From Gammaproteobacteria bacterium (GTDB lineage Bacteria > Pseudomonadota > Gammaproteobacteria > Steroidobacterales > Steroidobacteraceae): 35,894 nt of DNA. Positions 1 through 35,894 of the stretch are shown in pieces (the stretch's first letter is position 1; every line of letters begins with the position of its first letter). The translations under genes were made by a program, and so were the position numbers. The stretch lies in the NCBI GenBank assembly GCA_028293805.1, contig JAQGOC010000099.1, positions 1 through 35,894 of the forward strand. The letters are read 5' to 3'. The notes under the pieces were generated by a model. It did not search any database, was not told where the DNA came from, and saw only the letters and a list, made by a program, of their open reading frames with translations.

Positions 1-635
1 GTGATCATGGGACGCGAGCCCCAGCCTTCCTCCTCCAGGGTCAGCTTGAGCATGTCGGGCTGCTGCTCGGCGATGTGCCTGTCGAGCAGTGCCTTGTCCT
101 TCTCGAAGTCGCTGACGTTCACGGCCATGTTGGTCCCATGGCTGCCCGGATAAGTGACGAGATTGCCTGTCGCGAAGATGCGCGGCGAGAGTATGCGCCC
201 CGCACGCTCATCCGCCCGCAGCCCGAGAATGTGCTCCGCCCGGTTGCCGCAGTCGAACACCGTGGTCACGCCGGAGTAGAGATAGCTCGCGAGCGCCTCT
301 ACGCCCTGCTGGCGATTCGGCGGCGCCGAGGTGTCTCCTACTTTCGCGGTCAGGTCGACACCGCCGCGCAAGTGGATATGAATATCCATGAGGCCGGGCA
401 TCAGGTACTTGCCCTTGCCGTCGATGCGTCTGCCTTTGAGATCGTGCGCAAGGGAGCTCGGCGTAACGGTAGTGATCCTGTTCCCTTCAATTGCCACTGT
501 CATGTCGGGCTGCGGCGCGTGGCCCAGGCCGTCAATCACGGTGACGTGTTCGATGACCACGCTGTCCGCCTGCGCGGCCGAGATGGACAGCATCCATGTG
601 AGGGCAGTCGCCCCGAGAATTGCCGGCAGCTTCAT
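1..635 (-). CDS. Amidohydrolase family protein, exported (partial, runs off the window edge)
   Basis: Only the N-terminal 211 residues are in the window; the rest lies beyond base 1. The protein opens with a signal peptide (MKLPAILGATALTCMLSISAAQA). An amidohydrolase entry follows, with a beta-sandwich segment and then the metal-binding LMDIHIHLRGG motif, whose HxH pair binds the catalytic metal in this superfamily. The family hydrolyses C-N bonds in amides, cyclic ureas or dipeptides; the substrate here cannot be told. Start choice: the ATG at 635 overlaps the TGA of the upstream gene as ATGA, which implies translational coupling. It resembles the neighbouring amidohydrolase in layout (signal peptide, then HxH near residue 90-110), so the two may act on related substrates in the periplasm. 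Confidence 0.85.
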   Translation of the reverse strand, partial: MKLPAILGATALTWMLSISAAQADSVVIEHVTVIDGLGHAPQPDMTVAIEGNRITTVTPSSLAHDLKGRRIDGKGKYLMPGLMDIHIHLRGGVDLTAKVGDTSAPPNRQQGVEALASYLYSGVTTVFDCGNRAEHILGLRADERAGRILSPRIFATGNLVTYPGSHGTNMAVNVSDFEKDKALLDRHIAEQQPDMLKLTLEEEGWGSRPMI

Positions 636-2008
636 TGCGTATCTCCCGTAGTTTTCGCGACGATTCCGCCGCGCATGACGAAGCTGACGTTCATGACGGC
701 GTGAATATCTGCCAGCGGATCTTGAGCCAACGCGATGACATCCGCGGCCATGCCGGGCTCGAGTTTGCCGACGTCCTTGATCCCGCCCGCCTGCGCCGCG
801 TTGACCGTGCCGGCCATCAGGGCTTCCATCGGCGTCAGGCCGGAATCCACGACGTACGTGACCATTTCCATTCCATTCTCACCGTGCGGTACGAGCGGAG
901 CGTCGGTGCCGAGCGCGATGCCGACGCCGATCTTATGTGCCAGGGTCACGAGCTTGCGCGGCTGAGTGCCGAGCTTGAGCACCTTTTCCATGGAGACCGC
1001 GGGCAGATCCTTCAGCGGCCCATTGCGAACCTTCTCGGGAGTGTCGCCGACGTACGTGATGGTGGCCGCGGTCGGTATGAGCCAGATGCCTTTGGCCTTC
1101 ATCGCCTTCAGCGTCTCTTCGTCGGCCCACATGCCGTGCTCGATGGAGTCGAAGTTGGCGCGGATGCAGGCGTCGATCGCCGCTTTGGCGTGCGCATGCG
1201 CCGTTACTCTGCGGCCAAAGGCATGTGCCGTGCCGGCGATGGCTTGCAACTCCTCATCGGTGAATTGCTGGCCGGTGCCGCCGTCTCCTTCATCGAGTGT
1301 GCCGCCGGATGCCATGACTTTGATGACATCGACGCCCCTGCGGATTGCCTCGCGCACCGCGCGGCGGCAGTCATCGGCTCCGTTGCAAACGCCGCGGCGG
1401 ATGATACCGGTGAGAAGCTCTTCGCGCAGGTTGTGATTATCGGCGTGACCGTTGGTCGGACTTATCGGGTCGCCGGACGCCAGAATGCGCGGTCCCTGCA
1501 CGATGCCGTCGCGGATCGAGTCTCTCAGCCCGAGGACGGTGTATCCCTCGGAGCCGAGATCGCGCACCGTCGTGAAGCCTCCCATGAGAGCCGCCAGGGC
1601 GCTGCGGTAGGCAACGATTGTAAAATAATTGTCAGGTTCTCGCAGGTTGAGATCCCGGCCGCGTTCCGCGCCGCCACTCAAGTGCACGTGCAGATCGATG
1701 AATCCGGGCATGACGAACCGGCTCGTGAGGTCGATGACACGGGTGTCCGCCGGCAGGCCGAGCGCCGCGGCATCGGCGTAACCCGCGCGTATCTCTTTGA
1801 TATTTCCCTGTTGTACGACGACGGTCGCCTTCTCGACGGGCTGTTTGCCCGGCACCGCGAGCAGTCGTCCCGCATGGATTATGGAGAAGGGCGGGGGAGC
1901 GAGCGGCGCGGCATTCGCCGTCCCCGGCGCCGCGATAGTGGCCGCGCCGGCCGCGAGCCCGAGCAGCAGCTGACGTAAAAATCCAACACCTCGCCGGGCG
2001 ACTCGCAT
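632..2008 (-). CDS. Exported metal-dependent amidohydrolase (imidazolonepropionase/prolidase-like)
   Basis: A 458-residue periplasmic hydrolase. The first ~33 residues form a signal peptide with an Arg-rich n-region and an AGAATIAAPGTANA end. The metal site is visible: FIDLHVHL (H107, H109), a lysine in VIKVMASGG that fits the bridging carboxylated lysine, the HAHAK and SIEHG histidines, and GTDAPLVPHG carrying the catalytic aspartate. This layout fits the group annotated as imidazolonepropionase-like or Xaa-Pro dipeptidase amidohydrolases, which often cleave N-acyl or proline dipeptides; the substrate is not predictable. Start choice: an AGGAG (2019-2023) lies 10 bases before the ATG at 2008, and the signal peptide begins there. 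The same frame is open upstream to 2083, but that extension would bury the signal peptide. It is the first gene of a pair with the overlapping downstream amidohydrolase. Confidence 0.88.
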   Translation of the reverse strand: MRVARRGVGFLRQLLLGLAAGAATIAAPGTANAAPLAPPPFSIIHAGRLLAVPGKQPVEKATVVVQQGNIKEIRAGYADAAALGLPADTRVIDLTSRFVMPGFIDLHVHLSGGAERGRDLNLREPDNYFTIVAYRSALAALMGGFTTVRDLGSEGYTVLGLRDSIRDGIVQGPRILASGDPISPTNGHADNHNLREELLTGIIRRGVCNGADDCRRAVREAIRRGVDVIKVMASGGTLDEGDGGTGQQFTDEELQAIAGTAHAFGRRVTAHAHAKAAIDACIRANFDSIEHGMWADEETLKAMKAKGIWLIPTAATITYVGDTPEKVRNGPLKDLPAVSMEKVLKLGTQPRKLVTLAHKIGVGIALGTDAPLVPHGENGMEMVTYVVDSGLTPMEALMAGTVNAAQAGGIKDVGKLEPGMAADVIALAQDPLADIHAVMNVSFVMRGGIVAKTTGDTQ

Positions 2009-2094
2009 ACTCGTTCCGCTCCTGTTTGTGCACTCATGGGGCGCTGTCTTTGCCGACAGCACCCGCGCAGTGCGTGAATGCAACTCGAAAACGC

Positions 2095-2123
2095 TTCACA
2101 CTTAAAGCTTCTGACGATAGTAT
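2095..2123 (+). promoter_or_regulatory. Possible sigma-70 promoter for the TonB-dependent receptor
   Basis: TTCACA (2095-2100) and TAGTAT (2118-2123) are 17 bases apart. They lie about 110 bases before the receptor start, in an AT-rich patch of the gap between two divergent genes. The -35 box differs from consensus at one base and the -10 box at two. This is a pattern match only. Confidence 0.3.
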
Positions 2124-2234
2124 GAGTATGAATATATATTCGCAAGCACGCGCGGCCTGCGAAAAAGGCTGGCCTGCCCGCGGGGCGAAACGCTCCTGCG
2201 CCAGGCAGCGTGGGTCAACAATTGGGGAGCAGAT

Positions 2235-4655
2235 ATGTCTTTGCGTAGACAACTCGGCAGGTCGCCATCGATCATCGTAATGACGCTGGCCGTCACACGG
2301 CTCGCGACGGCGGCAGAGCCTGCTGCTCCGGCGGGCCCGGACAACGCCAGCGATGCAGGCACCACGGAGGTCACTGAAGTCCTGGTGACCGCTCGTAAAC
2401 GCGGCGAGGAGCGGCTGCAGGACATTCCCACCTCGATCACCGCTTTCGGCGAGCAGGCGCTGGAAAAAATGGGCGTCAAGGATTTCACGGACTTCGCCTA
2501 CCAGGTGCCCGGCCTCACGTTCAACGATACCGGGGCCGGGGAGAAGCGCTACATCCTGCGCGGCATCCAGTCGCCCGGCCAGGAGCAGGTGGCGATCTAT
2601 TTCGACGAGGTTCCGGCACCAGGCATTCAGAGCAGCACCGGCGACAGCGGCTCGCAGGCGCCCGATCTGAAGCTGATCGACATGGAGCGCATCGAGGTGT
2701 TGAAGGGGCCTCAGGGCACGACCTTTGGTGCCAATTCGCAGACGGGCGCGGTGCGCTTCATCTCGAAGAAGCCGAACCTCAATGAGGTGAGCGGCTCCGT
2801 GCAGGTCGGCGGCGATTACATGCCGGACGGCAACCCGGGCACGGACACCGCCGGGATCTTCAACCTGCCGTTGATCAAGGGGGTGCTCGCCCTGCGCGCC
2901 ACGGCCTACTACGATCACCAGGGCGGGTACATTGACAACGTGCGCCTGGGGATGAACGACATCAACTGGAACAACACCACCGGCGGGCGCGTCACCCTGC
3001 GCTATCAGCCGACGGATGCGACGACGCTCGATGCGATGATCTGGCTGCAGGACCGGCAGACCGGCGGGGCCAACGGGTACTATCCGTTCGACACCTTCCA
3101 TGTGAGGAACAACACTCCCTCGGACCAGGGTTTCAGGGACAATGTGCCCGCATTCGCGTTCTTCCAGACCGGTACGTTCAACACCGCCGATTACGTGCAG
3201 ACGCCGAATCCGGACAAGCAGCAGATCTACAGCCTCAACCTCACGCAAGCTTTCAGCTGGGCATCGCTGACCGCGGCCACTTCGCTGTACAAGCGCAACT
3301 TCGGGTTTTACCGCGACAACACCTGGGCCATCGAATCGCTCGGCGTGGGACCGCCGGGGGCGACCGTCTGCTACAAGAACGCGACCACGACCCAGCCCTG
3401 TCAGCGCTCGGATCTGTTTCCGGAGCTGACGAATCAGACTCAGGACATTACGCAGAAGACCGTTGAAATACGCCTCAACTCTGTCGGCACCGGCGACCTG
3501 CAATGGCTCGGCGGCTTTTTCTACCGCGACCGCGACTCCGGCTTCCAGAGCGTTTCGCCGATCGTCGATCCGAGCACCGGGCTGCCGTATCCGGTTACGG
3601 GACCGCCGCCGGGGTATTCGCTCAATCCGGGCGCCGGCATCGAGGGCTGTCAGCCGTGCGCGCTCGCCCGCTTCAACACGCGCACGATCAAGGAGTCGGC
3701 GGAGTTCGGCGAGTTGAGCTACAAGTTGTTCCACAAGCTCGAGCTCATGGTGGGCCTGCGCGAGTTCGAGGCGCGCCAGAGCGATGCCGGGTTCTACCTG
3801 TTCCAGTTCCCGCTGCTCGGCAACTCATTGCCGCCGCCGACCCAGAGCTCGTTCAAGGAAAACAAGCTCATCAAGAAATACCAGATCTCCTACAAGCCGG
3901 CGGACGACATCACCGTGTATGCGCTGGCGTCGCAGGGCTTTCGTCTCGGCGGCACCAACCAGTCCACGTTCGCACAGGTTCCCAAGGGCTACGCCGCGGA
4001 CTCCCTGTGGAACTACGAGCTGGGCGCAAAGACTTCCTGGTTCGAGCGCCGCCTGACGGTGAATGTCGCCGCATTCGACATCGACTGGTCCAACATCCAG
4101 GTAGCCGGCCGCGACCCTACGGGCTCCTTCGGATTCATCTCGAATGCGGGCACCGCGCGCGTGACGGGCTTAGAGTTCGAGACTTTTGTCCACCCGGTGC
4201 GCGGCCTGGATTTCTCGGCCGGCTTCGAATATCTGCCCGAGCGCCAGTTGACCCAGAATCAGGTGAACGATCAGGTGGTTGCGCCCGGCAGGAAGGGCGA
4301 CAAGCTGCCGCGCATTCCGCAGTTCACGGCGGACTTCTCCGCGCAATACGAGCACAGCCTCGCCGCGGCTCCCGATTGGGCGGCGTTCATCCGCGGCGAC
4401 TGGTCGTATCACGGCTCGTCGGCCACGGACTTCTCACCCAGCTCGGCGGTGTATCGCACGCAGCATGCCTATGACATCACCAACTTCCGCGTGGGTGCGA
4501 CGAACGACAGGACCGGCTACGACCTCGCGTTCTACGTGGCCAATGCGTTCGACGTCCATGGGGATGTCTACCTACTGGCCGCCACGGCCACACCGACCGT
4601 CAAGTACACCAACATGCCGCGGACGATCGGCATCGACGTGACGAAGAAATTCTGA
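2235..4655 (+). CDS. TonB-dependent outer-membrane receptor
   Basis: An 806-residue outer-membrane active transporter. A signal sequence ends near TAAEP (residues ~27-31). A TonB-box-like segment (VLVTARKRGEERLQDIP) leads into the plug domain, with the conserved ITAF...ALEKMG, YILRGI and MERIEVLKGPQGTTFGANSQTGAVRFISKKP stretches. The rest is a 22-strand-type beta barrel that ends in a terminal phenylalanine (VTKKF), as outer-membrane insertion requires. It belongs to the large receptor group that includes siderophore and plant-compound receptors. The ligand cannot be read from the sequence, and no Fur box or siderophore gene is nearby. A GGGGAG ribosome-binding site precedes the ATG. It is divergent from the amidohydrolases and convergent with the DUF6644 cluster, so it may supply a substrate to either. 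Confidence 0.93.
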   Translation: MSLRRQLGRSPSIIVMTLAVTRLATAAEPAAPAGPDNASDAGTTEVTEVLVTARKRGEERLQDIPTSITAFGEQALEKMGVKDFTDFAYQVPGLTFNDTGAGEKRYILRGIQSPGQEQVAIYFDEVPAPGIQSSTGDSGSQAPDLKLIDMERIEVLKGPQGTTFGANSQTGAVRFISKKPNLNEVSGSVQVGGDYMPDGNPGTDTAGIFNLPLIKGVLALRATAYYDHQGGYIDNVRLGMNDINWNNTTGGRVTLRYQPTDATTLDAMIWLQDRQTGGANGYYPFDTFHVRNNTPSDQGFRDNVPAFAFFQTGTFNTADYVQTPNPDKQQIYSLNLTQAFSWASLTAATSLYKRNFGFYRDNTWAIESLGVGPPGATVCYKNATTTQPCQRSDLFPELTNQTQDITQKTVEIRLNSVGTGDLQWLGGFFYRDRDSGFQSVSPIVDPSTGLPYPVTGPPPGYSLNPGAGIEGCQPCALARFNTRTIKESAEFGELSYKLFHKLELMVGLREFEARQSDAGFYLFQFPLLGNSLPPPTQSSFKENKLIKKYQISYKPADDITVYALASQGFRLGGTNQSTFAQVPKGYAADSLWNYELGAKTSWFERRLTVNVAAFDIDWSNIQVAGRDPTGSFGFISNAGTARVTGLEFETFVHPVRGLDFSAGFEYLPERQLTQNQVNDQVVAPGRKGDKLPRIPQFTADFSAQYEHSLAAAPDWAAFIRGDWSYHGSSATDFSPSSAVYRTQHAYDITNFRVGATNDRTGYDLAFYVANAFDVHGDVYLLAATATPTVKYTNMPRTIGIDVTKKF

Positions 4656-4664
4656 TGATCTGAG

Positions 4665-4685
4665 TGGCCGCAAGGGGGGCGGCCA
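4665..4685. terminator. Hairpin 1 between convergent genes
   Basis: A 7-bp perfect stem, TGGCCGC / GCGGCCA, with a 7-base loop, 9 bases after the receptor stop codon. There is no T-tract, so it may act together with the larger hairpin that follows. Confidence 0.4.
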
Positions 4686-4694
4686 GTCGCTTGG

Positions 4695-4725
4695 GCCGCG
4701 GCGGGGCAGGGATGCCCGCCGCGGC
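4695..4725. terminator. Hairpin 2, probable bidirectional terminator
   Basis: GCCGCGGCGGGGCA pairs with TGCCCGCCGCGGC in a 13-bp GC-rich stem with one bulged G and a 4-base loop. It sits between the tail-to-tail ends of the TonB receptor (4655) and the last DUF6644 gene (4751). The position and stability fit a shared transcription end, although no T-tract follows on either strand. Confidence 0.5.
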
Positions 4726-4750
4726 ATCTCCTCGTCTGCGCCAAGCTGCG

Positions 4751-5221
4751 TTAGACGAAGCCGATGGCGCGGCCCGCCATGCTGACAGCGAACCAGAAGA
4801 GCAGCGACAATGCGACAGCGGTCCTCGCGAGCCACGGTTTCTGCGCTTCGCTGGCGGCGACCCTGCCGAACAATGACGCCTGAACGATCACGGCAAGCAG
4901 CAGCAACAGCATCTTCAGGGCGAACGCCGGATTGTAGAAGTAATGCCTGGGGCTGCCGATGAACATCAGTAACCCGGTCCCCACCGCGAGCGCCAGGCCA
5001 AGCCAGATCAGCGGGGTGGCCTCCCTGGCCACTTGCGGCACCGTCTGCTGCTTGAGAATGAGTCCCAGCAGACGCAGGCTGATCAGGACCAGCGAGGCCA
5101 GCAGCAGCACGAAGCCCATCACGTGGAGGACCTGAAAAGCCGCGATGAGCAGGTGATTGGATCTGCTGATCCCATGCGAAAGCCAGGAGCCCTGGATCCA
5201 GTTCAATACGGCGGATGACAT
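4751..5221 (-). CDS. DUF6644 family membrane protein (paralogue 2)
   Basis: A 156-residue inner-membrane protein with four predicted transmembrane helices; its function is unknown. It matches the DUF6644 pattern: a short amphipathic start (NWIQGSWLSHGI), a first helix with a histidine (FQVLHVMGF) followed by LRLLGLIL, then LALAVGTGLLMFIGSP, an NPAFALKM turn with lysine, and a last helix ending in GRAIGFV. It aligns along its length with the gene just upstream, sharing the LRLLG..L, SG/TGLLxF, PA(W/F)xxK and GRxI positions. The two are therefore tandem paralogues and may form a heterodimer. Start choice: the ATG at 5221 matches the family N-terminus; the open frame to 5365 upstream is a shadow. 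The intramembrane histidines could bind heme or metal, which is inference. Confidence 0.75.
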   Translation of the reverse strand: MSSAVLNWIQGSWLSHGISRSNHLLIAAFQVLHVMGFVLLLASLVLISLRLLGLILKQQTVPQVAREATPLIWLGLALAVGTGLLMFIGSPRHYFYNPAFALKMLLLLLAVIVQASLFGRVAASEAQKPWLARTAVALSLLFWFAVSMAGRAIGFV

Positions 5222-5253
5222 GTTCGCGTCCCGCGTGAGGCCCTCGAGGGCGC

Positions 5254-5757
5254 TCACGCCCAGTGAGGAATGTAGGCAATGAGCCGGCCGCAGATGATGA
5301 CCAGCGTCCAGAGGGTGAGCGAGGCCAGACCGGCATATCTGACCCCGCGCGGCACTGTCGGGCACTCCGCCAGCGCGCCCGGGCGCCTGGCGATCACAAA
5401 CTCGAAATACAGGGCATTCAGTCCGGCAAATCCGATGAAGGCGAACTTGAATATCCAGGCGGGACTGGCGACGACGGTGGCGGCTTCGGCCCAGAACAGC
5501 AGGCCGCCGGAGATGAACACGAGGGCGAATCCGGCCAGTACATAGGGCCGCAGACCGTGCAGGACACTCCTCACCGGCACTTGTCTGAGGATCACTCCCA
5601 GCAGGCGCAGATCGGTCAGAAAGATCAGGCCGACCGACACCGAAAGCGCAATGAGATGCGTGCCTTCAATGATGGGAAAGGCATAGCGGGACTCTGCAAT
5701 TGACGTTCCGAGCGGCGTGGCTTCAATGGCGTCGGCGAGAGCGGCGATGGTGGTCAT
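5254..5757 (-). CDS. DUF6644 family membrane protein (paralogue 1)
   Basis: A 167-residue protein with four predicted transmembrane helices. It opens with LADAIEATPLGTSIAES, then a first helix carrying the family's P..E..H pattern (FPIIEGTHLIAL), TDLRLLGVIL, VFISGGLLFW, PAWIFKF and a final helix with CGRLIAYIPHW. This is the DUF6644 layout, and no function has been assigned to the family as far as I know. The ATG at 5757 overlaps the TGA of the upstream gene as ATGA and has GAAGG before it, so the two are translationally coupled. The second DUF6644 gene starts 32 bases downstream. The conserved membrane histidine and the company of a c-type cytochrome lipoprotein make a redox or metal role conceivable but unproven. 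Confidence 0.78.
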   Translation of the reverse strand: MTTIAALADAIEATPLGTSIAESRYAFPIIEGTHLIALSVSVGLIFLTDLRLLGVILRQVPVRSVLHGLRPYVLAGFALVFISGGLLFWAEAATVVASPAWIFKFAFIGFAGLNALYFEFVIARRPGALAECPTVPRGVRYAGLASLTLWTLVIICGRLIAYIPHWA

Positions 5758-6761
5758 GGCGCCGCCTTCTTGGGTACGGCGACCTGGCCGAAGGGGCCGT
5801 TGTTTTCCACGCATGGGCGCTCGACGTGGTCCGCGATGAGCTCCTTGCCGGGACTATTCGCAAGGGGGACTTCATAGTGCCAGCCATCCTGCGGATCTCC
5901 TGCTACGTAGCGACGGTTCGGAATCGTCACGGTCCAGGGTTGTGTATAGACGGTGGGATCGGTGAAAGTTGCTTCGTAGTCGAAGCGCTTACCGGCATTG
6001 TCGAAGATGTAACGTTCCCGAATGTGCACGTTCTCGCTGGCAAATTCGCCAGTCCGAGCAAATCGCGCCTTGGAGTTGCTGTTGGTGACATCGACCACCA
6101 GGGTGTTGCCTTCCCAGTGGCCGCGCGAGTCGCCATTCCAGAGCTTGATGTTCTGGGGCAGATGCGGTTTGCCATCCAGATGAATGATCCGGGTTCCGGA
6201 ATTGAAGAGGAACACCACGGCCTGCGGAAACTGCCGGATCTCATACCCGTGCCACATGAAGGATTTCGGGATCCCCGCGGGGGCGCAGCGCGCAAGCGGC
6301 TCGATGTATTCCTGCCGGGTCGCGTTCCAGAGCCCCGCGGCGAACTCCTGCTGCTTTGCGCGTGCCCACGGCTGAAACGGAACCTGCCCGTCCGCGGGGT
6401 CGCTCACGCGGCTTGGCGCACGCTCTGCGCGCGGGCCCAGAGCGCGCTTGCGGCGAACCGGGTCGCCGGGTGTGCCGCCTTGAGGATCCGTAAAGTTGTC
6501 GTGGTTCGCGATCGAGTTGGACCAGTCGCCCTGAATGTCGGGTTGTCCGTCGCCAAGGCGGTGTCCGGTCCACCTCCCGGAGGGGATTGTCGTGAAACTC
6601 TTCTCCCAACGAATCCCCGGTGCGGCTGCCGGCGTTGCCGGCTGGGCCGCGGAGTCCTGCGCGCCCGCGGGTTGTGCGGATGCGAAAGTCCGGGCGACCA
6701 CCCACACCGCGGCTACCAGGCTCAATCGGCGCGGACCGGACCGTGTTTCTGTGCTCCTCAT
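5754..6761 (-). CDS. Exported protein of unknown function with GDSRGHW signature (paralogue A)
   Basis: A 335-residue protein of unknown function. The N-terminus (MRSTETRSGPRRLSLVAAVW...) looks like a signal peptide, followed by an Ala/Gln/Pro-rich stretch. The mature part has GQPDIQGDWSN near residue ~75, a cysteine in ARCAPAGIP, and then the signature GDSRGHWEGNTLVVDVTN. After that come an H(I/V)RERY strand and YTQPWTVTIPNRR. It aligns with the protein encoded just upstream through the signature and the following ~70 residues. These families are common in soil gammaproteobacteria and acidobacteria and lack a known function. Start choice: the ATG at 6761 begins the signal peptide; the open frame continues to 7004 but overlaps the upstream gene. 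Its TGA overlaps the DUF6644 start. Confidence 0.75.
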   Translation of the reverse strand: MRSTETRSGPRRLSLVAAVWVVARTFASAQPAGAQDSAAQPATPAAAPGIRWEKSFTTIPSGRWTGHRLGDGQPDIQGDWSNSIANHDNFTDPQGGTPGDPVRRKRALGPRAERAPSRVSDPADGQVPFQPWARAKQQEFAAGLWNATRQEYIEPLARCAPAGIPKSFMWHGYEIRQFPQAVVFLFNSGTRIIHLDGKPHLPQNIKLWNGDSRGHWEGNTLVVDVTNSNSKARFARTGEFASENVHIRERYIFDNAGKRFDYEATFTDPTVYTQPWTVTIPNRRYVAGDPQDGWHYEVPLANSPGKELIADHVERPCVENNGPFGQVAVPKKAAP

Positions 6762-6817
6762 AAGTCTCTTACCTGCTCTGGCTGCCCTCGCTTGCTGCGC
6801 GGCCGATGGAGCGCCGC

Positions 6818-7597
6818 TCATTGCGCGGCGGGAACCGGGTAGTACTTGTCGTAATCCAGCGTGAAGCAATAGTTCTCGATCAGCTGGAAGTCTTTCTCGC
6901 GGTGCCGGTACAGGAGCACCTCGATGTCCCAGGGGCGACTGAACACGTTGGGATCCTCGATCGTCGCCCGGTAATCGATGGTGTTGGCATCGAGCAGCTT
7001 CCACCGCTCGACCACGTGCATGTCTTCGCTGTGAAAGTTACCGGCGCGATCGAGCCAGGTCTCGTCTTCGAAGTCCGTGACATCCACGACCAGGGTGTCG
7101 CCATCCCAATGGCCACGCGAGTCGCCCAGCCAGAACTGGTGCTTCTCGGCCGGGTGCTGCGTACCGTTGGTGTTGATCGTGCGCACGGAGTGGCCGAATT
7201 CAAAAACGAGCGTCAGATCCTGGGCGCGCTGCAGGATTTGGAACGGCTCCGGATAATAGACGCCGCGTGGCGTACCCAGGGTCCAGCACTTGAGGCGCGG
7301 ATCCTGGCTGTCCCGGACCGCGAAGTTCCTCTGTTTCTGTCCGAGCGCCGCAGGCAGGTAGGGAATGACATTGCCCACCACGATCCCCGCGCTCGGCGGA
7401 GCGTCCTTGCGCGTCGAATGCGGCTCGAGATCGAAATCGGCAGCGCTAGTGGTCTGCCAGATGCCCGAGAAATCCGGCTTGCCGTTCTGGCGCGCAATCC
7501 GGTCGGCCGCCTCCGCCCCGCTCGCGAACAGCACCGGCGAGAGCAGCAGGCACGCCATTCCCATCCTCCAGGCTAACGAAGTCAGCATGGGGTGCAT
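6818..7597 (-). CDS. Exported protein of unknown function with GDSRGHW signature (paralogue B)
   Basis: A 259-residue exported protein of unknown function. A clear signal peptide (MACLLLSPVLFASGAEA) is followed by GKPDFSGIWQTT, the same G(K/Q)PDxxGxW start as paralogue A. The core has FEFGHSVRTINTNG, then GDSRGHWDGDTLVVDVTDFED, an MHVVERWKLL strand, and FSRPWDIEVLLYRHREKD near the C-terminus. The shared motifs show that A and B arose by duplication. The proteins look beta-rich, with no recognisable catalytic motif. The ATG at 7597 follows the TAG of the DUF6152 gene without a gap; an alternative ATG lies three codons in. It lies 56 bases upstream of paralogue A in the same apparent operon. 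Confidence 0.78.
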   Translation of the reverse strand: MHPMLTSLAWRMGMACLLLSPVLFASGAEAADRIARQNGKPDFSGIWQTTSAADFDLEPHSTRKDAPPSAGIVVGNVIPYLPAALGQKQRNFAVRDSQDPRLKCWTLGTPRGVYYPEPFQILQRAQDLTLVFEFGHSVRTINTNGTQHPAEKHQFWLGDSRGHWDGDTLVVDVTDFEDETWLDRAGNFHSEDMHVVERWKLLDANTIDYRATIEDPNVFSRPWDIEVLLYRHREKDFQLIENYCFTLDYDKYYPVPAAQ

Positions 7598-8050
7598 CTA
7601 TTTCTGAGCGCTGCCTGGCGGCTGCGGAACGTCCTGCGCCCCGCCGGTCTGGAAAGTGCGGCCGTCATGCAACGCAATCGTGACGGCGTAGCCGAAAGGC
7701 CCCCCGTTCTTGGCTCGATAGCCTTTCACGTGGACCTCGGCTCCCGGTTGCAGGTCCGTTTTCTGCAGCCCTTTGCCCGACAGAGCGTTGGGCGCCCCGA
7801 GCTCGACCCCCCAGTTCGTGATGCTGCCGTCGGCTGCTTTGACGTCGAAATACAGCCAGCTATGCGGATTGACCCACCTGGCCTTGGTGACGACGCCAGC
7901 GAGATCGAGCGGCTGTTCACCGTCGTACTCCGCAGCGAACGCGTGATGAGCAAACGTCGGCGCCGGCCCGGCGATGAGCCCGAGGGACGCCACGATCGAC
8001 AGAAAACTTCCGCGGAGTTCGAGCCGCGGACCTTGCAACGAAATCGCCAT
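7598..8050 (-). CDS. DUF6152 family exported protein
   Basis: A 150-residue periplasmic protein of the DUF6152 family, function unknown. The signal peptide ends SLGLIAGPAPTFA, directly followed by HHAFAAEYD, the family hallmark. If cleavage is after Ala34 the mature protein starts with His-His. A second hallmark, WVNPHSWLYFDVK, supplies another histidine, and the rest reads like a small OB-fold or beta-barrel domain (GVVTKARW...VHVKGYRAKNG). An N-terminal histidine with further conserved histidines suggests copper or other metal binding, by analogy to histidine-brace proteins; this is inference. A GGAG lies 6 bases before the ATG at 8050. It heads the tight gene run 7598, 6818, 5754, 5254, 4751, all on the minus strand. 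Confidence 0.82.
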   Translation of the reverse strand: MAISLQGPRLELRGSFLSIVASLGLIAGPAPTFAHHAFAAEYDGEQPLDLAGVVTKARWVNPHSWLYFDVKAADGSITNWGVELGAPNALSGKGLQKTDLQPGAEVHVKGYRAKNGGPFGYAVTIALHDGRTFQTGGAQDVPQPPGSAQK

Positions 8051-8419
8051 GAAAATCTCCGGTTTGCGACGGCCTTATGGTTGGGATGCAGGCAGCGCGC
8101 CTGCCCCAGCGCGGCTTCGTGTTGCCTGCGCGCCGAGCGCTCGTCCTGAGCGGCTCTACTGCAAACGGCGGGCCAGTCCGCGGGCCGCCCCGGGCGCGCT
8201 TTCCGCATGCGGCCAGACGCACGATAAGCCGTTGAAGCAAACTGGATTTCTTCCTTGCGTGTGCGAGACCGCGGAGACCAACACGGTTGCTGCGCCTGGT
8301 TGCTGACGCGCTTTCGCCGCAGGTTTGCTTCGTAGGCAGCAGGCTGCCATCAGGGGTGCTGCTCCACGAGCATCCGAGGACGGCTCGTGGACGCGTGCTT
8401 CCGAGGATTGCCCGCACGA
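8051..8419. other. Gap without a convincing gene
   Basis: This is 369 bases between the DUF6152 gene and the cytochrome lipoprotein. The short open frames here do not look like proteins: they are rich in Arg, Ala, Pro and Cys and have no domain or credible start. One hairpin is listed separately. Any promoter for the DUF6152 operon should lie here, but I could not find a convincing -35/-10 pair. Confidence 0.5.
8364..8390. terminator. Weak candidate hairpin downstream of the cytochrome lipoprotein
   Basis: CCACGAGC pairs perfectly with GCTCGTGG (8 bp) around an 11-base loop, about 30 bases past the minus-strand stop at 8420. No T-tract follows. Confidence 0.3.
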
Positions 8420-9070
8420 TTATCTGGCGGGATTGCTTGCGATTTTCCCGTACCGCGGCTCACCCTCCCTCGGCCAGGGTGGGATGACCTGCTTGGGATA
8501 CCAGAAGGTCAAATGGCAGCTTTCGCAGACCTCATCGAGGTTTCCGCCGGCTGTCACCAGGGCTTGCGCATTTCGCGCATCGATGGCGGCCAACAATGTG
8601 CGGGCCGTCTCACGCAGCGTCAGCGCATACTGATTGAAAGCGGCGCGATTGCCCGCGATCCGTTTCTCGATGTCCGCCGAATCCAGTGCGCCCGCGGCTT
8701 CCGCTGGAAAGGGGGCGCGGGAAAGCGGGCGACCCGCGACGGTCAGCAGATTTCCAGCCTCAATCAAAACGATGGCATTGTGTCGGACCGCTTCCCATTC
8801 TGCCGCGGTTCGCGGCTGCTTCTCCTCCTCGCCCGCCTTGCTGGCGGTGGTCTCCACCGCGTCCCAGATGCTATCCGCGGAAGCGTCGACTTCCGCCTGC
8901 ATGAGTTCCTGGAGGGTGGCGATGGGTTGTATGGCGGCCTCCACATGAGGTGTCGGCGCGGGGCGCGGCGAGCACCCTGACAGTGCCAATAACGCACCGC
9001 ACAGGGCGAATAGTGCACCGGCGGTCAACGGTACGGAAGGGCACCCAAGGCGTTGTCCAGCCGCTGTCAC
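8420..9070 (-). CDS. c-type cytochrome lipoprotein
   Basis: From the GTG at 9070 this is 216 residues. A hydrophobic stretch ends in a lipobox, ALLALSGC, so the mature protein is probably a lipid-anchored periplasmic protein. The mature part is helical, like cytochrome c556 or c-prime, and carries a single C-terminal heme-attachment site, CESCH, followed by LTFWYPKQVIPPW. The position of the CxxCH near the C-terminus is typical of class II cytochromes c. It should act as a periplasmic electron carrier. The start is uncertain: no ATG fits and no ribosome-binding site stands out. GTG at 9070 gives a normal lipoprotein leader, a TTG at 9028 is an alternative, and the frame stays open to 9205. 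It lies on the same strand as the DUF6152 operon, 369 bases upstream. Confidence 0.72.
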   Translation of the reverse strand: MTAAGQRLGCPSVPLTAGALFALCGALLALSGCSPRPAPTPHVEAAIQPIATLQELMQAEVDASADSIWDAVETTASKAGEEEKQPRTAAEWEAVRHNAIVLIEAGNLLTVAGRPLSRAPFPAEAAGALDSADIEKRIAGNRAAFNQYALTLRETARTLLAAIDARNAQALVTAGGNLDEVCESCHLTFWYPKQVIPPWPREGEPRYGKIASNPAR

Positions 9071-9253
9071 GTGAAATTCAACATGTTGTTCTCGCGTCGC
9101 TCCAGGGCTCGCGGCGTGCTGCCGCCGGCGTCGGCTCAAGCAAGCAGGATGCCAGAGCGGCAGCCGGGCAAAAAAAAGAACGAGGCAACAGACGGTCGCG
9201 CGCACGGCCCCCGCTACACCGCACGTCAGCGTTTCGGCACGATAATGGACGGT

Positions 9254-9270
9254 GCTGCGGCCCGAGCAGC
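9254..9270. repeat. Inverted repeat GCTGC-N7-GCAGC
   Basis: Five-base perfect arms are separated by 7 bases, centred about 170 bases before the -24 element at 9430. The distance suits an upstream activator site, but short GC arms are common in this genome, so this is weak. Confidence 0.2.
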
Positions 9271-9362
9271 GTGAATGCCTCTGTGCTGATCAGCGGGCAG
9301 GCGGGCGCGAGAGGGCGGAAATCGTGTATTGCATCGAACACCGACCATGCGGCCCGTGAGTG

Positions 9363-9381
9363 CGAAAACAGGCGGTTTTCG
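9363..9381. repeat. Inverted repeat CGAAAAC-N5-GTTTTCG, possible activator-binding site
   Basis: Seven-base perfect arms flank a 5-base spacer, centred at 9372, roughly 60 bases before the -24 element. The AT-rich arms stand out in GC-rich DNA. It could be the binding site of the Fis-type helix-turn-helix of the regulator encoded at 10257. Binding is inferred from position and symmetry only. Confidence 0.4.
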
Positions 9382-9428
9382 GGGCCGCCGCGCTGTCGGG
9401 AGCGGTTGGACGATGGCCTGACAAGCGC

Positions 9429-9444
9429 TGGCACGCCAGGTGCA
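9429..9444 (+). promoter_or_regulatory. Sigma-54 (-24/-12) promoter
   Basis: TGGCACG at 9429-9435, four bases, then GTGCA at 9440-9444. Against the consensus TGGCACG-N4-TTGC only one base differs, and the invariant GG and GC have the exact required spacing. Transcription would start near 9455, about 53 bases before the ATG of the rhodanese-like gene. A sigma-54 activator gene lies directly downstream of that gene. Confidence 0.75.
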
Positions 9445-9507
9445 TATCGACTCGCGCAAGCCCGACAGACCGGCACGCCAACCGTTATCAACATAGGTCC
9501 AACAGTC

Positions 9508-10032
9508 ATGAAGACCCTGAAACTGACAGCACTTATTGCGGGAAGTCTGATGGCGGCAGCGCCGTTCGCCTACTCCGCCGGCGCTCCCGCCGCGGCCCAG
9601 GTATCGGCGACTGCGCCCGCCGCTGCGCCTGCTGGTGCGCCCGCTGCTGCGCTCGCTGCTGCGCCCGCTGCTGCGCTCGCGTCCAAAGCCCACGTTCTCT
9701 CGCGTGCCGAGCTCGACAAGCTGCTCGCGCAGCCGGCCAAAGTGCTCGTGATCGACGTGCGGCGCCCCGACGAGGTCAGCTCCATCGGTGGACTGCCGGT
9801 GTACCTGAGCATCCAGGCGAACGACTTGGAGAAGAGCACCGCGTGGATTCCCAAGGATCGTACTCTGGTGCTGCTGTCGAACCACGCCGGACGGGCGGGG
9901 AAAGCTGCCGATCTGCTTGCGGCCAAGGGATTCAAGGTGGCTGGCGCCGCGGGCGCGCAGCTGTATGAGAAGGACGGCGGCACGCTGACGCACATCGCGA
10001 AGCCGCCTGCCGCCGCCAGCGCGCAGAATTGA
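9508..10032 (+). CDS. Exported rhodanese-like protein lacking the catalytic cysteine
   Basis: A 174-residue protein. The signal peptide (MKTLKLTALIAGSLMAAAPFAYSA) is followed by an Ala/Pro-rich linker of about 45 residues and then one rhodanese domain: AKVLVIDVRRPDEV, an IPKDRTLVLLS strand, and the active-site loop region ending in GKAADLLAAKGFKV. Active single-domain rhodaneses such as PspE have CNAGRQSG at the loop. Here the gap-free counterpart is NHAGRAGK, so the cysteine is asparagine and sulfur transfer by the usual route is unlikely. It may instead bind a ligand or partner in the periplasm. The DNA for the linker is a 24-base tandem repeat. Start choice: the ATG at 9508 opens the signal peptide; the same frame is open to 8950 but has no protein-like content. 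Expression is probably sigma-54 dependent. Confidence 0.82.
   Translation: MKTLKLTALIAGSLMAAAPFAYSAGAPAAAQVSATAPAAAPAGAPAAALAAAPAAALASKAHVLSRAELDKLLAQPAKVLVIDVRRPDEVSSIGGLPVYLSIQANDLEKSTAWIPKDRTLVLLSNHAGRAGKAADLLAAKGFKVAGAAGAQLYEKDGGTLTHIAKPPAAASAQN
9612..9680 (+). repeat. 24-base tandem repeat, about 2.9 copies
   Basis: Copies begin at 9612, 9636 and 9660. The last two are nearly identical (TGCGCCCGCTGCTGCGCTCGC plus a short tail) and the first is degenerate. It lies inside the rhodanese-like gene and encodes the Ala/Pro/Leu linker. Copy number could vary between strains. Confidence 0.75.
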
Positions 10033-10256
10033 AGTTTGACAGATGCAGCGTCGGCCCGTGTCAGCATGCCGAGTCCATCCGGGTGACATTTCGGTCTGTG
10101 CGCAGTAGCGAATTCTCACTTTCACGTCCAGCGCGGTAACATGCGGGGCACATAGCCGATTTTAAAAACACATAAGCATTCGATATTCGACGTACACCGC
10201 GAGGTGAATTAGGTTTGCTCCCGAAGCGACGTTTCTTATTCGGGCGGACGAACCTT

Positions 10257-11384
10257 ATGAGCGAATCACATCACGCAAAGCTGCTGCCGTTTCCCGATAT
10301 ACACGAGTCGAAGTCCCCGTCGTGGGCCAAGGCGCGGATCTCTTCCGATCCGCATTCCGAGAACGTGCAACGACAGCTCGAGCGCCTGGCCCCGAGCGAC
10401 GCATCCGTGCTGATAGTCGGTGAGACCGGGACGGGCAAGGAGTTGGCGGCGCGTTACATTCACGAAAACAGCGGTCGTCAGGGGCCGTTCATTGCCATCA
10501 ACTGCGGCGCCTTCAGCGAACACCTCGTGGAGGCGGAATTGTTCGGACATGAGGCCGGCGCGTTCACCGGTGCGCAACAGGCGCGCGCCGGCTGGTTCGA
10601 GACGGCCCATGGCGGCACGCTGTTTCTGGATGAGATCGGCGACATGCCGCTGTATCTGCAGGTGAAGCTGCTGCGTGTGTTGCAGGAAAAGCAGGTGGTG
10701 CGCCTCGGATCGCGCAAGCCGATTTCGGTGGACGTCCGCCTGATCGCCGCTACGAATGTGGAGTTGGAACCCGCCGTCGATGCACGCCAGTTTCGGCGCG
10801 ATCTTTACTACCGGCTGAACGTCGCCTCGGTACGGCTACCGCCTTTGCGCGAACGCAAAGGCGACATCCTGCCGCTGGCGCGGCACTTCCTCGAGACATA
10901 TAGGCGCAAATCGGGGTATGAGCGGGTTGCCCTTGCGGACAGCGCCGCGGCAGCGCTGTTGAGGCACGATTGGCCCGGCAACATCCGCGAGCTGGAAAAC
11001 GTCGTGCACTATGGGCTGATCATGTCTCAGGACGGTGTGCTCGAGAGCGACGATCTGCGCCTACCGCAGGCAGCGCATGAATCTGCGCCGCAGATGGACA
11101 CCCATACGTCGAGCGGTGCCCCTGGCGATGCGTGCGATGCGGTGGGCGCAGGCCTGCGTCGTCTGCTGCAAAGCGATCGTGAGTCTATCCATGGATTGGT
11201 GGAGCGGCTTCTGCTGGTGACCGCTTTCGAGCACTGCCAACGTAACCAGGTACGCACCGCCAAACGCCTGGGTCTGTCGCGCAATATAGTGCGTGCCCAA
11301 CTCAAGCGCCATGGGCTGTTGGAACAAAGCTCCGCGGGATCTTTTGCCCGTGGCACGCAGAACGGCGCGGTGGCGTTGGTTTGA
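10257..11384 (+). CDS. Sigma-54-dependent transcriptional activator without a receiver domain (SfnR/PspF-like)
   Basis: A 375-residue bacterial enhancer-binding protein. Only about 35 residues precede the AAA+ domain, so there is no receiver, GAF or PAS sensor. The AAA+ core is intact: Walker A GETGTGKE (55-62), GAFTGA loop that contacts sigma-54 (101-106), Walker B GGTLFLDEIGD (119-129), and RRDLYYRLNVASVRLPPLRERKGDI with the arginine finger. WPGNIRELENV follows. The C-terminus has a Fis-type helix-turn-helix (QVRTAKRLGLSRNIVRAQLKRHG). The core reads closest, from memory, to SfnR-type sulfur-metabolism activators; PspF has the same sensor-less architecture. Start choice: the ATG at 10257; a TTG at 10215 in frame is possible. 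It follows the rhodanese-like gene by 224 bases and is its likely activator. Confidence 0.9.
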   Translation: MSESHHAKLLPFPDIHESKSPSWAKARISSDPHSENVQRQLERLAPSDASVLIVGETGTGKELAARYIHENSGRQGPFIAINCGAFSEHLVEAELFGHEAGAFTGAQQARAGWFETAHGGTLFLDEIGDMPLYLQVKLLRVLQEKQVVRLGSRKPISVDVRLIAATNVELEPAVDARQFRRDLYYRLNVASVRLPPLRERKGDILPLARHFLETYRRKSGYERVALADSAAAALLRHDWPGNIRELENVVHYGLIMSQDGVLESDDLRLPQAAHESAPQMDTHTSSGAPGDACDAVGAGLRRLLQSDRESIHGLVERLLLVTAFEHCQRNQVRTAKRLGLSRNIVRAQLKRHGLLEQSSAGSFARGTQNGAVALV

Positions 11385-11541
11385 GACGCAGGCCGCAGGA
11401 GCTGCAACGGCGGAAGAGGGCGCAGTGCGGCGAGGCTGGAGCCGTCCGAGACGGCCCCCCAAAGCTGTGACGTAGTACCGATTCTGAGCGCAAATAGACG
11501 CGCGCCTTCTTCAGACCTTAGTCTTTCTTCCGCTAACTGAA

Positions 11542-13050
11542 GTGCCGCCCACGAGTCGCCACCAGGCGCGACTCGACGGTGCGCGGGAGCATTTGGTGAA
11601 GCAAGACGTCGATCTGCGGCAAAAGTATCTCCATGCGCTCGCCCAGCTGGAGGCGGGCGAGGCGCGCTGGGGGAAGCTCGAGGTCACCCTGCGGCTGCTC
11701 ATCGGCCGCCTGTGTCTGGCGGCGCGCGGGCGGGCGGAGTCCCTCGACGGTGAGCTTCGGAAGCTGAGCGAACTGGTTCGCGGGCGGTCCGACAATTTCG
11801 AGATCGAGGCGAGACTCGAGCCGTTGTCGCGCGCCATTGCCGCCTTAGATGACACTGTGGAGCGTCCTGTCGCGCTGCTGCCGGTGGGTGCGGAGCCGTC
11901 GATCTCTCCGGCCTCGGAAGTTCGACCCATCCCTGCAACGAACTCCGCGCCTGTGAGGCTTCAGGAGCAGCCCGACGCGGAAGCAGCGCCTTCGGCTGCC
12001 AAGCACGAAGAGGCGCGCGTTCAGGCAGCCATTGTTTCAGTGCTCGAGCGGCTTGCACGCCTGCCGGAGCTTCGGTCCGCACTCGGCGACCTGTGCGAGC
12101 GTTCCAGGGGCGAGCTCTCCGTGGAAGATTTCGCGGGCGGTCTCGAGCGCGTCGCGCGGCTCGTTGGCGAGCAGCGTGCGAGCCTGACGCGTGAAAAACG
12201 TGAGCTCGAGGAACTGCTGCGGCAGATGGATATGCGTCTCGAGGAGATTGCGAGCCACCTCGCTGACGAACTCGTCGACCAGAAGGGCGCGCAGACGAGC
12301 AGCCAGCAGCTCGACTTTCTGGTGATGAATGAAGTCCGCAGCCTGAACACAGACGTACAGCGCGCGGAGGATCTAGGAGCGCTGCGCGCCCGAGTGGCCG
12401 ACCGCCTCGAGACCATCAGCGGTCACCTCGAGGGATTTCGTACCCGGGAAGACGCCCGCGTCATAGCGCAACTCGACCGCACGCAGCGAATGCGCATCCG
12501 GGTGGGCGACCTGGAGCGCGAGATCCATGGACTGCACAAGAGCCTCGAGGAGGAGCAGTCGCTGCGCATGATCGACGCCCTGACGAGCATTCCGAACCGC
12601 GCGGCCTACGACGACCGTATCCGGCATGAATTCCTGCGCTGGCAGCGTGACAGCATTGCCGTAAGCGTTCTGGCGTGGGATATAGACCGCTTCAAGGAAA
12701 TCAACGACGCCTACGGTCACAGCGCGGGGGACAAGGTCCTGCGAGTGATCGCACAACACCTGGCGCAACATGTGCGTGGCACCGACTTCGTCGCCCGCTA
12801 CGGCGGAGAGGAATTCGTTATGATCCTGATCGGCACCGGTGCCGAGCAGGGATGCCAGGCGGCGGATAAGATCCGTGTTGGCATCGAGACCATGGGATTC
12901 CATTTCCACAACAAGCCGGTGGCCGTCACGGCATCATGCGGCATCACCACGTTCCGGGGGGATGACACACCGGAAACCATCTTCGATCGCGCCGACCGCG
13001 CCCTGTATCGCGCCAAAGACGACGGCCGCAACTGTTGCCGCATTCTGTAG
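11542..13050 (+). CDS. Diguanylate cyclase with long coiled-coil N-terminus
   Basis: A 502-residue soluble protein that makes cyclic di-GMP from GTP. Residues 1-330 are largely helical and charged, with heptad-like Leu/Glu/Arg stretches (LTREKRELEELLRQMDMRLEEI) and a flexible Pro/Ala/Glu region near 125-155. No transmembrane helix or known sensor domain is visible. The C-terminal GGDEF domain begins at about 335 (MIDALTSIPNRAAYDD) and has the metal-binding DIDRFKEINDAYGH and the active-site motif GGEEF (421-425). An RxxD inhibitory site (RGTD, 412-415) lies exactly 5 residues before it, so product inhibition is expected. The start is a GTG at 11542, chosen as the first plausible codon and uncertain. 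It lies 157 bases after the sigma-54 activator on the same strand. Confidence 0.9.
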   Translation: MPPTSRHQARLDGAREHLVKQDVDLRQKYLHALAQLEAGEARWGKLEVTLRLLIGRLCLAARGRAESLDGELRKLSELVRGRSDNFEIEARLEPLSRAIAALDDTVERPVALLPVGAEPSISPASEVRPIPATNSAPVRLQEQPDAEAAPSAAKHEEARVQAAIVSVLERLARLPELRSALGDLCERSRGELSVEDFAGGLERVARLVGEQRASLTREKRELEELLRQMDMRLEEIASHLADELVDQKGAQTSSQQLDFLVMNEVRSLNTDVQRAEDLGALRARVADRLETISGHLEGFRTREDARVIAQLDRTQRMRIRVGDLEREIHGLHKSLEEEQSLRMIDALTSIPNRAAYDDRIRHEFLRWQRDSIAVSVLAWDIDRFKEINDAYGHSAGDKVLRVIAQHLAQHVRGTDFVARYGGEEFVMILIGTGAEQGCQAADKIRVGIETMGFHFHNKPVAVTASCGITTFRGDDTPETIFDRADRALYRAKDDGRNCCRIL

Positions 13051-13083
13051 TGAGCTGCTGACCGTCAGGGGTCAGCAGCTCAC
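13050..13083. terminator. Bidirectional terminator-like hairpin
   Basis: GTGAGCTGCTGACC (13050-13063) pairs perfectly with GGTCAGCAGCTCAC (13070-13083), a 14-bp stem with a 6-base loop. It begins on the last base of the GGDEF stop codon and sits 29 bases from the end of the convergent receptor gene. No T-tract follows on either strand. Confidence 0.6.
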
Positions 13084-13111
13084 GCTCCACGCAGGGGGCG
13101 CTGCTCGATGC

Positions 13112-15004
13112 TCAGAGCTTCATCTTGATGCCGGCAAAGGCGCCCAGGCCGGGCTGCAGAAACCCCGTAGGGTTTTCGTAGCGGCGATCCAAGAGATTAT
13201 TGACGCGCCCGAAAATCGCCAGGTTGCCGGTGATGTCGAAGCTGGCGGCGATGTCGACGGTCGTATACCCGGGAGCATCGAACCGTGGAATCGAAAAGTC
13301 GCGATTCCCATCCACCCATGAGCTCACCGCGAGGACGGTGGCATCGAGCGACAAACGAGGGGTCGCCTGCCAGGCGGTATTCAACGACACCTTGTGCTTC
13401 GGCCGGCGCAGCAGCTCCTGATGCGCAATGGTGTCGGTGGCCTCGGTGAAGGTGTAGTCCAATCTCACCCTGACCGTCTTGACCGGCTGCCAGGCGACGA
13501 AGCTTTCGGCGCCCTCGGTCACGGCGCGGCCGACGTTCGCGTAGGAGGTGAAGTCCGCGCTGTTCGCGATCAGGTTGCGGATGTTATTGCGAAACCAGGT
13601 GACCCCGAAACTCAGCGCGTCGCCGAGCGCCGCCTGTTCGAAGCCGACGTCGTAGCCGAGGCTGCTTTCCGGTTTCAGCTGCGGATTCGCAAAGAAGCCG
13701 AAATCCGGATAATTGTGGAACATCTCATCGAGGGTGGGGGCCTTGAATCCCGTCCCGAGGCTCGCCCTGAGCTTGGTGCCGGTGTCCTTGATGAGGTAGA
13801 CCGGTGCAAGGCGATAGGTCACCTTGCCGCCGAAGCGGTCGTTGGCATCATACCTCACGCTGAGCGTGTTGAAGAAGTTGCCGCCGTAAGCCGATTGCAG
13901 CTCGCCATAGCCCGAATCGAGGGTCGTGCTGGCAGAAACTGGCAGGCGTATCTCGTCCCGCTGGTGTTCGGCGCCGAGAACGAGGGTTGCGTTCGTCGTG
14001 AGCTTCACGTTGCCCTGCCAGTCGACTTTGAGCCGTTCGCCGGCGTAGTCGATCGGCGGGCCGTGGGGACTGAAATCAAAGGACTTGATGCTGCTGTAGG
14101 CCATACCCAGGGTCTGCTCGAGGGCACCGTCGAACGCGAGGAGATGCCCCGTCCCGCGGGTGTAATACTGGCGCGTATTGTTGGCGCTTTGGAGTGCGTC
14201 CGGGGTCGATGGAAAGGTGCTGAAGTCATCGCCGGTGAGGCGCAGGTGCGTGTCCGTGTAGCGCGCCACGAGACCGAGATCGAAGTGCTCAGTCACGTCG
14301 AAGCCGAGCTTCGTCGATGCGGTGTGATTATCGTAGTAATCGTCGTTGCGCAGCTCTCCGGGCGCGAGCAGATTCAGCGGAGTTACCGGTGTCGCCCCGG
14401 AATGGAAATGCTCCAGGTTCGCGCTGTAGTGAAACGGCCCGGCCGAGCCGCTGATTCCAGCGGTTTGATTGAAGGTATCGAACGATCCCCCCTGGGCACT
14501 GGCCTCGAACCGGGCGGGGCCCGAGCCGCTGCGGGTGATGATATTGATCACGCCGCCGATGGCATCGGAGCCGTAAAGGCCACTTTGCGGACCACGGAGC
14601 ACCTCGATCGTCTGAATGTCCTGGGTCAGAAACTGGCCGAAGTCAAACGCTCCGCTGGAGCTGCTCGGATCGCCGACGTCGATGCCGTCGACGAGGACCT
14701 TGGTGTGGTTCGAATTCGTGCCCCGCATGAAGACCGTGGTCTGGCCGCCGGGACCTCCCGATTGCACGACGTTGAGTCCGGGGACGTCCTTCAGCACGTC
14801 CGGCAGCGTTTGTCTCTGCTTCGCAGCAATCTCATCTGCGGTTATGACAGTGATGCTGCTGGCGACATCCACTTCTGGAGTGGGAATACGGGTCGCGGTG
14901 ACTACGACGGCGTCCGCCGTGCCCTCTTCAGCTGCGCTCGCCGACCCGACGAAGGCGACTAGAGCAAGTGGAACGGACCCTAAAAAAAACGATATTTTGC
15001 GCAC
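13112..15004 (-). CDS. btuB: BtuB-like TonB-dependent receptor, probable cobalamin receptor
   Basis: A 630-residue outer-membrane receptor. Signal peptide: VRKISFFLGSVPLALVAFVGSASA. A TonB box (DAVVVTATR) precedes a plug with TLPDVLKDVPGLNVV, FMRGTNSNHTKVLVDGIDVGDPSS and IEVLRGPQSGLYGSDAIGGVINIITR, all typical of the BtuB branch. The barrel includes LRASLGTGFKAPTLDEMF and ends RYENPTGFLQPGLGAFAGIKMKL, close to the usual BtuB C-terminus. Length fits BtuB (about 600-650). Start choice: the GTG at 15004 has AGGAG six bases before it; the open frame to 15055 would add a tail in front of the signal peptide. A cobalamin riboswitch about 150 bases upstream strongly supports corrinoid import. No btuCD or cobalamin synthesis genes are in the window. 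Confidence 0.92.
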   Translation of the reverse strand: MRKISFFLGSVPLALVAFVGSASAAEEGTADAVVVTATRIPTPEVDVASSITVITADEIAAKQRQTLPDVLKDVPGLNVVQSGGPGGQTTVFMRGTNSNHTKVLVDGIDVGDPSSSSGAFDFGQFLTQDIQTIEVLRGPQSGLYGSDAIGGVINIITRSGSGPARFEASAQGGSFDTFNQTAGISGSAGPFHYSANLEHFHSGATPVTPLNLLAPGELRNDDYYDNHTASTKLGFDVTEHFDLGLVARYTDTHLRLTGDDFSTFPSTPDALQSANNTRQYYTRGTGHLLAFDGALEQTLGMAYSSIKSFDFSPHGPPIDYAGERLKVDWQGNVKLTTNATLVLGAEHQRDEIRLPVSASTTLDSGYGELQSAYGGNFFNTLSVRYDANDRFGGKVTYRLAPVYLIKDTGTKLRASLGTGFKAPTLDEMFHNYPDFGFFANPQLKPESSLGYDVGFEQAALGDALSFGVTWFRNNIRNLIANSADFTSYANVGRAVTEGAESFVAWQPVKTVRVRLDYTFTEATDTIAHQELLRRPKHKVSLNTAWQATPRLSLDATVLAVSSWVDGNRDFSIPRFDAPGYTTVDIAASFDITGNLAIFGRVNNLLDRRYENPTGFLQPGLGAFAGIKMKL

Positions 15005-15084
15005 GAGGTTCTCCTGGTTCGGACCAGAAGCCGGCATGCAAAGGCACACGGTCAATTGTGTAACTGATGTTCAACCGAGGGCCC

Positions 15085-15114
15085 CGCGACGACGACTCCA
15101 ACTCTGTCGTCGCG
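15085..15114. other. Inverted repeat in the riboswitch leader, possible expression platform
   Basis: CGCGACGAC (15085-15093) pairs with GTCGTCGCG (15106-15114) around a 12-base loop. It lies between the B12 box and the receptor start. It lacks a T-tract on the minus strand, so control may act by sequestering sequence or at translation rather than by intrinsic termination. Confidence 0.4.
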
Positions 15115-15154
15115 ACGGTTTCCCCCGCAGTTATCAGCGCACCCCGGCCGGTAA

Positions 15155-15332
15155 CAGGACGACGGCGCGAGGCGGGTGTCCTGGCTTCCGGGTCGTCGCT
15201 CTCGTCCTCCTTCCCAAGACCTCCGCGGCCTCAGTGGATTCAGGGACTTTCGCTCGCCGGTTACAGTTGCGGGGGCAGCCGCGGTTTCTCACCGCGTTCC
15301 AATTTAAATCCCTTGCGGGAACCTTGCGCGTG
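15155..15332 (-). ncRNA. Cobalamin riboswitch
   Basis: Read on the minus strand, the conserved blocks occur in order. GGAACGCGGTGAGAA is followed by GCTGCCCCCGCAACTGTAA, then GCGAAAGTCC, CCACTG and TTGGGAAGG. Last comes the B12 box GAAGCCAGGACACCCGCC (about 15170-15187), which matches the rAGYCMGgAgACCkGCC consensus at nearly every position. These are the core of the AdoCbl-type riboswitch aptamer. It precedes the BtuB-like receptor and should shut off its expression when cobalamin is plentiful. The outer boundaries are estimates. Confidence 0.93.
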
Positions 15333-15338
15333 CGGCGG

Positions 15339-15344
15339 ATCATA
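15339..15344 (-). promoter_or_regulatory. Possible -10 element for the riboswitch transcript
   Basis: TATGAT on the minus strand lies just ahead of the riboswitch 5' end. The best -35-like hexamer (TTGTCG) is 20 bases upstream, which is too far for a strong sigma-70 promoter. Confidence 0.3.
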
Positions 15345-15557
15345 CCCGCTCTTCAGAAAGTTTTCGACAAGCTTAGGCACACGGCACGCGGCTCGTTATC
15401 AGCACTGAAGAAACCGGCATTTCAAAAAGGTATGGTGGATGCGTTAGTCTGTGATCCGGCGCCTCGATAGCCGCTCTTTCACGCAAAGACCCCCCTCTTT
15501 AGCCAACGGATTTGCGGTATCGAGGCTGCCACCACTACGCGGTTTGCATTTCCCACG
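15345..15557. other. Gap without a convincing gene
   Basis: These ~210 bases between the riboswitch and the next gene's terminator hold only low-quality open frames. The stretch 15360-15450 is AT-richer than its surroundings and fits a promoter region for the riboswitch transcript. Confidence 0.45.
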
Positions 15558-15596
15558 AAAAACCCGAGGCCGCAGTCGGGTCGACTGCGGCCTCGG
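15558..15596 (-). terminator. Rho-independent terminator
   Basis: On the minus strand CCGAGGCCGCAGTC pairs perfectly with GACTGCGGCCTCGG, a 14-bp stem with a 5-base loop, followed by GTTTTTC. It sits 30 bases after the stop of the peroxiredoxin-like gene at 15626 and is the only classical intrinsic terminator I see in the window. Confidence 0.88.
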
Positions 15597-15625
15597 ACGC
15601 GCGATCTGCGGAATTTCGTCGATCC

Positions 15626-16291
15626 CTACGCCGCGCTGCCCGCCCGCATCGAGCTGGCGCGCACCTGCGTGGCAAGCTTGCAGGCGACCTGCGGAACCCG
15701 ATGCTTGTGACGCCGTGCAACGAAGAACTGTTGCGCGTGGGCAGCGGGGACGAGCCGCCCGTGGGTGTCTGGGACGAAATGCCTGTTGGTCTGGACCGCA
15801 GTGGCTTGCTTGGCTCGAAGTGCGTCCGCCCAACCCAGAAACTCCAGCGGTGACGGCAGGTTCGACAAGTCGTTGTAGGTAAACAACTTCTGTTTGCGCA
15901 GCGCGGTGTCGATAATCATCACGAACCGCCGCCCCGGCTGCTCGATCTCCTCACGAAGCGCGGCGGCTTGCAGATCTACGGTGCCGAAGCTCTCCCGCGC
16001 GGGATCTTCCAGCAATACGGTGCGCTTGTCGTCATCCACCTGCGTGATCCAGCTGCGGTCCACCTCCCGAGCGGGAGAGGCCAGCGACATCGCCCGTATG
16101 CGGCGTGCCGCGAACGCACGCTGCGTCACCACCAGCCAGCGATCCATTTCAAGATCGTAGCGGACGAAGTCGTCCGGGTGAGAGAAGAGAATGGCCCAAC
16201 CCTCGCGCAGCCAGGTGCGCAGCGAAGGGGAGGTCATGGTTCGCAGCGCGCTGCTGGAAGTGTTGCGTGTCGCGAGCAGTAATGTGGCCAC
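15626..16291 (-). CDS. Peroxiredoxin-like protein lacking the peroxidatic cysteine
   Basis: A 221-residue protein. Residues 24-50 (LRTWLREGWAILFSHPDDFVRYDLEMDRW) match the start of the AhpC/Prx6 fold, where the family has a G(x)W(x)xLFSHPxDFTPVCTTE pattern. Here the VCTTE segment is replaced and no cysteine is present there; the only cysteine is near residue 210. The following text (FVMIIDTALRKQKLFTYNDLSNLPSPLEFLGWADALRAKQ) parallels the later peroxiredoxin strands and helix. It therefore probably has the fold without thiol peroxidase activity. Start choice: the GTG at 16291 has AGAGGAG 7 bases upstream; the ATG at 16237 begins closer to the domain but has no ribosome-binding site. A strong terminator follows. 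Confidence 0.68.
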   Translation of the reverse strand: MATLLLATRNTSSSALRTMTSPSLRTWLREGWAILFSHPDDFVRYDLEMDRWLVVTQRAFAARRIRAMSLASPAREVDRSWITQVDDDKRTVLLEDPARESFGTVDLQAAALREEIEQPGRRFVMIIDTALRKQKLFTYNDLSNLPSPLEFLGWADALRAKQATAVQTNRHFVPDTHGRLVPAAHAQQFFVARRHKHRVPQVACKLATQVRASSMRAGSAA

Positions 16292-16318
16292 TCGAATTCT
16301 CCTCTTCCGAACCCGTGG

Positions 16319-16332
16319 GGCGGGATCCCGCC
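16319..16332. repeat. 14-base perfect palindrome GGCGGGATCCCGCC
   Basis: A perfect palindrome in the 138-base gap between the cyclase-family gene and the peroxiredoxin-like gene, 28 bases upstream of the latter's start codon. It could be an operator or a small hairpin; nothing else supports either. Confidence 0.35.
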
Positions 16333-16429
16333 GTGTGCGCAGGAGCTTGCGGCTCGCCGGGTAGAAAAGTCAGTCGAGCGCCGGTTATGTCTCGATAACA
16401 ATGGAACAGCGGGAGCTGTGCAGTTCCCA

Positions 16430-17338
16430 TCAGGTGGGCCGCAACACGGCGTGCGCTCGTACGGGAAACGTGCCCATTGCGGCGATTTTGGGTGGAATCG
16501 CGAAGAAGCGAAACCCCTCGGTCGGGAGCACTGCCAGATTCGTCAGATGCTCGACGATCGGAATGCCGGCAGCAAGCAGCACGGAATGAACCGGCCGGGT
16601 GCCGTTGGAAGTGTCGTCGATATTCAACGAGTCGATGCCGACGAGCATAGCGCCCTCGTCACGCAGATACTGCGCGGCTTGCTGCGTCAGGAATGGGTGA
16701 CCCTCGAAGTAACGGTCGGTACGCCAGTGGCGGTCCCAACCCGTATGGATCAACACGGCGCACCTACGGACAGGAGTCGCCGCAAAGGTCTGCCAATCGA
16801 TTGCGCGTTCCCTGGTGCCTGAAACACGCACGACCACACCGGGCACGCCGGAAACGCGCTCGAGAGGCAATCCCGCCAGGTCGTATCCTTCGGCATAACG
16901 ATGGTAGGGCGTGTCGAGGTAGGTTCCGGTGTTGCCGACCATCTCGATTCGTCCGATCTGGAATTCGGTGCCGGTTGCGTACACCGCGCGGGACTGCACC
17001 CGCGAGAGGTGGTCGCACACCAGAGGTGCCGGGAGTCCCTTGTAGGTGATCAGGCCGCTTTCGATCTCATGGCTGAGGTCAATGAGCTGCGGGTCGCCAG
17101 CTGGCGACGATTCCGGTTCTGCAGCAGTGATGCGCTTGTGCTGCTCTGCAATGATGTGTTTGTTGAGAATGCGCACGGCACGCACCATGAGCAGGCGAAG
17201 GTCCTGGATGATATAGGCCGCGAGCGCATCGTCGGCGATGTCGTCGCCCTCGATATCCAGCCGGAAGCCCTGGCCCTGTATGCCGCCGCCATTGGAGAAA
17301 TCGATCTCGAAGTCGAAGCTCACGCGTTTGTCGCTCAC
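16430..17338 (-). CDS. Cyclase-family (kynurenine formamidase-like) protein with an extra N-terminal region
   Basis: A 302-residue protein. Residues ~84-300 are the cyclase fold found in kynurenine formamidase and related metal hydrolases: LIDLSHEIESGLITYKG at the start, then the signature region GNTGTYLDTPYHRY, AVLIHTGWDRHW, LVGIDSLNIDD, and VHSVLLAAGIPIVEHLTNL. The family signature is HxGTHxDxPxH. Here the first two histidines are Asn136 and Tyr140, while Asp142 and His146 remain, so metal binding and catalysis are probably altered. Residues 1-70 (DFEIDFSNGGGIQGQGFRLDIEGDDI...LNKHII) form an extra region I cannot name. Start choice: the GTG at 17338 has AAGGA 7 bases before it; the open frame to 17425 is not needed. 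Confidence 0.8.
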   Translation of the reverse strand: MSDKRVSFDFEIDFSNGGGIQGQGFRLDIEGDDIADDALAAYIIQDLRLLMVRAVRILNKHIIAEQHKRITAAEPESSPAGDPQLIDLSHEIESGLITYKGLPAPLVCDHLSRVQSRAVYATGTEFQIGRIEMVGNTGTYLDTPYHRYAEGYDLAGLPLERVSGVPGVVVRVSGTRERAIDWQTFAATPVRRCAVLIHTGWDRHWRTDRYFEGHPFLTQQAAQYLRDEGAMLVGIDSLNIDDTSNGTRPVHSVLLAAGIPIVEHLTNLAVLPTEGFRFFAIPPKIAAMGTFPVRAHAVLRPT

Positions 17339-17467
17339 GTCGTTTCCTTTGCAACCGCTCTGCGCAGGCGGCCGGTGTTGGCCTACCTGTGCGCAGATTT
17401 TCCTTCTTTTTCGTACTAGAATCACCTACGAATAGAACTTTCACGGGCCCGCACGAGGAGTTCCGAC

Positions 17468-18037
17468 ATCGACGCCGACTTGAAGAGCTGGGATGACATT
17501 CGCGAGTGGCGTAAGCGGACGCGTGAGACGCTCATCGCGAGCCGACTGGCGCTGGGGGTCAATCGACGGACCGGAAAGGGCGAAAAAGCGAAGCAGCGCC
17601 TGCTGGAGTCAGTCGATCTGACACAGTACGCCACCCTCGGCATTTACTGGTCGATGCGAGGGGAGATCGACGTCCGCGACATCGCACGAAAACACATCGA
17701 AGCCGGCGGCGTCGTCGGCCTGCCGGTGGTCGTCGAACAATCCGCGCCCGTGGAATTCTGGAAGTGGACGCCGGGAATGGCAATGCGTCGCGGTGTTTGG
17801 AACATTCCGGTGCCCATCGAGCGCGAAGTGCTGACTCCGGACGCCCTTGTCGTTCCGTTAGTCGGCTTCGACGGGGAACGATTTCGCCTCGGGTATGGAG
17901 GGGGTTACTACGATCGAACCATCGCTGCGGCGGCACGTCGGCCGTTCTGCATCGGCCTGGGATACGCCGAGGCCCGATTGCCGAGCATCCATCCCCAATC
18001 GCATGACATGGCCATGGACCTTATCGTGACCGATTGA
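17468..18037 (+). CDS. 5-formyltetrahydrofolate cyclo-ligase
   Basis: About 185-189 residues. It catalyses the ATP-dependent conversion of 5-formyltetrahydrofolate to 5,10-methenyltetrahydrofolate, which recycles the storage form of folate. Family signs: a basic N-terminal helix (REWRKRTRETLIASRLAL), LGIYWSMRGEIDVRDIA, ALVVPLVGFDGERFRLGYGGGYYDRT with the nucleotide/phosphate-binding GYGGGYYD motif, and a final IGLGYAEARLP...HDMAMDLIVTD. Start: a GAGGAG at 17455-17460 sits 7 bases before an ATC codon at 17468, which gives IDADLKSWDD. The only standard start codon in frame is a TTG at 17480, 19 bases from that site. I give the ATC as a possible rare start; TTG is the conservative choice. It is divergent from the cyclase-family gene. 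Confidence 0.9.
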   Translation: MDADLKSWDDIREWRKRTRETLIASRLALGVNRRTGKGEKAKQRLLESVDLTQYATLGIYWSMRGEIDVRDIARKHIEAGGVVGLPVVVEQSAPVEFWKWTPGMAMRRGVWNIPVPIEREVLTPDALVVPLVGFDGERFRLGYGGGYYDRTIAAAARRPFCIGLGYAEARLPSIHPQSHDMAMDLIVTD

Positions 18038-18110
18038 CCCCACGCATCGAGTGGTGAATTCGCCGAACCAAGACGAGCTGCGGCTGAGCGTCGTCCGCGC
18101 AAGACCGTGA

Positions 18111-19136
18111 TCAGCGCTCGGTCGAGGTGTCGATATCGACTGCCTTGCCGCTTCGGGCGCTGCGCAGGAGCGCTTCGAGCGTCAGCATGATGTCGATCGA
18201 TTCCTCCGCGGAAGCTCCCGTCCAGGAGGCCGGTCCCTGCCTTACCAGACGCTCGAATACCTCGGCTTCCGCCAGAAAACCGTTCGTCGCGGGGACTTCT
18301 ATGACTTCCGCGGCCGTGTCCCAGCCCTTTCCGCGCCTCAGCTGCAATACCGGCGGCGCAGCCGGCGAAGGGTGGTTGAAGAAGGTTGTCTGCAGTACGC
18401 CCTCCGATCCGGCAATGAGCGCCTGCCGATGCGCGGTGGTGCTGAAGCTGCAGCTGATTTGCGCGAGCAGGCCGCTCGGGAACTCGAGCGTCGCAACGAG
18501 TATTCGGTCCACTCCGCTGTCTGTCCAGTGTGCCACGGCTTGTACGCGCGACGGACGCTCCCTCGCCACCATGCGCACGAGGCTGACGGCATAGCTTCCG
18601 GCGTCCATCAGAGCACCACCGGCAAGCACCGGGCTCAAGCGGATGTTCACCTCCTGGCTCAGGGTAAAGCCGAAGCTGGCCTGCATCATCTCCACTTTTC
18701 CAAGGGCACCTGCGTCCAGCAGTTCTCGCATCTTCAACGTCTGCGGTTGTGCCCGATACGGGTATCCCTCGACCAAATACACCCCGTGCTTCCTGGCAGC
18801 ATCGAACATCGCGCGGGCCTCCGCGGCCGTGGCCGACAACGGCTTCTCGCAGAGCACGTGCTTTCCCGCTTCGACGGCCCGAATCGACCATTCCGCGTGC
18901 ATGCTGTTCGGCAGAGGGATATAGACGGCGTCGATTTCGCTGTCGGCCAGTAGCGCTTCATAGGAGCCATGGGAGTGTGGTATTCCAACCTCGCGTGCGA
19001 AGGCGGCCGCCTTGGCGCGGTCGCGACTTGCCACGGCCGTCACCGTAACCGTCGACGATGGGCGTACACCTGATACGAAGGCTCGCGCGATATTGGCAGT
19101 GCTGAGAATTCCGATGCGCAGGGGAGAAGGAGGCAT
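18111..19136 (-). CDS. Gfo/Idh/MocA family oxidoreductase
   Basis: A 341-residue NAD(P)-dependent oxidoreductase. The N-terminal Rossmann domain opens with PLRIGILSTANIARAF, followed by VTAVASRDRAKAAAFA, IDAVYIPLPNSMHAEW and the family's conserved VLCEKPLS, whose lysine is catalytic. The C-terminal alpha/beta domain includes YLVEGYPYR, GALMDAGSYAVSLVRM and the usual long sheet. Members act on sugars, cyclitols or related alcohols; the trimmed C-terminal domain resembles the dihydrodiol/xylose dehydrogenase group. The substrate is unknown. Start choice: the ATG at 19136 fits the family N-terminus; a GTG at 19175 would add 13 residues. It is divergent from the molybdenum enzyme genes and convergent with the folate enzyme, so it is probably transcribed alone. 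Confidence 0.88.
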   Translation of the reverse strand: MPPSPLRIGILSTANIARAFVSGVRPSSTVTVTAVASRDRAKAAAFAREVGIPHSHGSYEALLADSEIDAVYIPLPNSMHAEWSIRAVEAGKHVLCEKPLSATAAEARAMFDAARKHGVYLVEGYPYRAQPQTLKMRELLDAGALGKVEMMQASFGFTLSQEVNIRLSPVLAGGALMDAGSYAVSLVRMVARERPSRVQAVAHWTDSGVDRILVATLEFPSGLLAQISCSFSTTAHRQALIAGSEGVLQTTFFNHPSPAAPPVLQLRRGKGWDTAAEVIEVPATNGFLAEAEVFERLVRQGPASWTGASAEESIDIMLTLEALLRSARSGKAVDIDTSTER

Positions 19137-19228
19137 TGTGGGAGCTGGTCTCGGGAACCGTGATGGCTTCGTCACGTTTTAAGCCTCTGGCGCCAAATCG
19201 TAAAGAGCTATTGCTTGCGGAAGGCATG

Positions 19229-19771
19229 ATGGACACGCGGGTATTCGGCGGTACTTCCCAGGCGGGCGCAGCGCAATCCAGCGAAGCCATCGGCATCAGC
19301 CTGGTCATCAATGGCAGGCGGCGGGACTTCGTCATCGAGCCCTGGGTGACCCTGCTGGATCTGTTACGGGAGCAGGAACACCTGACGGGCACCAAGAAGG
19401 GCTGTGACCACGGTCAATGCGGTGCTTGTACCGTCCTCGTCGACGGCAAGCGCATCAACAGCTGCCTCGCACTGGCGGTGGCAAGAGACGGAGCCCAGGT
19501 AACTACCATCGAGGGGCTCGCCTGCGAGGGGCTCGCCGAGGGCCATGGGCTGCACCCCCTGCAGCAGGCGTTTGTGGACCACGATGCGCTCCAGTGCGGG
19601 TACTGCACGCCGGGGCAGATCTGTTCGGCCCAGGGTCTCATCAACGAGGGGCACGCCAGGAGCCGCGACGAAGTACGTGAGTCGATGAGCGGCAACCTAT
19701 GTCGTTGTGGTGCCTACACCAACATCGCCGCCGCCGTAATGGAAGTGCTGGAAAAGGCGGACACGCGGTGA
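19229..19771 (+). CDS. paoA: [2Fe-2S] subunit of a molybdenum aldehyde/xanthine oxidoreductase (PaoA-like)
   Basis: A 180-residue electron-transfer subunit. The N-terminal plant-ferredoxin-like domain has C59, C64, C67 and C79 (KKGCDHGQCGACTV...INSCL). The C-terminal helical domain has C123, C126, C158 and C160 (LQCGYCTPGQI...GNLCRCGAYTNI). These bind the two [2Fe-2S] clusters of the xanthine oxidase family, which carry electrons from the molybdenum site to FAD. E. coli PaoA is exported by Tat; no twin-arginine signal is visible here from any plausible start, so the enzyme may be cytoplasmic. Start: ATGs at 19226 and 19229 follow GGAAGG closely; an ATG at 19163 is an alternative. It overlaps the next gene as GTGA. 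Confidence 0.9.
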   Translation: MDTRVFGGTSQAGAAQSSEAIGISLVINGRRRDFVIEPWVTLLDLLREQEHLTGTKKGCDHGQCGACTVLVDGKRINSCLALAVARDGAQVTTIEGLACEGLAEGHGLHPLQQAFVDHDALQCGYCTPGQICSAQGLINEGHARSRDEVRESMSGNLCRCGAYTNIAAAVMEVLEKADTR

Positions 19772-20781
19772 ATCGCTTCAGCTACGTGCGCGCTGCCGGG
19801 GTTGCGGAAGCGGTGCGCGAGGGTTCAGCCAGGCAGGTGCGCTTCCTCGCCGGCGGCACCAACCTCGTCGATCTCATGAAGGAGAATGTGGAGCGTCCGC
19901 AGCGGCTCGTCGACATCAACCGGCTGCCGCTGCACAAAATCGACGACCTGGAAGGCGGCGGGCTCAGGCTGGGTGCGCTCGTGACCAATGCGGACACGGC
20001 GTACGATCCGCGCGTCGAGCGCCGCTATCCACTGTTGGCTTCGGCGATCCTTGCGGGTGCCAGTCCGCAGCTGCGCAATGCTGCCACCAACGGCGGCAAC
20101 CTCAATCAACGAACGCGCTGCTACTATTTCTATGATCCTGCAACGGCCTGCAACAAGCGCCAGCCCGGCTCGGGCTGCGGCGCCATCGGAGGTGTCAACC
20201 GCATTCACGCGATACTGGGGGCCAGCGATCAATGCATCGCCACCCATCCCTCGGACATGTGCGTTGCCCTGGCCGCGCTTGACGCACAGGTTCGCGTCAC
20301 CGGTCCCGACGCAGACCGCGTGATTGCGTTCAGCGAGTACCACCGGTTGCCCGGTGATCAGCCCTGGCGGGACAACGATCTGCGCCCAGGCGAGCTCGTC
20401 ACCGCGATCGACCTGCCTGCCGAGGATTTCTCTTCTCACTACACGTACCTCAAGCTCCGGGATCGGCTGTCCTACGCGTTTGCCCTCGTGTCCGTGGCGG
20501 TCGCGATGCGGCTCGATGGCGAGCGCATCACCGAAGTGCGGGTCGCCCTTGGCGGCGTAGCACACAAACCCTGGCGGTCGCCTGTGGCGGAAAGCGGATT
20601 GGCGGGAGAGAAAGCCTCACAGGCTAACTTTCTCGCCGCCGCTCATGTCCTGACGGAGGGCGCCGTGGGACAGGGAGGCAATGACTTCAAGATCGAGCTT
20701 GCGCGGCGCGCGATCGTCCGGGCCCTGAAGCAGGCCGCGAACGGTACTCCGCAGTCGCAAACCGACAAACGCGTCTTTTAG
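19768..20781 (+). CDS. paoB: FAD subunit of a molybdenum aldehyde/xanthine oxidoreductase with a [4Fe-4S] insertion (PaoB-like)
   Basis: A 337-residue subunit. The FAD-binding region is seen in FLAGGTNLVDLMKENVERPQRLVDINRLP and in ATNGGNLNQRTRC. The diagnostic feature is the cysteine set C118, C128, C137 and C156 (RTRCYYF...ACNKRQPGSGCGAIGG...DQCIATHPSDMC), which in E. coli PaoB binds an extra [4Fe-4S] cluster not found in most xanthine dehydrogenases. The CO-dehydrogenase flavoprotein C-terminal domain follows (VRVALGGVAHKPWR). Start: the GTG at 19768 overlaps the upstream TGA as GTGA. The next gene begins 15 bases after its stop. Confidence 0.92.
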   Translation: MNRFSYVRAAGVAEAVREGSARQVRFLAGGTNLVDLMKENVERPQRLVDINRLPLHKIDDLEGGGLRLGALVTNADTAYDPRVERRYPLLASAILAGASPQLRNAATNGGNLNQRTRCYYFYDPATACNKRQPGSGCGAIGGVNRIHAILGASDQCIATHPSDMCVALAALDAQVRVTGPDADRVIAFSEYHRLPGDQPWRDNDLRPGELVTAIDLPAEDFSSHYTYLKLRDRLSYAFALVSVAVAMRLDGERITEVRVALGGVAHKPWRSPVAESGLAGEKASQANFLAAAHVLTEGAVGQGGNDFKIELARRAIVRALKQAANGTPQSQTDKRVF

Positions 20782-20795
20782 TGGAGGGAGCGAAC

Positions 20796-23045
20796 ATGAC
20801 TTCCCCGACGCGCACTACCGCCCGAATCGGCGACCCCCTCAACCGGGTCGACGGCGTAGCCAAGGTCACCGGCCAAGCGCGTTATGCGGCGGAGCATCCA
20901 GTCGAGGGTCTCCTGTATGGTTGGGTGGTCTCCAGCGGGATCACAAAAGGCCGGATCGTCAGGATCCACGACGAAGGCGCGCGCGCGCTCCCTGAGGTCG
21001 TCGAGGTGATGACCCATACCAACCGGCCGCAACTTCCGCCCTTCGATCACAGCTACACGGACGCCGTCTCGGTCCCCGGCTCGCCATTTCGCGCTCTCTA
21101 CGACGAAAAAGCCCTGTTCAATGGGCAGCCTATCGCCGTTGTGATTGCCGGAACGCTCGAGACTGCGCGCTACGCTGCCTCGTTGATCGATGTCGAGTAT
21201 GAGAGTGAGAGCCATAACACGGACTTCGCGGTAGCGCTCACCAGCCAATTCGTGCCTAACGACAAGCGCAGTACCTTTGAGCCTCCTCAGAGTCGTGGCG
21301 ATGCGCATGCCGCCTACGACGCCGCGCCCTTAAAGGTTGCGGCCGACTTTCACGTGCCGGCGTATTACCACAATCCGATGGAGATGCACGCGAGCACGGT
21401 TGTCTGGGAAGGCAATGGGCGCATCACCGTTTACGACAAGACACAGGGTCCGCAGAACGTCCAAGCGTACCTCGCCGCGGTGTTCGGATTCTCCCCGGAG
21501 CACGTGCGCGTAAAGAATCCGTACGTCGGCGGCGCCTTCGGATCCGGTCTGCGGCCGCAGTACCAAGTCTATCTCGCTACACTGGCTGCCAAGATGCTCG
21601 AGCGCTCGGTGCGGGTGGTTCTTACGCGCCAGCAGATGTTCAGCCACGTGCATCGGCCGGAGACGGTGCAAACGGTGGCGCTGGCGACCGACACAAGCGG
21701 CCGGCTGCAGGCGATTATCAACGACGCCGCCACCTCGACGTCGCGGTTCGAGGATTACATGGAGACCGTCTGTGACTGGGGCCTCATGAACTACGCGTGC
21801 GAGAACGCGTCGGCGAAATACACCATTGCGCGCGTGGACACCTACACCTCTGGCGACATGCGTGCTCCGGGCGCAGCCACAGGAATGACGCTGTTCGAGC
21901 TCGCGGTCGACGAAATGGCGTACGCCGCGAGTGTCGATCCACTGCAATTCCGCCTAATCAACTACTCCGACAAGAACGCGATGGACGGAACGCCGTTCAC
22001 CTCCAAGGCGTTGCGCGAGGCCTGTGCTCAGGGGGCGGAAAAATTCGGCTGGAGCAGGCGCACACCCGCTCCCCGCTCGATGCGGGACGGACGCGAGCTC
22101 GTCGGCTGGGGTGTCGCGACCGGAATTTGGGATGCGCTATTCGAGAAGACGTCGGCTCACGCAAAACTCCTGCCCAACGGCGATCTAGAAGTGGCAACCG
22201 CCGCGTCCGACATAGGAACCGGGACCTACACTGTCATGGCGCAGGTAGCCGCCGACACGCTCGGGCTGCCTATCGAGAAGGTTACCGCCACGCTCGGCGA
22301 CAGCGCCCTTCCCAAGTCGACCGTCGAAGGCGGATCGAAGCTGGCTGCATCGGCGGGAGCGGCTGTGCAACACGTTTGCCGCGGCGTGGCGGAGAAGCTG
22401 TTGGTCGCTGCGGACCAGCTCGAAGGGCAGCCGTTGGGCGGTGCCAGGATGGAGGATGTTACGTTCGCGCAGGGTCGGATTGCGCTCAAGTCCGACGCCA
22501 CCCGCTCGATCTCGTTCGGCGATGCAATGAGCGCTGCGGGGCTGGACACCATCGAGGTCGAGGACAGTCCCGCGTGGCACAGCGGCGGGTCAAGCCAGAC
22601 ACGCAAGTCGCGCAACACCCACAATGCAATCTTCGCGGAAGTGAAAGTCGACGAAGAGCTCTGCGTGGTGCGGGTGACGCGCATTGTGATAGCGGTGGCG
22701 GCGGGCCGAATCATCAATCCCAAGACGGCCCGCAGCCAGATTCTCGGCGGCGTCGTCATGGGCATCGGCATGGCGCTGCACGAGGAAACGGCTACCGACC
22801 ATCGCCTCGGCCGCGTGATGAATCATAATTTCGCCGAGTATCACATTCCGGCACACGCCGACATCCAGGACATCGAGGTGATCTTCGTCGACGAGCCCGA
22901 CCCGGAAGTGACCCCGCTCGGCGTGAAGGGGGTGGGGGAGATCGGCATCGTCGGGACGGCGGCCGCCGTCGTCAACGCGATCTATCACGCGACCGGCAAA
23001 CGGGTTCACTCGTTGCCGGTGACTATCGACAAACTCCTCGTTTGA
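20796..23045 (+). CDS. paoC: Molybdenum-binding catalytic subunit of an aldehyde/xanthine oxidoreductase (PaoC-like)
   Basis: A 749-residue catalytic subunit. It opens with IGDPLNRVDGVAKVTGQARYAAE, the usual start of this family. Molybdopterin cytosine dinucleotide-binding elements include VGGAFGSGLRPQ, APGAATGMTLFE, ASDIGTGTYTVMAQ and GGSKLAASAGAAVQ. The C-terminal LGVKGVGEIGIVGTAAAVVNAIYHATG holds the conserved glutamate (GVGEIG) that acts as the base in hydroxylation. Members oxidise aldehydes or N-heterocycles; PaoC acts on aromatic aldehydes. Start: the ATG at 20796 has GGAGGGAG five bases before it, and a GTG at 20781 is less likely. No XdhC-type maturation chaperone (PaoD) is in the window. 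It ends 13 bases from the convergent respiratory operon. Confidence 0.93.
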   Translation: MTSPTRTTARIGDPLNRVDGVAKVTGQARYAAEHPVEGLLYGWVVSSGITKGRIVRIHDEGARALPEVVEVMTHTNRPQLPPFDHSYTDAVSVPGSPFRALYDEKALFNGQPIAVVIAGTLETARYAASLIDVEYESESHNTDFAVALTSQFVPNDKRSTFEPPQSRGDAHAAYDAAPLKVAADFHVPAYYHNPMEMHASTVVWEGNGRITVYDKTQGPQNVQAYLAAVFGFSPEHVRVKNPYVGGAFGSGLRPQYQVYLATLAAKMLERSVRVVLTRQQMFSHVHRPETVQTVALATDTSGRLQAIINDAATSTSRFEDYMETVCDWGLMNYACENASAKYTIARVDTYTSGDMRAPGAATGMTLFELAVDEMAYAASVDPLQFRLINYSDKNAMDGTPFTSKALREACAQGAEKFGWSRRTPAPRSMRDGRELVGWGVATGIWDALFEKTSAHAKLLPNGDLEVATAASDIGTGTYTVMAQVAADTLGLPIEKVTATLGDSALPKSTVEGGSKLAASAGAAVQHVCRGVAEKLLVAADQLEGQPLGGARMEDVTFAQGRIALKSDATRSISFGDAMSAAGLDTIEVEDSPAWHSGGSSQTRKSRNTHNAIFAEVKVDEELCVVRVTRIVIAVAAGRIINPKTARSQILGGVVMGIGMALHEETATDHRLGRVMNHNFAEYHIPAHADIQDIEVIFVDEPDPEVTPLGVKGVGEIGIVGTAAAVVNAIYHATGKRVHSLPVTIDKLLV

Positions 23046-23058
23046 GCGAGACCGGCGG

Positions 23059-23373
23059 CTAGGGAGGATTGGCGGCAGGCGTGGCTCGCTCCATGGCCGG
23101 GACTGGATAAACGATCCGCGTCAGTGGGTCAAGACTCCCCAGGGCCAACAGAATGAGCAGCCAGAGCAGTCCGGCAGCGGCAAACAGGCGCACAACCGTG
23201 GGCCCGCGCCCGATTTGCATGAAGATCGCGGCGACCATCCCGACCATCAGCAGGGCCGGAAGCAGCAGCAGCGGCCGCGCCGGGCGGCCGATGGGCAAAA
23301 AGCTCGCGCCGACCTCGATCGCCAGCACGCCCAGCAGCAGCCCCCAGGTCAGCAGTAATCGGCGCGGGCTCAT
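23059..23373 (-). CDS. ctaF: Small cytochrome c oxidase subunit IV-like membrane protein
   Basis: A 104-residue protein with three predicted transmembrane helices (LLLTWGLLLGVLAIEVGASFL, LLLLPALLMVGMVAAIFMQIG, VVRLFAAAGLLWLLILLALG). It matches the size, topology and gene position of the bacterial subunit IV (CtaF/COX4-like), whose FMQIGRG turn after helix 2 resembles the family's hydrophobic-MH(L/I)K region. It is an accessory subunit of the caa3 oxidase. The ATG at 23373 overlaps the subunit III stop as ATGA; the frame is open to 23892 but that is a shadow of subunit III. It is the last gene of the respiratory operon. Confidence 0.75.
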   Translation of the reverse strand: MSPRRLLLTWGLLLGVLAIEVGASFLPIGRPARPLLLLPALLMVGMVAAIFMQIGRGPTVVRLFAAAGLLWLLILLALGSLDPLTRIVYPVPAMERATPAANPP

Positions 23374-24020
23374 GGACCGCGCCCTATCAGATAGATCAAT
23401 GGAAAAAGGACAATCCACACCATGTCGACGAAGCTCCAATACAAGCCGACCACGGCGACCGGTGTCGAATACTGCGCCGAGAATTCCCCGCGTCCCGCGC
23501 GCCGGATGATCCAGCCGACGAGCCCCAGTCCGGCCAGCAAGTGCAGGCCGTGCAGCGCGGTCGCGACGAAGTAGAAGACGAAGAACAATTGCGCGCCGGT
23601 GCGCAGCTCCCCGGTGATCGCAAAGCGCGGACCGGGAAAGAGGTGCCGGGCGAGATCCTCGTGCCACTCGATCCCGAATTTCAGGATCAGAAACGCCAGG
23701 CCCAGTACCCAGGCCAGCGCGCAGCACTGGATCAGCCGTCGCGTGTTGCTCGCTTCGATGAAGGCGACACCCGCGGTATAAAAGGCGCTGCTCGTGATCA
23801 GGATGACAGTGTTGAGCGTGCCGATGGCGAGCGCCGTCTGCCTGGCCCCCGCGTCGAACCCGGCCTGATTCCAGTGGCGGCAGACGATCCAACTCAGGAA
23901 CAGCACACCGAAGAACAGGACCTCACTGGCCAGAAACAGCCACATGCCGGCAATCGCCGTTCGCGCCTGGTGGCGCGCGCTCTCGTATTGGAACGCATGC
24001 GGTAGAGCGGCGTCACTCAT
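23370..24020 (-). CDS. ctaE: Cytochrome c oxidase subunit III
   Basis: A 216-residue membrane protein with about five transmembrane helices, the short form common in caa3 oxidases. It shows [16 protein letters not shown] (the conserved E in helix 1), an [20 protein letters not shown] segment, a [19 protein letters not shown] helix with the conserved HGLH, and [18 protein letters not shown] at the C-terminus, where the family has YWHFVDVVWLFLF. Here the first histidine of that motif is serine. Subunit III stabilises the proton-uptake side of subunit I. Both ends overlap neighbours as ATGA. Confidence 0.93.
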
Positions 24021-25645
24021 GAGGTTGCCTGCGGTTTCGGGCGCGGGTACGCGTAGGGTTCCTCGGTAACCACCGGCGTCGCGACAAAGTTTTCAGTCGG
24101 AGGCGGCGAGGGTGTTTGCCACTCGAGGCCGGTAGCGTCCCAGGGATTGGGCGCCGCGCGCTCGCCTCTGAGCAGCGACCACGTGAGATAACCGAGCGGC
24201 AGGAGGTAGCCGGCCGCCAGAATAGTGGTGCCCGCGGAGGAGAGCACATTGAGCACCTGAAACTCCGGCGCATAGGAATGATAGCGCCGCGGCATGCCCA
24301 GGTACCCGAGGATGAATTGCGGGAAGAAGGTCAGGTGAAAGCCGATGAAAATGATCAGCGCGCCCGCGCGCCCCCACATCTCGGGATAATGGCGGCCGGT
24401 GATTTTCGGCCACCAGTAGTGCAGGCCTGCGAAGAACGCCGACACCATCCCGCCCACCATCACGTAGTGGAAATGAGCCACGACGAAGTAGGTCTGCGTC
24501 AGGTGAACGTCGGCGGCCAGTGCGGCAACGAACAGGCCCGTCAGCCCGCCCATGGTGAATAGTCCGATGAACCCCAAGGCGTACAACATCGGCGCGTCGA
24601 AGCGGATGAATCCCTTGTGCAGGGTGCCGATCCAGTTGAATACCTTGATCGCGGAAGGCACGGCCACCATGTAGCTCAGGATCGAGAACACCAGCGCCGA
24701 GAAGAGCGAGGTGCCCGCCACGAACATGTGATGGCCCCAGACCAGAAAGCTGATCACGGCAATCCCGATACTGGCCCAGACGACGAACGTGTAGCCGAAG
24801 AGCGGCTTACGCGAGAAGGCCGGGACGATCTCGCTCACTATGCCGAATCCCGGCAGAATCATGATGTAGACGGCCGGGTGGGAGTAGAACCAGAACAGGT
24901 GCTGGAACAGGAGCGGATCACCGCCGAGGGTTGGATCGAACACGCCGATGTGAAAGATCCGCTCGAACGCCAGCAGCACCAGAGTCATGGCGAGTACCGG
25001 TGTCGCGAGCACCAGGATGACGCTGGTCGCGTACAGCGACCAGAGGAATACCGGCATCCTGAACCACGTCATCCCGGGTGCGCGCAGGCGATGGATGCTG
25101 ACAATGAAATTCAGGCCGGTGGCGATCGATGAGAAGCCGGCAATGAAAATTCCGATCACCGTCGCGACCACGTGCCCCTTGGAATATTGGGTGGTCAGAG
25201 GGGTGTAGAACGTCCAGCCCGTGTCGACTCCGCCCGTGAACAGACTGTAGAGAACGATCGCCCCGCCGAGCATGAAGAGGTACCAGCTGACGAGGTTGAG
25301 CTTCGGGAAGGCGAGGTCGCGTGCGCCGAGCATCAGCGGCACGATGAAATTCCCCAACGTGACCGGCACGGCGGGGACCAGAAAGAACCACACCATGACG
25401 ACGCCGTGCATCGTGAACAGGCGGTTGTACGTTTCCGCCGATTTGATCAGGCCCTCCGGCACGATCAGGTTGTAGCGGACCAGTGCTGCCCCGGCGGCGC
25501 CGATAAAAAAGAACACGGTGATGGAAGCGAGATACAGGATCGCGATCCGCTTGTGATCGGTCGTCAGCAGCCAGCTACGCAGGCTGAAGCCGTCCGTGAG
25601 GTACGACTCGCCGCTGAGCGCAGCAGCGCCCGCCGCGGCGCTCAC
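24017..25645 (-). CDS. ctaD: Cytochrome c oxidase subunit I, A2-type
   Basis: A 542-residue catalytic subunit with 12 transmembrane helices, which reduces oxygen and pumps protons. Visible ligands: the low-spin heme histidine in [11 protein letters not shown], CuB ligands in [18 protein letters not shown] and WGHHMF, and heme ligands in VVAHFHYVM. The YSHPAVY motif is the mark of A2-type oxidases: the Glu of the D-channel found in A1 enzymes (GHPEVY) is absent and a Tyr-Ser pair takes its place, as in Rhodothermus and Thermus caa3. The tyrosine of HPAVY is the one cross-linked to CuB histidine. Start: GTG at 25645, overlapping the subunit II stop as GTGA; the frame runs open to 26113 as a shadow of subunit II. 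Confidence 0.95.
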
Positions 25646-26595
25646 GAGGGCTCCTGCTGGGACAGGGATTTGAGGTAGGCGATGATCTTCAGAAGCTCCT
25701 CCTCGCTGATCTCCCCGGCGAAGGAGGGCATCACGGGCAGATAGCTCGCGACTCGCTGTCGCGCCGGTGTCAGGATGCAGTCGCGCAGATAGCGGTCGTC
25801 CGCTTTGACGACCCGGCCATCGGCCAGGGTGACGGGACTTCCGTAGAGCCCGGCAAGCGAGGGAGCGCGCACTGTGCTCTGTGACTGGTTTGCCCCGGCC
25901 CCGTCTCCTCCATGGCAGCCGCTGCAGCCGTAACGCATGAACAAAGTCTTTCCCGCGGCAGCCAGCGTTTCTCCCGCATCGCTGCGCGCGAGCCATTTCT
26001 GATAGTCGGCCTTGGGCATGGCCACGATCTCCCCGACCATGTTCGCGTGATCCACGCCACAGAACTGCGTGCAGAACAGGTGATAGGTCCCCGGAATGTC
26101 CACCCGGAACCACAGTGCCTCGTAGCGGCCTGGCAGCACGTCGTGCTTGATCCGAAACGCGGGGACGGAAAAATCATGGATGACGTCCTCGGAAGTCATC
26201 ACCAGCTGGACATCCAAGCCGACCGGCAGGTGTATCGCATTGATCTCGCGCTGGCCCCCGTCATGCTCCGCCTTCCACATGAACTGCTTGCCGATGACAT
26301 GGATCTGCAGCGCATCCGCCGGCGGCTGGAAAAGCAGCAAGTAAAGCTTGGCGCCCCAGACGAACAGACCGAAGAAGGCCACCAGGGTCGCGGCAGTCCA
26401 AGCCGCTTCCAGCCGCCACGTCTTGCGCGGCAGCGTGCCGCGATCGATGTCGCTGCCGGCGCGGTACTTGAACATGTAGAGCAGCATCAAACCGAACACG
26501 AGCGCCAGGACTGCGCAAGAAATAAGGACTAGCGCGAAGATCAGGTAGTCAACCTGCGTTGCGTTGTGAGTGGCGGCGGTGAGCCAGAGGTTCAC
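25642..26595 (-). CDS. ctaC: Cytochrome c oxidase subunit II fused to cytochrome c (caa3-type)
   Basis: A 317-residue subunit. Two N-terminal transmembrane helices ([22 protein letters not shown] and [20 protein letters not shown]) are followed by a cupredoxin domain with the CuA ligands H140, C175, C179, H183 and M186 ([12 protein letters not shown]). After that comes a cytochrome c domain with heme site C224-C227-H228 (CSGCH) and the axial-Met candidate in YLPVMPSF. The fused heme domain defines it as caa3: it can take electrons directly from Alternative Complex III. No lipobox or cleaved signal is obvious. Start: a GTG at 26595 that overlaps the upstream TGA as GTGA. Confidence 0.95.
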
Positions 26596-27374
26596 GTCAC
26601 GACCCTGCCGCGCCTAAATGCGAGGAACAGCGTCAATCCGACCGTCAGCACGGTGATGATTGCAGCGAGGCGCAGTAGCTTCATGATCGCCAGGGTGTAT
26701 CGCCCCGTCGTCCGGTCGTAGTCATAACAGAGCAGGAGGATCGGCAACGCGGCGGCGGCGACGCTGCCCCGATTCGCCCGCGTGACGGCGAGCCGTACAT
26801 CGCCGGGCCGATAGCCGACGCCGAGCAGGTAGCTCGAAACGATTCCGGTGGGTGTCGCAAACACGACCCCTGCCGGATGAACGAACTGTTTCAGTTGGGG
26901 GTCGAAGCGGTTGCGGAAGCCGACTGCGGCGGCGATGGCCTGCACGGCTTCGGGCGGGCCGCTGAGGAAATGCCAGCCAAGCTGTGCGCCTTGTGCCGGA
27001 AAGCGCGCAATGTCCGCAGCCTTGGCTGTGGCTGCGTCCCGGTCCGTCTCAGCCGGGTCGATGGTCAGTGCAATGAGAGTGTAGTCACGTCCGCCCACCA
27101 GGCCGGATTTCCCCAAGGCATGGAACAGATCGGCGCGCACGATGCCGCACAGGTTGGGACAGTGAAAATAGCCGAGCGCCAGGATCAGTGGCGTTCCCTG
27201 TGCCAGATCGGAGAGCCGCACACCGGCGCCGTGCTCATCGCGCAGCACGGCCCGAAGGGGCAGTTCGTTACCCAATCGTTGGTTGTATGTCATATCCCGC
27301 AGATCGGGCGGGGTGCCGCCAACGGCCAGAGCGGAAGTCAACAGCAGCAGCGTGATTGCAACGCGCAGGCTCAC
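26592..27374 (-). CDS. SCO1/SenC-type copper chaperone with C-terminal membrane anchor
   Basis: A 260-residue protein with a signal peptide (LRVAITLLLLTSALAVGG), a thioredoxin-fold SCO domain, and a C-terminal transmembrane helix (LLRLAAIITVLTVGLTLFLAF) ending in a basic tail. The copper ligands are in place: C72 and C76 (FHCPNLCG) and H166 (QFVHPAGVVF). SCO proteins insert copper into, or reduce, the CuA site of oxidase subunit II, and the gene lies directly upstream of ctaC, which supports that role. The C-terminal rather than N-terminal anchor is a known variant. Start: GTG at 27374, overlapping the previous TGA. Confidence 0.9.
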   Translation of the reverse strand: MSLRVAITLLLLTSALAVGGTPPDLRDMTYNQRLGNELPLRAVLRDEHGAGVRLSDLAQGTPLILALGYFHCPNLCGIVRADLFHALGKSGLVGGRDYTLIALTIDPAETDRDAATAKAADIARFPAQGAQLGWHFLSGPPEAVQAIAAAVGFRNRFDPQLKQFVHPAGVVFATPTGIVSSYLLGVGYRPGDVRLAVTRANRGSVAAAALPILLLCYDYDRTTGRYTLAIMKLLRLAAIITVLTVGLTLFLAFRRGRVVT

Positions 27375-27778
27375 GGCCGCGCTTCCGGACGTGGCTGCTC
27401 TGACTGCAGCTGTTCGGCTCGCGGCGCAGGCCAGTCCGAAATCCCTTCCTGTGCGATCTTACGCATCGCCTCCCCTATGGGGATGTGCACGACTCCATTC
27501 TTTCTATCGACCCACCCCGTACTGTTGAGCCATTGGATCTCCCTCGCGTGGAACTTCGCCATGTCCTCGCGGGGGCTCACCTGGAGCCCGGGCGCCGGAT
27601 AGCGCGGCAGTGGCAGGTGAATCGTCCGGTCCACGATGCGGCCGGGAAATAACCACATTACGAGGAGGGACAGGCCGATCACCGCGGCCACGAGAATAGG
27701 CACGCCAAGCCGGATCACACGCGTACTGACGTCGGTCGGCTCGTGCCGCGCGGGGCTGAGAGCGGACTCGTCAGCCAT
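27371..27778 (-). CDS. Small membrane-anchored protein of the ACIII-caa3 operon, unknown function
   Basis: A 135-residue protein. One transmembrane helix (VIRLGVPILVAAVIGLSLLVMWLFPG, residues ~20-45) anchors a probably periplasmic domain with the sequence PAPGLQVSPREDMAKFHAREIQWLNSTGWVDRKNGVVHIPIGEAMRKIAQEGI. The GWVDRxxGVVHIPIxxAM pattern recurs, as I recall, in unannotated genes next to SCO and caa3 genes in other bacteria, so it is likely a conserved assembly or accessory factor. No cofactor motif is present. It overlaps the actF end by 8 bases and the sco start by 4. Confidence 0.78.
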   Translation of the reverse strand: MADESALSPARHEPTDVSTRVIRLGVPILVAAVIGLSLLVMWLFPGRIVDRTIHLPLPRYPAPGLQVSPREDMAKFHAREIQWLNSTGWVDRKNGVVHIPIGEAMRKIAQEGISDWPAPRAEQLQSEQPRPEARP

Positions 27779-28865
27779 GTTGCTCCCTCGCTGCCGCGGA
27801 GCTCGCTGGCAATAACGGCGGGCGCACTTGTGGGCTCAACGGGGAGCGCAGCGCGAATGCAGCCCCGACGGCTAGCAGCCCCATCATCGCCATCAAGTCG
27901 ATGAGCCCAAAGCCGGAGTGCGATGCCGGTATCACGAGCCACCACGTACGAATCACCTCGGTGAGCACGAGTAGCGCGGCGACGCTGCCGATTCCGCCCG
28001 GCGACCGGCGAACGGGCGTCCAGATCAAGGCGAGGAACGGCAGCAGGAAATGTCCCAGCGCCACGAGAGCGGCTGCGATTCCCCAGCCGCCGCAGGAGCG
28101 CAGGAGGTACCACGGCGCTTCCGTCGCCAGATCGGACTGCCACACGATCAGGAATTGCATGAAGTCCAGATACGCCCACAGCAGCACGAGTGCCAACAGC
28201 AGCTTGCCCAGGGTGGCTGTCGTTTCAGGGTCCGGGGGCGATCCCACGGCCGCGGCGAGCAGTGACACCGACAGGGCCAGCAGTCCCATGCCCACCATTG
28301 CCATGAGCCCATAGACGCTCGAGTTGAATTGAGGATCGAGCGACATGGTGGTGTCGATGGCGGCGAAGCTGATTGTCATCGCCAGCAGAATGAGCCCCCC
28401 GGGAGCGATCCGCGCCAGCGCGGCGTCAGGCTCGTCCTCGCGCAATGCGCGCAAAATGAAGAACCGCAGCCCGAACCAGATCAGCAGGTAGACGCCGCCG
28501 CGCGCCGCGAAGAAGGGCAGATTGAGATAAAACCCGTTGGCCAGGTGCGCCGGCGCTTCCGGCCGTGCCCAGGGGTACAGGGCCGGCATCACGAGCAGCC
28601 ACGGAATCAACGCGGGCAACAGCAGCACCAAGGTGTGCATGCCGGCGACGAGTTGCAATCGCAGAGCGTAGCCCCAGCGGCCGCCGGTCAACGCATGGAC
28701 CAGGAGTAACCCCATACAACCGAGCGGCCAGCCGAGCCAGGCGGACAAAGCCGCCAGCCACGCATGCGGGAATGCCGCCGGGGCAATGATCCAGGCGATT
28801 ATGGTGCCGATCAAACCGGCGGCAGCGATCGTCCATGCCACGCGCTCTGCCTGCCGCCGGTTCAT
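27771..28865 (-). CDS. actF: Alternative Complex III subunit ActF
   Basis: A 364-residue inner-membrane protein with about ten transmembrane helices and no cofactor motif. ActF is a small paralogue-like relative of the NrfD-type ActC and forms part of the ACIII membrane arm. Seen here: a first helix pair with AAGLIGTIIAWIIAPAAFPHAW, a cytoplasmic AREDEPDA-like loop (ALREDEPDAALARI), SFAAIDTTMSLDPQFNSSVYGLM, WAYLDFMQFLIVW, and IRTWWLVIPAS. The WAYxxFxQFLIxW and DWxMSLDPxxxSxxYG patterns are typical of the family. It overlaps actE as ATGA. Confidence 0.88.
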   Translation of the reverse strand: MNRRQAERVAWTIAAAGLIGTIIAWIIAPAAFPHAWLAALSAWLGWPLGCMGLLLVHALTGGRWGYALRLQLVAGMHTLVLLLPALIPWLLVMPALYPWARPEAPAHLANGFYLNLPFFAARGGVYLLIWFGLRFFILRALREDEPDAALARIAPGGLILLAMTISFAAIDTTMSLDPQFNSSVYGLMAMVGMGLLALSVSLLAAAVGSPPDPETTATLGKLLLALVLLWAYLDFMQFLIVWQSDLATEAPWYLLRSCGGWGIAAALVALGHFLLPFLALIWTPVRRSPGGIGSVAALLVLTEVIRTWWLVIPASHSGFGLIDLMAMMGLLAVGAAFALRSPLSPQVRPPLLPASSAAAREQHG

Positions 28866-29350
28866 TCCAACGCTCCCCGGCGGTCGGCGGAAATGTCGCC
28901 GTCGGTAGCATTCTGGCTACGCTGCAGAGCGCGGATATAGGCCGCAATTGCCCAGCGATCCTCGGGTCGTACGCGATCGGCGAACGGGTACATGGCGCCG
29001 TAGCCTTGCGTCATCACGTCGTAGAAATGCTGTACGGGAGCCTGGCGCAAGTGCTCGGTATGGTAGGAGGGCGGTGGCGGAAAGCCCCTTTGCACGACCA
29101 TCCCATGCCCGTCGCCGAGCTCTGAATGACAGGGTGTGCAATAGATGCGGAAGCGCTCCTGGCCGCGCTCCAGCAGCTCGAGCGTCACCGGCGGTGCCTG
29201 CGACGGCCGATCGAGGTATTCCACGGTGTTGGAGGGCACCGCTGCCGGCCCGACCGCCGGTGCGTAATGTCTCTGCTTTGCCTGGTTCGACATGTCATCA
29301 CAGGCAGTCAGACAGACCAACATCGCGATCGGCACCAGCGCGCCTTTCAT
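28862..29350 (-). CDS. actE: Alternative Complex III subunit ActE, monoheme cytochrome c lipoprotein
   Basis: A 162-residue lipoprotein. The leader VPIAMLVCLTAC gives a lipobox cysteine at 17. The domain binds one heme c at CTPCH (C70-H74), with the usual GDGxGMVVQRGFPPPPSYH stretch and an axial-Met candidate in GYGAMYPFADRV. ActE is the monoheme cytochrome subunit of ACIII and passes electrons toward the oxidase or soluble cytochrome c. It overlaps actD and actF as ATGA. Confidence 0.92.
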   Translation of the reverse strand: MKGALVPIAMLVCLTACDDMSNQAKQRHYAPAVGPAAVPSNTVEYLDRPSQAPPVTLELLERGQERFRIYCTPCHSELGDGHGMVVQRGFPPPPSYHTEHLRQAPVQHFYDVMTQGYGAMYPFADRVRPEDRWAIAAYIRALQRSQNATDGDISADRRGALE

Positions 29351-29853
29351 GCGGCCATCTCCTCGATCGCCGCGGGATGCAAGCGGTCGACTATCGCGCG
29401 CGCCCGCGCCAGGAGCTCCGGATCATCCGCGCGGATCGCGACGAGCCAGCCCGCCCGCAGCGCCTCGCGCATGGAATCGAAGTCATCGACTCGCTCGTAC
29501 AAGCGCGGCATGCGGTTGATCGCGAGATAGCCGAAGACTGCGGCGAGGACGGCAAACAGCACTCCGATCTCGAACGTGATGGGGATGAATGCCGGCCACG
29601 AATATCGCGGGCGACCGCCGATATCGAGAGGGTAGGCCGACGTATTCGCGTACACCTGCAGCGCGAAGCCGGCAATGGAACCGGTCACGCCGGCGACGAA
29701 GACTATCAGCGGCAGAGGCGAGTGCGCGGGCTCGCTCTCGAGGGGTTTCGGAGTGTAGGTCCGCAGATTTTCAATGTGCCCGGCGCGTAGACGCTCCAGC
29801 GCCTCGCACAACGCCGGCTCCGTTTCGAACATTACGAGAAGGCCGGCGCTCAT
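29347..29853 (-). CDS. actD: Alternative Complex III subunit ActD (DUF3341)
   Basis: A 168-residue membrane protein of the DUF3341 family. A cytoplasmic N-terminal domain (LLVMFETEPALCEALERLRAGHIENLRTYTPKPLE) is followed by two transmembrane helices, with PAFIPITFEIGVLFAVLAAVFGYL as the second, and a C-terminal domain with DDPELLARARAIVD. ActD carries no cofactor and joins the ActB and ActC parts of the complex. It overlaps actC and actE as ATGA. Confidence 0.92.
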   Translation of the reverse strand: MSAGLLVMFETEPALCEALERLRAGHIENLRTYTPKPLESEPAHSPLPLIVFVAGVTGSIAGFALQVYANTSAYPLDIGGRPRYSWPAFIPITFEIGVLFAVLAAVFGYLAINRMPRLYERVDDFDSMREALRAGWLVAIRADDPELLARARAIVDRLHPAAIEEMAA

Positions 29854-31187
29854 GTGCCTCCCCCGTCATTCGGCCGCTTCGCAAGCAACGCGCGCATTTC
29901 GAACATCGAAATGACCGGCAGGAAGCGCACGGCCAGCAGGATGCCGGTCAGAAACAGGCCAACCGTGCCGAACAACGTCGCCCAGTCCCAGAACGTGCCA
30001 TGGTAATCGCCCCAGGATGAAGGCAGGGCGGTGCGCCGCACGCTCATCACCACGATCGTGTACCGCTCGCACCACATGCCGACGATCACAGCGAGGCAGA
30101 CGAGCATGATCACCGGTTGATTCAGTCGAACGCGGCGGAACCACAGCACTTGCGGAAGCGCTATGTTGAACAGGATCGTCGCCCAGTAGATCGGGGCGTA
30201 GGAGCCGTGGACCTTCGCCATGAAAGCGGTTCTTTCGGCCTCGTCGGGCGAATAAAACACCGAGAACACGTCCATGACGTAAGCGTAGCCGACGAGCAGG
30301 CTGCTCAGCAGGAGCAGCCGGCTCAGCACATCGAGATGCCGCCCGGTAATGAACGCCTCGAGCTGCAAGAGCCGCCGCAGGGGCACGATCAGCAGCAACA
30401 CCATGGCGAAGCCCGACAGCAGCGCGCCGAAGACGAAGAACGGCGGAAACTCGGTCGAGTGCCAACCCACCGTCGCGGCACCGGCGAAATCCAAACCCAC
30501 GATGCTGTGTACGGAGACGACCAGCGGCGCCATGATGGCTGCCAGTACACCGTAGGCCGCTCGATAGTGGCGCCACTGACGATCCTCGCCCCGGAATCCC
30601 AGCGCGAGCGCGCCATACAGCACTTGCCGCTTGCGGGTCAGGGCTCGATCGCGCAGCGTCGCCAGATCGGGAACGAGGCCGAGATACCAGAACAGAATGG
30701 ACGAGGTGACATAGGTCAGGATCGCGAAGAAGTCCCAGAGCAGGGGGCTGCGAAATTGCGGCCACACTCCCATGGTGTTGGGGTAGGGGAAGAGCCAGTA
30801 GAACAGCCACGGACGGCCGAGGTGCAGAATGGGATAGATGCCCGCGCAGACTGCCGCGCAGAGAGTCATTGTCTCGGCGATGCGGTTCAATGAGGTGCGC
30901 CATTCCACCTGCATCAGGTAGAACAGTGCAGAGATGAACGTGCCCCCCGAGGCGATGGCGATCCACCACACATAGCTGATAATGGCGAAGCCCCACACCA
31001 CCGGCCAGTCGATGCCCCAGATGCCGATGCCGGCGTAGAACAGCCAGGCGATTGCGCCCACCAGGAGCGCGGTCAGGAGCGCAGCGCCGAGTATCGCGAT
31101 CCTCCACCAGAGCGCCGGCCGCTTACGCAGCGCTATCGCGCAGATGTCGTCCGTCATGGACCCGATCGTGGGTGCCGCGTCGCTCAT
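29850..31187 (-). CDS. actC: Alternative Complex III subunit ActC (NrfD-like quinol-binding subunit)
   Basis: A 445-residue inner-membrane protein of the NrfD/PsrC family with about ten transmembrane helices. It is the subunit in which quinol is oxidised. Typical stretches are WGIDWPVVWGFAIISYVWWIAIASGGTFISAL, HLGRPWLFYWLFPYPNTMGVWPQFRSPLLWDFFAI, PLVVSVHSIVGLDFAGAATVGWHSTEFPPFFVFGA and MWCERYTIVV. The ISGGTxISA-like turn and the conserved H, D and E positions near the membrane surface mark the quinone pocket. It overlaps actB and actD as ATGA. Confidence 0.94.
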   Translation of the reverse strand: MSDAAPTIGSMTDDICAIALRKRPALWWRIAILGAALLTALLVGAIAWLFYAGIGIWGIDWPVVWGFAIISYVWWIAIASGGTFISALFYLMQVEWRTSLNRIAETMTLCAAVCAGIYPILHLGRPWLFYWLFPYPNTMGVWPQFRSPLLWDFFAILTYVTSSILFWYLGLVPDLATLRDRALTRKRQVLYGALALGFRGEDRQWRHYRAAYGVLAAIMAPLVVSVHSIVGLDFAGAATVGWHSTEFPPFFVFGALLSGFAMVLLLIVPLRRLLQLEAFITGRHLDVLSRLLLLSSLLVGYAYVMDVFSVFYSPDEAERTAFMAKVHGSYAPIYWATILFNIALPQVLWFRRVRLNQPVIMLVCLAVIVGMWCERYTIVVMSVRRTALPSSWGDYHGTFWDWATLFGTVGLFLTGILLAVRFLPVISMFEMRALLAKRPNDGGGT

Positions 31188-34102
31188 CCGCCGACGTCCT
31201 TTATCGAAGAGTTGATGTTGCGGATGCGAGCCTCATAGGTCACCCGCGGATGGGTGTTCTGCTCCTCGAGCAGGCCATAGTCGAGAGGGCTTTGCTTGCG
31301 CCTGGCGACCTCACTTGCAGGATCGCGCAGGTCGCCGAATGTTATAGCTTGCGTCGGACAAGCCGCCTGGCAGGCGGTCTTGACCTTACCCACTGGATGA
31401 TTCTCGCGATCGGCGATGATCCGTGCCTCCGCGATGCGCTGCAGACAGAATGTGCACTTCTCCATGACACCGCGCGCGCGTACCGACACATCGGGGTTAC
31501 GCGACTGCGGCGGCCGACGCTCCTCTTGCGCGTAGTCGAAGTAATTGAAGCGGCGCACCTTGTACGGACAGTTGTTGGAGCAAAACCGCGTGCCGACACA
31601 GCGGTTGTAGACCATTACGTTCAGGCCTTCCGAATCATGTACCGTGGCCCCTACGGGGCAGACGACCTCGCAGGGGGCTTGCTCGCAATGCATGCACAGG
31701 ATGGGCTGGAAATAGGTCCGGGGGGTGTGCGGCTCTCCTTCCCAGTAACGATCGATGCGCAGCCAATGCATCTCACGCTCGTGCAGCACCTGTTCCTTGC
31801 CAACCACGGGAGTGTTATTTTCCGCCTGGCACGCAACGACGCAGGCGTTGCAGCCGATGCAGGCATTCAGATCGATGCTCATGGCCCAGGCCGCCGGTCC
31901 TTCCGGCTGCCACCGGTAGAGCTCCGCCGCGGGTTTCTTTTGGCCGAGGAAGTGCGGATCCTGTCTGTACTGTGCCAGCGTGCCGCGTCTGACCAGGCCG
32001 GCTGCCGCATCGAAGATCAGGTTGTGATGATCGGTGCTGGCCAGGTGCACGTGACCCTCGACCTTCTGCAGTGTTGCCGCATCCGTGCGCCCCACAAGGG
32101 GGTAGAAATCGAAGCCGGCACCTTGCCCGACAGCGCCCGCCTGCGTGCGGCCGAAGCCGAGCAGCGCCACCACGCAATCCGGCGCCTGCCCGGGCTGGAT
32201 CCAGACGGGTACGATTGCGGTGGCAGCCGTGCTCGACAAACGCACCTGGTCGCCGTTGCGCACCTGGAGTTTGCGCGCGAGATCAGGAGCAATGAGGAGG
32301 GGATTGTCCCACGTCAGCTTCGTCAGAGGTCGTGGCAACTCCTGCAGCCATGCGTTGTTGGCATAGCGTCCGTCCCACAGATGCGGATCCGGCCGGAAAA
32401 GCATGGTGAGCGCTCGATCCGGAAGCGCTGGCGGGACTTGGCGCACCGCGTCCGCGCGCAAGGTCGGATTCACTGCCGCTGCGCGTGTACCGGTCACGAT
32501 GCCGCTGGCGAGCGCATCGTGCCAAGCTGCTGCGAAGTTGCCGCCCATACGCGTCATCCACGTCGCCTGCACCATCTTCATTGTGTCGGCCGATGAATTG
32601 GCCGACGTGTCACCCGCTGCGCCCGGCGACGGTGCGCCGCTGCAAAGCGCCAACATCTCGTGAGGACTTACGCCGTCATAGAGCGGCAACGCCTGCGGCT
32701 GCAGAATGGTAGCAGTGCCGTCGTATGCGCACGCATCGCTCCAGCCCTCCCATGAGTGACACATCGGGACCGCCCAGATCGCCGCATTGAATGTCTCGTC
32801 GGGCGTGGGTGTCAGTGCCACACTGAAGCTGACTTTCGCCAGGGCCTCCGTGAAACCCAGCGCGCCGGGCGCCGAGAAAACGGGATTGCTGTCGATGATC
32901 AGCAGCGTGCTCACCTTGCCTGCGTGCATATCTTCTACGAGCTCGCGAAGCGAGGCCGACTGGTCCGCCGGCGCATGGGCGACGGGTGCGATGAGATCCA
33001 GCGTCGCTGCACGGGCACCGAGCTTTTCGTTGATGGCATGCACCAACGCGTGTATCTCGGCCGGTTGGTCGGGTCCCACATGGACCAGTGCGTGTCCGGG
33101 ATGCGCCGTGAGATCGGCGCTCACCTCGCCAACCCATTCCGGCAACCCTATCGTCGGTGCGCCCTGCAGAATGGCCGCAGCCAGGCGGGCTACGATGCGC
33201 TGCAAGTCGCGCGGTCCGGCGATGAAGCGGTGGTCGGCGGCAGCGCCGATCAATGTCGGCGTCGGTTCGAGCGCATAGATCCGGTTCATCTCACGGCCGC
33301 GGGTCGGATTGCGGCGGGCGATGAGCTCGCGCGCAAAGCGCAGATGTCCGGGTGCTGAGCTCAGCAGATCGCTGTCGATTGCCAGCAGTACGTCGACCGG
33401 GTCGAGTTTCGGCACGATGTCGACTGGCTGTCCGTAGGCCAGCACGGCGCCTCTCATGGCATTGTCGCGCGAGACGGCATTCCACTGGTGCCAGCGCGCT
33501 TGCGGGTAGCGGGACAACAGCACATCGAGCTGGGTCCCCAGCGTGGGCGAGGTGATCGTGCCGGTCAGGATCCGGAACCCCGCGCCGCCGTTCCGGGCGA
33601 GCAGCGTGCGCTGTTGCGTGAGAGCCGTGAGAAAGGCCTGCCGATCGCTCGGGTGGCGACGTAGTGCTATGGCGGCGCTGCGATCGGGATCGTAGAAGTC
33701 CAGGACCTGCGCTTGAGCAAACACATCGGTCGCGCCAAGGCTGGCGGGGTGTTGTGGATTGCCTTCCACTTTGATGGGGCGGCCCATCTGCTGCTTGACC
33801 AGGACGCCGGTGGCAAAACCGTCAACGACGCTGGCAGTGGTGTAAAAATCTGCCAGCCCGGGGATGATGTTGGGCGCTGTCCGCACCGCAGGAATGAGGC
33901 GGCCACCGGGCGCTCCAATGTCGCAGCCGTCCAGGCCGCCCATCGCGAAGGCGGCAGCCATCAGTTTCAGCACCCGCCGTCGCGAGTGTGGGCTGGACAG
34001 AGCCTCTGCCAGGCCCGGAAATTCCTGAGCCGCACGCGCGAGGAAGGCCGGATCCTGCGCCCACTCCGCCAAGCTGCGCCATTGCCCGCTCACCGGTGGC
34101 AT
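31184..34102 (-). CDS. actB: Alternative Complex III subunit ActB, fused molybdopterin-like and iron-sulfur protein
   Basis: A 972-residue protein. The N-terminal part (to about 720) is related to molybdopterin oxidoreductases but in ACIII holds no molybdenum. The C-terminal part is a four-cluster ferredoxin module. Its cysteines are at 748, 751, 754, 758; 803, 806, 811, 815; 835, 841, 845; 883, 886; 911 and 915, fifteen in all. That count fits three [4Fe-4S] plus one [3Fe-4S] cluster, as in characterised ACIII. A twin-arginine motif (SRRRVLK, residues 40-46) precedes a hydrophobic stretch, and C60 in GLDGC could be a lipobox with an unusual residue. It overlaps actA by 13 bases. Confidence 0.95.
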
Positions 34103-34746
34103 ATGGAGCAGTCCGTCAGCCTGCGGCCGTTACGCAGGTGGTACTCGCCCATGAGCGCCGCCGGCGAGGCGGTGTCGGCGGTTCGCTGCCATTGCGTGTT
34201 GAAGATCTGGTCTTTCGGCCGCAGCCGCGGGCCCGGATCGCGATGGCAGTCCAGGCAGAATTGCATCGTCAGGCTGCTTGCCTTGTAGGTGAGCGCCATG
34301 CGATCGACCTCTCCATGACAACTCGCGCAGCCCACGCCCTTGGCGATGTGAATGCCGTGGTTGAAATAGACGTAGTCCGGCAGGTCGTTGATCCGGTTCC
34401 AGGCGATTGGAGTGTCACTGGCGAGGCTCAGACGCACCGGCGCGAGCACAGCGGCATTGGTCCAGATCTGGGAGTGGCAGGTCATGCAGGTGGTGGTGGG
34501 AGGCAGTCCCGCCGTTGCGGATACTTCCACCGAGTTATGGCAGAACCGGCAGTCCAGACCCAGGCCGGCGACGTGATGCTCATGGCTGAACGGCACGGGC
34601 TGACCGACAGGCCAGCGAACATGTCGGGCGTAGTCGGTACGGGGCCACAACCACCACAGGGCAACGCCGCCGACCCCGAGCCCGGCCAGAGCGAGCAGCG
34701 TCACCGCGGCCGCCAGATTTGCGCTCGGCCTGAATATCGCGGGCAT
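34090..34746 (-). CDS. actA: Alternative Complex III subunit ActA, pentaheme cytochrome c
   Basis: A 218-residue membrane-anchored cytochrome. A single N-terminal transmembrane helix (LAAAVTLLALAGLGVGGVALWWLW, residues ~11-34) leads to a periplasmic domain with five CxxCH heme sites, at 66-70, 87-91, 140-144, 164-168 and 213-217. Histidines in FSHEHHV and FNHGIHIAKG supply sixth ligands. It receives electrons from the iron-sulfur arm of ActB. It is the first gene of the 12-gene operon; no strong ribosome-binding site precedes the ATG at 34746, and a divergent promoter region of 110 bases separates it from the TDP enzyme. Confidence 0.95.
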   Translation of the reverse strand: MPAIFRPSANLAAAVTLLALAGLGVGGVALWWLWPRTDYARHVRWPVGQPVPFSHEHHVAGLGLDCRFCHNSVEVSATAGLPPTTTCMTCHSQIWTNAAVLAPVRLSLASDTPIAWNRINDLPDYVYFNHGIHIAKGVGCASCHGEVDRMALTYKASSLTMQFCLDCHRDPGPRLRPKDQIFNTQWQRTADTASPAALMGEYHLRNGRRLTDCSICHR

Positions 34747-34856
34747 TGCAATTGCTTCGCCGAACTTCGGTTGTGGGTGCGCGCGCCGCGCGGCACCTTT
34801 CTAAACTACCCGGCCCCGCCACCGGTTCCACTTGGGCGGTACGCAGGAGAAGCGGC
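34747..34856. promoter_or_regulatory. Divergent intergenic region for the respiratory operon and the TDP enzyme
   Basis: This 110-base gap must hold the promoters for both directions. It has a GC-rich imperfect inverted repeat around 34776-34797 (GGTGC...GCACC arms), then an AT-richer TTTCTAAACTA stretch. I could not define -35/-10 pairs with confidence. Confidence 0.4.
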
Positions 34857-35894
34857 ATGTCGAGGACGGTTGGAGATTTTGTCTGGGAGCGCCTGTACCA
34901 GTGGGGAGTGCGGCGGGTATTCGGTTATCCGGGCGATGGCATCAACGGCATCCTTGGCGGTCTGCAGCGCTTCGGCACCGATAAGATAGCTTTTATACAG
35001 GTGCGCCATGAAGAGATGGCGGCTTTCATGGCGGCCGCTCACGCGAAGTTCACGGGCGAGTTGGGGGTTTGCATCGCGACCTCCGGCCCTGGCGCGTCCC
35101 ACCTCATTACCGGACTCTACGACGCCCTCCTGGACCATGTGCCGGTGCTGGCGATTGCCGGTCAGCAGGCACGCGCTGCCGTCGGCGGGCATTACCAGCA
35201 GGAACTCGACCTGCAGAGTATGTTCAAGGATGTTGCCGGCGCCTTTGTGCAGCAGGCGAGTGTGCCGGCGCAGGTGCGTCATCTGCTCGATCGCGCGGTA
35301 CGCATAGCCGTCGCGGAGCGGCGCGTCACGGCACTCATTTTTCCAAACGATCTACAGGAAGAGCCTTACGAAGACCCGCCGCGCAAGCACGGAACGCTGC
35401 ATTCCGGAGTTGGCTATCAACCGCCGAAGGTCGTCCCCTACGACGCCGATCTGCGTCGTGCCGCGGAGGTTCTCAACGCCGGTAAGAAGGTCGCGATTCT
35501 GGTCGGGGCAGGTGCGCTCCAGGCGACGGATGAAGTGATCGCGGTCGCCGAGCGGCTCGGCGCGGGCGTGGCGAAAGCGTTGCTGGGCAAGGCCGCGGTT
35601 CCCGATGAGCTGCCGTGGGTCACGGGGTGCATCGGCCTGCTCGGTACGAAACCGAGTTGGGACCTGATGACCGGGTGCGACACGCTGCTCATGGTGGGTT
35701 CCGGGTTTCCCTATGCCGAATTTCTGCCCAAGGAAGGAGCCGCGCGCGGCGTGCAGATCGACATCGACCCGGGGATGCTGAGCATCCGATATCCGATGGA
35801 GGTCAATCTCGTAGGCGACAGCGCCGAGACGCTGCGGGCGCTGCTGCCACTGCTCGAGCAGAAAACCGCTCGTTCCTGGCGCCAATCCATAGAG
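34857..35894 (+). CDS. Thiamine-diphosphate-dependent enzyme of the pyruvate oxidase/acetolactate synthase family (partial)
   Basis: The first 346 residues are present; the gene runs off the right edge. The PYR domain shows VGDFVWERLYQWGVRRVFGYPGDGINGI and the TDP-activating glutamate in VRHEEMAAFMAAAHAK (E51). A SGPGASHLITGLYDAL stretch and AIAGQQARAAVGGHYQQELDL follow. The central domain starts near residue 185 (RRAAEVLNAGKKVAILVGAGAL) and includes MVGSGFPYAEFLP. The C-terminal TDP-binding domain with GDGS is outside the window. The layout fits the PoxB-like 'thiamine pyrophosphate-requiring' proteins, but PoxB, ALS and other family members cannot be told apart from this half. The ATG has AGGAGA upstream with good spacing. 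It is divergent from the ACIII operon. Confidence 0.88.
   Translation, partial: MSRTVGDFVWERLYQWGVRRVFGYPGDGINGILGGLQRFGTDKIAFIQVRHEEMAAFMAAAHAKFTGELGVCIATSGPGASHLITGLYDALLDHVPVLAIAGQQARAAVGGHYQQELDLQSMFKDVAGAFVQQASVPAQVRHLLDRAVRIAVAERRVTALIFPNDLQEEPYEDPPRKHGTLHSGVGYQPPKVVPYDADLRRAAEVLNAGKKVAILVGAGALQATDEVIAVAERLGAGVAKALLGKAAVPDELPWVTGCIGLLGTKPSWDLMTGCDTLLMVGSGFPYAEFLPKEGAARGVQIDIDPGMLSIRYPMEVNLVGDSAETLRALLPLLEQKTARSWRQSIE

Follow-up and report, generated by a model that had tools for sequence, protein, structure and literature searches.

Systems of the CopC/CopD type offer the closest described parallel to the locus reported here, and their soluble half, CopC, has a beta-sandwich fold. In YcnJ, histidine H24 of the CopC part and histidine H295 of the CopD part are both needed under copper limitation, according to the portion of the source consulted (PMC13344008). 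A second parallel comes from proteins whose N-terminal histidine is exposed by signal cleavage, as predicted here for DUF6152. The consulted portion of that source reports metal binding for DUF4198, DUF6702 and Ang-1/2, places DUF4198 beside TonB receptors as well, and describes anglerases attached to permeases (PMC12537917). Histidine-brace proteins such as LPMOs, and calycins such as lipocalins, FABP and NanoLuc, provide two further points of comparison.

The window, which is the whole stretch of 35,894 nucleotides that was analysed, carries a six-gene cassette whose simplest form, met at other loci, recalls CopC/CopD: a predicted exported protein with N-terminal histidines (DUF6152) and a membrane protein of the CopD superfamily (DUF6644) lie side by side as a two-gene unit. 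However, DUF6152 has a predicted OB fold and lacks a CopC match among Pfam families at E <= 1, and DUF6644 is a remote relative, with neither window copy matching CopD (PF05425) in Pfam at E <= 1. In addition, the window adds barrels, a cytochrome and a TonB receptor. No paper naming DUF6152, DUF6644 or GDSRGHW was found in the open-access literature searched, and the main text of PMC12537917 does not mention DUF6152 or PF19649.

Gene content and conservation of the cassette

Table 1. Genes of the cassette and its flanks, with window coordinates.
Feature	Description	Coordinates	Strand	Basis
CYT	c-type cytochrome lipoprotein, 216 aa, C-terminal CESCH, remote cytochrome c' type	8420..9070	-	PF01322
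DUF6152	DUF6152 protein	7598..8050	-	PF19649, 96.8 bits (cut-off 27)
GDS1	GDSRGHW-motif protein, exported; predicted to form a calycin-like barrel	6818..7597	-	AF2 model
GDS2	longer second GDSRGHW protein, GDS1 family	5754..6761	-	profile and GDS1 search
DUF6644a	CopD-superfamily membrane protein	5254..5757	-	PF20349, 33.7 bits (cut-off 27)
DUF6644b	second of tandem pair	4751..5221	-	PF20349, 47.5 bits (cut-off 27)
TonB-dependent receptor	convergent with cassette; probable outer-membrane partner	2235..4655	+	PF00593, PF07715
Rhodanese-like protein	exported, divergent from CYT	9619..10023 (core; frame end 10032)	+	profile, E 4.6e-56

The initial annotation had described six minus-strand genes with a TonB-dependent receptor next to them, and the open reading frames and Pfam scores agree with it on coordinates and families and place the receptor convergently. 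Its junctions are also reproduced. DUF6152 and GDS1 meet directly (7598/7597), GDS2 and DUF6644a share an ATGA overlap (5757-5754), and gaps of 56 and 32 bases separate GDS1 from GDS2 and DUF6644a from DUF6644b. The cytochrome gene ends 369 bases upstream of DUF6152. Promoter and terminator scans gave signals near shuffle levels.

The cytochrome matches PF01322 (cytochrome c', class II) only marginally, at 27.6 bits with a cut-off of 26.5. It carries CESCH (CXXCH) near the C-terminus and an LSGC lipobox, the latter read by eye. Among the 20 proteobacterial loci compared (L111-L130), 10 have a strong cytochrome match, as have 2 of the 57 Acidobacterial loci. Relatives of the TonB receptor, a family named from one member, are present in 15 of 27 loci compared, and those of the rhodanese-like gene in 12 other loci of the 107 searched.

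The view that the window genes form one system is well supported by comparative sequence data. DUF6152 and DUF6644 occur in an identical set of 14 among 99 related genomes. Derxia, Methylomonas, Azoarcus and others share the gene order DUF6152-GDS-GDS-DUF6644-DUF6644-cytochrome; one genome (G050, 84% identity in GDS1) keeps the whole window arrangement and another (G058, 71%) keeps all but the cytochrome in the stretch taken. GDS adjoins DUF6152 in 19/20 proteobacterial loci. DUF6152 proteins of the 'HHGW' type directly adjoin DUF6644 in every locus examined (23/23), with the two profile matches 12-138 bases apart on one strand and DUF6644 following DUF6152 in 22, whereas non-'HHGW' proteins adjoin GDS in 12 of 13 loci. 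Elsewhere the core consists of DUF6152 and DUF6644 alone, or of DUF6152 and GDS alone. The six-gene set that had been proposed as the system is conserved, but as one composite form among several.

Natural DUF6152-GDS fusions are also present, and DUF6152 comes first in all 31 distinct fusion frames, so its N-terminus stays free. When one natural fusion was aligned jointly with single-domain relatives, DUF6152 rows spread across the GDS part; this alignment was rejected, and each domain was modelled on its own. Alignment A5 leaves out the truncated L139, and the neighbour alignments A12 and A11 leave out 4 of 113 and 8 of 104 ORFs.

Neighbourhoods outside the core vary widely, and only 7 of the 57 Acidobacterial loci, many of them on short contigs, include DUF6644. 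These observations would fit families brought together by chance or by shared locus ancestry, with no common function. However, the set is kept while order and strand are shuffled (L046, L047, L048, L117, L118), the fusions join two of the families, and the genome sets of DUF6152 and DUF6644 are identical. Conserved but re-ordered clusters already contradict a chance grouping, which we regard as highly improbable. Co-location of DUF6152, GDS and DUF6644 across genera, in several proteobacterial groups and in Acidobacteria, together with the common genome distribution and the fusions, favours the one dedicated system that had been proposed over independently scattered families.

Predicted features of the DUF6152 and GDS proteins

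The signal peptide of DUF6152 is predicted to span residues 1-34, and the mature protein would begin with HHAF. The His-His pair is present at the predicted signal-peptidase site in all 227 complete distinct sequences (3 partial sequences were left out), compared with an N-terminal histidine in 79% of DUF4198 and 65% of DUF6702 proteins in the consulted portion of PMC12537917. The preceding residue is A, S or G in 225 of the 227, and position -3 is mostly small or aliphatic. These residues fit a signal-peptidase site, at which we infer cleavage. A further downstream histidine, in the pattern [NAGP][PAG]H, is found in 225 of the sequences.

An AF2 model of DUF6152 (pLDDT 89.1, pTM 0.82) matches OB folds. 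The best match (rmsd 2.1, 81 aligned) has a Z of 9.4, which is barely above 7-8, the typical range of the tool without a clear match. This suggests an OB fold, and Foldseek gave no match to the model at E <= 0.001. An adhesin match of the DUF6152 profile in solved structures (E 1.6e-5) was discarded as noise, having no single passing stretch. The N-terminal and internal histidines are reminiscent of LPMOs, and the conserved His-His and xPH would be compatible with a histidine brace. LPMO genes have undergone expansions, as have those for DUF6152, whereas the LPMO fold differs from the one predicted here. No histidine-brace protein is among the structure matches listed for the DUF6152 model, a result that excludes nothing.

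GDS1 and GDS2 match no Pfam family over its cut-off and no NCBIfam family at all. The two duplicated pairs noted in the initial annotation are real, DUF6644a/b by PF20349 and GDS1/GDS2 by profile and search: GDS2 matches the GDS profile at E 3e-75, a profile seeded with GDS1 and GDS2 themselves, and GDS1 alone as query finds GDS2 at E 5.7e-24 (36% identity, query 74-231). The GDS1 model (AF2, pLDDT 94.8, pTM 0.89) aligns over residues 6-205 with calycin-type barrels, and the 50 entries listed are FABP, retinoid-binding proteins, NanoLuc and similar calycin-type barrels. Its best match (rmsd 3.4, 121 aligned) has a Z of 8.8, again barely above that 7-8 range. Foldseek returned two matches at E <= 0.001 (best E 6.7e-4) with modest scores. 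A lipocalin/FABP-like calycin barrel is suggested, although, unlike described calycins, the GDS profile has no match to solved structures at E <= 1. Searching plasmids with GDS1 yielded 8 records, none of which reached 60% identity; they were annotated as hypothetical or lacked annotation.

Strong conservation in the GDS family falls on one arginine, one Glu-Arg pair, one aspartate and two cysteines, along with G, P and W residues. There is no invariant histidine and no recognisable catalytic motif. The GDS alignment A6 comprises 81 of 111 chosen representatives. This pattern bears on the possibility that DUF6152 and GDS make up a secreted copper-dependent oxygenase or peroxygenase, in which DUF6152 would carry copper, the GDS barrel would hold a hydrophobic substrate, and DUF6644 and the cytochrome would supply electrons or copper. 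Three genomes (G065, G079, G092) have at least 44 DUF6152 and at least 26 GDS copies, which might serve different substrates, and DUF6644 is not expanded with them (1, 3 and 5 copies, respectively). The many natural fusions point the same way, as do the neighbours of the G065 copies, which include sulfatases (5/82 ORFs) and amidohydrolases, and some Acidobacterial loci, 12 with a gene of the PQQ-dehydrogenase type and 17 with an outer-membrane barrel of the Oar type, each type named from one member. Histidine-brace enzymes oxidise resistant substrates, as the consulted portion of one source describes (PMC10952591). However, the lack of an invariant histidine and of a recognisable catalytic motif in GDS speaks against such an enzyme, and the 'HHGW' type has no GDS gene within 1.5 kb in any of 23 loci. 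We consider an oxygenase possible but unlikely.

The same expansion would be odd for a metal importer, which weighs against the metal relay discussed below. We also consider unlikely a broader proposal, under which DUF6152 would represent a new and widespread class of copper proteins that combine N-terminal histidines with an OB fold. Its partner, a CopD-type membrane protein in some cases and a calycin barrel in others, would be exchangeable, and the dozens of copies in some genomes, many barrel-fused, may be periplasmic copper-dependent enzymes for different hydrophobic substrates.

Relationship of DUF6644 to CopD

By profile comparison, DUF6644 is a remote relative of CopD. In hhalign, a DUF6644 alignment (103 sequences) matches a CopD alignment (42 sequences, each taken from a Pfam CopD hit and absent from the DUF6644 set) with probabilities of 94.8 and 95.1% (E 5e-8 and 3e-8) over 136-137 columns, whereas reversed controls give 1.1 and 1.5%, and all reversed pairs 0.7-7.1%. 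H38, G89, K110 and R182 are invariant in this comparison. The DUF6644 profile finds 14 of the 42 CopD rows at E <= 0.01 (database of 42) and no solved structure at E <= 1. Among 39 members searched against Pfam at E <= 1, 16 match DUF2214 (best 1.3e-6) and 2 match CopD (best 1.9e-4); DUF6644b itself has a weak DUF2214 match of 16.6 bits, below the cut-off of 34.1. Thin CopD alignments gave no match (0.3% with 6 sequences, 1.6% with 5), and the thin CopD, HemJ and ExbB alignments (0.3%, 8.9% and 0.1%) were replaced by deeper ones with reversed controls.

H34, G84, K104 and W150 are invariant in DUF6644a (alignment A4). Conserved histidines had been described in both DUF6152 and DUF6644, and their invariance is confirmed, but each DUF6644 protein has one invariant membrane histidine rather than several.

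The CopD superfamily also has HemJ-like proteins, and HemJ has a role in haem, so the membrane part of the cassette may bind haem. The open-access literature searched contained nothing linking HemJ with CopD or DUF2214. In profile-profile comparisons, HemJ matches CopD at 82% and DUF6644 at 62%, and one of the reversed controls for HemJ reaches 7%. These matches, and the fact that the cytochrome gene belongs to the fullest cassettes, would suit a system that moves or matures haem or another tetrapyrrole for the adjacent cytochrome, with the paired histidines of DUF6152 and those of DUF6644 as haem ligands. However, a signal-cleaved N-terminal His-His is probably better suited to chelating a metal than to forming a haem pocket, and the cytochrome profile labels no neighbour in 29 two-gene regions. 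We regard a haem function as quite improbable.

A candidate metal relay in the cell envelope

We favour a reading of the cassette as a module for metal handling and redox reactions in the envelope, built as a two-part relay like CopC/CopD, and we give it a probability of roughly 0.45. The redox or metal-handling role that was initially suggested finds support on the metal side in the N-terminal His-His and the CopD relationship, and on the redox side in the cytochrome; binding and electron transfer themselves are inferred. DUF6152 would be exported and then cut to start with His-His. A transition metal, most likely copper, could then be held on the OB-fold body by His1, through its free amine and its ring, together with either the xPH histidine or the histidine next to His1. 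At the inner membrane, DUF6644, alone or as the a/b pair, would receive the metal (or electrons). In the window form, the TonB receptor may import a ligand or metal complex, which the two GDS calycin barrels may bind in the periplasm next to DUF6152, and the lipoprotein cytochrome may move electrons between the DUF6152/GDS site and the respiratory chain. The soluble half of this relay is apparently unrelated to the CopC fold.

Neighbours of the two-gene form were considered as a guide to function and did not settle the question; most have no connection with metals (109 ORFs; 88 families, of which 25 are listed). A gene for DUF411, a family with a link to copper, adjoins one DUF6152-DUF6644 pair (L052), and L282 has an ABC ATPase and a FecCD permease next to its pair, as does L283 by similarity.

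Other neighbours raise the prospect of sulfur acquisition, in which the TonB receptor would import an organosulfur compound for binding by GDS and for periplasmic oxidation or cleavage. Choline-sulfate, sulfate-transport or PAPS-reductase-type genes lie near 5 DUF6152-DUF6644 pairs of one family (sample members Pfam-confirmed), and YeiH-like putative sulfate exporters, well below NCBIfam's cut-off, occur in L038 and L128. Family 2A encapsulin (cysteine desulfurase cargo) is found in 14/20 cassette genomes (13/19 without L143, which was chosen for having one) versus 5/276 in the class sample (4 of the 5 over cut-off). The encapsulin lies within the fetched stretch in L121, L123 and L143; in L243, which is the region of L120, the distance is about 11 kb. 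In the consulted portions of two sources, this encapsulin is upregulated on sulfur starvation (PMC8049743) and rhodaneses are enriched in its operons (PMC8346489). However, taxonomic clustering of the cassette genomes confounds this enrichment; none of 8 genomes of the window's own genus and family has the encapsulin, and among 11 other encapsulin regions of cassette genomes only one (L243) has a cassette gene within the stretch. The rhodanese-like copies checked also lack cysteine: the window protein, which matches no Pfam family at E 1e-5, has none in its translation, and the catalytic cysteine is absent from the core of 5 of 13 copies, those picked by pattern. Sulfur acquisition seems improbable.

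Of 397 genomes sampled from the window's phylum, 48 carry DUF6152 (47 over cut-off), so the system is common, an envelope system that has so far gone unnamed. If the metal-relay inference holds, a CopC/CopD-like relay would have been built a second time with a different soluble fold, the N-terminal-histidine metalloproteins would gain one more family with near-universal conservation of that feature, and the DUF6152/GDS expansion in some genomes would point to periplasmic metalloproteins that have gone unrecognised as a set. Three uncharacterised families become open to joint testing.

Gene content and conservation of the cassette

The cassette of six minus-strand genes (9070-4751) is real and conserved. 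The positions and junctions assigned to these genes by the initial annotation are borne out by the window coordinates. The cytochrome is only marginally a cytochrome c' (27.6 bits versus a Pfam cut-off of 26.5), and the two proteins carrying a GDSRGHW motif (GDS proteins) score nothing over Pfam cut-offs and match no NCBIfam family. No naming of the cassette was found in the open-access literature searched.

Features of the window (bit scores from Pfam unless stated)
Feature	Position	Strand	Remarks
TonB receptor	2235-4655		convergent with cassette
DUF6644 pair		-	33.7 and 47.5 bits
GDS2	6761-5754	-
GDS1	7597-6818	-
DUF6152	8050-7598	-	96.8 bits
Cytochrome lipoprotein	9070-8420	-
Rhodanese-like protein	9619-10023	+	exported, without cysteine; divergent, beyond cytochrome
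Sigma-54 activator			beyond cytochrome
Second TonB receptor	13112-15055	-	downstream of riboswitch
Cobalamin riboswitch	15154-15341	-	Rfam RF00174, 111 bits
Molybdenum hydroxylase, xanthine dehydrogenase type	19136-23045	+	three genes; large subunit by family match, other two by eye
COX1, COX2 with cytochrome c, COX3, NrfD- and Fer4-containing proteins	23370-34102	-	similar to an alternative complex III plus caa3 oxidase cluster

Because a cobalamin riboswitch lies upstream, the second TonB receptor probably serves vitamin B12. The cysteine-free rhodanese-like gene also accompanies the cassette in 12 other loci; in L125 and L128 (the latter read by eye) a rhodanese-like protein and an SMP-30/gluconolactonase domain share one frame.

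The proposal that these genes form one system holds among 99 related genomes, where DUF6152 and DUF6644 share the same 14 (each over its cut-off in 13), and GDS proteins, with GDS1 as query, occur in 13, of which 12 are common with that set. The same parts return in relatives with altered order and strand: locus L038 keeps the window order, L046 reads cytochrome-DUF6644-DUF6644-GDS-DUF6152, and L047 and L048 carry two convergent halves.

A four-row DUF6152 alignment found at least 591 stretches (at least 584 relatives) in a species-genome collection. The best 80 loci were retained, and this ranking works in favour of sequences related to the window DUF6152. Among the matches listed for the 20 loci (19 genomes) that are proteobacterial by record title, GDS is present in all 20, lies within 500 bases of DUF6152 in 19 and has at least two copies in 19, DUF6644 is found in 14 (truncated at a contig end in one), and a strong cytochrome match in 10. 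Six loci have the window order with the cytochrome included (Azoarcus, where a TonB receptor is inserted, Derxia, Methylomonas, Methylobacillus, Methylococcaceae and Methylococcales). Among the matches listed for acidobacterial loci, many on short contigs, GDS lies within 500 bases of DUF6152 in 53/57, with DUF6644 in 7/57 and a strong cytochrome match in 2/57. At L120 and L122 a cytochrome b561-type gene and a c'-like cytochrome follow the cassette (by similarity and by eye); L120 is without the DUF6644 pair, so the b561-type gene may be a substitute.

Two partner types of DUF6152

DUF6152 occurs in 7 of 276 genomes of an evenly drawn class sample and in 48 of 397 of a phylum sample. Pfam places DUF6644 in three of the 276, and our own profile, built partly from these loci, also detects it next to DUF6152 in the remaining four of the seven. 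Partners were compared at 36 loci from both samples, those of the phylum sample coming from the best-scoring 30 of the 48 genomes. DUF6152 whose predicted mature protein starts HHGW accounts for 23 loci (three read directly, not by automatic label), and in all 23 DUF6644 is on the same strand, 12-138 bases away as measured between profile matches; it lies downstream at 22 loci and upstream at one (genome G189), and in G172 it is split across two frames. At 12 of the other 13 loci GDS lies 58-220 bases from DUF6152, the exception (L260) having neither partner within 1.5 kb. Three of the 13 carry GDS and DUF6644 together on one strand, and at L258 DUF6644 is on the opposite strand. DUF6152-GDS fusions are common, with DUF6152 first in all 31 distinct frames. 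Tandem GDS-GDS fusions in a single frame are seen at L170, L182 and L156.

Three genomes of one family (G065, G079 and G092; loci L221-L240) hold at least 44 DUF6152 copies, even in a 1.6 Mb genome, and at least 26 GDS copies, but only 1-5 of DUF6644; 20 regions of G065 and G079 contain 25 fused ORFs among 62 labelled. This copy excess, like the sulfatases and amidohydrolases among the neighbours in G065, counts against a simple importer and speaks for the barrel-linked DUF6152 copies acting as substrate-specific enzymes.

A link of the cassette to sulfur also exists, in that family 2A encapsulin, reported as upregulated on sulfur starvation (PMC8049743), is present in 14/20 cassette genomes versus 5/276 in the background. 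However, it is found in 0/8 kin of the window organism and is mostly distant from the cassette, and the enrichment is taxonomically confounded. In separate groups (L121, L123, L143, L243) this encapsulin, whose cargo is a cysteine desulfurase, is nevertheless encoded close to the cassette. DUF6152-DUF6644 pairs of one family (L295, L296, L301, L302, L306) adjoin choline-sulfate, sulfate-transport or PAPS-reductase-type genes, labels taken from ORF clusters with sample members named.

Predicted folds and a possible metal relay

Three partial sequences were left out of 230 distinct DUF6152 matches. All 227 complete sequences contain His-His, preceded by A (205), S (17), G (3), V (1) or T (1); one scan pattern held AHH and biased the genome-contig set, with which the profile-found sets agree. 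A downstream [NAGP][PAG]H follows in 225, as NPH in 214. By the -3/-1 rule, the usual guide to signal cleavage position, mature DUF6152 should start at His-His. Modelled with AlphaFold (pLDDT 89.1), the mature window DUF6152 resembles OB folds (PriB, SSB) with a modest Z of up to 9.4. The model of GDS1 (pLDDT 94.8) matches FABP, retinoid-binding and NanoLuc barrels, again modestly (Z 8.8, rmsd 3.4, 121 residues), and from this barrel likeness one may reasonably guess that GDS1 binds a hydrophobic ligand in the periplasm.

Over 103 DUF6644 sequences a single histidine is invariant, as are a glycine, a lysine and an arginine. Profile-profile alignment (hhalign) of these with 42 CopD sequences scores 94.8 or 95.1% (E 5e-8 and 3e-8), a result that varies with alignment depth (0.3 and 1.6% with 6 or 5 CopD sequences); the score is 82% for CopD versus HemJ and 0.7-7.1% for the reversed controls. 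One DUF6152-DUF6644 pair adjoins a gene for DUF411, which we take to be a copper protein, and two, both of one genus, adjoin an ABC ATPase and FecCD permease.

A histidine exposed at the N-terminus by signal cleavage is an established metal grip, the feature by which DUF4198, DUF6702 and the anglerases were found before being shown to bind metals (PMC12537917); DUF6152 does not appear in the main text of that paper. Support of respiration by YcnJ under copper limitation needs a histidine of its CopC N-terminal domain and one of CopD, according to PMC13344008. DUF6152 beside the CopD relative DUF6644 has the same design. Neither the CopC nor the CopD profile of Pfam is matched by the window proteins, and thus we do not file the cassette as a CopC/CopD member; it differs by its predicted OB-fold soluble half and its putative ligand barrels. 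On our best reading, whose probability we put at slightly under one half (roughly 0.45), the cassette would be a CopC/CopD-style relay for a metal, probably copper, in which the soluble half has an OB fold and ligand barrels have been added.
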